Part shown: one piece after another, positions 1 to 64,000 of the stretch
How positions within the stretch are numbered: position 1 is the stretch's first letter
Layout: every line of letters starts with the position of its first letter
From: Peronospora farinosa
Lineage: Eukaryota; Oomycota; Peronosporomycetes; Peronosporales; Peronosporaceae
Reading direction: 5' to 3'
Assembly (NCBI GenBank): GCA_947646735.1
Contig: CANTFK010000103.1
Coordinates: 62,001 to 126,000, forward strand
Length of the DNA stretch: 64,000 nucleotides
Notes under the pieces: model-generated
Seen by the model: the letters and a program-made list of their open reading frames with translations, nothing else
Told to the model about the DNA's origin: nothing
Database searches by the model: none
Translations under genes and position numbers: made by a program

Positions 1-418
1 CACAAATATGGACAGCAACGCCGTAATCATCACTCTCTTCAAGTGGATACCAGAGCACAGACAACATTCCATCCACGGTCTCCGATGCTTGCCATTGTAT
101 CATTACGTTCGTAGCCACTACTTCTGTAGCCATTTGTAACCGCTTTAACTTCAACTTGTCGTGCTTGAACTTGATATCCATTATAACGAGACCAGCTGTT
201 AGCCGTTGCACATGAAAAGGCCATTCGACCAACACTCTGGACAAAACAGGTTCTAAATTCAGTACTTTTAATTGCGCTCTCACGCATGTGTACACACCAG
301 CAGGACGCGATTGCAGAAATTTCTTGGCAGAAGGATATGCATCACATGTCAATACAGAAGGCACGGGCAAAGACGACGCCGTCAAAACGTTTAGAGCCTC
401 CGCTATCAGGACCGTCAT
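1..418 (-). CDS. partial class IV aminotransferase-like protein (N-terminal part, runs off window)
   Basis: An ATG at 418 opens a frame that stays open for 139 codons to the left edge, so the gene is cut by the window. The visible part has GVYTCVR at residues 41-47 and, about 20 residues later, EWPFHVQRL at 65-73. That pairing resembles the N-terminus of PLP fold-type IV (class IV) aminotransferase-like proteins of plants and algae, where a G-x-Y-T-x-x-R strand is followed by a W/F...H...RL segment. The catalytic lysine would lie beyond the window. No intron is evident. The start is 128 bp from the divergent NDUFS6 start, so both probably share an upstream region. The family call is an inference from motifs; another frame (39-287) is a shadow. 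Confidence 0.5.
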   Translation of the reverse strand, partial: MTVLIAEALNVLTASSLPVPSVLTCDAYPSAKKFLQSRPAGVYTCVRAQLKVLNLEPVLSRVLVEWPFHVQRLTAGLVIMDIKFKHDKLKLKRLQMATEVVATNVMIQWQASETVDGMLSVLWYPLEESDDYGVAVHIC

Positions 419-546
419 CGATCAGTAATCAGTAAGAAAGGCATGATTACAACCGTACTTAATATGATATTACATAGCACACAAATAATACACAACTTTA
501 GCGATGACCTCACATTTGACAGTAAAATAAGCCACGAGACTACCAG
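419..546. promoter_or_regulatory. divergent intergenic region between aminotransferase-like gene and NDUFS6
   Basis: These 128 bp separate two ATGs pointing in opposite directions, so both promoters should lie here. The segment is AT-rich. I see no clear match to the oomycete initiator or flanking-promoter-region core. Confidence 0.4.
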
Positions 547-989
547 ATGTTGCGTCGTAGTTCCCAAGCACTTTTGACTACTGTAACACGTGCCTGTGGC
601 CCACGTGGGACAGCATCAGTCGTCTCTTTGACTCGTTTACAATGTGCGAGCTTTTCAACGATCTACGACCTTCAGACGCCATACGAGGTGAGTACATATG
701 GTGGTTTAGTGTAATTTTGTATGTACAAGTGGTAATTCGCTATGATTTATTTAAAAACACGGTGATTTAGGACATTAACCGCCACCGTAGCGATGCCGAG
801 CTGCGGATCTCCAAGGTGCCTATTGTGGAGTTGAATAGCAGCGTCGCAGTGTGTGACGGTGGTGGTGGCGCGTTGGGTCACCCTGTTGAATACATTCAAT
901 TGGACACGCACAAGCACAACAACCCGCAGACGTGCAAGTACTGTGGTGTGCGGTACATGATGAAAGAGGGATACCATGGTGGTCATTAA
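547..989 (+). CDS. NDUFS6: NADH dehydrogenase (ubiquinone) iron-sulfur protein 6, complex I zinc subunit
   Basis: Two exons (547-687 and 771-989) flank an 83-nt phase-0 intron, GTGAGT...TTTAG, giving 119 aa. The C-terminal half carries the zf-CHCC signature of the 13-kDa peripheral-arm subunit: CDGGGGALGHP, then YIQLD, then CKYCG. The zinc ligands are Cys75, His84, Cys102 and Cys105. The family binds zinc and is needed for late assembly of complex I in the mitochondrial matrix. The N-terminus is rich in Arg, Ser and Thr with few acidic residues, as expected of a mitochondrial presequence. Length fits the family. It converges on VPS35. Spliced, the call is firm; the unspliced reading frame breaks at the intron. 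Confidence 0.93.
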
Positions 990-1537
990 AGTGGGGGGGG
1001 GGGGTAGACTTTTTTCATCACGATAGCAAGGAGATGAGAGTGAATTGTTGCGACGTTATGTTGACTGACTGAGGAAGAAGTGGAAAAGAATTAAGTCGAT
1101 ACAAGAGAATAAAGAGAACTACACGATGCTGGTGTTGTTGATTCTAGGAGATCTCGATTACCGAATTGAAAGCCGTCTGATCACAGATAAAGTTGTGCCG
1201 AAGTCGATGTGAGCGGTTGCAGTTTATGACTAAAAGGACAAAAGGTGGCACTTGGTTACAGATGTAGCCCAATACCGTTACTGCAGGAGGTTGTCAGCCT
1301 CCAAACACTGTATTATATCTCAAAGCCGCTCATTGCGATGCTTATCTAGCGCGCTTGCATCTTGAAGTCAACTTGACAAATGTCCGATCAAACAGTGCAG
1401 ACACATTGAGCTGAAGCAAAGTACGTCTTGTTACCGAACAATTTAGGAGTTTAGACCTCACGAGGTGCACATTCACGCTTATAACGCATTAGAAAAAATC
1501 CTGCAAGACCGGGCAGCTTGCTACCTTTCAACAGGTA
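990..1537. other. convergent intergenic spacer
   Basis: This is the 3' space between NDUFS6 (+) and VPS35 (-). A 12-G homopolymer lies at 993-1004, directly after the NDUFS6 stop. An AATAAA at 1108-1113 could serve as the NDUFS6 polyadenylation signal. I see no gene here. Confidence 0.5.
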
Positions 1538-4480
1538 CTACCGTGATGATGGTGAAAACGAGGTCGATAGCGCTTTATCGGATACATCAAAGACATCCAT
1601 GCAGCACATAATGGCGCGATAACGGGATTCACCTTCCCTGCGCCGTTGCCCATGCTCCATGTTATTCAGATGATCCTTCACAAGTGTCAACAGACCCACC
1701 AAATAGTTGCGTGTCACTTCAGGTGTCTGCATCTCAAAGAAATACACATACTGTTTACCAGCAATGAAATCACATGACAAGAATATGTGAGTGCGAATGT
1801 ACCAGGCTCAGCGCATACAAAACTCAACGTACAGCCTCCAATATATCCAGAAAAAGAGGGACCTGGTTTAATGCTATGTCCTTCATTGAATCCGCAATGC
1901 GTAATGATCGCTGAAGACATTCCCGGACGCGCTTGCCATCTCGATGAGACGGATGCTGTGTAGAAGACATAAACACAAGGACAAACCATCCATTATAATT
2001 ATATGTTTCACGAAAACTTGACAACCGCCTACGACTTACCCAAAAGAGATGTGCACAATTCAGCACCATCAAGGCCTGCTCATTTTTCTTGAGTAATCGA
2101 GCAGAATACTGTGTGGTCTTGGTCGCGAGAATCTCGTAGTTGGTGCTCGAGAGATTGCGGGTTGCACGCAGTGATGCAACCATTGCTTCTAAAGCGCGCC
2201 ATTGTTCACGTGCAAGCGTGATTTGGTCTTCATATACAATGAAAGCCTGAGTGATAAACTCGTATGCGATTGCCTCAAATGCACAGCCATCGGCAACGAG
2301 AGCACATTGCAAAAATAAATGAACGCACGAAACAGACAGCGCATCCTGCTTGGACGCCAATGCCGTCACCATCTCATGTACAAACTGAAGAACCTCACGA
2401 GGCGTCGTAACAAAAGTCTTGGAGTTTCCGTCAGTCACAGTGGCCTCTGATTCTGCTTTGGTCTCTTGACCTTGACTTTGGGTCTTTTCCTGAGTATGAG
2501 CTGCTAGGTCTCTGGCAAGTGCCAACGACTGGCAGATTAATGGCACAAGCGTGAATCGAATCCGAAATACACCGCTCATTAAAAATGCACGTCGTGCCAC
2601 TACAAACACGCGAAACTTGACGTCATAATTATCGTTTGATACGAGGTGGACAACCTTGGCTAATGTTTGCTGCTCGGCTTCAAAAATCTCAGCCTCCTTA
2701 GTTTTCCCCATATCTGTTGTGGTGACTGGGGGCAGCAACTGGAACTCGCTGGGGTCATCGCGCACTAATGGTGCCAGCACTGTCAGCAAAAAGCTCATTT
2801 GTTTCTCATTGTAGACACGTTCATGCCGTGCAAGCAGCACACGGATCCATACCAGTGCCACATCTTTCCACGCGCCCTGCCACGGCATCAGTGCTAGCAA
2901 TTCAAGCAGTGATGGGACTTGCAAAAGATCCTGGATAGAAAAGCCTCGAAGGAGCGTGAGCGCAAGAGTTTTAAGCTGAGAAATCACAGCCTGGCGCTTT
3001 TGCTCATCTTTGTCCACTCGCCACGCTGTTCGCTCACGTAAAAAAGTTAAGCAGCCAAAAACCACTTGCTGAATGGCAGTAGTTGTATGTGAGTTTTTAC
3101 TCGTGGTGGTGCCCAACCAGACGAGGGTAAAAGTGGCAAACGCCACAAAATAGGGCAACACTGAGGCCAACTGCACGTCAGTACCACCTCCTTCGCTTAT
3201 TGGATCTCCATTTTCAGCAGCATACCGCAATGAGCGCAAAAACATCTTACCAGTCGTATTCATCATCTGCTGGAAAACATGAAGGCCATCTTGCTGCTCA
3301 TCGTTTAGCTTGGTACGATCATCCGCTCCTGTTTCTTGCTGTCCTGCACCGGTAACATTTCCCTGTGCTTCCCGAAATTTTGTAAGACGTTTAAGAAGCG
3401 CTGTCAAGATCAATGCGACGTCGACATTTGTCTGCAGCTTTTCCAATACATCCAACAATTTCTCAAGATTCTGCAAGTGAAACTCGTCCGGGAAGACCTG
3501 AATAATACAATCCATCAAGTACTGCTGCGCCATGCAGTCTTTGCAGGCAAGGACTACATCATTTAGTAATTCAGGTAACACTTGCTCAGCATAGATGCTG
3601 CTTGTGACTCCATCTATTTGACTCAATCGTACGAGGCTCGTTCCAACCAAAAGACGGAGCTCCATCCGCTCCTTCTCTCGAACAACCAGTGGCCGAGCGC
3701 CGTTAGTCTTTTGATGCTGCAGTCGTATCCAAAGTTGATTGGTTTCCCGTAGGTTTTGCAACAAGAACTTGATAGAGTCGCTGACAGTGCCACCACCTGA
3801 TTGCTCGTACACTGAACCCGTATCCGGCAGCTTGTCACGTACACTAAGAGACAAATAGTGTCTCAAGAAAAGACCACGTAGTGGATGTTGTACTCCTTTT
3901 GTCATCTCCACTAAATCCGTCAACACATCACGAGCTGGAGCTTCCCTGGACTTGATGTAGATTGCTCCGACCGTCACGAGCAAGTACCTGACACAGGAGC
4001 AAAAGAATGTAAGAGCTTCAGTATCATACTAAACAATATAGAAAAAAATGTCACTTGTTGATTTTGCTCCATACAGTCTTGGCAGGACATTGCCACTGCT
4101 CTGGACACGTTCATAGAGTATGCGCATAGATGCGCCGGATTGTTGCTGCTCGTCCACATAGTTTTCAAAATGCCGCAATTGGTCCATTAATTGCATGTCT
4201 ATATTATAAATTTAGACATACAAATTAAACATTGGTTAAAATTTAGAAGAGGCCGCACAATAGTGTAATAAATCGTACAAAGATGGTAATAATTCTTAGG
4301 AGACAGTAGACTCGTGCGTAATTCGCGTAGCATTTCAGCAGCGTATTTAAGCACAGCAGACTGATCCTTTGCGTCTACAGCACGCTGCATGCGAAATCCT
4401 TGGTCACGAACGGTCTGTAGTGCTTCACGCAGGACTTCTGCTTCGCCCTGCTCATCTAGAACGAAACTTTTAAGCACCAT
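1538..4480 (-). CDS. VPS35: vacuolar protein sorting-associated protein 35, retromer core subunit
   Basis: Five exons on the minus strand, in order 4480-4279, 4198-4075, 3987-2040, 1955-1833 and 1750-1538, join to 2,610 nt and 869 aa. The four introns (80, 87, 84 and 82 nt) all have GT-AG ends and keep frame. Family landmarks are ELRTSLLSPKNYY near residues 54-66, PRLYLL at 107-112 (the segment known to bind VPS26), GVQHPLRGLFLRHYL, ILATKTTQYSARLLKK and CAHLFW. VPS35 is the alpha-solenoid scaffold that joins VPS26 and VPS29 for endosome-to-Golgi and endosome-to-plasma-membrane recycling. At 869 aa it is slightly longer than the ~800 aa human protein. Intron 3 is 84 nt without an in-frame stop, so an ORF finder reads through it. 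Confidence 0.95.
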
Positions 4481-4762
4481 AATGAAAAAAAGTATGTTTA
4501 AGAAAGACTCGAAAAAACTAAATTTAACAATTCAGATTTAGAAAGCTTATGGTTTATGAAACCATGTCGTATAATTTAAATCAGAATTGCAGCTGGTTTT
4601 GAAAGGTTCGAAAAAATTTGTTCGATAAATAAGAGTCTCTAAGCTGAAACTGGAATGCGCTTGCTTGGATCCAGTGGTTTTGTACGTGTCAATGGTGCCG
4701 ACGACGTCTTTCTCATGCAATTGATAGTTGCAATGCGGAGAGGGGGCAGCTGTCTATGTGCG
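4481..4762. other. intergenic spacer upstream of VPS35
   Basis: This AT-rich spacer separates the 3' end of the coiled-coil gene from the VPS35 start; both are on the minus strand. It must hold the VPS35 promoter, but no specific motif is recognisable. Confidence 0.4.
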
Positions 4763-5269
4763 CTAGAATTTGGGGGCAAAAACCTTGACGATGCGGCTAC
4801 GCAACGCGGCCAACACGACGACCTCCTCACGTTGGCGCACACGGTGAATCTCCTTGGTGAGCGTGGCGATCATTCGCTGCATCTTCTTGTGCATGTTTTG
4901 ATGCATCAGTAGTATGGTCTGAATATGAGCGAGCAAATCCAATTCCTCATGACGCTCCTCCTCCAGCTCCTCGAGCTCCTGCTCACGCGCGGCTAAGCTA
5001 CCGTCGTCAGGTGGTGTCAAGCGCAGTGCACTGATCTCTTGTTGCAGCTTGGCCATGAGCTCCTCGATCTCCTGCAGCCGTGCGGACGATTCACTTACGT
5101 CGTCCTCAGACGTCAGCACCGCCTGCTTCTCCGTGACCATCTCCTCTCGGAGCCGTGCGAGCTGGTGGTGCAGCGCCCGCGAGTACAGCGTCAATGTCTT
5201 GGCAGTCTTTTCCAGCTGCGCCATCGCAGAGAGACGCGAGTTGTTGTTGCTCTTGGAAGGCGTCGACAT
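4763..5269 (-). CDS. small coiled-coil protein of unknown function
   Basis: Single-exon ORF of 168 aa from the ATG at 5269. I do not recognise the family. From about residue 15 almost the whole chain is predicted helical with heptad-like spacing, including a strongly acidic run of Glu around residues 95-110 and a basic, His/Lys/Arg-containing stretch around 120-145. It ends in a short hydrophobic and basic tail. No signal peptide or membrane segment is visible. It lies 282 bp upstream of VPS35 on the same strand. The length, lack of stops and codon use like VPS35 suggest a real gene, perhaps a subunit of a larger assembly. Function unassigned. Confidence 0.7.
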   Translation of the reverse strand: MSTPSKSNNNSRLSAMAQLEKTAKTLTLYSRALHHQLARLREEMVTEKQAVLTSEDDVSESSARLQEIEELMAKLQQEISALRLTPPDDGSLAAREQELEELEEERHEELDLLAHIQTILLMHQNMHKKMQRMIATLTKEIHRVRQREEVVVLAALRSRIVKVFAPKF

Positions 5270-7220
5270 ACGATCTATATTGGTTTAAGGTAATGGGATC
5301 GGTTGGTGTTGCGAGGATGATTGAAATATGAAGAGCTCAAGCACAAGAACGGTCGGATGTGATGGAAGGACAGCAGCCGTGAATGATGTGGCGACCTCCA
5401 GCTGCTGAACCGCAATCATGCGATGCTGTTGATTGGTCGGACCGTGCCTTTTTGCAAAACAGAAAGCCGTTCCAAAATCCGTTACTCTTTGTTCATAATT
5501 TGGGATATCAGAGTCCAAGTTTCCTAACTTACAGTGCACTTGTCAATGATCTAAACAACGGAAAATATATACCAAAGAGTCTTTCTGGTACGAATGAGGG
5601 CCTGTACTAGAGCTCGAGGCTGTAGGGCTCTTTCACGCCGTCTCGTCGCACCTATGCACCAGCAACGCATGATTGTTGCGACGTAGCAACGTTCGCGGAA
5701 CATGTCGGCATTGCCGACTTTGCTCCAGGAGCTGATTAGCTCAGGTGTTTAGATCTCTTCGTTCAACGTCGAATGAATGATATGAGCGCCAGCAAATATA
5801 TGTCCCCCCACATGACACACCCCAACAGCTGCGGCATTGAAGAATCATAAATCTTAATTGTAGTATCAGGAATGTACCCAACAGGTGCAAGCATCTGCTC
5901 CGCTTCTTCGCGGCGATGATATATGTTCCATTTCTGCGAGGGTTCATATACCGTACCTGCAGCTGGTATTTCTGTGAGCAATGACGCTTTCTGAGCGCAG
6001 TGGGTGATATACATGTACATGTACTGAAATTTTACCGTCCAGTTTGAATTAACGGCCGTGTAGTGGTTTCCAAGTAGTCCGTTCTGCTCATTTGCGACTG
6101 ACCATACATGTTTGTACCGCTTACGCTAAATAGCGGTTCCACTAAACGACTGAATCGTTATAATAAAGCACTGCTCTGACAACGCGGCAATCTAAACTTC
6201 GTGCGGCAATGAGGTTGTAGCTACGTGTATAAACAATGTCTTTATTCTAATATCGGATACCTAACACCCTATGGTTATCGTCATGATTGCTGCATTAACT
6301 GGAAAGCTCAAGCTAATTTTAGCAGCGTTCTGTTCCGGCAATGTGCAGACATTAGCTTACCGGTACATGTAACACCAACAAAGGCTAAGATTTTATGCAG
6401 CACAAATATAGCTTATCCAAGCGAGTTGCGTCATCTTCCTTCACACGTTAGTGTGTAAGGCTTATCGTGCTTAACGTCGTCGAAAGACGAAGTGTGCCTC
6501 CTTTTTGCCAAGGCATCATTGTCAAGACCCGTCTGCATTATGGACAGCTCATCGATGCGATGGAGATTGCGTCGCCAACAGAAAGCAAGGGAGAAGTGGT
6601 AGACTTGATGTGATTGAGTTGACGATATAATGAGACGAGGTAGTTTTGTTGTCTTGAGACATGGTGCATTCAAGTCATCATCCCATTGTAGGGCGGACCG
6701 AAATTGGCGCCCTGACGTGCGAAAATGGGTCATTAATCTGAGCCTTTCAAAACATGGGTGACACAAAACCTACTTAAATGCAAATCTGGATTAAAGGCTT
6801 GCAGGTTGTTAGCGTCAAGGGAGTATGCCACGATTCAGTTCTGCACTATAGCAGAACGGCAACTCCAATATATAACGGATTGAACTCGCTTCTTTGTCAT
6901 TCCGACGGTAGGCGCAACCACGCATTAATAAGCTAAGCTGCGACGATGAGGCCGAGCGATTTTACTGAGCGCACCGAGCGTAGCTGCGTGTGGAGGATTT
7001 CAAGTACGAAAGAACCTACTCCTGCGCCATATTACAGGCCTCTACATGGGAATACACCACGACGGGCTGCGTCAGCGGCATCATGGTGGACATAGACCCA
7101 GGTCTCATCATCTTTAAGCAAGACAGCAATTGAGTTCATTCGAAAATTGGCGCGACGACATCGAGGATCAGCGGCTGAGTGCCGAATGCACTAGATCCGA
7201 GTCTAGGATGCAAGGGGCAT
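5270..7220. other. gene-poor region with short unassigned ORFs
   Basis: I find no recognisable gene. Two minus-strand ORFs, 5763-6020 (85 aa) and 6431-6766 (111 aa), have no identifiable domain and could be chance or transposon debris. The region ends where the E1 5' LTR begins. Confidence 0.4.
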
Positions 7221-8929
7221 TGTAACGGGCTAATGGCTACACGAGTCTGTTAGATATCTAATACTTGACGGGGATGTCTAAATGGGTACGTGGAACCTTA
7301 TACCTGATGCACATTAATGCAACCCACCCTCGTGAATGTGATATCCATGAATGGATTTACATTAAGGGGAATGACGTTTAGTTGGGACTAGACGTCATGG
7401 TGACGCTTTAGACGGACGTCATCAGCGAGCTTAAAGACATTTTAAGCTCGCACGTAAGGATACGCTTCCAAAGAGACGCGTATGCGATTTTTGCATCTAA
7501 TCAATCAGTAGTTAGGTAAAAATTTAGTTTTATATATTGAATGTAAGTTATTCTTGAATTTCCTAATTACTGTTGTGGTGGAGTGGGATTCGCAAAATTG
7601 CTGATGCGATTACGACTCTCCACTGGCGCCCGGACGGCCGACTAACGGAGGGGGTACCCCGATTTCGTGTGCAAAGCCTTCCTCACCTTGTGTACCCGTC
7701 GTTTGGGCGGGTTGCACTCTTCTAGGTGGACTTGAGTCGATGTTGATCCTAATTGGGTTAGGGATAGGAGGTTTGGTTATCTTGTGGAAATCTTCACAAG
7801 ATAAACCGAGTACTTGGTGTGATCTTCCCAATCGATCACGGTTATCCAATAAAGCGAAGCTTGAATCTTCTGACCACTTGAGCAGAACCTTCTGACCACT
7901 TGATCCGTCCTGCACTTGCTTACCTTGCCCTTACTTGTTATTCCTGCGTCCGATCGCAGTTGAGTTGTTGTGTCGAGAATTCCTTCACCTGGCCAAAACA
8001 ATCCAGGGTGCACTTGTAGTCGATTATCTCGGCGTCGATAGGCCAAATATCTTGCCCGGAGTAGAGAAGTCGACACGTGTACTTAGAAGCAAATTGAACT
8101 CTGTTTAAAGTTAACCAATCAAATACTAAAACCTATGATCTTGACTATTTGTATCTCAGGATCTATTGCCACGTATCGCCCTTTCGGAAAAATCAGATCT
8201 TGTAATGTGGCCCACTCCAATATCGCCGCAATCTGGATCGCTACCTCGATTGGATCTAATATCATTTTTTGTATCGGATCGCGGTACTAATAATTAGTAT
8301 AGAATCGCGGTTCGCTGGATCACGACTTGTCCTCTTCACCGTTCCTCGGATCATGTGAAATGGTCCATCTATATGACATGTCATGTCCACCTCATTCCAG
8401 TCTTCATAGCGACGTGATCTACACCAAACCGTTTTCCACATACTTGGATTTACCAATATTCAAGCGGATCGCCATCAAAAAATACCGAATACGCAGTTGC
8501 GTAGTTCTAGGTCGTAGTTAATTTAACATTAAAATGCAAGCACCACCATTCACTGTTGTCCATTCCATTTTGCAACGTCTCGAAAACTTCTTCTGCTGGA
8601 TCGCGATTCGTCAATATCGACCATGTCGAATACAACCGAAAATATGCGATCACACTTTGCCAAATTCACTTTTTTGCTTCGCCACATTGTCCACTGCCCA
8701 CTAGAAGCTGTATAAGCTTCTACGTGTAGCAAATGAAGCACTTGTTTTAAAATTTTGCTGCGCGAATCGCTTTAAGCAACCAACAACGGTTAGTACTGCA
8801 CTTCGAGCGACCAACCAACACCACTACTACCGCACGCGGAGGTAAGACGGTCTAACCGCTTCTTCAAGCTGCTTGAAAGTGTGTGCCCGCGTAGTACGTA
8901 GCAGCTTCTTTTCAAAGCGCCCGTCTACA
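7221..8929 (+). repeat. E1 5' LTR, interrupted by unit U1
   Basis: The LTR starts TGTAACGGGC and ends CCCGTCTACA. Without the U1 insertion (7574-8686) it is about 596 bp, matching the 578-bp 3' LTR at 13773. The following CTTTGTTGCAC is a decayed form of the primer-binding site seen in the other family-E copies (CTTGGTAGCAC). Confidence 0.8.
7574..8686 (+). mobile_element. U1: 1.1-kb TG...CA unit, solo-LTR-like, nested in E1 LTR
   Basis: The unit begins TGTGGTGGAG and ends TTCGCCACA. The uninterrupted 3' LTR reads CTAATTACTGTCCACTG at 14116-14132, which is the empty site. U1 lies between CTGT (7570-7573) and TTGT (8687-8690), so a 4-bp duplication with one change fits. No transposase or reverse transcriptase is visible, hence the solo-LTR-like call; a non-autonomous DNA transposon with TGTGG/CCACA ends is the alternative. 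TGGCGCCCGG occurs 60 bp inside the left end. Confidence 0.7.
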
Positions 8930-8989
8930 CTTTGTTGCACTTGTAGTCCTTCCCACAATCCGTCTCTCTGACCGTGCGTGTGCATACGG

Positions 8990-10039
8990 ATGTCCCTCGA
9001 CGTGGATTAAGGAGACTTCCCCCACGTCTCCCAACATCATAGGGAGGTGGCAGAGCACTTGGTGCAGGACTTGGTGAACAAGCCCTAACCATTCTCTTGC
9101 ATTGTCCTCCTGAGCAACATGTTGCTCAGTTGGAGCAATTTGAGGCGTTTGTGCTCGGACAGCGTAGAAACGCGTCCGAGGTAAACAGCCAAGCAGCGGC
9201 TGAGTCCATCAGTAAGACTTAGGATTAGCTTAGGCTTGAGCAGACGTAATGAGGCTCTCAACAGAACTGTTGAGACGCTCTCTGCCCGGCCTGCTCAGCG
9301 AAGGCCCATTTGGATGGACCCTCCGGAGTTTGATGGAATTGCCCCATATACAATTGTCCACTGGCTTTTAGCAGTGAGGCAATGCGGTATGGCGCAGCTC
9401 ATCGAAGACAACATCAGGATGGTGTCGTATGCCATGTCAATGCATGACAAAGCTTCAGATTGATCTTACTCTGAGCTTATGGCAAACGATGATGCGTATC
9501 TATCATGCGCGATCTTTAAGTCAAAGATTCGCGCCATGTATCAGCCGCCTAACAACTATGTGTTGCTTATGGCGCGCTTCTTTGGGGCACGACAGGCGAA
9601 ACGCTCTCTGCAAGAGTATGCGCAGGAGATGCGTTCGCTGTCTTCGTCTATTTATGTGGGTCCGATCAGGAACACATCAAGGTGGCCACGTTCATGGGCG
9701 TAATACGGCACGGCCTATCGCGTCGGGCCCTGTTTTAGAAAGGTACTAGCGACGATGGAAGAGGCAATTGACATTAGAAGCAATCCTACAACAGCGCCTC
9801 AGCAAGATCTAATTATAAGCCGTCGGCCGAGAGGTCGGATGCCACTCCAATGCATACGTGGTCTGCTACAAGTGCGGCACGCGCGGCATATGATGGCTCG
9901 CTGCTATGCCAAACTTGCTGCAGGTGCTAAATCAGCCAGCAAAAAGTCTCCAAACCCGTAGGGTGGTTCGAAGAACCGTGCACGTCGCACGGGTTCGGAT
10001 TCGACCCCCGACAAGTCGGGAAATGCGGGAGCGCAGTAG
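8990..10039 (+). pseudogene. gag: E1 gag pseudogene
   Basis: Alignment to the E2 and E3 gag places the start at the ATG at 8990 and the stop at 10037-10039. The frame is broken by an early stop and by several indels. Recognisable pieces include the capsid-like PPNNYVLLMARFFGA segment near 9545-9590 and a zinc-knuckle core, CYKCG, near 9866-9880. A 1-nt loss just after CYKCG destroys the CCHC knuckle. In intact relatives this protein forms the virus-like particle and binds element RNA. Confidence 0.75.
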
Positions 10040-12270
10040 GGGCGGGATGCCCTACTGTCGCGGACTCTGAAGCTACCCCTAAGTTCAGAGTGATCGAACA
10101 AATGGGTAGCATAGTCCCTGAGGTTCCGAAAGGTCGGACCTCAACCCTTTTGGTCTATAGCGCTCGAGTACGAGGCTATGACCAAGTGATGGCCCTTCTC
10201 GTGGATTCGGGTGCATCAAAAAACTTTGTGAAACTCGCGGCTCTGAAAAAACGGCCGGCGAGTTATGAGTCGCTTTGCCAGGATGGCAAGCGAGAAGAGT
10301 CGATCGTTCGTTTAGCGAACAGCGCGCTCGTTAAATCGGAGGGAGTTCAAGTTGAACTCGCCTTCAGTTTCAGTGACTTCTCTTGTAAAGAGAAGTTCAC
10401 AGTGCTAGGTAAAGGAGAGTCCGTATGACCTCATCCTAGGCATGCCTTGGTTGGCTAAACACCAACCATGGATAGACTGGCGTACAAGCACAGTTGCTAG
10501 CTCTACGCAAGACACCGGAAAGGATGTGCTCTTGCGAGAGGCTTATGTGGCTGATGCTGTGTCCCACACAGTCGAGGGTGCGATGACGGTATGTCAATCG
10601 ACACCAGGAACTACCCAGCTCGAAAGGAGTGGTGTAGTTGGAAGTGCACTGGCGGAAAGCCAGGTGACACATATTCCTACCCAGGTCGAAGAGACTGGTG
10701 TAGTGAATGGGGCGATGACAGGTAGTCATGCGTCCAATAGTCCTGCATAGAGCCGAGAGCCTGTGGCAGTTGATGGTGGGCTTACCGGAAGTCAAGCGCC
10801 ACAAGAACCGTCACAGAGCCAAGAGCCTGGTGCGGTTGGAAGGAGTGCGTTAGCTGGGATCTGTTCCTGTCCAAACAAAAGGGAGGAAAGATCCACGAGA
10901 TAGTCGCTTCAGCTCCAGAAGAGAGCGTGGTGGACTGTTGCTCGTCGTCCACAATGGATGAGAGCGTCTTGGAGACCGACAAAAAGAAACGGTTTGCTGC
11001 TCAATGCTGGGAAGACTTGAAGGACAGACCGTTTTATGATGTTCTGTGGAAACACCGTGATGTGTTTCCAGCAGAAGTGCCGAGCCGCCTACCGGCCGAT
11101 AGGGGCATCAGGCACGAGATTAACCTGTAGCCTGGCACCAAGTATTGTGTGACCAGGCAATGGCCGTTGCCGAAGGAACAAGTCGATTACATCGATGAGT
11201 TCTTCGACAAGCGAGCTAAGGCGGGACATGTACGTGAGAGCATGTCGCCTCACTGCAGCCCGACCTTCTGTGTGCGTAAAGCAACAGGTGGATGGCGCGT
11301 GGTTCATGCTTATAATAAGCTGAACACGGCCACCATTCCAGCTCAAACGCCGATCCCGCGGAAAGATGTTTTGTTGAATTCCATGGAAAAGTCAACCACT
11401 TCATCCTTATTGGAGTTATGAGATGGCTACTATCAGGTTCTCATGAGAGATACCGATGTAGCCAAAACGGCAGTAAGCACCCCAAGAGGTATGCTGTGGG
11501 AGTGGCTTGTGATGCCACAAGGGTTGAAAAATGCTCCGGCAACATTCAGCCGAGTGGTGACTCATGTGATGCGTCAGCATGGTGCCTACGCGCCCCATGG
11601 CTTTGACGATGTATTCGTGCATAGTAGGGCGGAGGGCGGTCTGAGCGCGATAGAGTCGCACAAGCGTCATTTAGACGCTGTGTTGCAGACTCTGGGTGAC
11701 GCCCAATTATACGTGAAGTTGCAAAAGTGCGTAATAAGGGTCCCCGAGATACCTGTATTGGGCTGCATCGTAAGTGCACATGGTGTACGAGCAGACTCAA
11801 AAAAGGTAAAGGCTGTAAAAAATGGCCAGTCCCACGTCATGTGAAGGATCTGCGCCAATTTCTTGGGCTAGCTAACTACTTGCATAAGTACAGCAAGAAT
11901 TATGCAAAGCAGGCTAAGCCATTGTCTGACTTTTTGAAAAAGGATACAGAATGGACTTGGTCAAAGGAGCAAGTAGATGCGTTCACATCAGTGAAGCAAT
12001 CTCTTGTAGAGGCACCGGTCTTGGCATTGCCAGACGCGGATAAGCCCTTTGGCGTCGTCTGCGATGCAAGCAGTTTTGCAATCGGCAGCGCGCTCATGCA
12101 GAAGGATGGCAACGGCGTTGAACGTGTCATTTCGTATCAGTCTCTGTTTTTGAAAGCCGTAGAGCTGATTGGTAAATCAGCTTTACGGCACTACCCTGTG
12201 CATGACAAGGAGCTACTTTCAATTAAGTATGCTCTTGTAATGTTTCGCGTGCACCTCCTTTATATCATAT
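10040..12270 (+). pseudogene. pol: E1 pol pseudogene: protease, reverse transcriptase, RNase H
   Basis: The aspartic protease keeps its catalytic DSGAS in the ORF at 10090-10428. That frame ends at a TGA at 10426-10428, one nucleotide out of phase with the continuing MPWLAKHQPW segment. RT blocks run from about 11100. A TGA at 11419-11421 interrupts the DGYY region, the YFDD box has become GFDD, and a frameshift follows near 11820. RNase H starts with VVCDAS and breaks off near 12250, where the sequence jumps past the whole integrase. About 270 bp present in E2 is missing near 10850. The copy is certainly inactive. The DGYY stop and GFDD change are shared with E2. Confidence 0.85.
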
Positions 12271-12504
12271 CATTTGAAATTTATACGGAGTAGAAAACAC
12301 GGTAGAGGAATCTGTAGAGGACTCGTTGAGCTATAGGACTCCGCGTTTGATGCAGGGCTATTAATACCAGTCGATCGAAAATTTATTTCCGAAGTTGTAG
12401 GCCGTCAACCCCCTGACGATTCTTCGTCCTTACATCTTGTAGATCCGCAGCCAGTTGCGAGACTCGGACTGAGATATTAGCCACCTGCCTCTTTATAGAA
12501 GAAT

Positions 12505-13717
12505 TTAATCCCTGCGACTTAACGACAGCAGGATAGGCAGCCGCGAGTAGCTGGGCGTTTTAGACGCTCCTATCGGACGCCACTTGTGCTGGTGGATGCG
12601 AGTGGGAACACGCGCTTCCTTGTTGGAAGGTTGTTGGCCCACTGCCATGTGAAGCAAAAGCATTAGTTCTTTGTCCAATGGAAAAGATACCCAAAGAGCT
12701 TTCACTCTTGGAAACCGGTTGACGCGTTGCGCGTCAACGTGCCTGGGATGGTGGCTGCTTACGAGTAGAAATACCAGATGCACTCGCTCTGCTAGGTTCT
12801 GATGGACTAACAGGAGCAGTGTAGCGAGAAGGAGCTGGGGGTATCTTATTCCCCAATATTTCCCTCGCACGCGTCATAGCGAAGCTAATTCGCTGCGACC
12901 GCTGTTTTACTGCATTTGCATATGGTTTAACACTGCGCAGTAGCTCTGCCTCGTATTCGTCGGTTGATTCATTTGAACGCTACACGACGGGGTAGGAAAA
13001 GCACGACCTAGTGCTTTTCTCTGCCTTTTCCATAATGGAAAAACGCTGAAACGTTTGCTAGCGTCAATAGTGGCGCGCTCAAAGAGCGCAGCACTATTCC
13101 TACTTGAGTGTAACGACTTGGATGGAGGTGTCATTGGTGGCAAGACACCACTCACGTAGCCGTCCTCGCGACGGCGTGCTAGTGAGGCTGATTTAGAAGT
13201 CGAAGGAGGAGCTTTTTGCTCACCCTCGCCTGAGTCTGACTCTCCATTATGGATTATCAAGATTGCAGATGTAGGGTTAACAGAGGTGGACAAATTCAAA
13301 TCGCCGACCTGATGTTGATTCGCGGCTTATTATTTTGAAGCATCGCGCTCAGTTGTGGTCGCTGCGTTCGTTGGCGCAGATGACGAGGCATGACCCTCGC
13401 TGTCAGGAAGCATGGAAGCTTCCTGAAGGTTGGGCGCCTCAAATGATGGGTACAAATGTCCCATCAAAGCACTGTGCTCATCACGACTTTGGGGTGAGAG
13501 CAATGACGTGTTCTCATTGTAGTCTACAATGAGAGACAGGTCATCATCCGCACCATAGTGGGATGGACCAGTGTTCTCTGCTGACAAGCTGACATTAGAT
13601 GTCGGTGCTGTCACAGAGACACTAAGCAACGCCTGCGAGCTATTGCGGCGCGTGCGCTTTATTTGAGTCTACAGTAGCGCCTTTGCACGCGACTTATCAG
13701 CCTTGCCACGTTTCATC
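12505..13717 (-). pseudogene. E1 antisense-strand ORF remnant
   Basis: Opposite to gag-pol, an ancestral ORF ran from an ATG at 13717 towards the chromodomain. It now survives in three pieces (13629-13330, 13299-12907 and 12870-12505) separated by stops and shifts. The first piece contains LSLIVDYNE followed by an SPQS segment, and the second NGESDSGEGE and SLARRRE. The same segments occur in the plus-strand ORF of E2. Function unknown; the product is Ser/Asp/Glu-rich. Its position, beginning just inside the 3' LTR and running antisense into the chromodomain, matches family B. Confidence 0.65.
12600..12768 (+). pseudogene. E1 chromodomain remnant
   Basis: On the plus strand this stretch reads RFLVGRLLAH, then FFVQWKRYP, then HSWKPVDAL, the three landmarks of a gypsy integrase-tail chromodomain. 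One in-frame TAG lies between the first two blocks. It survives downstream of the integrase deletion. In chromoviruses this domain directs integration to marked chromatin. It is overlapped on the other strand by the antisense ORF remnant. Confidence 0.7.
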
Positions 13718-13772
13718 TTCTTGCTTTCGATGTTTTACAAAAATGTAAAATTCGTCTTAAGGAGGGAGTCAG

Positions 13773-14350
13773 TGTAGTGGGCTAATGGTTACACGAGTCT
13801 GTTTGATATCTAATACTTGACGGGGATGTCTAAATGGGTACGTGGTACCTTATACCTGATGCACATTAACGCAACCCACCCTCGTGAATGTGATATCCAT
13901 GAATGGATTTACATTAAGGGGAATGACGTTTAGTTGGGACTAGACGTCATGGTGACGCTTTAGACGGACGTCATCAGCGAGCTTAAAGACATTTTAAGCT
14001 CGCACGTAGAGATACGCTTCCAAAGAGACGCGTATGCGATTTTTGCATCTAATCAATCAGTAGTTAGTAATATATTTAATTATTTATATCATAAGTAAGT
14101 CAGTATTAAAGTTCCTAATTACTGTCCACTGACCACGAGAAGCTGAACAAGCTTCTGCGTGTAGCAAAAGAAGCACTTTTTTTAAATTTTGTTGCTCAGA
14201 TCGCTTTAAGCGACCAGCAATGGCTGGTACTGCGCTTCGAGCGCCGACCAACACCACCACTACCGCACGCGGAGGTAAGACGATTACTCGCGTGCCTGAG
14301 GGTGTGTGCTTGAGCCGCACGTGGCAGCTTCCTCGGAGTGCCCGTCTACA
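13773..14350 (+). repeat. E1 3' LTR
   Basis: 578 bp from TGTAGTGGGC to CCCGTCTACA, aligned along its length with the split 5' LTR. It shows what the 5' LTR looked like before U1 inserted. Confidence 0.8.
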
Positions 14351-14453
14351 AAATCAGCTAATATTACCAAAGTACGACGCTCTCCTATAAGTCCTGGTAT
14401 TAACACAGGGTATGATTGCGACTAATTTATGCACCCACGCTAGTGCTGATAAG

Positions 14454-14874
14454 TGCAACGGGGCCCCTTGATATTAGCTGACATCATAATTTACCTACAC
14501 TAATTATAGTGAAATCAGGTGCTCCAAATTATAGGTTAGCCGAGAAAATGTTCTTTTTAACGGAGTAGGAAAAAAGAGAGTTGTATTTGATATAGGTAAA
14601 CTATCTAGTAGAAGTAATCTATTATAACGTGTTTATTCAAACTACAACTATGTACGATGACAACTTACCCTCCTTTATTGCGCTTGTCCATCGGTCATTG
14701 GTTAGCGCATATAATGGTCTATGTCAACATGATAGAGGGCATTTTCAACTCCATGGAGATGCAGGGACAATATTTGAGGAAAATACAATATTGTTAAAAT
14801 TATGAGCGATATTGATATTCTTATTGGCACTTCATATAACTGTCAATATTATATAACGAACTCACCTTGTTACA
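14454..14874 (-). repeat. Element C left LTR (3' LTR in element orientation)
   Basis: Similar throughout to the 460-bp family-B LTR but diverged and with deletions. Shared blocks include TCCATCGGTCATTGGT, the TGACACTTCATATAAGTGTCA-type hairpin region (here with changes) and the final CTCACCTTGTTACA. Confidence 0.7.
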
Positions 14875-14967
14875 TCCTCTCAAACAAATAGCACATTAGT
14901 GACTGTCGAGTGACTATAGGAAAGAAAGCGCTTGTTAGTTTTCTGTTGATCTAACAAGCCTCCTGTC

Positions 14968-16560
14968 GTGACGAAAACACTGTGCGTTGCCGCTAAAGCT
15001 GAAAGAACATGGCATCACGTTTTCGTGCAGCCTCAATTAGCAGGCGGGCTGTCGTCTGCTGTTAATAAACTTCTGCCTGCAACGTTTGTTGCGGGCTCAC
15101 GTGGCTCAATTTTACGTGAAAAAGTTGATCCAGAAAAAGAGGTTATCTACTTTGGTGAGTCGGATGCTTATACCGACTTAAAGTGTTCTTCTACATCTTC
15201 GGGCGTGCCCCGAGTTACTGCCCCGAGTTTTATCCCTACTGTCAAGGACAGTGGTACATTGATTAATTTAATGCACCGAGAAATATTTGGGCCGTCCAAT
15301 GACTCAGACTACTCGCAATGCGTGCCTAGTGATTTTATTGAAGTATTACACGTGATGTCGGTACTTCTATTGGAATCACGTAGGAGGCTAGAGACCGCAA
15401 TGTTTTGCGTCTTGCTTCAGAACGGAAACCATGTAGCCGCCTCCGCATCTTCTAGATCTCTGGTCTGGTGTGAATAGTGAACTGTATTAAATTCCGTTAT
15501 TTATTATGCCAAAGCTTGAGGGCCTTTATTCCAGTGCAAATAATTTTTGCCCTGATGACTTTTACATCGATGCGTTTCTAGAGCATCGATGGGTTAGTGC
15601 ACACTGTAAGCGTGACGTTGACGCGTTCCTCCAGGCTTGGAACGCGTTCATTACCATGTTTGGATGTGATGCCTGGGTTTAAGAACTTGACGCTAATCGC
15701 GGTAAGTTATAAAAGAGGACCATGCCGATGCAGGCTATTTTAATTTAAATTGTCAAAGGATGTTAGGTGCCATGCCTTTTTGGGGGTAATTCTTGCCCGA
15801 GTTTCATTAGCAACTCAATTGAATTGCCAAAGGAGGCTCACCTCCTAGAGTTGCTCTATTGGAGGGCTCGCATCTCTTACGGGATGCGTGAAGGAATTGC
15901 TAATTTGCAATCTTATAATAAGCGCGCTAAAGCTTTATTTTGATGGCCCTTTTGATTCATCGAATAATCCTCGTCGTACTGCTCGGCGAGGCCTAGAACG
16001 TATTCCATTTACTGGTCACGAGATAACCAGCTATCCAACGAAGGCGAAAAATCCACGCCATAAACGAGGTAAATCGTCCGACGTCCCTTCACGTCGCGAT
16101 GGTTTAGCAAGCTCTTCTCAAGAAAGCACCAGAGGATGCGGTGGTGAGGGAAAACCCTATCCTATTCTTCCATCGGATTTATCTACTAAATTAGACGGGT
16201 TTGACCGTGTAACTCGTGAGTTACGTCGTAATATGATTCACGAGAGGAGAAGCGTTACCTTATACAAAATACTGAGCGACAGCTTGGCTTTTTTTACGAG
16301 AAGTTCCGGCCAATAAATGCTGTCGCACAGTTGGAAAATGAATGGCGTCTTCATTCAATGAGTAACGAGCTGGCGACAGCTCGTCAGGAGATCGTCCATA
16401 AAATAAAGGGACGATCTCGTCTTTAAAGACCTGATTGCAAAACTAGTTCGTAACCACAAGAATCGGATGGATATTCTTGAGAGTGGCGGCTATCTTCGTC
16501 GCTCGAAGAAGCCGCGTAGGGACGAAGAAGCCGCGTGTCCAACGTAGGAGCGAAGAAGTC
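14968..16560 (+). pseudogene. Element C antisense ORF, decayed
   Basis: This is the degenerate counterpart of the 588-aa plus-strand ORF of family B. It keeps the N-terminal MTKTLCVAAKAE (B: MTKSMRVAAKAA), the central FYIDAFLEHRW near 15565 and the FLQAWNAFIT block near 15630. The C-terminal coiled-coil region near 16190-16480 and the final LRRSKKPR are also recognisable. Several stops and shifts break it, including the end of the first piece at 15475-15477. It shows the antisense ORF was present in the common ancestor of C and B. Confidence 0.7.
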
Positions 16561-16955
16561 CACTTAAATTATAGGTTGCGTACGCATCCTACGTGGCAGC
16601 TCAATCGTGTACGCGTTGCTGAGGTGGCGCAATGCACGAAATGGGCCGATGTATCTGGGCACGATTTTATGGCTACCCACGTTATACACAGTACATGTTA
16701 TAGGTTTACTGTTGACAGTAAAATCAAAATGCCTTTAATAAAATAATGAGCGTTTGCCCTCCAATTTTGTCGGCGTAGCGTTTCTTCTTGTCCACCGCTT
16801 CTGCGATGGAGTCTTACACGAAACGGACTACCGCTACTTGAGTCAGCAGTAAATCCTCTGCTGACTCGTTACTTTTGGCTGCAGTGCATTGTGAATGCGT
16901 TGCAACGATATTTGTTACTAAATTAGCAAAACATTAATGTTCTCGCTAGTAATAC

Positions 16956-18372
16956 TGTGGTGAAGTGCCAGGAGAATCGGGGCCCAGGGTACCAAGGCCC
17001 CAGGGTACCAGGGTACAGCTCAAGTTATGCGGACCACACACCCAGGATCGATCGCGATCCAAGGTAAAGCGCGATCCGACTCAGAACCTTGATCCGAATC
17101 AGAACCGCGATCCAAAACTGAGCGCGATCCGACTCAGAACCGCGATCCGACTTAGAACCGCAATCCGACTCAGAACCGCGATCCGACTCAGAACCGCGAT
17201 CCAAAGCTGAGCGCAATCCGACTCAGAATCGCGATCCAAAGCTGAGCGCAATCCGAGGCAAATCGCGATCCGACTCAGAACCGCGATCCGAATCAGAACC
17301 GCGATCCGAATCAGAACCGCGATCCAAGGCTGAGCGCGATCCGAGGCAGATCGCGATACGACTCAGAACCGCGATCCGAATCAGGACCGCGATCCAAGGC
17401 TAAACGCGATCCAAGGTAGACCGCGATCCAAGATAGACCGCGATCCGACTCAGAAGCGCGATCCGAATCAGGACCGCGATCCAAGGCTAAACGCGATCCA
17501 AGGTAGACCGCGATCCAAGATAGACCGCGATCCGACTCAGAAGCGCGATACAAGGTATTGCGCGATCCGACTCAGAATCGCGATCCAACGTAGGTCCGCG
17601 ATCCGACCTAGATCGCAATCCAACTCACAAGGATTACGCATTATGGATCGACCGCGATCCTGAGCTGATACGCGATCTGATTCGGATCGCGATCCAAGGA
17701 TAAGGCAAGATCGCCGATGGATCGGGATGGCAAAGGCAATTGGGGTGGACCACATATCGAGATCTGATTTTTTTCTGAAAAGATGACACGTGGTGATAGA
17801 TCCTGGAATACAGATTGGCAGAATCGTAGGTTTCGAGTTTTGATTGGTTAACACTAAACAGAGTTCAATTTTACTTCTAAGTACACGTGTCGACTTCTCT
17901 TCCGGGCTGGATTCTTTGGCCATCCGACGTCTCGAGAAAGCCTACACTACGCAAGTCATATCCCTGGATTGTTTGGCCAGGGATTGCAAGAACTCTCAAC
18001 ACAACTCAACTGCGATCGGACGCAGATAAACACGTAGGGCAAGGCGAAGCAAGTGCAGGACGGATCAAGTGGTCAGAAGATTCAAGCTTCGCTTTATTGG
18101 ATAACCGTGATCGATTGGGAAGATCACACCAAGTACTCGGTTTATCTTGTGAAGATTTCCACAAGATAACCAAACCTCCTATCCCTAACCCAATTAGGAT
18201 CAACATCGACTCAAGTCCACCGAGAAGAGAGCAACCCGCCCAGCCGACGGGTACACAAGGTGAAATAGGCTATATACACGGAATCGGGGTACCCCCTCCG
18301 TTAGTCGGTTATCGGGGCGCCAGTGGAGAGTTGGAATCGCATCAGCAATTTTGCGAATCCCACTACACCACA
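16956..18372 (-). mobile_element. U2: third-type copy of the TG...CA unit, enlarged by a minisatellite
   Basis: In minus orientation it begins TGTGGTGTAGTGGGATTCGC (ending at 18372) and ends near the TGTGGTGAAG at 16956. The 17840-18372 half matches U1 and U3 closely. The other half is replaced or expanded by an 18-bp tandem array. Flanking ATAC and GTAG do not match, so the insertion history is not clear. Confidence 0.6.
17041..17700. repeat. 18-bp minisatellite array (CGCGATCCGACTCAGAAC-type)
   Basis: About 600 bp of tandem units near CGCGATCCGACTCAGAAC, with variants GATCCGAATCAGAAC, GATCCAAGGCTGAG and GATCCAAGGTAGAC. Because 18 is six codons, open frames cross it on both strands; they encode only repeats and are not genes. 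A higher-order block of about 86 bp is repeated near 17367-17540. Confidence 0.85.
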
Positions 18373-18811
18373 GTAGCGGGGCACCCGCTAATTATATTTT
18401 AGAGTTTTATCTACCTTCACTGATCAAAGTGAAATCGGGTGCCTTAGTACTTTACGTACACGTGAACAGAGAAAGCTAACCAACGAAAGAAACGCTTAGT
18501 TGAGAAAGTAAAGAGAACTGTATTTAATATAGGTAAACTATCTAGTAGAAGTAATCTATTATAACGTGTTTATTCAAACTACAACTATGTACGATGACAA
18601 CTTACCCTCCTTTATTGCGCTTGTCCATCGGTCATTGGTTAGCGCATATAATGGCCTATGTCAACATGATAGAGGGCATTTTCAACTCCATGGAGATGCA
18701 GGGACAATATTTGAGGAAAATACAATATTGTTAAAATTATGAGCGATATTGATATTCTTATTGACACTTCATATAAGTGTCAATATTATATAACGGACTC
18801 ACCCCATTGCA
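18373..18811 (-). repeat. Element C right LTR (5' LTR in element orientation)
   Basis: Starts GTAGCGGGGCACCC, which matches the family-B LTR start TGTAATGGGGCACCC less its first base(s), directly next to the U2 end. It ends CACCCCATTGCA. Confidence 0.65.
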
Positions 18812-19832
18812 ATAATATTATTCTTGTTGGCACTTCATATAAGTGTCAATATTTATTGTAAGGGACTCACTTCATGACAATAAGGGTGACCTGACTCTAT
18901 CAAGGCGATCTGCAGCACTCACAAATTGTCAGCACCGTAAACGCGTAAAGTATCTTAGCAATATAGATTAAGTTTATAGAAACATCATCAAGCTGAGACG
19001 TAGTGGCACCCGCAGCCTTTTGTAATTAAGGAGAAAACTCGACGCGTCAAAAAAAAATGCATGAGATCTATTACAAAATCCTTTTAGATGTCTAAGTTCA
19101 AAGCCCTGGCGAGGCTACTTCACGCCGACGTAAATATGCCAACCCATGCGTGGAGGGCATATAGTATCATATTTGAATGAAGATCGCCGCTGAGTTTGTT
19201 TGAAACAAATTGGTAGGAGACTTAATCAGTTTCACTTGCGCAGTTTGTAACAATATCACTTCGACTATTCAGCTTGTACCCGACCATTATCTCCTCATTT
19301 GGGAAACTCGCTTATTTTTTGCCTGTGTCCGTCTTCGAATAGCTATGTGACGTATGTTTAGTCCGGTTTATCTCTAGCTTGTATACTCTCTATGTTTGAG
19401 ATAGAAAGTGGATGTATGTACAAGGAAGGAAACGCTCTTAACAGCAGCATTTGTCGCTGCTCCTGTGTACGGCGTATCCTTCCTGCATCATTGTATGCTA
19501 ACACTGTTCGCTCGTGGCATGTATGGAAAGTGATAATACATTTTTTTCAGCAAGGACTAAATTACTTCGCTCGCCGACCTCAACCGTTTTCTAGCGCTTC
19601 ACACTGTTGGTGCGCTCATAAGCCACCTCCGACATCATAAGCGTCAGTTTTGCGGAAATCTGGTACCCAATCTTAAGGACCTTGACAACCCTACAAGAAC
19701 TTTGACAAACCTGCGAAAACTTTGACAACCCTGCGGTCTGCTATGAGAACGTATTGCACCCCTTCGGTTCCATAATCTTTAAAACTTTATCGCTTGACAA
19801 CAACTCTTTAAGCGCATATTGTAAATAAATTT
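18812..19832. other. LTR-end fragment and unassigned sequence
   Basis: 18830-18875 repeats the last part of the family-B LTR (GGCACTTCATATAAGTGTC onward), so a second LTR end abuts element C. From 18880 to 19832 I see nothing recognisable. Confidence 0.5.
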
Positions 19833-20436
19833 TGTAGACGAGCACTACTACGAAGTTGCCTCGTGCTACTAGCACACACCTTATGCACAAGCGAGGAAGC
19901 GGTTATACCGTCTTACCTTCGCGTGCGAGGGTGGTTGGGAGGTTGGTCGACTGCTTAAACAGTCGTACCACCAGTTGCCTCTCGCTTAAGCGAGAGTGTA
20001 ACGAACTTCTTAACACTAAAGCACCGACGTCACGCAGAAGTCTTTCAACTTCTCGTGCGTGGTGCGTTTGTTTAAGTAAATTCAAGACTGAGCTATATTT
20101 AATTAATTATAACTAAATATAAATTTAACTACTGATTGGCTATATATATATATATATATAGATCGGATACGCGACTCTTTAGAAGCGTATCCTGTCGCAT
20201 GATCTTAAATCTAGATTTAAGATCGCAACTGACGTCTTTCTGAGACGTCGCGATGCCTAGCTTCAACTAGCGTCATCCCTTCTCATGTGAATCCATCAAT
20301 GGATATCACATTCACGAGGGTGGATCACATTTGTGTGTCGCACCCAAGTGACTGGTCAAAAGTAATCATGGATACTTTTAGACCAAACATTAAGTATATT
20401 ACTTAATGCTTACGTGTAACTAGGTACCCTGTTACA
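19833..20436 (-). repeat. E2 3' LTR
   Basis: Plus-strand TGTAGACGAG...CCCTGTTACA, 604 bp. It contains an (AT)n run near 20143-20160 and several perfect palindromes, including 24 nt at 20201-20224 and 18 nt at 19979-19996. Confidence 0.9.
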
Positions 20437-20541
20437 CCATCCCCCGTTTTAGAACGATTATAACATTTTGTAAAACATCGCCTAGGAGACAGAGAGACTG
20501 AGAGCCGTTATATAACGCGCCGCTTAGTCTGCTCAATTTTC

Positions 20542-21988
20542 ATGCCACCGAAACGTGGTAAGGCTGATGGGTCGCCTGCAAAGGCACCCATGCAGTCCAG
20601 CACTAAGCGCACGCGCCGCGATTTATCGCGGCCGTCGCAAAGTGCGTCAGGCACTGTGGTGGATATTCCATCTCACGATAATGTGGATGAAGATCCATCT
20701 CTCATTGTTGACTACAATGAGACCACACCACTGCCATCACCCCAAAGTGGCGATGAGCATAGTGCATTGATGGGACATATGTCCGCATCATTTGAGGCAC
20801 CCGTCCTTGAGGAAGCATCTATACTTCCTACAAGCGAAGGTAACGCCTCGTCGTCTGCGCCTACGAGCGCAGCGACTAAGACTGAGCACGCTACTTCGAA
20901 AGGAGTAGCCGCGGCTCAGTCAGATGTAACTTCTTAAGCTGATGTCTTGACAATCCATAATGGAGAGTCAGACTCAGGTAAGTGTGAGCTTAAAGATCCA
21001 CCAAGTAAACCTTCGGCCTCACTAGCCCGCCGTCGCGAGGGCGGCTACGAAAGTGGTGGCTTGCCACCAATGCCACCTCCATCTGAGTGGATGAACTCAG
21101 ATTGGTCTAGTGCAGCGCTTTTGCAGCGTGCCACTATAGACGCTCATAGATTCTATAGCGTCTTTACTTTGTGGAAAAAGCAGGGCAAAGCACTTGGTCG
21201 TGCTTTCCCAATTCCAGTCTTGCTGCGTTCTAACGAAACAGCCGACGAATATGAAGTTGAACTTCGGCGCCGTGTTACCTTGCATGAAGATGCAACGAAA
21301 CAGCGGTCGCAGCGAATCAGCTTCGCCATGAAGCGTGCGCATGAAATTATGGGTGGTAACGACCCCCAGTTAATTCTCGCCACGCTTCTTCTGCTAGTCC
21401 TTCCGGACCTAGCAGAAAGAATACAGCTGGTGCTGCTTCACATAAGCAGTCACCAGCCCAGGCACGTCAACGCGCAAAGCGTCCACAGGCTCCCACGAGT
21501 CAAAGCTCCCGTTGGGTAACCCTTCCACTGGACAAGGATTTGGAGCATTCGCTTCACAAACCGGTGGGCCAACAGCCCTCCAACAAGGAAGCGCGTGTTC
21601 CCATCCGTGTCCACCAACACAGGTGGCGCCCGATAGGAGTGACGATTACGCCCACCTACTCGCGGCTGCCTACCCTGCTGCTGTTCAGTCGCAGGCTGAG
21701 TCTGCTGCGCTGAAGAGACAGGTGACAGATCTCGAGAGTCAAGTCTCGCGACTGACCTCGGATCTGCGCGATGTGAGGGCGAGGGATCTTCAGGGGTATG
21801 ACCGCCTGAAGACCCGCTTGGACATCTTAGAGCGACTGTTGATGAGGGGCCCGCGTCAAGCGCGGAGTCCTCCTCGATCACCGAGTCCTCTATCGCCTCG
21901 TTCGTATACGGGGAGCCTCTCGGCTTCCTCGTCGACTGATCGGTCGCGACGCTCGACTCACAGTCAACGTCACCATCGGTCTCGTTAG
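20542..21988 (+). pseudogene. E2 antisense-strand ORF (three pieces)
   Basis: The ATG at 20542 opens a frame interrupted only by one TAA at 20935-20937 and one shift near 21500, giving pieces 20542-20937, 20947-21519 and 21512-21988. The ancestral product would be about 480 aa. It starts Lys/Arg-rich (MPPKRGK), then DPSLIVDYNE at residues 51-60, a Pro/Ser segment (PLPSPQS), a Trp-containing middle, and a C-terminal coiled coil (LKRQVTDLESQVSRLTSDL). The end is rich in Arg, Ser and Pro. It runs opposite to pol and overlaps the chromodomain region, as in family B. DPELVVDY in the B protein is the clearest sequence link. No known function; a nucleic-acid-binding accessory factor is only a guess. 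Confidence 0.7.
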
Positions 21989-23511
21989 ACCGATGCGGAT
22001 ATGTGATCTCTTCTGGATCAACATACCGTTTCAGGCGACCCACGTAAAATATGGGGTGCGTCTTCATATACGGTGGGAGAGTGAGCCTATAATTTAGGTC
22101 TCCAACTTCTTCAACCACTGTAAAGAGCCCAATGAATCGGGGCAATAGCTTAGTAGTACCACCAGGTAGTACAGAGATTGCATGTTTAGGTAGGGTAGCA
22201 TTACTTAATAGCACTTTGTCTTCAACATTAAAGTGTTCATTGTTTTTGCGACCATGCAGGTCTGCATATTGTTTTTGCTTGTCCTGTGCGCTTGCCATCG
22301 CATCACGGACTTTACGTGTGATGGCTAATCGCTCATCCACAAAGCGCTGAGATTCGCTCACTCTTATAGCATCCAGCTCGCCTATGACACCCCCAAGAGG
22401 TCGGTCATAGGTCGACGCTGTTGATAACACTATAGTGCCATCGTCAAGGAGCACAATCATTTCTTGTCGTGCCTCCTCATTGACACCTATAGGTGTCGTG
22501 ACCACTGCTAAATAAGCAAAGTCACTAGGGCAAGTTTGAACCTCTTTGGCATTCGCACCGAGCAAAGTGAAGGGCCCTCCCCCACTAAAACTCGGGCAGC
22601 GTACAAACGAGACTGGTGTCCGAGAACGGCGCAGTACAATAATATAAAACGGTGTTTTACCCGTACTGGATTGAACACTGTTAATAATAGCGAGCTCCAC
22701 GAATGGCAATTGCTTGCTCCATTCTTGGGAGTCGCTACTGTACGCAATACATCCGTCACGACTCGATTGGCCCGTTCTGTTTGGCCATCGGTCTGGGGAT
22801 GATCAGCGGTTGACATGTGGAGCTTGCTACCCAGCAACTCAAACACATGTTGCCAAAAACCCGACGTAAAACGTGGATCCCGGTCCGATACTATGGACTC
22901 GGGCATCCCGTGTAGTCGATACACGTGATCCAGGAACAAGAGGGCAGCCTCTTTTCCTGAGATCTTGGTGCTACATGGTGCCAAATGCACCATTTTGCTC
23001 AGTCTGTCTACAAAGACGACGAGACCCGTCCTGCCTTTATGGCCAGGCGGTAAGCCAAACATGAAGTCCAAACTTACCGACTTCCAGCATTCAGTTGGTA
23101 TCGGCAGTGGCTTCAATGGCGCACTGTTTGAAGGTGCAGGATTTATGCGCTGACACTCTTCGCAAGAGCAAATATAGTTGGCCACCTACTGTATAGGTAA
23201 GGCCATTAAAATTCCTCTGACACTCGTAAGAATGTCTTTTCACGGCCCAGATGCTCACCAGATGGCGCATCATGGCACTCGTGAAGTATCATCAGCTTGA
23301 GATCTGTGTCATGAGGGACATAGATTCTCAAGGGATCACAGGGTGACAGTTGATGCCATAGCAGGCCATCACTGTAACTAAAGCGATTTAACTTCGCTTT
23401 GAGGTGCGACGGAAGGGTAACCTTTCGTCCACCAAAATGATCCAACAGCAGGCGACAATGTTCGTCCTGACTGTAACACTCCTTTATATCGGAGGCCGTT
23501 GAGCTCGTCAC
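21450..23511 (-). pseudogene. pol: E2 pol pseudogene, integrase and chromodomain part
   Basis: Piece 23511-23206 holds the start of the H2C2 zinc-binding domain (ECHDAPSGEHLGREKT). Piece 23185-22508 continues with CEECQRI and the catalytic core, with Asp residues in SLDFMFG and VSDRDPRF and the Glu in DHPQTDGQTE, so the DDE triad is present. Piece 22709-21450 has the SH3-like LLPRFIGLF block and a chromodomain start (FLVGGLL, LVQWKGYP) that then runs out of frame. Stops and shifts separate the pieces. Unlike family B, the junction between core and tail is continuous in one frame in this part of the family. Confidence 0.85.
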
Positions 23512-23519
23512 ATGTTACG

Positions 23520-26226
23520 CCTTCATGGCTGCCAATGTTGACGACTCAACTTGTGCTTTCGCACGAGACACACTTTCCTGGTGCCTTGCCTCGAAGTCCG
23601 GTCTGCGCGATAACGCGTCAGCCAAGACATTCGACTTACCCGGCTTCTATTCAACTTTGAAATTAAATTCAGAGGAGAATTCTAGCCATCTCGCCATCCT
23701 AGGCGAGAGGTGCGGTGAATTTATAGCGGTCCGCAGTGATGCGTGATCCGTATAAACCACAAAAGGTTCGGTGCCCAAGAGGTGCACCCGAAACTTCACA
23801 AGGGCATACTTAATTGAAAGTAGCTCCTTGTCATGCACAGGGTAATTCAGCTCTGCGTCTTCCAATATCCGAGACTGGTACGAAATGACACGTTCAATGC
23901 CGTTATCATCCTTCTGCATGAGCGCGCTGCCGATTGCAAAATGGCTTGCATCGCAGACGACGCCAAAGGGCTTATCCGCGTCTGGCAATGCCAAGACCGG
24001 TGCCTCTACAAGAGATTGCTTCACTGATGTGAACGCATCTACTTGCTCCTTTGACCAAGTCCATTCTGTATCCTTTTTCAAAAGTCAGACAATGGCTTAG
24101 CCTGCTTTGCATAATTCTTGCTGTACTTATGCAAGTAGTTAGCTAGCCCAAGAAATTGGCGCAGATCCTTCACATGACGTGGGACTGGCCATTTTTTACA
24201 GCCTTTACCTTTTTTGAGTCTGCTCGTACACCATGTGCACCTACGATGCAGCCCAATACAGGTATCTCGGGGACCCTTATTACGCACTTTTGCAACTTCA
24301 CGTATAATTGGGCGTCACCCAGAGTCTGCAACACAGCGTCTAAATGACGCTTGTGCGACTCTATCGCGCTCAGACCGCCCTCCGCCCTACTATGCACGAA
24401 TACATCGTCAAAGCCATGGGGCGCGTAGGCACCATGCTGACGCATCACATGAGTCACCACTCGGCTGAATGTTGCCGGAGCATTTTTCAACCCTTGTGGC
24501 ATCACAAGCCACTCCCACAGCATACCTCTTGGGGTGCTTACTGCCGTTTTGGCTACATCGGTATCTCTCATGAGAACCTGATAGTAGCCATCTCATAACT
24601 CCAATAAGGATGAAGTGGTTGACTTTTCCATGGAATTCAACAAAACATCTTTCCGCGGGATCGGCGTTTGAGCTGGAATGGTGGCCGTGTTCAGCTTATT
24701 ATAAGCATGAACCACGCGCCATCCACCTGTTGCTTTACGCACACAGAAGGTCGGGCTGCAGTGAGGCGACATGCTCTCACGTACATGTCCCGCCTTAGCT
24801 CGCTTGTCGAAGAACTCATCGATGTAATCGACTTGTTCCTTCGGCAACGGCCATTGCCTGGTCACACAATACTTGGTGCCAGACTCCAGGTCAATCTCGT
24901 GCCTGATGCCCCTATCGGCCGGTAGGCGGCTCGGCACTTCTGCTGGAACCACATCACGGTGTTTTTACAGAACATCATAGAACGGTCTGTCCTTCAAGGC
25001 ATCCCAGCATTGAGCAGCAAACCGTTTCTTTTTGTCGGTCTCCAAGACGCTCTCATCCATTGTGGACGACGAACAACAGTCCACCACGTTCTCTTCTGGA
25101 ACTGGTGCGACTATCTCGTGGATCTTTCCTTCCTTTAGTTCGGACAGGAACAGATCCCACGTCATCTCCGATAGATTTACTATCGCCTCGGCAAATGCCA
25201 AGACAAGTTGGAGCACCTCAACTGAGGATGCCTCCGGCATTTTGTCTTCGACGGCCTCGAACAACTCGTTCGTAGGTCCGTCCTCTTGGACCGAGAATGA
25301 TCCAAGGGTCACTCGTTTCGACGTGCCCTTGATCGTCTTAATACGTCTGGTGCTCGTTCTTCAAGTCACCACGACCTTTGACCTGGAAGAAGGTGTAGTT
25401 GCTATTTCAGCTAACGCACTCCTTCCAACCGCACCAGGCTCTTGGCTCTGTGACGGTTCTTGTGGCGCTTGACTTCCTGTCAGCCCACCATCAACTGCCA
25501 CAGGCTCTTGGCTCTGTGCAGGACTATTGGACGCATGACTACCTGTCATCGCCCCATTCACTACACCAGTCTCTTCGACCTGGGTAGGAATATGTGTCAC
25601 CTGGCTTTCCGCCAGTGCACTTCCAACTACACCACTCCTTTCGAGCTGGGTAGTTCCTGGTGCCGATTGACATACCTTCATCGCACCCTCGACTGTGTTG
25701 GACACAGCATCAGCCACATAAGCCTCTCGCAAGAGCACATCCTTTCCGGTGTCTTGCGTAGAGCTAGCAACTGTGCTTGTACGCCAGTCTATCCATGGTT
25801 GGTGTTTAGCCAACCAAGGCATGCCTAGGATGAGATCATACGGACTCTCCTTTACCTAGCACTGTGAACTTCTCTTTACAAGAGAAGTCACTGAAACTGA
25901 AGGCGAGTTCAACTTGAACTCCCTCCGATTTAACGAGCGCGCCGTTCGCTAAACGAACGATCGACTCTTCTCGCTTGCCATCCTGGCAAAGCGACTCATA
26001 ACTCGCCGGCCGTTTTTTCAGAGCCGCGAGTTTCACAAAGTTTTTGTGATGCACCCGAATCCACGAGAAGGGTCATCACTTGGTCATAGCCTCGTACTCG
26101 AGCGCTATAGACCAAAAGGGTTGAGGTCCGACCTTTCGGAACCTCAGGGACTATGCTACCCATTTGTTCGTATCACTCTGAACTTAGGGGTAGCTTCAGA
26201 GTCCGCGACAGTAGGGCATCCCGCCC
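23520..26226 (-). pseudogene. pol: E2 pol pseudogene, protease to RNase H
   Basis: Pieces in element order are the protease (about 26130-25836), the linker (25822-25361 and 25312-24965), RT (24952-24593 and 24571-24170) and RNase H (24081-23647). One extra base next to the catalytic DSGAS shifts the protease frame. RT is stopped by TGA at 24593-24595 in the DGYY region, has GFDD in place of YFDD, and shifts after AVKN near 24175. RNase H keeps its VVCDAS and YTDHAS motifs. Both the DGYY stop and the GFDD change are shared with E1, so they predate the separation of the two copies. Confidence 0.85.
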
Positions 26227-27309
26227 CTACTGCGCTCCCGCATTTCCCGACCCATCTTGGGCAGGTGCTGAACCCGTGCGTCGTGCACGCTGGTTTTTCG
26301 CACCTCCCTTCGGGTTGGGAGACCTTTTGCTGGCTGCCTTAGCACCAGCAGCTACCTTGGCATAGCAGCGAGCCATCATATGGCCTCGCTTGCCGCACTT
26401 GTAGCAGATCACATCTGCATTGCCTAACTCCATAGGAGTGTCATCAGACTTCTCGGACGACGGCCTGTAATAGGCTGTCGCCGAGGCGCTGTTGTAGGAT
26501 TGCTCCTCAACTAAGGAAATGTCAATTGCCTCTTCCATCGTCGCTGGCACCTTTCTGAAAAGGTCCTGACGCGATGGGCCGTGCCTAAGTCCATTCATGA
26601 ACGTGGCCACCTTGATACGTTCTGGTATCGGTTCCCCATTGATGGACGCCGACAGCGAACGCATCTCCTGCACAAATTCTTGCAGAGAGCGTTTCGCCTG
26701 TCTTGCTCCAAAGAAGCGCGCCATAACCAACACATAGTTGTTAGGCGGCTGATAAATGGCGCGAATCTTTGACTTAAAGATCGCCCATGATGGAAATGCA
26801 TCAGCATTAGCCATCAGCGCAGAGTATGCCCACTCTGACGCTTTGCCACGCAAGTTGGACATGGCATACGACACCATTATGGTGTCGTCTTCGATGAGCT
26901 GCGCCACTACACATTGCTCCACTGTTAATAGCCAGTGAACAATCGTGTGAGGGCTAGTTCCATCGAACTTCGGAGGGTCCATCCGAATGAGCCTCGGTTG
27001 AGCAGGCCGGGCAGAGAGCGTCTCAACAGTTCTGTTGAGCGCCTCATTACGTGCCTTCTCAAGCCTAAGCTAATCCTAAGTCTTAGTGATGGACTCAGCG
27101 GTGGCTTGGCTGTTTGCTTCGGACGCGTTTCTACGCTGTCCGAGCACAAACGCCTCAAATTGATCCAACTGAGCAACATGTTTCTCAGGAGGACAATGCA
27201 AGAGGTTGACCAGATCTTGTTCACCAAGTCCCTGCTCCATATGCTCTGCCAACTCCCTATGATGTTGGGAGAGGTGAGGAAAGTCACTCCAGTCCATATT
27301 AAGGACCAT
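26227..27309 (-). pseudogene. gag: E2 gag pseudogene
   Basis: The start is the ATG at 27309 by comparison with E3. The first piece ends at stops near 27077. A long second piece (26982-26227, 251 aa) carries the retrotransposon-gag domain and an intact CCHC knuckle, CYKCGKRGHMMARC, followed by a Lys/Arg-rich tail. Without the two or three stops around 27060-27080 the gag would be one frame of about 360 aa. Confidence 0.8.
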
Positions 27310-27368
27310 CTTAACCACACGCACGCTCAGAGGGACGGGTCGTGGGAAGGACTACTAGTGCTACCAAG

Positions 27369-27972
27369 TGTAGACGGGCACTTCTACGAAGTTGCCTCGT
27401 ACTAGGAGCACACACCTCATGCACAAGCTAGGAAGCGGTTATACCGTCTTACCTTTGCGTGCGAGGGTGGTTGGGAGGTTGGTCGACTGCTTAAACAGTC
27501 GTACCACCAGTTGCCTCTCGCTTAAGCGAGAGTGTAACGAACTTCTTAACACTAAAGCACCGACGTCACGCAGAAGTCTTTCAACTTCTCGTGCGTGGTG
27601 CGTTTGTTTAAGTAAATTCAAGACTGAGCTATATTTAATTAATTATAACTAAATATAAACTTAACTACTGATTGGCTATATATATATATATATATAGATC
27701 GGATACGCGACTCTTTAGAAGCGTATCCTGTCGCATGATCTTAAATCTAGATTTAAGATCGCAACTGACGTCTTTCTGAGACGTCGCGATGCCTAGCTTC
27801 AACTAGCGTCATCCCTTCCCATGTGAATCCATCAATGGATATCACATTCACGAGGGTGGATCACATTTGTGTATCACACCCAAGTGACAGGTCAAAAGTA
27901 ATCATGGATACTTTTAGACCAAACATTAAGTATATTACTTAATGTTTACGTGTAACTAGATACCCTGTTACA
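27369..27972 (-). repeat. E2 5' LTR
   Basis: 604 bp, same length as the left LTR and about 97.5% identical by hand count. Confidence 0.9.
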
Positions 27973-28110
27973 GATAGATAGACTGCGAGCCGTTATAACG
28001 TGCCGCTTAGTATACTCAATTCTCATGCCACCGAAACGTGGTAAGGCTGATGGGTCGCCTACAAAGGCACTCATGCAGTCCTTCACTTAGCGCCCGCGTC
28101 TCGATTGTTC
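27973..28110 (+). pseudogene. fragment of a second family-E element abutting the E2 LTR
   Basis: Beyond the E2 5' LTR, the sequence matches the interior of E2 beside its 3' LTR (20490-20625). This includes the antisense ORF start ATGCCACCGAAACGTGGTAA near 28025. It breaks off near 28110. So this LTR once also served as the 3' LTR of a second, same-oriented element. Confidence 0.7.
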
Positions 28111-28139
28111 AGAGACGGGATATGAACCATGGCGATAAA

Positions 28140-28450
28140 TTGAAATGTGTAGGTAGCATGTAAATCCCTGGTTAATCTCCATCAATTACGGGACGTCCCT
28201 TCCAGCTTCACAATCCAAACACTGAATCACATAGCGCTGTACGCTTCGGTATAGACCTCTCCAGTGAAAATGTGCTTTAATCCGCTGGTAGGTTCTTTTA
28301 ATTCCCTGGTGACCCCTTTCCAAACTAGAATGATAATGATTCAGAAAATCTTCCTACAGAATTTCAGGTACCACTAGACGGGCGATCTTGTCTCGATCTT
28401 CGGATTTCGTTGTGGTTCCAGAGCAAAATTATAACAAATTATCTTCATCC
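28140..28450 (-). pseudogene. integrase zinc-binding fragment of a third gypsy lineage
   Basis: A minus-strand frame reads NHYHSSLERGHQGIKRTY, then HFHWRGLYRSV, then CLDCEAGRD, the H2C2 domain found at the start of gypsy integrases. It differs clearly from the equivalent in families B and E. In-frame stops lie before it (…VVPEIL then stop) and after it. Nothing else of this element is recognisable. Confidence 0.65.
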
Positions 28451-31400
28451 ACTTCATAGTCATTAGCAATTATAGATTTTGGCACATGATCTCGCTTCTT
28501 CGATCGTCATAACCGATATGTCACCGACCAAATATGTCCTTTAATTTGCAATTCAACACTATTCGTCTTGAGCACGCTGTACACGATCCCTTCTCATCTT
28601 TTGAACCATTTCTTAAGCGTGGTCGTCGTTTTATATCTCAACGAGAAAGCGTCAGATGTCAACATTAAACGTCGAAAAAGAGAGGTTGTCGATCGAGACT
28701 CGGCACGATGCGACTTCGACAATCCTGACAAGCGCTACAGCGACGGGAACGAGTGGAAATCAGCGTAGTGAAGGAGAAAGAGTATCTATTCCTACGACGT
28801 TTCGTCCTTATAAGCGCAAGGACAGTAAGCTACCGGTAACATTTGCTAGTGCAGCCGGCTAAGTCAGATATACAACGAAACAAAGTACAGCTGCTCCTAA
28901 CAAGTCGTTTTTGCAACAAGCACTGCTGTTTATTTTGAGTTCCACTTTATGCCTTTACAAACATATAACGCTTCAAGAAGTAGTTAGTAAGTGGCTCCCC
29001 CATTTTTTAAGAGCAAACCCAAGTACAGCGACCATCGATGTTGATCTTTTATTAATTAGATATACAACAGAATCTATTTAATAGTGAATCGGTCTAGGCT
29101 TTGATTACGGTTTTGTAGCTTATAGTTTGTTTGTCGCTCAACTACTAATTCCACGACTCGTTTCAAACGTCTTCACAAAATCAAGCACTTTCCTGTTTAC
29201 GCTCTTGTAACTATCTCTGCCTAAGATTCGCCGTTGACAAGCGTGCCGGCTGGAAGTCGCCTAAGCCGTTGCAGCAAGTGATGCGCTTTTGAGTCACTCC
29301 TTTACATATTAACTCGTTATAGACACGCTCATTGTATTATGTGCTCGTAACTGGTCTGTTCTAGCGCCTATGCAAAGTCCAAGTATAGTTACATACTTGA
29401 CTTAAACCTTATGCAAAGCAAGCCATCGGATATTATCACCCATCCTCGACTCTAAGCACCCTTAATGCTCGGATACACTTATAATGCAGTCCTATAATTT
29501 GTACTGTTGACATGAGTATCGTAAGGAATGGGCAATAAAGTAATAATAATCCATTTTTTGTATGTATCTCAGTACAGAACTAATAGTGGTAGAATAGTAA
29601 AAGGAACATGTTACCCTCTCAAAGAGGGATCCATAAATTTGGTTGAAGCCGCAGTTTGTGAGTCAATTCCACGGTAATCTTTAGTAAAAGGCGAAAGATT
29701 AATACGCTATGAAATTAACTCTACGGAATGAAAAACAATATCCAAAGCAGCCTAAACTTATAGTCTTTTTGAACCCACACGTACATCTGGGCTAATAAGA
29801 ATTTCGGAAGGACGACGTTATACCCTGAAACACATTTAAAGGAGAGTTAAAGCTGGGTCTTCGCTGCCATACATCGTCTGGCGGCGGCGTCCTGGGCGAA
29901 AAAAATGAAAAGATTACGGGCCTGAGCGATCACGACTTCCTGTGGCCAATGGTACCCTAAAGCATGCTTTGTCCGTCTTAAGGCTACGGCTACAATTTGA
30001 TTCCTAAGAGCGATGTCGGCAAACTACGCTGATGCGTGACATGACGCCAATTGCTTTGTAAAACTTTACCGGATATCTTTCATTATGTGCACGAGCATTT
30101 TTGTAAAAGTACGAGTGGACCTTGCTGAGCAAGTTTTTGGGATGGGCTCCCAGGGTCCTCCTTGTGTAAAAAGACTCTGTACAGACGACATAAGCAAAAG
30201 AAGCTTCATGGCACCAACATGAAAAACGCATCCATTTCACCGCTTACATCATCAGGATGAAATTAGTGTCAGCCAAGTCTTAACGTGCTGCTGCTTGATG
30301 AGCCGTGACTTTATTGGCTGTGCCCGTGATAGATTGGTAGGTACACCCTCGAAAACGCGATGACGGGGTTGATGGTAATTCCCGCGATATTGATGGCCTG
30401 CACAACCTGTTTACTAACAATTTCGCTACAACGTGAAGTAGTAGGTGCTGTACACAATGACTTTTTCAAACGTCGTAGAAATTCACTTCGAGGTGTAAGC
30501 ACTAGTACAAGGTTAACTTTTTAAATGCTAATATCACATTGGGGGTATTCAGTCTCCCAGAATTCGAAAAGCACACGATCAAATTTGTTGTAATACGCTC
30601 TGACACGAGATTGTAGAAAATCTTACTGCTGCAACCCTTTTCGGATACCGCGATAGGTGCAGACTCTACGTATAGGAGAGATCAAAGCCGATGCTCCATC
30701 GTTTTGTGATGCGCGACGAAGTCTAAGGTGACGTCACGTTCCTTACGCAAAGAATCTCATTGTAGCGCACATTTCGTAAACAGAGCAAACACGGCTATAA
30801 GTTTTTTTACTGAATACTATTAGCCTTGACATCATTAATATGACGCACACTTGGAATCCTCTCGTTCCTTTAAGAAAAGCCAAGATTAGAGCATGGAACT
30901 TGACCATGCAGGATTGCCGCAAGGCACTAGGCATGGCAATCACGACATTCCCTTAATAACTTTCGAGCGCATAATCTCACCATCACGCACTGCAGTCGGC
31001 CCGTCGGCACACAAAATAAAGTATTGGCATTGAAATAGCTATGTTAGTAAACCAAATAATGAAGTTGCTTACAAAATAAAAAAGTCTCTGGATACCAAAG
31101 GCGGGAACTGGCCTGTTTTGATGGCTAGAAATTTGTGCAATGGCGCGATGAAGGTCGGGACTCTCAGAATCAGCGTAACTGAGTGCATTAATACTATGTC
31201 GTTTTTGCATTGTGGCATTTTGATAGAGGAAGTCTGCAAAGCCTTTGCAGCCACTGCTCATAAGCGCTAGCAACATGTGGGAGATTGCGGTCTTTGTGCA
31301 GTCGAAGCGCTATTTACCTCAAAAGTTATGACCAGTTTGCTACCGACGCCAACCGAAGGCTAAAACGCCACTAAAGGCTTCTGATGTGACACCACTTCTA

Positions 31401-33777
31401 TGGCTCCCGCCTGCTCCGTAACAATTTTCTGTAATTTTGTCGTGCAACTAATATTATAAAACATCCTCCTTCACCGTTGTCAAAAGTCCACCCTCATCAG
31501 CAGAAACAAGTTCGTGCATTTCCATAGCAAGTTTTTTAAAGCAAATGTCCGACTTAACGAGACGAATATCCTGGCCTTCCTCACAGCCTATAAGATGCTC
31601 ACCGCCATGTCTCCCCGCCATCCAAACTACTCTAGTCCTCGATCGCCACAACAGCGTCAGCCCTGTCCAGAACGGGAGATCTCGTCGTGATATACGCCAC
31701 CTGTCGAGTTATTGATACCCTAGTCGGCAAAATTCCCGCTGCAACGCATTTCACCACAAATAAAACTGCACAAAAAAATCTCATTCCATTAATTCTTGTG
31801 GTAGTAGCACTGCAGCATATCACAATGAACTTGGTGCTGAGCCGCGTGCTCGAACGTGATTTGCGCCGGATGCTGCATCACCTGCATCGAGGCGACCTGT
31901 AACCCGACACAGTGAGTGTCATATCAGAAGTATCGAATATTGGTCAGCAATTACTACAGAATATTAATTATCAATGATACCGTCGTAGATGGTAGTGCAG
32001 GTTGTTCACCTCTAGAATTGTGGAGCTATAGTTTTAAAGGAGATGTCAAAATACATTGGAGCATGGACTGCTGATCAGTGTTACTACTTAATAATGCATG
32101 ACTTTTGCTGGCGACCTCAAGCGTACACTGCGCAGGAAACAAGTCAACGAGTAACGTCAGCATCGTCACGTTCTCTCGTTGACGTTCTCTTAGCTGCTAC
32201 ACTCGTTGTTGGTTCGCAATGTTCGCCAGCTTGGGAGTGAGCGGCTGCGTCTTGACTGGAATTGTGACCCTTTTTAAAGCTCGCCTTAAGGGATCAGAAG
32301 CCTCCCTCCTGTACGCAATTCTCTCTTTCGAGTAGCACGAACAGCCTTTATTTACCCAGCAAGACCTGTAGCTGGCATCACATATCGATGCATGAGATGC
32401 AGCATTTGGCGCTTCAGCACGCGGCATGGCTTTTTGATGGCCTGGAATGAAAGTTTCACCACTTATACCTCGAAGCATCCATGAAAAGATTTCCGCGCCA
32501 CGCATTAAGGCATGGTATACTTTGTGGATATAATACCGGAGGTAGCGAAACTATAATGCTATTGATGCAATTCTGAAACTTGCTTCGCTATTGATGATCC
32601 CCAAGTCGGTTCGACGCGCCGCTGTGGACAGAGATGGCCCTGGTAACGTAGAGTAGCCTTCGTTGTTTTTGTGCTCCTGTTGCTGCCCTCAGCGCTAGAG
32701 CGAGTGCGAACAGGAGCCCACAGCTTCTGTCCTCTTATTTCATCAGTAAAATGGGCTGCCAATTCAGGGAAACCTCAAAGCAAAACTTATTTTGCTAATG
32801 AAACTCCCAGCGGCCTGATATCAAAGGAGAAATCTCGGGTTTTAAGACCGCCGTACCTCCATACCACTGTTTTGTCCAGATATTTAAGCTGAAAGTTGAG
32901 CACAGCGGTATCATTTTGCGTAGCTGCCGTATTGATGATTCATGTGCAACAGCTGCTTTCGGCTGAGACGTCCGGGCGAACTCCTAGCTATCCTCCGATC
33001 CACCCTCAGCAGCATATACAGTACGTGGTAACTCGACAGTGATACACGGGCACTGTCATTATCATCGCACGGTCGTTACCATCGCACGTTCATTAGCATC
33101 GATCTGCACGGTCACACTATGTCCCAAAGAAGGAGTTACATTGTCATCGAATGCGAAGCTCGACCGGCACATAATCTCTACCGCCAGACCGAAGCCATGG
33201 GTGTGTGGTCGCGTTTATTCGGATAGCCCTACTATAGTATGGAAGAAGAAGAAAGACCATGCGTTGTTGTGCCGGCAGCTGCGTCATTCTCATAGACCAT
33301 GGTGGCGGATGTTGCTGCATTAGCCTACTTCGTCTTCCATCGCAAATCTAAGCAAATGCAAAAATTTATCAGCATCAACACGTTGCGACTCTTAATACGT
33401 CTGCCCGCACCTCTCTCATCGAGCCGAGGGATTTGTCCGCGCTGATTCATGCTGCAAATGTTAAGCCCTTCAAACTTGACTCGATGAATGTTGTTGACTG
33501 CAATATTCTACATTCTTACTTTCCCCCAGCAATGCAGACAACGGCAAAGTTTAGTTTCGTGAGCATTTTGGTTAGCTTCTCTTGAGTTAAGTCTTGACTG
33601 CTACAATGACGGACACAACCAGCAGATGCCAGAATTTTACGAAACTGACTGTCGCCAATCAAATTTCTAGACAATCCTGCCTTGCATTAAAGCAGAAAAG
33701 AGGTGAAAGCAGTAGAGAGGTAACAGTAGAAATTGATCTAGAACACCCAGACTAGTCAGAATGTTCTAATATATATT
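28451..33777. other. gene-poor region, no confident gene
   Basis: Many short ORFs on both strands, none with a recognisable domain. The longest plus-strand ones (28656-28862, 31687-31902, 33039-33323) have no support beyond being open. No RNA gene was identified by eye. The last ~40 bp is the 3' continuation of the interrupted effector frame (minus strand). Confidence 0.4.
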
Positions 33778-33782
33778 CATTT
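33778..33782. repeat. target-site duplication CATTT, left
   Basis: CATTT directly precedes LTR1 and recurs directly after LTR3 at 49689-49693. None flanks the middle LTR. Confidence 0.85.
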
Positions 33783-34242
33783 TGTAATGGGGCACCCTCC
33801 GACTATACTGATTACAGTATAGTCTACTTTCACTGATTACAGTGAAAGCAGGTGCCTCAATTACCTCTCTTACACAAGAGGCAGAGGAAGCTTTACTTCT
33901 AAACAAACGCTTAGAAGTAGAGGAAAAGAAAACTGTATTTAATATAGTTAACTATCTTAATAAAACTAATCTGTTATAACCTATGTTAACTATATTAAAC
34001 AACAACTATGTATGTCGACAACTTGCCCTCCACTCATTGCGCGTGTCCATCGGTCATTGGTCAGCGCGTTGGTTGATATGATGGCCCATATCAACCAATA
34101 AGAGGGCATCTCCAACTTCAAGGAGATCTAGGGACAATATTATAAGAAAAGATAATATTGTCAAAATATTATTAGTTATAATAATATTTTATTGACACTT
34201 CATATAAGTGTCAATATTATGTAACGGGCTCACCCCGTTACA
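33783..34242 (-). repeat. family-B LTR1 (3' LTR of copy 1)
   Basis: 460 bp, TGTAATGGGG...CCGTTACA on the plus strand. It is rich in hairpins, such as GGTTGATATG/CATATCAACC and ACAATATTA/TAATATTGT. It is probably the promoter region for the antisense ORF that starts 48 bp beyond it; that is inference. Confidence 0.9.
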
Positions 34243-34256
34243 TCACCCCCCCCTCA
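34243..34256 (-). other. polypurine tract of copy 1
   Basis: On the minus strand GAGGGGGGGGTGA directly precedes the 3' LTR, where plus-strand DNA synthesis would be primed. This copy has eight G in a row; copy 2 has seven. Confidence 0.75.
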
Positions 34257-34289
34257 ACCAACAGTCACATTAGTGACTGTTTAGTGACT

Positions 34290-36056
34290 ATGGGAAAGGA
34301 GAACTTGTTGAATTTTCTTTCATTCAACAATTACGCTATGACAAAGTCAATGCGCGTCGCTGCTAAGGCAGCCGAGAGCTCGGCTGCACGCCTGTGTGCA
34401 GCCGATACTGAGGCTTCACAGCCTCAGCCAGCAGACACTAATGTGTCTGCTGGAAGTCAACATCAGCCTGCAACGCCTGTTGCAGGTTCACGTAGCGCTT
34501 CGCCACGTGAAGATGTTGACCCAGAGTTAGTCGTTGACTACTCTGGTGAGTCGGATGACGCATCCGGCTCAAAGTCACCTATTCCACTCCCGGGCTCTCC
34601 CCGGGGTAATACCTCGTCGTCTAATGCTACGAAGAGGGATCGTGGTACATTGAGTGAATCAGTGTACCGTGAAATATTCGGGTCGTCTGATGAATCAGAC
34701 GACTCGCCAAACGAGTCGAAGGATAGTGACTCGGGTGGGGACCGTAAGGGTGATGTCAGTGCTTCTACTGACATCAATGCTCATAATGTCGGTACTTCTG
34801 TTGACACTAATGCTCGTGGTGTCGGTACTTCTGTTGACACCACGCAGGAGGCTTTAGACCGCAACGTATTGCGTCTTGCTCCTGATCGCAAGCCATGGAT
34901 GCTACCTAAGCATCTGCTTGATCGTTGGTCTGGAAAGACCAACGAACGGTTCTCCATACCGTTGTTTGATGCGTCAAAGCTTCACGGCCTTGACGCCAGT
35001 GCGAAGAACTTTCGCACTGAGAACGATTATTACATCGATGTGTTCCTTGAACATCGATGGTATGGCCCACACAAGAAGCGTGAGGCTGACGCGTTCCTCC
35101 AATCTTGGAACGCGTTTATCACCAACGTTTTAAACGTTGGGAAAGAGGCTTGGTTTCAAAGACTTTATGCTAGCCGCAATAAGTTTGAGAAACGAAGTAC
35201 TTCCGGTGCATGCTATCGTTTGCACCGGTTATCTAGAGAGGCAGGCCTGTTATGCCTCTCTTGGGGCGACCCATGCCCGGGGTGCCTGAGCCCCTCGTCA
35301 AGAGCGCCTAAGGAGGCATACCTCCTTACTGAGCCCTGGTGGAGGGCTCGCATCTCTTCCGAAATGCGTGAAGGGATTGCTACTTTGAAATCTCTTTACA
35401 AGCGCGCCGGGCGCTCGTTTTCCGATGGTCCTTCACCATCGGGTGCCCCTTGTCGTACTGTTCGACAAGGCCGGGAACGTCGGCCATCAGTTGGGCCCGA
35501 GGTTCCCAGCTATCCGCCGAAGGCGGATAGCCACGCCACCGGACGAGATAACTCGTCCGACGTCCCTTCACCTCGCGGTGCTTTAGTAAGCGTTCCACGA
35601 GGAAGCGCTTCCCACCATGGGAGTCCACCAGCGGATGCGGTGGTGGAGGGAAAACCCTGTCCGATTCTTTCATCGGACTTGGCTGCTGAGTTAGACGGGT
35701 TTGCCCGTGTAACTCGTGAGCTCCGTTGTGATGTTGATCACGAACGGGATAAGCGTCGCCGCTTAGAGGACATTGTGCGACAGCTTGGGTTTGACCATGA
35801 GAGGTCTCGGGCAAACAATGCTGTCGCACTATTGGAGAATGAACGGCAAGTTCATTCTCTGAGTAACGAGCTGGCGACAGCTCGTCAGGAGATCGTCCAA
35901 TATCATGGGAAGATCTCATCTCTACACGACCAGATATCGAATCTGGTTCGTGACAGCAAGAATCTGAAGGAGATTCTTGAGAATAACGGCTATCTTCGTC
36001 GTTCGAAGAAGCCGCGTACTAAACGTACGGACGAAGACGTCCCACGTAAAACGTAG
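34290..36056 (+). CDS. antisense-strand ORF of family B, copy 1 (588 aa, unknown function)
   Basis: An uninterrupted 588-aa ORF lies on the strand opposite gag-pol. It starts 48 bp inside the 3' LTR and overlaps the chromodomain ORF tail-to-tail from 35380. Visible parts are an Ala/Ser/Asp-rich N-terminus with DPELVVDYSGES at 77-88 and a repeat of GTSVDTN near 165-185. The middle is denser, with Trp (KPWMLPKHLLDRW, YYIDVFLEHRW, FLQSWNAFI), followed by a Ser/Pro/Arg linker. A ~100-residue coiled coil precedes a basic end (RRSKKPRTKR) that could be a nuclear signal. I recognise no known domain. It is intact although the sense genes of this copy carry five lesions. It might be a structural or regulatory accessory protein; that is speculation. 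Confidence 0.7.
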   Translation: MGKENLLNFLSFNNYAMTKSMRVAAKAAESSAARLCAADTEASQPQPADTNVSAGSQHQPATPVAGSRSASPREDVDPELVVDYSGESDDASGSKSPIPLPGSPRGNTSSSNATKRDRGTLSESVYREIFGSSDESDDSPNESKDSDSGGDRKGDVSASTDINAHNVGTSVDTNARGVGTSVDTTQEALDRNVLRLAPDRKPWMLPKHLLDRWSGKTNERFSIPLFDASKLHGLDASAKNFRTENDYYIDVFLEHRWYGPHKKREADAFLQSWNAFITNVLNVGKEAWFQRLYASRNKFEKRSTSGACYRLHRLSREAGLLCLSWGDPCPGCLSPSSRAPKEAYLLTEPWWRARISSEMREGIATLKSLYKRAGRSFSDGPSPSGAPCRTVRQGRERRPSVGPEVPSYPPKADSHATGRDNSSDVPSPRGALVSVPRGSASHHGSPPADAVVEGKPCPILSSDLAAELDGFARVTRELRCDVDHERDKRRRLEDIVRQLGFDHERSRANNAVALLENERQVHSLSNELATARQEIVQYHGKISSLHDQISNLVRDSKNLKEILENNGYLRRSKKPRTKRTDEDVPRKT

Positions 36057-39000
36057 GATGCGTACGCATCCTGCGTGGCAACTCGATCGTGTATGCGTTG
36101 CCTAGGCGGCGCAATACACGAAACGGGCCGATGTACTTGGGCAACAATTTATTGCTGCCCACGTTAGTCACTACATGTTTAGGTAGGTTTACTGTTGACA
36201 GTAAAACTAAATCACCTTCAATAAATGTTTGAGCATTTGCCCTTCCATTATTGTCTGCGTTTCGTTTTTGCTTATCCACCGCTTCCGCGATGGAATCTTG
36301 CACGAAACGGACTACCGCTTCACGAGTCAGCAGGAAATCCTCAGCTGACTCGTTGCTTTTGGCTGCAGTGCATTGTGAATGCACTGCAGAGATATCGGTT
36401 ACTAATTCAGTGAGAACATTACTGTTCTCACTTGTGATACCTCGAACGATGCTGATATCTTCAGCATCGTTGTCAGTAAGAGCGTCATCGCTCTTACTTT
36501 CTTCCTCTTCACCGAAGTCGAATGATACGACTTCGGTTACTTTCGCGTCGACCATAACGTCGTCGCGTGATGAGCAAGAGCCAGATTGGTTCTCGCTCGA
36601 GCGAGTTCCTCCCCCCTTGAATTAGAGTCACCTTCTACTAAGGTGGGGACACGTGGATGGCGAAGGCCATTCACGTAGAACGGTGTATGCGTCGTAGACG
36701 CATGCACGGAGTTGTTGATGGCGAATTCGACCATCGACAAGATCTCACTCCAACTCGTAAACGAGTGGACGTACCCTCGAAGAATCTCTTCGAGGACGCG
36801 ATTGGCGCGTTCAGTCTGACCATCAGTTTCTGGATGGTCAGAAGTAGACATTGTGAGCCGTGTTCCAAGTGTTCGGAACACGGAACGCCAAAACTCAGCC
36901 GTGAACCGGGGGTCCCTATCGGACACAAGTTCACGGGGTAAACCGTGCAATCGAAAGATTGTATCGATAAACACTCGAGCACAGCCCTCTGCTGTGATCG
37001 ACTCAGGTACAGCAACAAGATGTACCATCTTGCTGAACCTGTCTACAAACACGAGAATACCATTATTCCCGTGAGCGTCTTTGGGAAACCCAAAGACGAA
37101 GTCCATTGATACGGACTCCCAGCACTCTGCCGGAACAGGTAGAGGCTGCAATGGTGCACGGAGTGAAGGACTAGGCTTCACTCGTTGACACACCTCGCAA
37201 GCACGCACGTACTTGTGCACAAACTTATACTGGCGTGGCCAGTAAAAGTCGCGACTGACCGTGAGGTAAGTCTTCTCACGGCCGCGATGCCCACTTATTG
37301 GTGCATCGTGACATTCAAACATGATCCGTAACCTGAGATCATGTTGTGGCGGTACAACGACACGAGGCGTGTCGTTGTTGACGGCTGTGTAGTACAGTAA
37401 GCCGTCCCGCTGGGTGTATCGATCTAGAGAAGATCGATACATGGCAGGCAAGCGCTTCTTAGCTTGCGTGGATGGGTCCTTGAGGTACTCCATCAGGCGT
37501 ACAAGATCATTATCTTGTGCGCATGCCCTTCTAATGTCGTCGAGTAAGCTCGACGACAAGACGCTGGTACTCAGCGTGGCGACAGTGGTATTCACATCAC
37601 TGTCGGATTGCACAGTCGGCTCTAGGTCAGGCCGACGTGAAAGATCATCGGCGACGACGTTAAGTCGTCCTGGTTTATACTCCACGGAGAAGTTGTACTC
37701 CGCGAAGAACGACAACCACCTCGCCATTCGTTACGAGAGGTGTAGGCTGTTTACAGCCGTGCGTAGTGACGCATGGTCTGTATAGGTCTATCCCTTAAGA
37801 GATAGACGCGAAACTTAGCCAGTGCATACTTCATGGCGAGGAGTTCCTTGTCATGCACCGGGTAATTGCGCTCGGCCGGTTGCAGCTAACGCGATTGATA
37901 ACGGACGACACGCTCTGCGCCGTCTGTATCATATTGCATCAGTGCACAGCCGATTGCAAAATCACTGGCGTCACAGACCACATGAAATGGTCTGTCTTGA
38001 TCGGCAATCGCCAACACTGGCGATTGCATCAAGCTTTGCTTGATACGTTCAAAGGAACGCTGACAATCAGCGTTCCAGTTCCACTTTACATTTTTCTTGA
38101 GTAAACAAGAAAGATGTACTGTCATTTCGGCGTAATTGCGCGAGTACTTGTGCAAGTACGCCGCTAGCCCAAGGAACTTCCTTAGTCCCTTGACATCGAC
38201 TGGCACTGGCCAGTCGGTGATCGCCTTGATCTTTTCTGGATCAGGGCGTACGCCGTTCTTTCCGACGATGCACCCAAGAAGTGGTATTTCGCTAGCTGCG
38301 AATATACACTTCTTGAGGTTGGCGTACAACTTATGCTCGCATAAGTGTAAGAACCTTACGGAAGTGGAGTCTATGGACTTCCACGTCTGTTTTCCCGTCC
38401 ATAGCCCGACTATGGACGAACACATCATCGAAGTAACTCGGTGCGAATTCGCGCACCGGTCTCAATAGATGTGAAACACATCTATTGAATGTGGCTGGTG
38501 CATTACTAAGCCCTTGCGGCATCACCAACCATTCCCAGAGCATACCACTGGGAGTGCTCACTGCTGTGTACGGGATGTCCCGTTCACGCATTAGGATCTG
38601 ATAGAAACCATCCATCAGATCCATGGACGAAAAGATGGTACTCTTAGACATACCATCTATGATTACGTCCTTTCTCGGTATCGGCGTTTGCGCCGGTATC
38701 GTTGCAGCGTTCAACTTATTGAACGCGTGCACTATCCGCCACCCTCCTGTGGCCTTGCGCACACAGAAGGTCGGAGAGCTGTGAGGTGAAGTTGACTCCC
38801 TCACATGGCCCGCTGCTAGGCGATCGGCAAAGAACTTGTCGATCGCCTCGACCTGTTCCCGAGGCAGTGGCCACTGCTTCATGACACAATATTTTGTGCC
38901 AGGAACAAGGTCGATCTCGTGTCGAGTACCTTTATCCTTAGGTAACTCGCACGGAACGGATTCAGGGAATACATCCTTGAATTCGACCAAATCCTTATAC

Positions 39001-40217
39001 AAAGGATTTGACTTCAGCGACTCCCAGGATTGCGATGTATATCGCTCAATCCGAGTCTTCTCATCAAGGACACTCTCGTCCATTGATGAGCTGCTGAGAA
39101 CCCGTTCGTTCTCGGCAAAAACTGTTGCTGACCGAATGTCAGTCATGTACTCGTCCTCTGCGACGAGCACACAGATCTGCTTGACTTTGCCACTACGCAG
39201 ATCACGCAAGAACCTTTTAGGTTCTAGCGTAGGCAACTGAGTTATCTCCGAAGTTAACTTCGGAGGCGCGATCAGATCAAGCGTATAAGCGCCTACGTTT
39301 GATCCGTCATTAACCAAGACGTTCAACGTCTCGGTTTCCTCCTGGGGACTTATTCCCTCAGGGCACTGGGGACTTATTCCCTCAGTGATTATTTCCTGGG
39401 GACTTATTCCCGCAGGCTCGATGGAACCTGTTCCATCGACTTCCTCTAGCTGTGGTGGCGCAACCACAGCGAGATCCTCTACGATCAACTCTCCAGTTGA
39501 TCTAGGATTACCGTGTTGCCGCTTCTGGGCAACCGGTTTACTCTTCGGTGAATGCTGCCCTCTAGGCGAGCATTCATGTCCCGGTCCACTCGACTTATTC
39601 GAGTGGTGGACCTTCGGCGCTGCCTGTGCTTGTGCACAGCCGCCGGCAGCTTGCTCCACAGCGTGACTGTCTGTCACGCTGAGTTCTTGTGCAGTCGTAC
39701 TAACGACCGAACCACAAGTGAGGCCATCACACTCACTCGTAGTACATTCACACGCTTGTGAACGCTCCAAGACATTCATCAGATGGCCATCTGATGAACA
39801 AGCGGCAGGCATCTTCACGGTTCGATGCTGCCAGCTGACCCATGGCTCGTACCTTCTGAGCCATGGTAATCCTAGGATGACATCAAATTTGTCATCCAGA
39901 TCAAGTACGATGAAATCATCATCGTACTTTTTGCCTTCAAGCGTGTAGTGAATTCCCACTACACGTTTCTTTACTGTTACGGATGCGCCAGTTGCAAGGC
40001 GCACCGTCATCCTCGTTGGAGGGGTCTCGCGCTCAACATATTTGAGCCTACGATCATCTAGCGATTGGCGTCGAACAAAGTTGTTCGAAGCCCCACAATC
40101 AACTAGGGCGCGAAGTGACATGTTCTTTGTCACTTCGATCTTCAATGTGATGAGGGATACCTCATCACTGGGAGCGGCAACACACAGTGACTGTGTGTTG
40201 GGAGCAACCTTCGTCAA
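35380..40217 (-). pseudogene. pol: family-B pol, copy 1, inactivated
   Basis: The same PR-RT-RNase H-INT-chromodomain order as copy 2, broken by identifiable lesions. These are a 2-nt deletion near 38337 just after the RT core, a TAG at 37886-37888 in RNase H, a 10-nt deletion after 37784 in RNase H, and a TAG at 36019-36021 before the chromodomain. The catalytic Ala-Asp-Ala segment reads ADDLSRR instead of ADALSRR. PR, the first RT blocks, the integrase core and the chromodomain are individually intact. The -1 step between integrase core and chromodomain ORF (36537-36555) is the same as in copy 2 and so is not specific to this copy. Confidence 0.9.
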
Positions 40218-40267
40218 GAGTCCCGCGAACTCTCTTGACGTTGCTGGATCAGTAGGGCGCTCCGCCC

Positions 40268-41453
40268 CTACTGACCCCGACCGTTTTTTGATGGTCCACC
40301 ACGTTGTTGCGATTTCGCAGCAACGTGGGACCCACGTCTCTGGCCCTTCTTGGCAGACGGTCGATCGTCACTCCCAGTGTTACGAGACACTGGGCGTGGG
40401 GCACTACACTCATAAGCGTAGTGGCCCAACTTCTGACAGCGATTGCACTTTTGCAATCGCTTGTACCCTGGAGAGCGAGGTCGCTCGCTCTCTACATAGG
40501 AGAGGTCCATTGGTTCTGGACCTCCGCCCTCCTGTCGTCTCGGTGGACGATAGGATCCCGAGTGGACGTGAGCCTGTTGTAGGCTAAAGTCCTCCTGTTC
40601 CGCTGCAGAGATCGCTTGATCCAGCGATTCTAGCTCCAAGCGGAACAGGTGGGTCTTGACAGGACCATCTGTCAGACCCTTGATGAACACAGTAACCTGC
40701 GTGTGTTCATCGATTGGGTTCAGTACGATACAGCTAACGAGGTATCGTACGTGTTGGGCGTAAGCGTGTATATCACGCTTACCCTGTTTCAAATCCAGGA
40801 GCTCAGCCCGAGCCCTGAATTCGGCGCGAGGCGGTTCAAACGTGTGTTTGAGCCGCGCCTTGAAGACGTCATACGTTGGGAAAACGTATGGGTCGTGCAG
40901 TTTGAGCCCTAAGGCCCAAGCTTTGGCACGTCCTGCCAAGTTCGACATGGCGAACTTGACCTTCATCGCATCGTCATCGATGCGACGAGCCTCAATGGCA
41001 TCGTCGAGCTCGACGAACCATCTCAACAAGGAGTCGCTTTCGACTGCCTTGTACTTGGAGACATCAATCTTCAAGGACTCGGGTCGACGTGCATACGTCG
41101 ACCCGGCAGCAACAGCACTAGCCTGCTGTTGTCTCAACAGTTCAGACTGTTGAGCACCCTGCTGCATCAACAAGTCAGCTTGTTGAGCGCCTTGTTCTCT
41201 CAACAGTTCAACCTGTTGAGAACCTTGCTCCTCTAGCAAGGTGAGTTTCTTTACAACTTCGTCAAGTTCATGTTGTATGAACTTGGCGATGGTTGCATGT
41301 TGGTCGTCTCCGCTAAGAGAGAGCAACATGGCACCAACGGCAGGGTTGCCGATGGTTTCAGCCATACGCTGAACCGCATTCCATTTCGAGGTCACTCAAA
41401 TGGCGGAAATCATCACGCGTTGCGTGATGACGTTCATCACCCGCTGATTCCAT
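40268..41453 (-). pseudogene. gag: family-B gag, copy 1, frameshifted near its start
   Basis: Matches copy 2 gag except for one extra T near 41384, which throws the first ~23 codons out of frame. A long frame (375 aa with an alternative start) remains open after it and keeps the CCHC knuckle. Possibly still translated from an internal start, but the normal start is cut off. Confidence 0.8.
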
Positions 41454-41500
41454 AGCGGGTGGTGCGGTGGTCGCTGAACGGACCACGAAGTGCTACCAGG

Positions 41501-41960
41501 TGTAATGGGGCACCCTCCGACTATACTGATTACAGTATAGTCTACTTTCACTGATTACAGTGAAAGCAGGTGCCTCAATTACCTCTCTTACACAAGAGGC
41601 AGAGGAAGCTTTACTTCTAAACAAACGCTTAGAAGTAGAGGAAAAGAAAACTGTATTTAATATAGTTAACTATCTTAATAAAACTAATCTGTTATAACCT
41701 ATGTTAACTATATTAAACTACAACTATGTATGTCGACAACTTGCCCTCCACTCATTGCGCGCGTCCATCGGTCATTGGTCAGCGCGTTGGTTGATATGAT
41801 GGCCCATATCAACCAATAAGAGGGCATCTCCAACTTCAAGGAGATCTAGGAACAATATTATAAGAAAAGGTAATATTGTCAAAATATTATTAGTTATAAT
41901 AATATTTTATTGACACTTCATATAAGTGTCAATATTATGTAACGGGCTCACCCCGTTACA
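41501..41960 (-). repeat. family-B LTR2, shared by both copies
   Basis: 460 bp. It acts as 5' LTR of copy 1 and 3' LTR of copy 2. It differs from LTR3 at three sites I can see (GCGCGCGTCC, TAGGAACAAT, AAAAGGTAAT), making it the most diverged of the three. Confidence 0.9.
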
Positions 41961-41973
41961 TCACCCCCCCTCA
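41961..41973 (-). other. polypurine tract of copy 2
   Basis: Minus-strand GAGGGGGGGTGA directly before LTR2, which confirms minus orientation of the unit. Confidence 0.75.
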
Positions 41974-42006
41974 ACCAACAGTCACATTAGTGACTGTTTA
42001 GTGACT

Positions 42007-43773
42007 ATGGGAAAGGAGAACTTGTTGAATTTTCTTTCATTCAACAATTACGCTATGACAAAGTCAATGCGCGTCGCTGCTAAGGCAGCCGAGAGCTCGG
42101 CTGCACGCCTGTGTGCAGCCGCTACTGAGGCTTCACAGCCTCAGCCAGCAGACACTAATGTGTCTGCTGGAAGTCAACATCAGCCTGCAACGCCTGTTGC
42201 AGGTTCACGTAGCGCTTCGCCACGTGAAGATGTTGACCCAGAGTTAGTCGTTGACTACTCTGGTGAGTCGGATGACGCATCCGGCTCAAAGTCACCTATT
42301 CCACTCCCGGGCTCTCCCCGGGGTGATACCTCGTCGTCTAATGCTACGAAGAGGGATCGTGGTACATTGAGTGAATCAATGTACCGTGAAATGTTCGGGT
42401 CGTCTGATGAATCAGACGACTCGCCAAACGAGTCGAAGGATAGTGACTCGGGTGGGGACCGTAAGGGTGATGTCAGTGCTTCTACTGACATCAATAATCA
42501 TAGTGTCGGTACTTCTGTTGACACTAATGCTCGTGGTGTCGGTACTTCTGTTGACACCACGCAGGAGGCTTTAGACCGCAACGTATTGCGTCTTGCTCCT
42601 GATCGCAAGCCATGGATGCTACCTAAGCATCTGCTTGATCGTTGGTCTGGAAAGACCAACGAACGGTTCCCCATACCGTTGTTTGATGCGTCAAAGCTTC
42701 ACGGCCTTGACGCCAGTGCGAAGAACTTTCGCACTGAGAACGATTATTACATCGATGTGTTCCTTGAACATCGATGGTATGGCCCACACAAGAAGCGTGA
42801 GGCTGACGCGTTCCTCCAATCTTGGAACGCGTTTATCACCAACGTTTTAAACGTTGGGAAAGAGGCTTGGTTTCAAAGACTTTATGCTAGCCGCAATAAG
42901 TTTGAGAAACGAAGTACTTCCGGTGCATGCTATCGTTTGCACCGGTTATCTAGAGAGGCAGGCCTGTTATGCCTCTCTTGGGGCGACCCATGCCCGGGGT
43001 GCCTGAGCACCTCGTCAAGAGCGCCTAAGGAGGCGTACCTCCTTACTGAGCCCTGGTGGAGGGCTCGCATCTCTTCCGAAATGCGTGAAGGGATTGCTAC
43101 TTTGCAATCCCTTTACGAGCGCGCTGGGCGCTCGTTTTCCGATGGTCCTTCACCATCGGGTGCCCCTTGTCGTACTGTTCGACAAGGCCGGGAACGTCGG
43201 CCATCAGTTGGGCCCGAGGTTCCCAGCTATCCGCCGAAGGCGGATAGCCACGCCACCGGACGAGATAACTCGTCCGACGTCCCTTCACCTCGCGGTGCTT
43301 TAGTAAGCGTTCCACGAGGAAGCGCTTCCCACCATGGGAGTCCACCAGCGGATGCGGTGGTGGAGGGAAAACCCTGTCCGATTCTTTCATCGGACTTGGC
43401 TGCTGAGTTAGACGGGTTTGCCCGTGTAACTCGTGAGCTCCGTTGTGATGTTGATCACGAACGGGATAAGCGTCGCCGCTTAGAGGACATTGTGCGACAG
43501 CTTGGGTTTGACCATGAGAGGTCTCGGGCAAACAATGCTGTCGCACTATTGGAGAATGAACGGCGAGTTCATTCTCTGAGTAACGAGCTGGCGACAGCTC
43601 GTCAGGAGATCGTCCAATATCATGGGAAGATCTCATCTCTACACGACCAGATATCGAATCTGGTTCGTGACAACAAGAATCTGAAGGGGATTCTTGAGAA
43701 TAACGGCTATCTTCGTCGTTCGAAGAAGCCGCGTACTGAACGTACGGACGAAGACGTCCCACGTAAAACGTAG
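42007..43773 (+). CDS. antisense-strand ORF of family B, copy 2 (588 aa, unknown function)
   Basis: Same length and layout as copy 1, starting at the ATG at 42007, 46 bp from LTR2. About 13 residues differ between the copies and none shifts the frame. The last 677 nt (43097-43773) are coding on both strands: coiled coil and basic tail on this strand, integrase SH3-like region to chromodomain on the other. The upstream extension to 41926 uses a GTG inside the LTR and is less likely. The start lies right next to the polypurine tract, so a transcript would probably begin in the LTR. Confidence 0.72.
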   Translation: MGKENLLNFLSFNNYAMTKSMRVAAKAAESSAARLCAAATEASQPQPADTNVSAGSQHQPATPVAGSRSASPREDVDPELVVDYSGESDDASGSKSPIPLPGSPRGDTSSSNATKRDRGTLSESMYREMFGSSDESDDSPNESKDSDSGGDRKGDVSASTDINNHSVGTSVDTNARGVGTSVDTTQEALDRNVLRLAPDRKPWMLPKHLLDRWSGKTNERFPIPLFDASKLHGLDASAKNFRTENDYYIDVFLEHRWYGPHKKREADAFLQSWNAFITNVLNVGKEAWFQRLYASRNKFEKRSTSGACYRLHRLSREAGLLCLSWGDPCPGCLSTSSRAPKEAYLLTEPWWRARISSEMREGIATLQSLYERAGRSFSDGPSPSGAPCRTVRQGRERRPSVGPEVPSYPPKADSHATGRDNSSDVPSPRGALVSVPRGSASHHGSPPADAVVEGKPCPILSSDLAAELDGFARVTRELRCDVDHERDKRRRLEDIVRQLGFDHERSRANNAVALLENERRVHSLSNELATARQEIVQYHGKISSLHDQISNLVRDNKNLKGILENNGYLRRSKKPRTERTDEDVPRKT

Positions 43774-44272
43774 GATGCGTACGCATCCTGCGTGGCAACT
43801 CGATCGTGTATGCGTTGCCTAGGCGGCGCAATACACGAAACGGGCCGATGTACTTGGGCAACAATTTATTGCTGCCCACGTTAGTCACTACATGTTTAGG
43901 TAGGTTTACTGTTGACAGTAAAACTAAATCACCTTCAATAAATGTTTGAGCATTTGCCCTTCCATTATTGTCTGCGTTTCGTTTTTGCTTATCCACCGCT
44001 TCCGCGATGGAATCTTGCACGAAACGGACTACCGCTTCACGAGTCAGCAGGAAATCCTCAGCTGACTCGTTGCTTTTGGCTGCAGTGCATTGTGAATGCA
44101 CTGCAGAGATATCGGTTACTAATTCAGTGAGAACATTACTGTTCTCACTTGTGATACCTCGAACGATGCTGATATCTTCAGCATCGTTGTCAGTAAGAGC
44201 GTCATCGCTCTTACTTTCTTCCTCTTCACCGAAGTCGAATGATACGACTTCGGTTACTTTCGCGTCGACCAT
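43097..44272 (-). CDS. integrase C-terminal region with chromodomain, family B copy 2
   Basis: 391 aa from the ATG at 44272. An acidic N-terminus is followed by a helix typical of integrase tails (AVDKQKRNAD, ~92-101). Then come an SH3-like fold (LLPKYIGPFRVL, 137-148; THPTFYVGRLRPY), a long Ser/His-rich linker, and a chromodomain at about 317-370 (RFLVERLL, YLVRWRGYP, DSWEP). The chromodomain is complete, including the W/E pair. It overlaps pol by 19 nt in the -1 frame, so it is made either by frameshifting, by re-initiation, or not at all. Its last 677 nt are antisense to the 588-aa ORF. Chromodomains of this class guide integration to modified histones. Confidence 0.85.
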   Translation of the reverse strand: MVDAKVTEVVSFDFGEEEESKSDDALTDNDAEDISIVRGITSENSNVLTELVTDISAVHSQCTAAKSNESAEDFLLTREAVVRFVQDSIAEAVDKQKRNADNNGRANAQTFIEGDLVLLSTVNLPKHVVTNVGSNKLLPKYIGPFRVLRRLGNAYTIELPRRMRTHPTFYVGRLRPYVQYAASSNDEDSRYSQESPSDSCCHEPDSISGRVEMRSSHDIGRSPDELSPARYSENELAVHSPIVRQHCLPETSHGQTQAVAQCPLSGDAYPVRDQHHNGAHELHGQTRLTQQPSPMKESDRVFPPPPHPLVDSHGGKRFLVERLLKHREVKGRRTSYLVRWRGYPPSADSWEPRAQLMADVPGLVEQYDKGHPMVKDHRKTSAQRARKGIAK

Positions 44273-47200
44273 AACGTCGTCGCGTGATGAGCAAGAGCCA
44301 GATTGGTTCTCGCTCGAGCGAGTTCCTCCCCCCTTAAATTAGAGTCACCTTCTACTAAGGTGGGGACACGTGGATGGCGAAGGCCATTCACGTAGAACGG
44401 TGTATGCGTCGTAGACGCATGCACGGAGTTGTTGATGGCGAATTCGACCATCGACAAGAACTCACTCCAACTCGTAAACGAGTGGACGTACCCTCGAAGA
44501 ATCTCTTCGAGGACGCGATTGGCGCGTTCAGTCTGACCATCAGTTTCTGGATGGTCAGAAGTAGACATTGTGAGCCGTGTTCCAAGTGTTTGGAACACGG
44601 AACGCCAAAACTCAGCCGTGAACCGGGGGTCCCTATCGGACACAAGTTCACGGGGTAAACCGTGCAATCGAAAGATTGTATCGATAAACACTCGAGCACA
44701 GCCCTCTGCTGTGATCGACTCAGGTACAGCAACAAGATGTACCATCTTGCTGAACCTGTCTACAAACACGAGAATACCATTATTCCCGTGAGCGTCTTTG
44801 GGAAACCCAAAGACGAAGTCCATTGATACGGACTCCCAGCACTCTGCCGGAACAGGTAGAGGCTGCAATGGTGCACGGAGTGAAGGACTAGGCTTCACTC
44901 GTTGACACACCTCGCAAGCACGCACGTACTTGCGCACAAACTTATACTGGCGTGGCCAGTAAAAGTCGCGACTGACCGTGAGGTAAGTCTTCTCACGGCC
45001 GCGATGCCCACTTATTGGTGCATCGTGACATTCAAACATGATCCGTAACCTGAGATCATGTTGTGGCGGTACAACGACACGAGGCGTGTCGTTGTTGACG
45101 GCTGTGTAGTACAGTAAGCCGTCCCGCTGGGTGTATCGATCTAGAGAAGATCGATACATGGCAGGCAAGCGCTTCTTAGCTTGCGTGGATGGGTCCTTGA
45201 GGTACTCCATCAGGCGTACAAGATCATTATCTTGTGCGCATGCCCTTCTAATGTCGTCGAGTAAGCTCGACGACAAGACGCTGGTACTCAGCGTGGCGAC
45301 AGTGGTGTTCACATCACTGTCGGATTGCACAGTCGGCTCTAGGTCAGGCCGACGTGAAAGAGCATCGGCGACGACGTTAAGTCGTCCCGGCTTATACTCC
45401 ACGGAGAAGTTGTACTCCGCGAAGAATGACAACCATCTCGCCATTCGTTGCGAGAGGTGTGGGCTATTTACAGCCGTGCGTAGTGACGCATGGTCTGTAT
45501 ATACAATGAACGGTCTATCCCCTAAGAGATAGACGCGAAACTTAGCCAGTGCATACTTCATGGCAAGGAGTTCCTTGTCATGCACCGGGTAATTGCGCTC
45601 AGCCGGTTGCAGCTGACGCGATTGATAACAGACGACACGCTCGGCGCCGTCTGTATCATATTGCATCAGTGCGCAGCCGATTGCAAAATCACTGGCGTCA
45701 CAGACCACATGAAATGGTCTGTCTTGATCGGCAATCGCCAACACTGGCGATTGCATCAAGCTTTGCTTGATACGTTCAAAGGAACGCTGACAATCAGCGT
45801 TCCAGTTCCACTTTACATTTTTCTTGAGTAAACAAGAAAGATGTACTGTCATTTCGGCGTAATTGCGCGAGTACTTGTGCAAGTACGCCGCTAGCCCAAG
45901 GAACTTCCTTAGTCCCTTGACATCGACTGGCACTGGCCAGTCGGTGATCGCCTTGATCTTTTCTGGATCAGGGCGTACGCCGTTCTTTCCGACGATGCAC
46001 CCAAGAAGTGGTATTTCGCTAGCTGCGAATATACACTTCTTGAGGTTGGCGTACAACTTATGCTCTCGCATAAGTGTAAGAACCTTACGGACGTGGAGTC
46101 TATGGACTTCCACGTCTGTTTTCCCGTCCATAGCCCGACTATGGACGAACACATCATCGAAGTAACTCGGTGCGAATTCGCGCACCGGTCTCAATAGATG
46201 TGAAACACATCTATTGAATGTGGCTGGTGCATTACTAAGCCCTTGCGGCATCACCAACCATTCCCAGAGCATACCACTGGGAGTGCTCACTGCTGTGTAC
46301 GGGATGTCCCGTTCACGCATTAGGATCTGATAGAAACCATCCATCAGATCCATGGACGAAAAGATGGTACTCTTAGACATACCATCTATGATTACGTCCT
46401 TTCTCGGTATCGGCGTTTGCGCCGGTATCGTTGCAGCGTTCAACTTATTGAACGCGTGCACTATCCGCCACCCTCCTGTGGCCTTGCGCACACAGAAGGT
46501 CGGAGAGCTGTGAGGTGAAGTTGACTCCCTCACATGGCCCGCTGCTAGGCGATCGGCAAAGAACTTGTCGATCGCCTCGACCTGTTCCCGAGGCAGTGGC
46601 CACTGCTTCATGACACAATATTTTGTGCCAGGAACAAGGTCGATCTCGTGTCGAGTACCTTTATCCTTAGGTAACTCGCACGGAACGGATTCAGGGAATA
46701 CATCCTTGAATTCGACCAAATCCTTATACAAAGGATTTGACTTCAGCGACTCCCAGGATTGCGATGTATATCGCTCAATCCGAGTCTTCTCATCAAGGAC
46801 ACTCTCGTCCATTGATGAGCTGCTGAGAACCCGTTCGTTCTCGGCAAAAACTGTTGCTGACCGAATGTCAGTCATGTACTCGTCCTCTGCGACGAGCACA
46901 CAGATCTGCTTGACTTTGCCACTACGCAGATCACGCAAGAACCTTTTAGGTTCTAGCGTAGGCAACTGAGTTATCTCCGAAGTTAACTTCGGAGGCGCGA
47001 TCAGATCAAGCGTATAAGCGCCTACGATTGATCCGTCATTAACCAAGACGTTCAACGTCTCGGTTTCCTCCTGGGGACTTATTCCCTCAGGGCACTGGGG
47101 ACTTATTCCCTCAGTGATTATTTCCTGGGGACTTATTCCCGCAGGCTCGATGGAACCTGTTCCATCGACTTCCTCTAGCTGTGGTGGCGCAACCACAGCG

Positions 47201-47946
47201 AGATCCTCTACGATCAACTCTCCAGTTGATCTAGGATTACCGTGTTGCCGCTTCTGGGCAACCGGTTTACTCTTCGGTGAATGCTGCCCTCTAGGCGAGC
47301 ATTCATGTCCCGGTCCACTCGACTTATTCGAGTGGTGGACCTTCGGCGCTGCCTGTGCTTGTGCACAGCCGCCGGCAGCTTGCTCCACAGCGTGACTGTC
47401 TGTCACGCTGAGTTCTTGTGCAGTCGTACTAACGACCGAACCACAAGTGAGGCCATCACACTCACTCGTAGTACATTCACACGCTTGTGAACGCTCCAAG
47501 ACATTCATCAGATGGCCATCTGATGAACAAGCGGCAGGCATCTTCACGGTTCGATGCTGCCAGCTGACCCATGGCTCGTACCTTCTGAGCCATGGTAATC
47601 CTAGGATGACATCAAATTTGTCATCCAGATCAAGTACGATGAAATCATCATCGTACTTTTTGCCTTCAAGCGTGTAGTGAATTCCCACTACACGTTTCTT
47701 TACTGTTACGGATGCGCCAGTTGCAAGGCGCACCGTCATCCTCGTTGGAGGGGTCTCGCGCTCAACATATTTGAGCCTACGATCATCTAGCGATTGGCGT
47801 CGAACAAAGTTGTTCGAAGCCCCACAATCAACTAGGGCGCGAAGTGACATGTTCTTTGTCACTTCGATCTTCAATGTGATGAGGGATACCTCATCACTGG
47901 GAGCGGCAACACACAGTGACTGTGTGTTGGGAGCAACCTTCGTCAA
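44254..47946 (-). CDS. pol: family-B pol, copy 2: protease, RT, RNase H, integrase core
   Basis: 1,230 codons without a stop, in the -1 frame relative to gag, as usual for gypsy elements. Protease active site is DCGA at 40-43, an unusual DCG in place of DSG/DTG. RT has DLMDGFYQ near 533 and YFDD at 595-598. RNase H has VVCDAS (Asp750), KELL (Glu792), YTDHAS (Asp818) and ADALSRR (Asp861). Integrase has an H2C2 domain ending CEVCQRV (Cys1011, Cys1014) and DDE residues Asp1043, Asp1104 and Glu1140 with the typical 35-residue spacing. A GISPQ pentapeptide occurs three times in the PR-RT linker near 271-291. The listed start is a TTG; true synthesis is probably as a Gag-Pol fusion. All catalytic residues look intact. 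Confidence 0.92.
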   Translation of the reverse strand: MTKVAPNTQSLCVAAPSDEVSLITLKIEVTKNMSLRALVDCGASNNFVRRQSLDDRRLKYVERETPPTRMTVRLATGASVTVKKRVVGIHYTLEGKKYDDDFIVLDLDDKFDVILGLPWLRRYEPWVSWQHRTVKMPAACSSDGHLMNVLERSQACECTTSECDGLTCGSVVSTTAQELSVTDSHAVEQAAGGCAQAQAAPKVHHSNKSSGPGHECSPRGQHSPKSKPVAQKRQHGNPRSTGELIVEDLAVVAPPQLEEVDGTGSIEPAGISPQEIITEGISPQCPEGISPQEETETLNVLVNDGSIVGAYTLDLIAPPKLTSEITQLPTLEPKRFLRDLRSGKVKQICVLVAEDEYMTDIRSATVFAENERVLSSSSMDESVLDEKTRIERYTSQSWESLKSNPLYKDLVEFKDVFPESVPCELPKDKGTRHEIDLVPGTKYCVMKQWPLPREQVEAIDKFFADRLAAGHVRESTSPHSSPTFCVRKATGGWRIVHAFNKLNAATIPAQTPIPRKDVIIDGMSKSTIFSSMDLMDGFYQILMRERDIPYTAVSTPSGMLWEWLVMPQGLSNAPATFNRCVSHLLRPVREFAPSYFDDVFVHSRAMDGKTDVEVHRLHVRKVLTLMREHKLYANLKKCIFAASEIPLLGCIVGKNGVRPDPEKIKAITDWPVPVDVKGLRKFLGLAAYLHKYSRNYAEMTVHLSCLLKKNVKWNWNADCQRSFERIKQSLMQSPVLAIADQDRPFHVVCDASDFAIGCALMQYDTDGAERVVCYQSRQLQPAERNYPVHDKELLAMKYALAKFRVYLLGDRPFIVYTDHASLRTAVNSPHLSQRMARWLSFFAEYNFSVEYKPGRLNVVADALSRRPDLEPTVQSDSDVNTTVATLSTSVLSSSLLDDIRRACAQDNDLVRLMEYLKDPSTQAKKRLPAMYRSSLDRYTQRDGLLYYTAVNNDTPRVVVPPQHDLRLRIMFECHDAPISGHRGREKTYLTVSRDFYWPRQYKFVRKYVRACEVCQRVKPSPSLRAPLQPLPVPAECWESVSMDFVFGFPKDAHGNNGILVFVDRFSKMVHLVAVPESITAEGCARVFIDTIFRLHGLPRELVSDRDPRFTAEFWRSVFQTLGTRLTMSTSDHPETDGQTERANRVLEEILRGYVHSFTSWSEFLSMVEFAINNSVHASTTHTPFYVNGLRHPRVPTLVEGDSNLRGEELARARTNLALAHHATTLWSTRK

Positions 47947-47996
47947 GAGTCCCGCGAACTCTCTTGACGTTGCTGGATCAGTAGGGCGCTCCGCCC

Positions 47997-49181
47997 CTAC
48001 TGACCCCGACCGTTTTTTGATGGTCCACCACGTTGTTGCGATTTCGCAGCAGCGTGGGACCCACGTCTCTGGCCCTTCTTGGCAGACGGTCGATCGTCAC
48101 TCCCAGTGTTACGAGACACTGGGCGTGGGGCACTACACTCATAAGCGTAGTGGCCCAACTTCTGACAGCGATTGCACTTTTGCAATCGCTTGTACCCTGG
48201 AGAGCGAGGTCGCTCGCTCTCTACATAGGAGAGGTCCATTGGTTCTGGACCTCCGCCCTCCTGTCGTCTCGGTGGACGATAGGATCCCGAGTGGACGTGA
48301 GCCTGTTGTAGGCTAAAGTCCTCCTGTTCCGCTGCAGAGATCGCTTGATCCAGCGATTCTAGCTCCAAGCGGAACAGGTGGGTCTTGACAGGACCATCTG
48401 TCAGACCCTTGATGAACACAGTAACCTGCGTGTGTTCATCGATTGGGTTCAGTACGATACAGCTAACGAGGTATCGTACGTGTTGGGCGTAAGCGTGTAT
48501 ATCACGCTTACCCTGTTTCAAATCCAGGAGCTCAGCCCGAGCCCTGAATTCGGCGCGAGGCGGTTCAAACGTGTGTTTGAGCCGCGCCTTGAAGACGTCA
48601 TACGTTGGGAAAACGTATGGGTCGTGCAGTTTGAGCCCTAAGGCCCAAGCTTTGGCACGTCCTGCCAAGTTCGACATGGCGAACTTGACCTTCATCGCAT
48701 CGTCATCGATGCGACGAGCCTCAATGGCATCGTCGAGCTCGACGAACCATCTCAACAAGGAGTCGCTTTCGACTGCCTTGTACTTGGAGACATCAATCTT
48801 CAAGGACTCGGGTCGACGTGCATACGTCGACCCGGCAGCAACAGCACTAGCCTGCTGTTGTCTCAACAGTTCAGACTGTTGAGCACCCTGCTGCATCAAC
48901 AAGTCAGCTTGTTGAGCGCCTTGTTCTCTCAACAGTTCAACCTGTTGAGAACCTTGCTCCTCTAGCAAGGTGAGTTTCTTTACAACTTCGTCAAGTTCAT
49001 GTTGTATGAACTTGGCGATGGTTGCATGTTGGTCGTCTCCGCTAAGAGAGAGCAACATGGCACCAACGGCAGGGTTGCCGATGGTTTCAGCCATACGCTG
49101 AACCGCATTCCATTCGAGGTCACTCAAATGGCGGAAATCATCACGCGTTGCGTGATGACGTTCATCACCCGCTGATTCCAT
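47997..49181 (-). CDS. gag: family-B gag, copy 2
   Basis: 394 aa from the ATG at 49181, 47 nt inside the 5' LTR. An N-terminal region carries three related repeats of the EEQGSQQVELLREQ type, probably a coiled coil. A retrotransposon-gag domain follows (LLRWFVELDDAI, MSNLAGRAKAWAL, FIKGLTDGPV), then a CCHC knuckle at 336-349 (CNRCQKLGHYAYEC) and a basic Arg/Gly/Gln-rich tail. It forms the capsid and binds genomic RNA. The TAG stop (47997-47999) is followed by pol in the -1 frame. Intact. Confidence 0.92.
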   Translation of the reverse strand: MESAGDERHHATRDDFRHLSDLEWNAVQRMAETIGNPAVGAMLLSLSGDDQHATIAKFIQHELDEVVKKLTLLEEQGSQQVELLREQGAQQADLLMQQGAQQSELLRQQQASAVAAGSTYARRPESLKIDVSKYKAVESDSLLRWFVELDDAIEARRIDDDAMKVKFAMSNLAGRAKAWALGLKLHDPYVFPTYDVFKARLKHTFEPPRAEFRARAELLDLKQGKRDIHAYAQHVRYLVSCIVLNPIDEHTQVTVFIKGLTDGPVKTHLFRLELESLDQAISAAEQEDFSLQQAHVHSGSYRPPRRQEGGGPEPMDLSYVESERPRSPGYKRLQKCNRCQKLGHYAYECSAPRPVSRNTGSDDRPSAKKGQRRGSHAAAKSQQRGGPSKNGRGQ

Positions 49182-49210
49182 AGCGGGTGGTGCGGTGGTC
49201 GCTGAACGGA

Positions 49211-49228
49211 CCACGAAGTGCTACCAGG
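49211..49228 (-). other. primer-binding site of copy 2
   Basis: Minus-strand CCTGGTAGCACTTCGTGG directly follows the 5' LTR. TGGTAGCA equals the first eight bases of an initiator-Met-type site. TGGTAGCACT is shared with the family-E copies E2 and E3. Confidence 0.6.
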
Positions 49229-49688
49229 TGTAATGGGGCACCCTCCGACTATACTGATTACAGTATAGTCTACTTTCACTGATTACAGTGAAAGCAGGTG
49301 CCTCAATTACCTCTCTTACACAAGAGGCAGAGGAAGCTTTACTTCTAAACAAACGCTTAGAAGTAGAGGAAAAGAAAACTGTATTTAATATAGTTAACTA
49401 TCTTAATAAAACTAATCTGTTATAACCTATGTTAACTATATTAAACTACAACTATGTATGTCGACAACTTGCCCTCCACTCATTGCGCGTGTCCATCGGT
49501 CATTGGTCAGCGCGTTGGTTGATATGATGGCCCATATCAACCAATAAGAGGGCATCTCCAACTTCAAGGAGATCTAGGGACAATATTATAAGAAAAGATA
49601 ATATTGTCAAAATATTATTAGTTATAATAATATTTTATTGACACTTCATATAAGTGTCAATATTATGTAACGGGCTCACCCCGTTACA
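49229..49688 (-). repeat. family-B LTR3 (5' LTR of copy 2)
   Basis: 460 bp, differing from LTR1 at about one site. Its minus-strand start TGTAACGG supplies the in-frame TAA that ends the interrupted effector frame. Confidence 0.92.
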
Positions 49689-50880
49689 CATTTTGCATCC
49701 TATAAGGGGGGTTATCCATTAAAGATTTTTTTTGTAAGAGATGACCCTCCTTGTAATCAGAAACAAGCTGTTTGTACACAAAAATGGCCATTCTAGGCAT
49801 CTCATAATACTGTAGAAATTCTTCAATGAGGTCATAATCAACCTTTTCTTCAACCAACAGGGAGAGCTCTTTCAATCCCAATTTCTTGTCTTCTTTAAAT
49901 TGTTTAAGCCATGTTTTGCCCACCCGCTTCTCAATTTTATTTGCCAATCCGGGTATCGTCGCCTCCCAAACTCTAGCAGCAATGGCAGCCGCATTGGCAG
50001 CTTTTAATGGGATGTCACCCGTGAAAAGCTCAGGTTTTGCTGCTTTGAACTTCTCAAACATGATGGTGTAGGAAATTACGACCGAAATATTCGCGTCATC
50101 GTCCATTTTGTACTTCCATAACATCTTTCTGATATCATTGGGATTAATGTGATTTGAAAGCAACACCGCAAACTGGTTCCATTTATAATCCTTCTTCGTC
50201 CGAAGCAATTCAAACCATTTGACGACTCCGTCTTCCAAGATTCCCATCTTTGTTAGCACATGCTGTTCAGCTATGTCAGCTTCGGCAGCTCTGACAATAG
50301 AAGTAGACTTGCGGATAACTGTCGATGGGTCCGACAAAACCAACATCTCCGGCTTCCTATATATATCATATATGGCTGTGTATGAAGCTAGGATCGGATC
50401 GATTTCGTCCTTGCTCTTTCCAAATTTCAAGAGCGCCATTCTCATACCATTGGGTAAAATGCCGCGATCCAACAAATCCGTGAACTCTTCCCATTTTGAA
50501 TTCTGTTCTGTCCGTATCAATTAAAACTTTTCTTCGAATTCGGCTTCCGTGATCCTTAAACGCACTAGCACTTGGTTAGCTATCCAGGCAACTTTGGCAG
50601 CCTCGTCGGCAACTCTGGCAGCTTCGGCAACTCTGGCAGCTTCTGCAGCTCTACTAGCCTTGTAAGCAGCTGTCCCTGGGAGATACATCAGCGCTGAGTC
50701 AAAATTAAAAGGTAGTGCCCTCTCTGTTTGGGCATCACTTTCATCGTCGACGCGCAAAGCCCGGATGCCGTCGTTCATGTCATCACCGACGAGCGAGCGC
50801 ATTGCCGGCGTCGAGGATGCGCCACTGTTAAGAAGAAGCTTGGTTACAAGAACCATTGACAGGATTTCATTCGCACGCAT
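49684..50880 (-). pseudogene. RxLR-like secreted effector pseudogene with WY-like modules, interrupted by retrotransposon
   Basis: From the ATG at 50880 the frame encodes a moderately hydrophobic N-terminus (signal-peptide-like, ~1-23), RALR at 40-43, and an acidic stretch with TER at 52-54 in the place of a dEER motif. An Ala/Glu/Arg-rich helix follows, and then a TAA at codon 120 (50521-50523). The same frame continues open for about 280 codons and has at least two W...L...F...L...Y modules (KWEEF, KWFELL) like WY folds of oomycete effectors. At 49688 the frame enters LTR3 and stops at its TAA. The family acts inside plant cells after secretion. Two breaks (internal stop, insertion) make it a pseudogene. 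The upstream start at 50913 is TTG and unlikely. Confidence 0.65.
49689..49693. repeat. target-site duplication CATTT, right
   Basis: Perfect 5-bp partner of 33778-33782. Confidence 0.85.
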
Positions 50881-51384
50881 GAATAACTCGTGATTAGCAA
50901 AGAGCGTCAACAATCCACTTTGAGGCTTTCAAGAAAGTGTAAGAATGAGTTTTAAAGAGTGAGCGATAGACGCTGATAAAGCAAGTCAGAGGATAATGCC
51001 AGCTAACCCTTACGTTATTCATGAGATTTGAATCTGGACCTGTTTGAAAAAAGAAAGTAATCAGTACATGTCCGAGCGCTTCGCCGGTAACAGGTTTAAC
51101 TCAAAATGTAACATTCTTTTTAACGTAACCAACGTTAACGGAAAGCGCCTAAAGAGTATTCATATTTATAGCGTAAAATTTTTTTATTCAGCTACTCAAA
51201 TAGGAAGCTTCAAGAACCAGAAAGAGTCGATACTATATCTCATACATACCCGCACAGCAACTGGTTAAAAAAACGACAAGTGGGACTCCGATCTCTGACC
51301 GTGTGCTGCCATGCTTTTCGCGCCAGTGTTTGAAAGGGTAGACGAGTCTATTAAACCTCTTTTTTAGAGGTTCAGATTGTCTAT
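50881..51384. other. spacer upstream of effector pseudogene
   Basis: Should contain the effector's old promoter. The small plus-strand ORF 51044-51268 has no recognisable feature. Confidence 0.35.
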
Positions 51385-51846
51385 TTACACGGTGTAATTT
51401 ATGTGCAAGATCTCTGGAAAGTCCTGAGCCAGAATATCAGCGCCGGATAGCCCGACGGTAAATCGTGGCTGACCACCGTAGAATTCGGTGGCCCTCTTGG
51501 TTGCGCTCAAGCAATTCAATGCAAGCATAAAGCAAGGCACCACGTGTGGCTGATGCAATTCTCGATGCTCTCTCTTTGCGTTCGCTCGGAGCTGACAAAG
51601 GCACGAGGCCCAAAAACTGGAGATGCTGCTGGGAATGTGGAGTGTGACAGCCTTGAAGACGGCTGCATTCCTATCTATCTTAATCCGGTTTTGGCATATC
51701 GTCGCGAGGACATTCCAAATTTGTGTCCAGACGCGCTCGGCTTCATTGGCATCATCTTGAAATTGGTCCGCTAGGAATTTCGTGCGGTACTCTGGCATGC
51801 TGTCAACTCGTCGACTTGCACTGGCTCCTAGAAAGTTTTGGGTCAA
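51385..51846 (-). CDS. hypothetical ORF, possibly a LINE-derived fragment
   Basis: 153-aa ORF with no confident family. A Trp-containing segment, RVWTQIWNVLATICQNRIK, followed by residues rich in Arg and Ala resembles the region between zinc finger and RNase H in oomycete LINE-like polyproteins, but this is weak. No signal peptide. It may be a relic rather than a gene. Confidence 0.3.
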   Translation of the reverse strand: MTQNFLGASASRRVDSMPEYRTKFLADQFQDDANEAERVWTQIWNVLATICQNRIKIDRNAAVFKAVTLHIPSSISSFWASCLCQLRANAKREHRELHQPHVVPCFMLALNCLSATKRATEFYGGQPRFTVGLSGADILAQDFPEILHINYTV

Positions 51847-53204
51847 TTGGCAAGTGACGGTTTGCTCGGTCCAGTGACCAATGAGCTTTTTTTAGATCGT
51901 TGCAGCGCAATCACATTCCCAAACCAGATGGACAATGATCTCCTTACCTTAAGTGGTTGCAAATTGTCTGGTATATTCTAAGCCTGGTTAGCAACGCCGG
52001 TGCTCGTTCGAGTCCGGTTATTGGGTCTATCAAATTAAGGTGAATAGTTTTCTAAAGAAATAATTACGACAAGTGATTTTAAAACCAAAACTAGGGTGTG
52101 TACCCGTCTTTCCGACGGGACATGGTGCGCACGGACCAAATATATAGATTAAATTAATGACCTCCCTCCAATAAATTTATCCTCCGATAAGCTGTAACCT
52201 CCGGTAGATTATCAATTTTTGTGTTCACCCGAACTCGTTCTATGGTCGCTAGGTTATAAGTTATAGTCAGGCAGGGCAATATAAATTTATAAATTGAGTA
52301 TTTTCTTGGTAGTTTAGACGAGAAACTTACTCACCCCACATGTCAAGGGTAGTTTGGGTATGGATGCGTTGCGAAAAGTTCAGTTGAAGTTCGCGGGAGG
52401 ACTCTACAAGCGGCGTGAGGACTTTTCTAGGATACATCGAGCAGGGAGCAGGTATCACAAAGGAGGTTAGTCTTTACAATTCTGGTGAACTTGTCTACGA
52501 CAGGCGCCACATCTCCACTATTTTCACTCTTCTTCTGTGCCATTCAAAAGCAAGAACGTTAGATTAGCTAGCGTAGATAGGGATGCATAGAAGAAAAAGA
52601 ATAGCAGAGAAAGCCAAGCATAACACATAATCATGATTACTCAAAATTCTAGCCCTTACCTCTTCCAAAATCTCATCTCGGTCAGCTCCGGCTGAGCACT
52701 CTCATCCTCTCCGATCAGATTACGAAGCTCCGAAATCTTCATGGGATCCCGGACACGCAGCTGCTTGAGATGGTCTCTCAGCTCCTGCTTAGCATTTCGA
52801 CACCTTCTACTATCTAGGTAGGCAAAACACTGTTGTACACTGAAGATTTACATAAAAGTTTTCGCTAATAGCACAAAAAAATGAAGTTTACGACGTGTCT
52901 TACACGTTTGGGCCGTATACAACTATTAAAGGAATCATAGACTTCAGTCTTTGTAGCAGTTTGAACCTTGGGGATGGATCTATCTCAAGGCCCAGGTTTC
53001 TTTTTATTATTTGTTCTATTATGTACAATACAGATAATTCAACAAGTTATACCCTCTCTAAAGTTATGGATGGTATCGTCCACCGTACCCATAACCTTAC
53101 GGAGGGAGCTCTATATATTTAAAGGATTAAATGTTAATTTTCTTTATGTGCGCGACCCAGCTACTATATGCTTTTTAGGCTGTGTGCAGCTTCTATATGC
53201 TCCC
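51847..53204. other. unassigned region with a CCTCCCTCC/GGAGGGAG-bounded segment
   Basis: The segment from about 52168 (CCTCCCTCC) to 53113 (GGAGGGAGC) has inverted ends like a Stowaway/pogo-type element. Its right 70 bp resemble 63497-63566 in opposite orientation. Inside, on the minus strand, a possible exon (52815-52664, with AKQELRDHLKQLRVRDP) is followed by a GT-AG-bounded gap and a charged stretch (KKSENSGDVAPVVDKFTRIV, 52530-52471). It needs one frame correction, so it is probably a relic. Confidence 0.35.
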
Positions 53205-53870
53205 TGTAACGGTTAAACGGTTCGTTAAGTATCGAATACTTAACGGGCAGGACTAAATGGGTACGAGGTACCTTAGACTTCCCACTTGGGTGCGGCACAT
53301 CCATGTGACCCACTCTCGTGAATGTGATATCCATGGATGGATTCACATTCAACGGGGATGACGTCCAGTTGGGACTAGACGTCATGGTGACGCTTTAGAC
53401 GGACGTCATCAGCGAGCTTAAAGACATTTTTAGCTCGCACGTAGGGATAAGCTTCTAAAGAGACGCGTATCCGATCTTCTAATTTAAACAATCAGTAGTT
53501 AGTTATATATTTAGATAAGAGGTATTAAATATAAGTCGGTCTTGAATTTCCCAATTACTGCTCACTGCGCATGAGGAGCTAAATAAGCTTCTGCGTGTAG
53601 CAATTGAAACACTTTTTTAGAAGTTCGTTGCGCGGTTCGCTTCAAGCGACCGGCAACGGTTGGTACAGCGGCGTGTTGTAACTGTAGCTCTGTCTTAGCA
53701 GTTCGTTGCGCGGTTCGCTTCAAAGCGACCGGCAACGGTTGGTACAGCGTTTTTTAGCGCTGACCGACACCACCACCACCGCACGCGGAGTCGGTTTAAC
53801 TGTTCCTCGCGCTGCTTGAAGGTGTGTGCTCGCGTAGTCCGTGACAGCTTTTTCGAAGCGCTTGTCTAAA
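53205..53870 (+). repeat. E3 5' LTR with internal duplication
   Basis: 666 bp, longer than the other family-E LTRs because a ~48-bp block (GTTCGTTGCGCGGTTCGCTT onward) occurs twice, near 53624 and 53701. It ends CTTGTCTAAA where others end CTACA. Confidence 0.75.
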
Positions 53871-53929
53871 CTTGGTAGCACTAGTAGTCCTTCCCACGAC
53901 CCGTCTCTCTGAGCGTGCGTGTGGTTACG

Positions 53930-55005
53930 ATGGTCCTTAATATGGACTGGAGTGACTTCCCTTACCTCTCCCGACATCATATAGAGTTGGCAGAGCATAT
54001 GGCGCAGGGACTTTGTGAACAAGCCCTGACCAACCTCTTGCATTGCCCTCCTGAGAAACATGTTGCTCAGTTGGAGCAGTTTGAGGTGTTTGTTCTCGTA
54101 CAGCGTAGAAACACGTCCGAGTTAAACAGCCAAGCCACGGATGAGTCTATCAATAAGTCTCAGGATGAGCTTTTGTGTGAGCAATCTCGGAATGAGGCGT
54201 TCAACAGAACTGTTGAGACGCTCTCGGTCCGGTCTAATCAGCCAAGGCCCATTCGGATGGACCTTCCGAAGTTTGATGGGACTGCCCCAAATACGGTTAT
54301 TCACTGGCTTTTAGCCATGGAGCAATGCGGTATGGCGCAGCTCATCGAAGACAACACCAGGATGGTATATCAAATTTGCGTGGAAAAGCTTCAGATTGAG
54401 CTTACTCTACGCTGATGGCAAAACGATGATGCGTTTCCATCATAAGCGATTTTTAATTCAAAGATTCGCGCCATGTGTAAGCCGCCTAACAACGATGTGT
54501 TGCTTATGGCGCGCTTCTTTGTAGCACGACAGGCGAAACGATCTCGGCAAGAGTAGGTGCAGGAGATGCATTCGATGTCTGCGTCTTATAATGTGGGCCC
54601 AATACCAGAGCACATTAAGGTGCCTACGTTCAAGAACGGACTATGGCACGGCCCATCGCGTCAGTCCCTTCTTAGAAAGGTGCAAATGACAATTGAAGAG
54701 GCAATTAGAATTGCCATGGTTGAGGAGCAATCCTACAGCAGTGCCTCAGCGACAGCTTATTATATAAGCCGTCGTCCGAGAATTCGGATGCCACTCCAAT
54801 GGAGTTAGGCAATGCAGACGTGGTCTGCTACAAGTGCGGCACGGGCGGCCATATGATGGCTCACTGCTATGCCAAACTTGATGCTGGTGTTAATACACCC
54901 AGCAGGAAGGCTCCTTACCCGAAGGGAGGTGCGAAAAACCAGCGTGCACTACGCACGGGTTCAGCACCTGCCCAAGATGGGTCAGACAATGTGAAAGCGC
55001 AGTAG
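53930..55005 (+). pseudogene. gag: E3 gag pseudogene
   Basis: From the ATG at 53930 the frame is open to 54415, the best-kept gag N-terminus of the family here (NMDWSDFPYL, MDLPKFDGTAPN). Later pieces are 54557-54808 and 54799-55005, the last with a CCHC knuckle, CYKCGTGGHMMAHC. Two stops or shifts near 54415 and 54555 break it. Confidence 0.75.
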
Positions 55006-55066
55006 GGGCGGGATTTCCTACTTCCGCGGACTCTAAAGCTACCCCTACGTTCATAGTGATAAAAAA

Positions 55067-55393
55067 ATGGGTAGCATAGTCCCTGAGGTTCCGAAAGGTC
55101 GTGCCTCAACCCTTTTGGTCTATAGCGCTCGTGTACGAGGCTATGACCAAGTGATGACCCTTCTCGTGTATTCGGATGCATCACAAAACTTGGTGAAACT
55201 CGCGGCTCTGAAAAAGAGACCAGCGAGTTATGAGTTGCTTTGCCAGGATGGCAAGCGAGAAGAGTCGATCGTTCGTTTAGCGAACGGCGCGCTCGTTAAA
55301 TCGGAGGGAGTTCAAGTTGAACTCGCCTTCAGTTTCAGTGACTTCTCTTGTAAAGAGAAGTTCACAGTGCTAGGTAAAGGAGAGTCCGTATGA
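55067..55393 (+). pseudogene. E3 protease pseudogene
   Basis: 108-aa piece homologous to E1 and E2 protease. The catalytic DSGAS is YSDAS here, so the active aspartate is lost. It ends with the same frame break before MPWLAKHQP as in E1 and E2. Confidence 0.75.
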
Positions 55394-55874
55394 CCTCATC
55401 CTAGGCATGCCTTGGTTGGCCAAACACCAACCATGAATAGACTGGCGTACACGCACAGTCGCTAGCTCTACGCAAGACACCGGAAAGGATGTGCTCTTGC
55501 GAGAGGCTTATGTGGATGATGCTGTATCCAACACAGTCGAGGGTGCGATGACGGTATGTCAATCGGCACCAGGAACTACCCAGCTCGAAAAGAGTGGTGT
55601 AGTTGGAAGTGCCCTGGCAGAAAGCCAGGTGACACATATTCCTACCCATATTGAGGAGACTGGTGTAGTGAATGGGACGATGACAGGTAGCCATGCGTTC
55701 AATGTCCTGCACAGAGCCGAGAGCCTGTGGCAGTTGATGGTAGGCTGACAGGAAGTCAAGCGCCACAAGAACCGGCACAGAGCTAGGGGCCTGGTGCGGC
55801 TGGAAGGAGTGCGTTGGCTAATACAGCAACTACACCTTCTTCTAGGTCAAAGGTCGTGGTGCCTCGAACAACGA

Positions 55875-56283
55875 GCATGCTGGCAGATATCTTAACCAAG
55901 CCTCTTGGCCCTACGCAATTTAAGAGGTTACGGCATATGTTGAATATTGTACCAGTGCCTACGACTACCACACCACAAGACATCAGAGACAACGAAGAGG
56001 GAGTGTGGCGAAGTACAAGATGTCGTGTCCCTGATTCTAGGTGGGACATCGAATAGTTAGTCGCATGATGCTGGGACGCATCGTTAAAGTTGACAGTTGA
56101 GGTATACCTGTTGTTATCGACTGTAATCTAGTCTAACAGAGGGGGTTGTCACCTACGAGGTTTTTCCCTCCTCAATCATAAAGTTGTTCAGTGGGAAGCA
56201 AGTGTTTCGCGTTCTCTATTCCCTACTCTGCATTGTTCACCCTACAGAACAACGACACTCACCGCGCAGTGATAAGTGTGACA
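55875..56283 (+). mobile_element. 5'-truncated Ty1/copia fragment nested in E3
   Basis: The frame reads TTSMLADILTKPLGPTQFKR, the typical C-terminal end of copia RNase H, then a stop. A polypurine stretch, AACAGAGGGGG, precedes a 137-bp LTR (56147-56283), TGTCACC...GTGTGACA. E2 shows the unoccupied sequence. GAGCA before and GAGCC after the insert are consistent with a short target duplication. Confidence 0.7.
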
Positions 56284-56338
56284 GGTTATGAGCCCAGACG
56301 TATTAAGATGATCAAGGGCACGTCGAAAAGACTGACCC

Positions 56339-57270
56339 TTGGATCAGTCTCGGTCCAAGAGGACGGACCTACGAACGAGTTGTTCGAGGCCGTCCAAGAA
56401 AAGATGCCGAAGGCTTCCTCAGTTGAGGTGCTCCAACTTGTCTTGGCATATGCGTTACAGCAAGTCGCCTCACTGCAGCCCGACCTTCTGTGTGCGTAAA
56501 GCAACAATTGGATGGCGCGTGGTTCATGCTTATAATAAGCTGAAAACGGCCACCATTCCGGCTCAAACGCTGATCCCGCGGAAAGATGTCTTGTTGAAAT
56601 CCATGGGAAAGTCAACTATTTTTTCCGCGTTGGATCTGAAGGATGGCTACTATCAAGATCTTATGAGAGATACTGATGTAGCCAAAACGGCAGTAAGCAC
56701 CCCAAGCGGTATGCTGTGGGAGTGGCTTGTGATGCCACAAGGGTTGAAAAATGCTCCAGCAACATTCAACCGGGTTGTAGTTCATGTAATGCGTCAGAAC
56801 CGTGACTACGCGCCCCATTACTTTGACGATGTATTCGTGCATAGTAGGGTGGAGGACAGTTTGAGCGCAATAGAGTCGCAGAAGCGTCATTTAGACGCTG
56901 TGTTGCAGACTCTGGGTGACGCCCAGTTATACGTGAGCTTGCAGATGTGCGTAACTAGGGTCCCCGAGATACCTGTGCTGGGCTGCATCGTAGGTAAACA
57001 TGGTGTACGAGCAGACTCAGAAAAGGTAAAGGCTGTAAAGGAATGGCCAGTCCCACGACACGTGAAGGATCTGCGGCAATTCCTTGGGCTAGCTCAATAC
57101 TTGCATAAGTACAGCAAGAATTATGCGGAGCAGACTAAGCCATTTTCTGACCTTTTGAAAAAGGATGCAGAATGGACTTGGTATAAGGAGCAAGACGATG
57201 CGTTCACATCAGTGAAGCAATATCTTGAGGCACCGGTCTTGGTATTGCCAGACGCGGATAAGAACTTGGG
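56339..57270 (+). pseudogene. pol: E3 reverse transcriptase and early RNase H
   Basis: An open frame with TFCVRKAT, ALDLKDGYYQ, LVMPQGLKNAP, YFDDVFVHS and the LRQFLGLAQYLHKYSKNYAE connection region. These residues are normal where E1 and E2 are broken, so E3 represents an earlier state of the family. It stops being retrotransposon-like at PDADKN (57270), just before the RNase H catalytic Asp; the remaining ~60 codons of the frame are unrelated sequence. Confidence 0.8.
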
Positions 57271-58033
57271 ATACGGGCACACAGGATGGACTATATTCTG
57301 TTTTGAAAATCTACCCATTTTATTATCGATGCAAAATGCAAAATCAGCCAATCCAAATACCGGAAAAGGAGCCTTCCGGACGGACGGGCACAATTCCTTG
57401 AATATATCGATAATCTGTAACTACTCTACCATCATCCTTGTTGAAACCCGTTAGGCTCAAGGTCGTAAACCGTTGAGCCCAGTCTCACCTGAAAAGGTAT
57501 ATGTACACGTAGGGAAAGGCATGTAATACATATAGTTGTAAGGCGTATAGTTATATGTGTAACAAAAGATGGACGTCAGGTGTCATAGGTGAAATAGATT
57601 CTGTGTCCATCTCTTGCTTCTGTCGCTCTTGCTGTGCTAGCAAGCTGCGATCTCTCTGCACCAACCACTCTCTAGCGTCACCCTCGACTCTTCAAACACC
57701 TCTTCGCTGCCTCCTATGCGTCGCCTAGCACTACCGAAAAGACGCGTCCTTTCGCTTCGTCAGAAACTGCTACAAGATTAGATACGCAATTTCTAACAAT
57801 GTGTCGATATAGTGCCAACGGTAGTATCTAGCTTGTCTAATGACTTGCTGACTCAGTCGGCAATTGAATAGGCAATGATAAAAAGATGACAGAAAAAACA
57901 CAAATGGTTTCGGTGAGTAACTTTAATGCATTCTCAATAATCCTGATCTGCAGCCTTTCCTTTATCACGATGCTAACACGAAATTCCGTCATTTCTGTCA
58001 CCAAAAGACCAAAGATTTATTACAAAAGCTGTA
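57271..58033. other. unrelated sequence inside E3
   Basis: This replaces the rest of pol. It contains no recognisable coding motif. A pyrimidine-rich stretch near 57600-57770 might be an LTR of another family, but I cannot show its partner. Confidence 0.35.
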
Positions 58034-58309
58034 AGGTAATAAATATAAGTCAGTCTTGAATTTCCTAATTACTGCTCACTGCGCATGAGGAGCTAAATAA
58101 GCTTCTGCGTGTAGCAAGTGAAACACTTTTTAGAAGTTCATTGCGCGGTTCGCTTCAAAGCGACCGGCAACGGTTGGTACAGCGCTTTAGCGCCGACCAA
58201 CAACACCACCACCGCACGCGGAGGTATGACGGTCTAATTGCTTCCTCACGCTGCTCGAAAGTGTGTTTCTGCTTAGCACTTGACATCTTCTTTGAAGTGC
58301 CCGTGTACA
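58034..58309 (+). repeat. E3 3' LTR remnant
   Basis: About 276 bp matching the right half of the E3 5' LTR, ending GTGCCCGTGTACA. The left half is missing. Confidence 0.75.
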
Positions 58310-58840
58310 CAGTACGTACTCAACACAGCTGACAAAAGCCGCCAAGGGCTTTAATTTTCTTACTGGCCTTGTGTTCTTTACTGACTAAAACCTATGACGA
58401 AAATTTCCTTGGTGTAGCTCCATTGCCAGACCTACCCGACGTAACTTGGTAAGAGCTAGTGTACGTTGCTTATCTGCTTGTAACGTACAGTGTTGCGGAG
58501 TCTTAAGCTTACTTAACCTTATTGTTTGATTGAGGTAGATAAACGAGTTGAGGTTATAGATGCTCGTGAGATTTATAAAATAACGAAACTTCCAAGCAGC
58601 TTTAGGATGAAGAGACAGAAGCATCTCTAACGAAGACGCCTGACATTCAGACTAGCTGTATTATTGCGTGGACCAAAAGGCGTAATTTTAGTCAAAAAGA
58701 TTTTTCTTCATTGTTTGACTGAAAGTTTTTGTCTAGGCTTTACTCTCACCTTTATCAGGGTTTCTTGGGAATGAATTTTTTTTCATAGCTAGCACTGTAC
58801 GACGCACAAGATTAGTAATATGTTTGTAGACAACTATATC

Positions 58841-58943
58841 AAGGACTTGATGGCTATAATGCACCTGCATGCAATTTATTATGCAATTTATTATATAACT
58901 TGCATGCAGGTGCATTAAAGCCATTAAGTCTTTGAACAAATAC
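58841..58943. repeat. long inverted repeat (34-nt arms)
   Basis: Arms 58841-58874 and 58910-58943 pair at about 30 of 34 positions, with a ~35-nt AT-rich loop. The core TAATGCACCTGCATGCAA is perfect. It could be a foldback element or a precursor of small RNAs. Confidence 0.7.
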
Positions 58944-59569
58944 ATCTTTGCGACGTCCATGCTGACAAATGCCAGTAAGCTCGGTATCAGAATGCATTAA
59001 GCTCGCCAGTTATATGTAAAAGTCGTCGTTAAAACTTATCACAATATTTTACTCTTCTAAAGAGAGATTTCACAGCAAGTAGAATCGAGGAGTAGAAGCG
59101 TCCAAGAAAGGCCGCATGTCATAGGGGCACGACGTGACAAACTGTGGCTCTCGTACAGTGTAGCACGTACCACGCTGTTTCTCCTGTTCATTACTCAATC
59201 TGCTATTTAATTTGCGTTCATTAGGGTAGACGCCACCCTTTTCCTCTTGTCCAACAAGATTTTTGCCAGCACGCTACTTCTTTTTTATTATTATAAGGGT
59301 CAATACAGCCTTTGAGTCGTGATTAGTGGCCGTACAAGTCCTCTTTCCAGTGCTCCTATGTCGCTGACAAGAGTGCCGGCTGCCTAATGGGCGCCGGCAA
59401 ATGCTCGCCTTTAGGCGGGCCCCTGTTTTTGTGCTGCCTGCCTGCCCTCCACCTAACCAGTTCGTGACCGACCCAGTGGTTCACATCACCCTGTAGACGA
59501 GCAGCCACTTTCGTCCATGGTACGCCTATCATTCTAAAAGAGTTGTATACTCTTGCCCGCGTTCATATC

Positions 59570-60762
59570 TTAATTCGCGATTCTGTCGGCCATACAATTG
59601 TATTGCCATAAGTGGTGGGTCCACGATATGACTTCTATTCGATCAGCATGTATTTGGCATTGCATGTACAGACCTTTAAAATTTGTTTTTCGGCACTCTT
59701 CTGTCCCTAAGTTGGTGAGAATGAGTAGACTGTCGCCGACTACTTGAATATGTCGTATATGGTTACGATGTACATAGCGTAATCCATTTAGGAGTCCGTG
59801 ATACTCCGCTACATTGTGAGTCACCGACTTGCGATATGACATACTCGCCATCCAATTAATTTCATGTAGCGACGAGCTGCCCCCGATGCGTACTAGCACC
59901 GAACCTGCCCCACCTGGTCCAGGATTTCCTCGTGGTCGACCATTAAAAAAAGGATGAGTGCAGGGTCGCTGGTAAGGTTACTTGTGTATCCTGGCCACAT
60001 ATCCCCAGGTTGCGTTAGCAAGTCATGGCAGAACGCGTATGCCGCTTTCACCGCAGGCTCCGCCTCTGACTCAATTCTGAGCAGATTAAGGTAAGCCGAT
60101 AGTTAGCGCATTTTTAGGATGGCCGCCATTCTAAAAAGGAATATGTACTGTTTTGGATCCCGATGTAAGCATCGTCGCCGCCAAATGATCTGTAGAGTCG
60201 TAATCGCTTCAACTTTTTAAAAGGCCTGGATCGCATCAAATTGCTCCACCAGCACGCTCTCCCTGTGACCTATTCGTAACGCTGCAAAAATCGCGTCTCC
60301 TCTTTTCCATATCGCCACAGGAACCGAAATTTTCAACAATTTAGGATCTTTTCCGGGCCAGGCAAGGTCTCGCAAAAACCCAGTGCTTTTCATGGCTCTG
60401 TAAATACACGAAAGTCTGCGTGCTCCGGAGCAAGCCTGAAATGTGTGGTACGGAGTCCCTGTCGTATCGTCACATTCCTCAATAGGGCAGCCCAAAGATT
60501 GTGTGGTGGCAATTCAAGCACTAAAGGCTCTGAGTTTTAGCCTGTACAAGACTTATTGTCCTCATTCTGTCACACCAGTAATACAGCCAGTGTCAACCCA
60601 CTTCATTTGTTGCAATGCTTTGCTGACGTCCATGTTATCCTGGTCCCATTTGTGCTGTTTGTTTTCTAGATCCGCAAGTGCCTTACATCTCTCGCGAGCT
60701 TGAGCCCGCACTTTGCAACGGTTGGGGAAAGATGGCGTATACTTAATCGTCGTCTGTGGCAA
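59570..60762 (-). pseudogene. LINE-type (non-LTR) retrotransposon C-terminus: zinc finger and RNase H
   Basis: The minus-strand piece 60495-60217 has a zf-RVT-like C...C...H...C cluster (CPIEEC, YHTFQAC). Downstream, from about 59955, a type I RNase H domain reads NGRPRGNPGPGGAGSVLV, then HNVAEYHGLLNGLRY, HIQVVGDSLLIL and WTHHLWQYNCMADRIAN. This order matches the end of oomycete LINE polyproteins. The first catalytic Asp (usually FDG) is FNG here, and frames are split, so it is a relic. The piece at 60762-60562 may belong to the same protein. RT itself is not found. Confidence 0.65.
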
Positions 60763-62004
60763 AAGACACTAAAGAGATCCCCTCGAGCATGGAACGAGCA
60801 ACCTCGCCATCCAAGTCGGTTCCATCAGGATAATATGAACTGTAATTTGTTGTTCTCCTTAAGTAGCCAGCTTTTAAACTTTTCGCTCATGCGCAACGGA
60901 TAGCAGGCGCTGATCACTCAGATATGAGAAATTTGGGAGGCCCGGATAAAATGCGAGCAGAAGTAGGATAAAAATGCGCTCCATATCATTCTTCAACGCC
61001 AAACTTCTGCGAAAAGTAATGGTCCCAGCCCCAGTGCTTTCCCGTGTGGCATTAACCAATGCAACGAGAAAATTCCAATTGCTCGATTATATCTCGTACA
61101 CCAGCATCTTCCAAGTCCATACTTATGGAAAGGCTCATTCAATGCTGAGATAAGGAATCCATTCTGGGCATTATCGTCCGGTCTCACACAGCATTAATCG
61201 CCGTATACCTTCAACTATACCCTCTGTATACCTAAGTATCTCTACTGAGCAGGTATCATCAGTCCAGTTCAACATGTCTAGCACGCTATTTCGATTGCAT
61301 GAGCTACGACTGTACCTTCAATGTAAACAACGACTCCGTCTAAGCTTGAGTACGTCCAATTGAGCTCAATCCTGAACGATTACTTTAAATTTCGTATTTC
61401 CGTCAATAGTGCGTTACAGATGATCAAAAAAAACAAAAACCATTTGGAATCTTATGAAGGTACTAAAAAAATTCGAGCATTTTGCTGACTATGGAAGAGC
61501 ACCTATTAATATGAACGTAAGGGATATAGTAGATAGTGATAAACCAGCTTAAATATTAAACGGTCAATATTGAAAAGTGCAAGGCGAGCCCCGGAAGTTC
61601 TCCGCTAGTTTGTCATTTCGAACATCTGACATTCCTACACGTGAGACAAAAAATCATGCATCACTCGTGTACAAGTTAATTGATGACATTATCGAGCGTT
61701 GGAAGTAGAATCAGGCATGTTAGTTCGACTAAAAATTCGTTTTTAACCAAGGAGTTAATGCGCACGATCAATTCGCCTGCAAAAGTATTTCTCATAGAAT
61801 TCAACAAGGTTTTAGATACTACAAGAAATAATTTCTTGGCTTTGTAAATGATTATATTTGATTCGTACATTATATAAAAGGCGTCAAATATGACTCACGG
61901 TGAGTTGTACGACGTCTATGATTTAAGGCGAAATGTTTATGTGGTCCTGGAGAACCAGCATCTCCTGGTCAAGATAATTAAATCTTTGCCAGTCATTGAG
62001 GCAA
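60763..62004. other. no confident gene
   Basis: Short ORFs only. Minus-strand 60993-61187 might be more LINE debris. Nothing else is supported. Confidence 0.35.
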
Positions 62005-63077
62005 TGTGGTGGAGTGGGATTCGCAAAAATTGCTGATGCGACTCCAACTCTCCACTGGCGCCCGGACGACCGACTAACGGAGGGGGTACTCTGATTCCGT
62101 GTATATAGCCTTCCTCACTTTGTGGACTCATCAATTGGGCGGGTTGCTCTCTTCTCGGAGGACTTGAGTCGATGCTGATCCTAATCGGGTTAGGGATAGG
62201 GAGTTTTGGTGATCTTGTGGATATCTTCACAAGATCGACTAAGTACTTGTTGGTTGATCGTACCAATAGATTCCAACAGTCCAAATAGGCGAAGCTTGAA
62301 TCTTCTGACCACTTAAGCAGAACCTCTGACCATTTGATCCTTCCTGCACTTGCTTGCCTTGCCCTTACTTGTTGTTTCGTGCGTCCGATCGCAGTTGAGT
62401 TGTTGTGTTGAGACTCCTTCACCTAGCCAAAACAATCCAGAATGCACTTGTAGTCGATATTTTCGGCTTCGGGAGGCCAAATATCCTGCCCGGAATGACG
62501 CGTGTACTTAGAAGCAAATTGAACTCTGTTAATGTGAACCAATCAAATACCAAAACCTATGATTTTGCCTATCTTTAGCTCAGGATCTATTGCCACGTAT
62601 TGCCTTTACGGAAAAATCAGATCTTGTAATGTGGTCCACTTCAATATCGCGGTACTAAAAATTAATGTCGGTATCGGATCGCGGTCCGCCGGATCACGAC
62701 TTGTCCTCTTCATCGTTCCTCGGGTCATGTGAGATGATACATCTATATGATATGTCATGTCCACCTCATTCCAGTCTTCATAGCGACGTGATCCACACCA
62801 GACCGCCTTCCACATACTTAAATGTACCAATTCTCCTTCTTAGCGATCGCGTTCACGCGGATCACCATCGAAAAATACCGGAGATCGCAATTGCGTAGTT
62901 TCTAGGCCATAGCTAACTCCACATAGAACTGCGAACTCCACCATTCACTGGTTTCCATCCCATTTGCCATCATCTCGAAACTTCTGCGGGATCGCGATTC
63001 ATCCATATTGGACATTTCGGACTTAACCGAAAATATGTGATCACACTTTGCCAAATTTACTCTTTCGCTTCGCCACA
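62005..63077 (+). mobile_element. U3: 1.07-kb TG...CA unit, solo-LTR-like
   Basis: Starts TGTGGTGGAGTGGG and ends TTCGCCACA like U1, in the same orientation, and is bordered by GCAA on both sides (62001-62004 and 63078-63081), a perfect 4-bp duplication. No coding capacity. It fixes the ends of the family. Confidence 0.75.
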
Positions 63078-63496
63078 GCAACTCTCCCGATTTTCAACCA
63101 GAAGCGCAAGCGTGCAGCCATTAGGCCCAAGCACATCCTGAAGCTTTCATATGACTGATTAAAACGGTGCTTGTGCTCCTATAAGTTCTAGACATAGCGG
63201 ATATCGCATCACCCTTCCTTTTCGGGCGCTGATCGATAGATGGTGCTAGAGGCTGGCTATGCAATAAGATGCGTCGACTGTACAAGGCCGTGCTAAAGAA
63301 CTGCTTCGATGTCTAACACGACGATTATGATAAAGGTCTGACAATTATGCGGAAGCGAGTTGATATGCGGTCCCCAGGGTAGACAGCTGGTGAGAGGAAG
63401 AAAAAAACTCCCAGGGTCCATATGAAACGGGAATACACGACGGTTGTGACATCATACCAAAGTTCATTACGGTTGAAGTTCTATATTGCAAATACA

Positions 63497-64000
63497 AAGC
63501 TCCCTCTGTTTAATTATGGGTACGGTGGACGTTGATACCTATAACTTAACGGAGGTTATAACTTATCAGATTATGTGTATTGAACATAAGAGAACTTGAA
63601 TAATAAAAAGCGGACCTGGGGAACTAGACCATCCCCACTTACCCCTACAACTAAGAAGACTCTAGCCCTATAATTCAAACTGCTGACAAAACGTAAGTCC
63701 CATACCCCTTGGTTAATTTGACTCGTGCCTAGAGGTGTGAGACATGTCGTCAACCTGTTTTTTAGTGCTAATAGTGAAAGCTATATGTAATTTACAGTAT
63801 TTAACAGTGTCTTACCTGCTAATGTACCTAAACAGTTCAAGATGTCGTAAATCCGGCTTACCAATAAGCAGCGTCTTCAAATTTGCAAGTACAAGGATGA
63901 GAATCCAGGATTATCCCAGTCGGCACTGGTTAAATGGGTAACACAAAAGTTCGGCCTAGCTAAAACGCTGTCACAGCCATCGATCAGCAAGATAATTCAA
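63497..64000 (+). mobile_element. pogo/Tigger-like DNA transposon, left end (runs off window)
   Basis: CTCCCTCTG at ~63500 followed by GGGTACGGTGGACG forms a terminal sequence seen inverted near 53113. About 345 bp further is the start of a pogo-type transposase. The right end lies outside the window, so the boundary is inferred. Confidence 0.5.
63842..64000 (+). pseudogene. pogo-like transposase, N-terminal CENP-B/HTH part
   Basis: From the ATG at 63842 the frame has a TAA at codon 3 and then reads LTNKQRLQICKYKDENP and LSQSALVKWV, ending QPSISKII at the window edge. This is the first helix-turn-helix of CENP-B/pogo-type DNA-binding domains, which bind the transposon ends. The codon-3 stop makes this copy doubtful unless translation starts elsewhere or an upstream exon exists. 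The DDE domain would lie beyond the window. Confidence 0.6.

What the first reader, a model, noticed from the sequence alone, without database searches (positions are those of the whole stretch)
33783..49688. Family-B retrotransposon is tiled with short perfect inverted repeats
Both coding and LTR sequence consist of successive small hairpins. In 34261-35560 alone I counted 19 perfect stems of at least 8 bp with loops of at most 13 nt, for example 34305-34330 (9 bp), 34428-34453 (11 bp), 34682-34703 (10 bp) and 35509-35531 (10 bp). With equal base use about 0.3 would be expected. The pattern continues through pol, with 20-nt palindromes at 39246-39265 and 39777-39796 and a 10-bp stem at 39904-39928. 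VPS35 exon 3 shows no such density by eye. The proteins remain normal, so synonymous choice must carry much of it. Possible causes are selection for genomic-RNA structure, interaction with small-RNA pathways, or repeated hairpin-templated (quasi-palindrome) mutation during reverse transcription. All three are inference.
Basis: partly seen in the sequence, partly recalled or inferred. Interest (0 to 1): 0.87.

Follow-up and report, generated by a model that had tools for sequence, protein, structure and literature searches.

The report
Retrotransposon tiled with short hairpins
A jumping element in a downy-mildew genome spells its normal proteins with a choice of codons that lets almost its whole length, on both strands, fold into small hairpins; structured RNA viruses show a weaker form of this.

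Summary
34261-35560 holds 22 perfect stems of >=8 bp with loops <=13 (reader: 19); the seven named examples are exact. The window holds 290 such stems against 12 in dinucleotide shuffles; 216 start at 33001-50000. Shuffles keeping protein and dinucleotides give about 3% of the stems in pol, 4% in gag and 7% in the antisense ORF; VPS35 has none. The element is a Ty3/gypsy chromovirus on the minus strand with an antisense ORF, probably of Peronospora effusa. Mean folding-energy excess is 49%; a coronavirus paper gives genome means of 7-23% for structured RNA viruses. Three related families reach 11-14%; one Copia family and host DNA about 0. Variants shared by several copies avoid stems, while private ones hit stems and loops alike, so the stems are kept in the replicating lineage. 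The pattern is strand-symmetric, poor in G-U, and not GC-rich. Best reading: selected self-folding of both strands, perhaps shielding an element transcribed both ways from dsRNA silencing. That function is inferred. Templated mutation is not excluded.

The parts
33783..34242 (-). LTR 1 of the tandem array (460 nt)
   Evidence: 5-bp target duplication CATTT outside LTR1 and LTR3 (flanks printed)
41501..41960 (-). LTR 2, shared by the two units; 8 stems >=8 bp against 0.07 in shuffles
49229..49688 (-). LTR 3 (5' LTR of unit 2 in gag-pol sense)
47997..49214 (-). gag ORF (Retrotrans_gag; zinc-knuckle match below its cut-off); 20 stems >=8 against 0.80 in protein+dinucleotide shuffles
44254..47946 (-). 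pol ORF 1230 aa (protease, RT, RNase H, integrase); 39 stems >=8 in 44275-47946 against 1.10
43097..44272 (-). ORF with Tf2-1-like SH3 and chromodomain
41926..43773 (+). antisense ORF 615 aa (aORF), no Pfam match; related proteins in Peronospora matthiolae and Hyaloperonospora; 20 stems >=8 in 41926-43095 against 1.35
38331..40217 (-). part of the pol frame of unit 1 (628 aa); the pol frame is split in this unit
40268..41395 (-). gag ORF of unit 1 (375 aa)
36537..37727 (-). integrase-bearing ORF of unit 1 (396 aa)
41961..41976 (-). polypurine tract next to the 3' LTR (read by eye, inference)
   Evidence: sequence printed
49209..49226 (-). putative primer-binding site next to the 5' LTR (read by eye; tRNA not identified)
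   Evidence: sequence printed
41787..41816 (.). example hairpin, 12 bp, 6-nt loop, in the LTR
44080..44106 (.). example hairpin, 12 bp, 3-nt loop, in the chromodomain ORF
46191..46217 (.). example hairpin, 12 bp, 3-nt loop, in pol
39246..39265 (.).
14564..18811 (-). relative R: LTRs and an aORF region full of stops, 73% identical to the B family there; excess folding 14-18% on average

Best explanation
An ambisense Ty3/gypsy chromovirus whose whole length, LTRs and coding sequence alike, has been evolved mainly by synonymous choice into consecutive short hairpins: perfect stems up to 12 bp, commonest loops 4-5 nt. SHOWN: the stems exceed protein- and dinucleotide-preserving nulls about 15- to 35-fold; the excess holds equally on both strands; stems are spared by variants that several copies share, while private variants hit stems and loops alike. 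So the cause acts in the replicating lineage rather than in inserted DNA. [quoted passage not shown] INFERRED: the benefit is that the sense RNA and antisense transcripts (needed for the antisense ORF) each fold locally. This would slow sense-antisense duplex formation and hide siRNA target sites, with perfect stems kept too short to be Dicer substrates (that limit is recalled).
For: Density and nulls. Loops peak at 4 and 5 nt (28 and 22 stems) and reach background by about 14 nt, so single strands fold; no perfect stem exceeds 12 bp. Excess folding 49.2% (22 pieces, minimum 38.0) against 11.0, 11.7 and 13.7% in three related families, -0.2 and 0.8% in two loci of one Copia family, 1.4 and -2.0% in two host stretches. 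Strand symmetry: z -5.41 sense, -5.27 antisense; single mismatches in 8-bp arms 23 sense G-U, 23 antisense G-U; G-U share of predicted pairs 0.054/0.055 against 0.117/0.125 shuffled. Variants shared by >=3 of up to 28 elements: 15 at 1786 stem sites, 24 at 608 loop sites, 48 at 3646 others; private variants 170, 62, 456; Fisher shared/private, stem against loop, P=5e-5. Families L051 and L052 (62.5% nt identity in pol) share 12 stems against 1.2-1.7 after codon shuffling. Relative R keeps 8 of 37 B stems; like-for-like random redistribution of its differences keeps 1.6 to 2.3. Arm residues are not more diverged. 8-mers with P(unpaired)>0.1: pol 4.0% against 11.1% codon-shuffled. In Phytophthora infestans, small RNAs map along two abundant Gypsy elements in both orientations (passages of PMC3522703). 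A review notes that antisense transcripts of such elements may form dsRNA that inhibits transposition (passages of PMC7264820).
Against: No small-RNA, transcript or probing data were available; antisense RNA across gag and pol is not shown. Arms are not richer in GC than the rest (51.0 against 52.0%) and loops show no GNRA/UNCG excess by eye, unlike selection for stability. Part of the stem/loop contrast is a loop excess: shared variants are 0.0084 per stem site, 0.0395 per loop site, 0.0132 elsewhere. Formal covariation is weak: L051 stems in L052, 17 of 34 double changes stay paired against 12.6 with shuffled partners, P=0.08; the eight other comparisons at stems >=7 have higher P; at stems >=6 one of two reaches P=0.03. 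B stems are not shared with L051, L052 or L053 clearly beyond chance (2, 2, 0). Stem density is no higher in the antisense ORF than in gag or the LTR. At the stricter P(unpaired)>0.5, accessible 8-mers differ little (0.5 against 0.8%). R has lost most homologous stems and shows no G-U depletion, yet was inserted recently (LTRs 97.6% identical over 294 nt), so dense hairpins are not needed for movement. Only one Copia family was seen.
Confidence: 0.38

Rival explanations
1. Hairpin-templated mutation during reverse transcription: the nascent strand folds back, copies its own arm and returns, turning imperfect into perfect inverted repeats; purifying selection on the proteins removes costly cases. 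No benefit to the element is needed.
For: Perfect Watson-Crick arms, strand symmetry, no GC or loop-motif preference. 3' arms of B pol stems are more diverged from the three outgroup families than 5' arms (0.493 against 0.425 over 54 stems, Wilcoxon P=0.06; L051 0.408 against 0.363, P=0.19; L052 0.367 against 0.376, P=0.90), as overwriting of one arm would give. Private transitions beside stems: 17 at the 128 positions where a transition would complete a pair, 18 at the 255 where it would not.
Against: Stem by stem, differences are not piled into one arm: mean arm difference 2.0 against 2.15 expected (B/L051), 2.09 against 2.15 (B/L052), 2.06 against 2.17 (B/L053), 1.37 against 1.79 and 1.19 against 1.98 (L051/L052 both ways); B/R goes slightly the other way, 2.09 against 1.84, with the 5' arm more diverged. 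Of 22 clusters of private changes, 3 gain or lengthen a stem, 7 lose or shorten one, 12 leave it. Arm residues are not more diverged. The LTR, free of protein, is not much denser than gag (17.4 against 16.4 per kb).
Confidence: 0.22
2. Selection on single-stranded DNA: hairpins in the minus-strand cDNA help or protect reverse transcription. DNA hairpins do not gain from G-T pairs as RNA does from G-U (recalled), which gives strand symmetry.
For: G-U is depleted on both strands of B, and the antisense (cDNA) polarity folds better in L053 (-7.1 +- 1.9) and in family C internal DNA (-5.3 +- 1.5).
Against: One Copia family, which also makes single-stranded cDNA, shows about 0% excess. No direct evidence.
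Confidence: 0.2
3. Ordinary genomic-RNA structure (GORS-like or packaging) selected in the gag-pol sense RNA alone.
For: 51 of 51 150-nt pieces of B have z<-2 in the sense strand, and stem sites are spared in shared variants.
Against: Sense G-U should be tolerated and enriched: it is 23 against 23 for antisense G-U and 6 against 4 among shared stem variants. The antisense strand folds as well.
Confidence: 0.15
4. Chance, base composition or coding artefact.
For: None found.
Confidence: 0.01

Closest known systems
[quoted passage not shown]
   Same: Excess folding along the whole coding genome, many consecutive stem-loops, short interrupted duplexes, positions poorly conserved between relatives, paired sites less variable (abstract and passages of PMC7642675).
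   Different: A DNA-integrating retrotransposon; mean excess about 49% against genome means of 7-23% quoted there (that paper also reports local peaks above 50%); perfect stems; symmetric on both strands; G-U poor.
LTR retrotransposons with an antisense additional ORF between pol and the 3' LTR (maize Grande, rice RIRE2, Silene Retand)
   Same: Antisense ORF beside the 3' LTR (passages of PMC7264820).
   Different: The passages read mention no hairpin tiling; here the host is an oomycete.
Quasi-palindrome correction / template-switch mutation (recalled)
   Same: Would yield short perfect inverted repeats with small loops.
   Different: Stem-by-stem one-arm pattern not found; a weak overall arm asymmetry remains.

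Membership tests
Ty3/gypsy chromovirus | protease-RT-RNase H-integrase order, chromodomain, gag, LTRs with TG..CA ends, 5-bp target duplication | tested here: met
   the zinc-knuckle match of gag is below its cut-off
GORS | excess folding energy over dinucleotide shuffles along most of the genome | tested here: met
   49.2% mean, minimum 38.0 over 22 pieces
GORS | the structure is of the genomic RNA strand | tested here: inconclusive
   both strands equal in B; no sense G-U excess
GORS | single-stranded RNA virus of a persistently infected host | tested here: not met
   integrated LTR retrotransposon
GORS | structure seen by chemical probing or probe inaccessibility | not testable with these tools
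   no experimental data
Template-switch (quasi-palindrome) mutation | changes confined to one arm, copied from the other | tested here: inconclusive
   no one-arm pile-up stem by stem, but 3' arms of B somewhat more diverged, P=0.06
Dicer-substrate hairpins / miRNA precursors | long near-perfect stems (about 20 bp or more; recalled) | tested here: inconclusive
   longest perfect stem 12 bp; longer imperfect stems were not surveyed

The most novel reading that the evidence does not exclude
A retrotransposon family has re-spelled its entire genome so that both its sense RNA and its antisense RNA fold into tiled short hairpins, a two-strand armour against host RNA silencing; related gypsy families in the same genome carry weaker versions.
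Probability: 0.3. Interest if true: 0.9.

Novelty: new variant of a known kind. Interest (0 to 1): 0.77.

Why it matters
If right, pervasive self-folding is not special to RNA viruses but also evolves, far more strongly, in retrotransposons that face RNA silencing. Gypsy families in this one genome range from about 11% to 49% excess, so the open question of what pervasive folding is for becomes testable in one organism, by comparing small-RNA yield per transcript. If templated mutation turns out to be the cause, it would be a hairpin-making reverse transcriptase, which I do not know to have been described (recall, not searched to exhaustion).

Tried and rejected
Rejected: composition or codon artefact; regular spacing (centre spacing median 40, sd 42; hairpins mostly abut); tetraloop motifs; a sense-strand G-U signature. 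Host-genome mutation as the source is disfavoured: inserted copies lose stems (1049 perfect of 1377 covered in 31 copies), though somewhat fewer than the 458 losses expected if arms mutated like the rest, and private variants hit stems (0.095 per site) about as often as loops (0.102; elsewhere 0.125). Led nowhere: viral contigs gave no relative of pol; covariation tests are weak; no family intermediate between B and R was seen (only the best candidates are scored). Codon register, stems >=6: pol uses the third-to-third register less than shuffles (15 of 81 against 32%), but gag (9 of 34 against 26%) and the aORF (15 of 32 against 47%) do not differ; the chromodomain part has 2 of 9 against 40%. 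Literature: nine searches of the held open library showed no listing that describes this pattern in a retrotransposon; papers were seen as search listings except three read in passages. That is not proof of absence. The expected number of B stems kept in R first came from too strict a rule (0.35) and is replaced by a like-for-like null.
Full report
OBSERVATION. The whole window holds 290 against 12.25 +- 2.93 in 20 dinucleotide shuffles; 216 of these start in 33001-50000. Unit 41501-49688 has 114 against 1.57, LTR2 8 against 0.07, and 30% of bases lie inside arms of stems >=7 bp against 1.1% in one shuffle. Shuffles that keep protein and dinucleotides give 0.80 for gag (observed 20), 1.10 for pol (39), 1.35 for the antisense ORF (20) and 0.40 for the chromodomain part (7); the VPS35 ORF has 0 with 0.50 expected, the family C gag ORF 1 with 0.30 expected (VPS35 confirmed by Pfam).

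ANATOMY. Three LTRs (33783-34242, 41501-41960, 49229-49688) bound two tandem units, with CATTT on both outer sides. Gag, pol and a chromodomain ORF are on the minus strand; a 615-aa ORF lies on the plus strand beside the 3' LTR. The pol frame of unit 1 is split. The nearest protein on record is 99% identical and from Peronospora effusa, so the species is probably that one (inference). The antisense ORF has 50 relatives on record, three of them from P. effusa itself, many from P. matthiolae. The DNA search of the window's genome scored 40 candidates and listed 41 matches, 40 of them at 95-100% identity over nearly the whole query, so copy numbers are lower bounds.

SHAPE OF THE HAIRPINS. In unit 2 loops of stems >=7 peak at 4 and 5 nt (28 and 22), with 14 at 3 nt, 15 in all at 0-2 nt, and reach background by about 14 nt, so single strands, not DNA palindromes as such, are what fold. 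Perfect stems run to 12 bp and no further, in the LTRs and coding sequence seen. Hairpins abut: 42 of 127 gaps are under 10 nt. Arms are 51.0% GC against 52.0% between hairpins, and loop motifs look unremarkable. In predicted folds 87% of pairs span <=40 nt against 51% in one shuffle.

STRENGTH. Excess folding in 350-nt pieces is 49.2% (22 pieces, 38.0 to 73.2). Related families L051, L052 and L053 reach 11.0, 11.7 and 13.7%; two loci of one Copia family give -0.2 and 0.8%; two host stretches give 1.4 and -2.0%. Along the window on its plus strand the tandem array averages 49.2% (45 pieces), family C 30.0% (22), 7.2-14.1 kb 17.5% (19), 53.3-58.2 kb 16.0% (13), R 14.1% (11), and four other stretches 1.4, -1.3, 3.5 and 6.7%. 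The paper PMC7642675 (abstract and passages) gives genome means of 7-9% for HCV, about 15% for SARS-CoV-2 and 23.4% as the highest it had recorded, with a local peak above 50% in one SARS-CoV-2 gene; its shuffling program and step differ from mine.

STRAND. Mean z is -5.41 sense and -5.27 antisense over 51 pieces; single interior mismatches in 8-bp arms are 23 sense G-U, 23 antisense G-U and 34 other. In 200-nt pieces the sense-minus-antisense excess is -2.3 +- 1.8 (B), -5.3 +- 1.5 (family C internal), -2.4 +- 1.7 (L051), -1.2 +- 1.4 (L052), -7.1 +- 1.9 (L053) and +3.6 +- 2.7 (R); the G-U share is halved in B on both strands but not reduced in R's sense strand and little in its antisense (0.136/0.106 against 0.136/0.118). 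So the gag-pol RNA is not the favoured strand in these families except possibly R.

EVOLUTION. Among up to 28 B elements (partial loci; sites with at least 8 elements), private variants are 170 at 1786 stem sites, 62 at 608 loop sites and 456 at 3646 others; variants shared by >=3 elements are 15, 24 and 48. Shared variants are 4.7 times rarer per site in stems than in loops and 1.6 times rarer than elsewhere, while private ones are 0.095, 0.102 and 0.125 per site. Of the 15 shared stem variants, 6 give sense G-U, 4 antisense G-U, 4 mismatch, 1 a Watson-Crick pair. One two-sided G-C to A-T change was seen in one element, at 45737/45748. In 31 copies 1049 of 1377 covered stems are still perfect, with 919 expected if arms mutated like the rest.

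BETWEEN FAMILIES. L051 and L052 share 12 stems (>=6 bp) against 1.2 and 1.7 after codon shuffling of either; six pairs in them changed on both sides. But these shared stems were chosen for being perfect in both, and without that choice covariation is weak: 17 of 34 against 12.6 (P=0.08), 14 of 30 against 11.0 (P=0.17), and nothing between B and the others. B shares 2, 2 and 0 stems with L051, L052 and L053, close to chance. Relative R, whose aORF region holds 20-37 stops per frame, keeps 6 of 28 B stems there (random redistribution of its differences: mean 1.2, or 1.6 within 60-column blocks; 1 and 0 of 300 trials reach 6) and 2 of 9 in the LTR (0.4 and 0.8; 19 and 39 of 300 reach 2). R averages 18.4% excess on the minus strand and 14.1% on the plus strand.

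MECHANISM. Selection on both strands' folding explains strand symmetry, G-U poverty, the freedom of position and the sparing of stems. Templated mutation also explains perfect arms without GC preference; it predicts one-arm changes, which were not found stem by stem, and a cost to the protein, also not found (21 of 156 arm residues differ from the outgroup majority at >=50% conservation against 65 of 487 elsewhere). Three results lean its way: 3' arms of B are more diverged than 5' arms (0.493 against 0.425, P=0.06), the slight B/R over-dispersion (2.09 against 1.84), and private transitions beside stems (17 at 128 positions that complete a pair against 18 at 255 that do not). I cannot separate RNA on both strands from single-stranded cDNA. 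I prefer the RNA reading because of the antisense ORF, the lack of the pattern in the one Copia family seen, and published small RNAs on both strands of Gypsy elements in an oomycete (PMC3522703, passages).

LIMITS. No sequence from other oomycetes could be fetched as DNA. The five Copia loci are one family (99.8-99.9% identical); their 2, 5, 2, 10 and 2 stems >=8 stand against 0.53-0.77 in shuffles, and the surplus in L060 and L062 lies outside the Copia match: L060 carries flanking DNA 97% like B, L062 flanking DNA 80-83% like B. Folding energy was taken for L059 and L061 alone. Family C has three short plus-strand ORFs (131, 190 and 158 aa) at the matching end, perhaps a broken antisense ORF; so the link between an antisense ORF and folding rests on few families.

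Noticed in passing
window 41926-43773 and 34284-36056: The antisense ORF is an uncharacterised protein family of downy mildews (50 relatives found; no Pfam match to the 615-aa protein). L051-L054 have open stretches of 368-471 aa in the same place; those of L051 and L052 are related (28%), while B's shows no significant BLAST similarity to theirs.
   Followed up: partly
window 14564-18811: Relative R: no other copy closer than 79% over a part or 73% over the whole was among the 41 matches listed; aORF region full of stops, no B-like gag-pol match between its LTRs, yet its LTRs are 97.6% identical over 294 nt, so it seems to have moved recently.
   Followed up: partly
window 17033-17629: Array of about 17-18-nt units (CGCGATCC...) inside R.
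   Followed up: no
window 19833-27760: Family C averages 30% excess folding with fewer perfect stems; its LTR holds loop-free palindromes and a TA run. Parts of it recur inverted at about 10-12 kb and 55 kb.
   Followed up: partly
window 58200-64000: One 350-nt piece has 58.6% excess folding in a stretch that averages 6.7%.
   Followed up: no
L051 6308-6689, L052 3155-3547, L053 6248-6760: Tandem repeats inside the pol frames of related families.
   Followed up: no
element on G000:C232 (L008), aligned to window 43754-44191: Several dense clusters of private changes, as if a stretch came from another subfamily by recombination.
   Followed up: no
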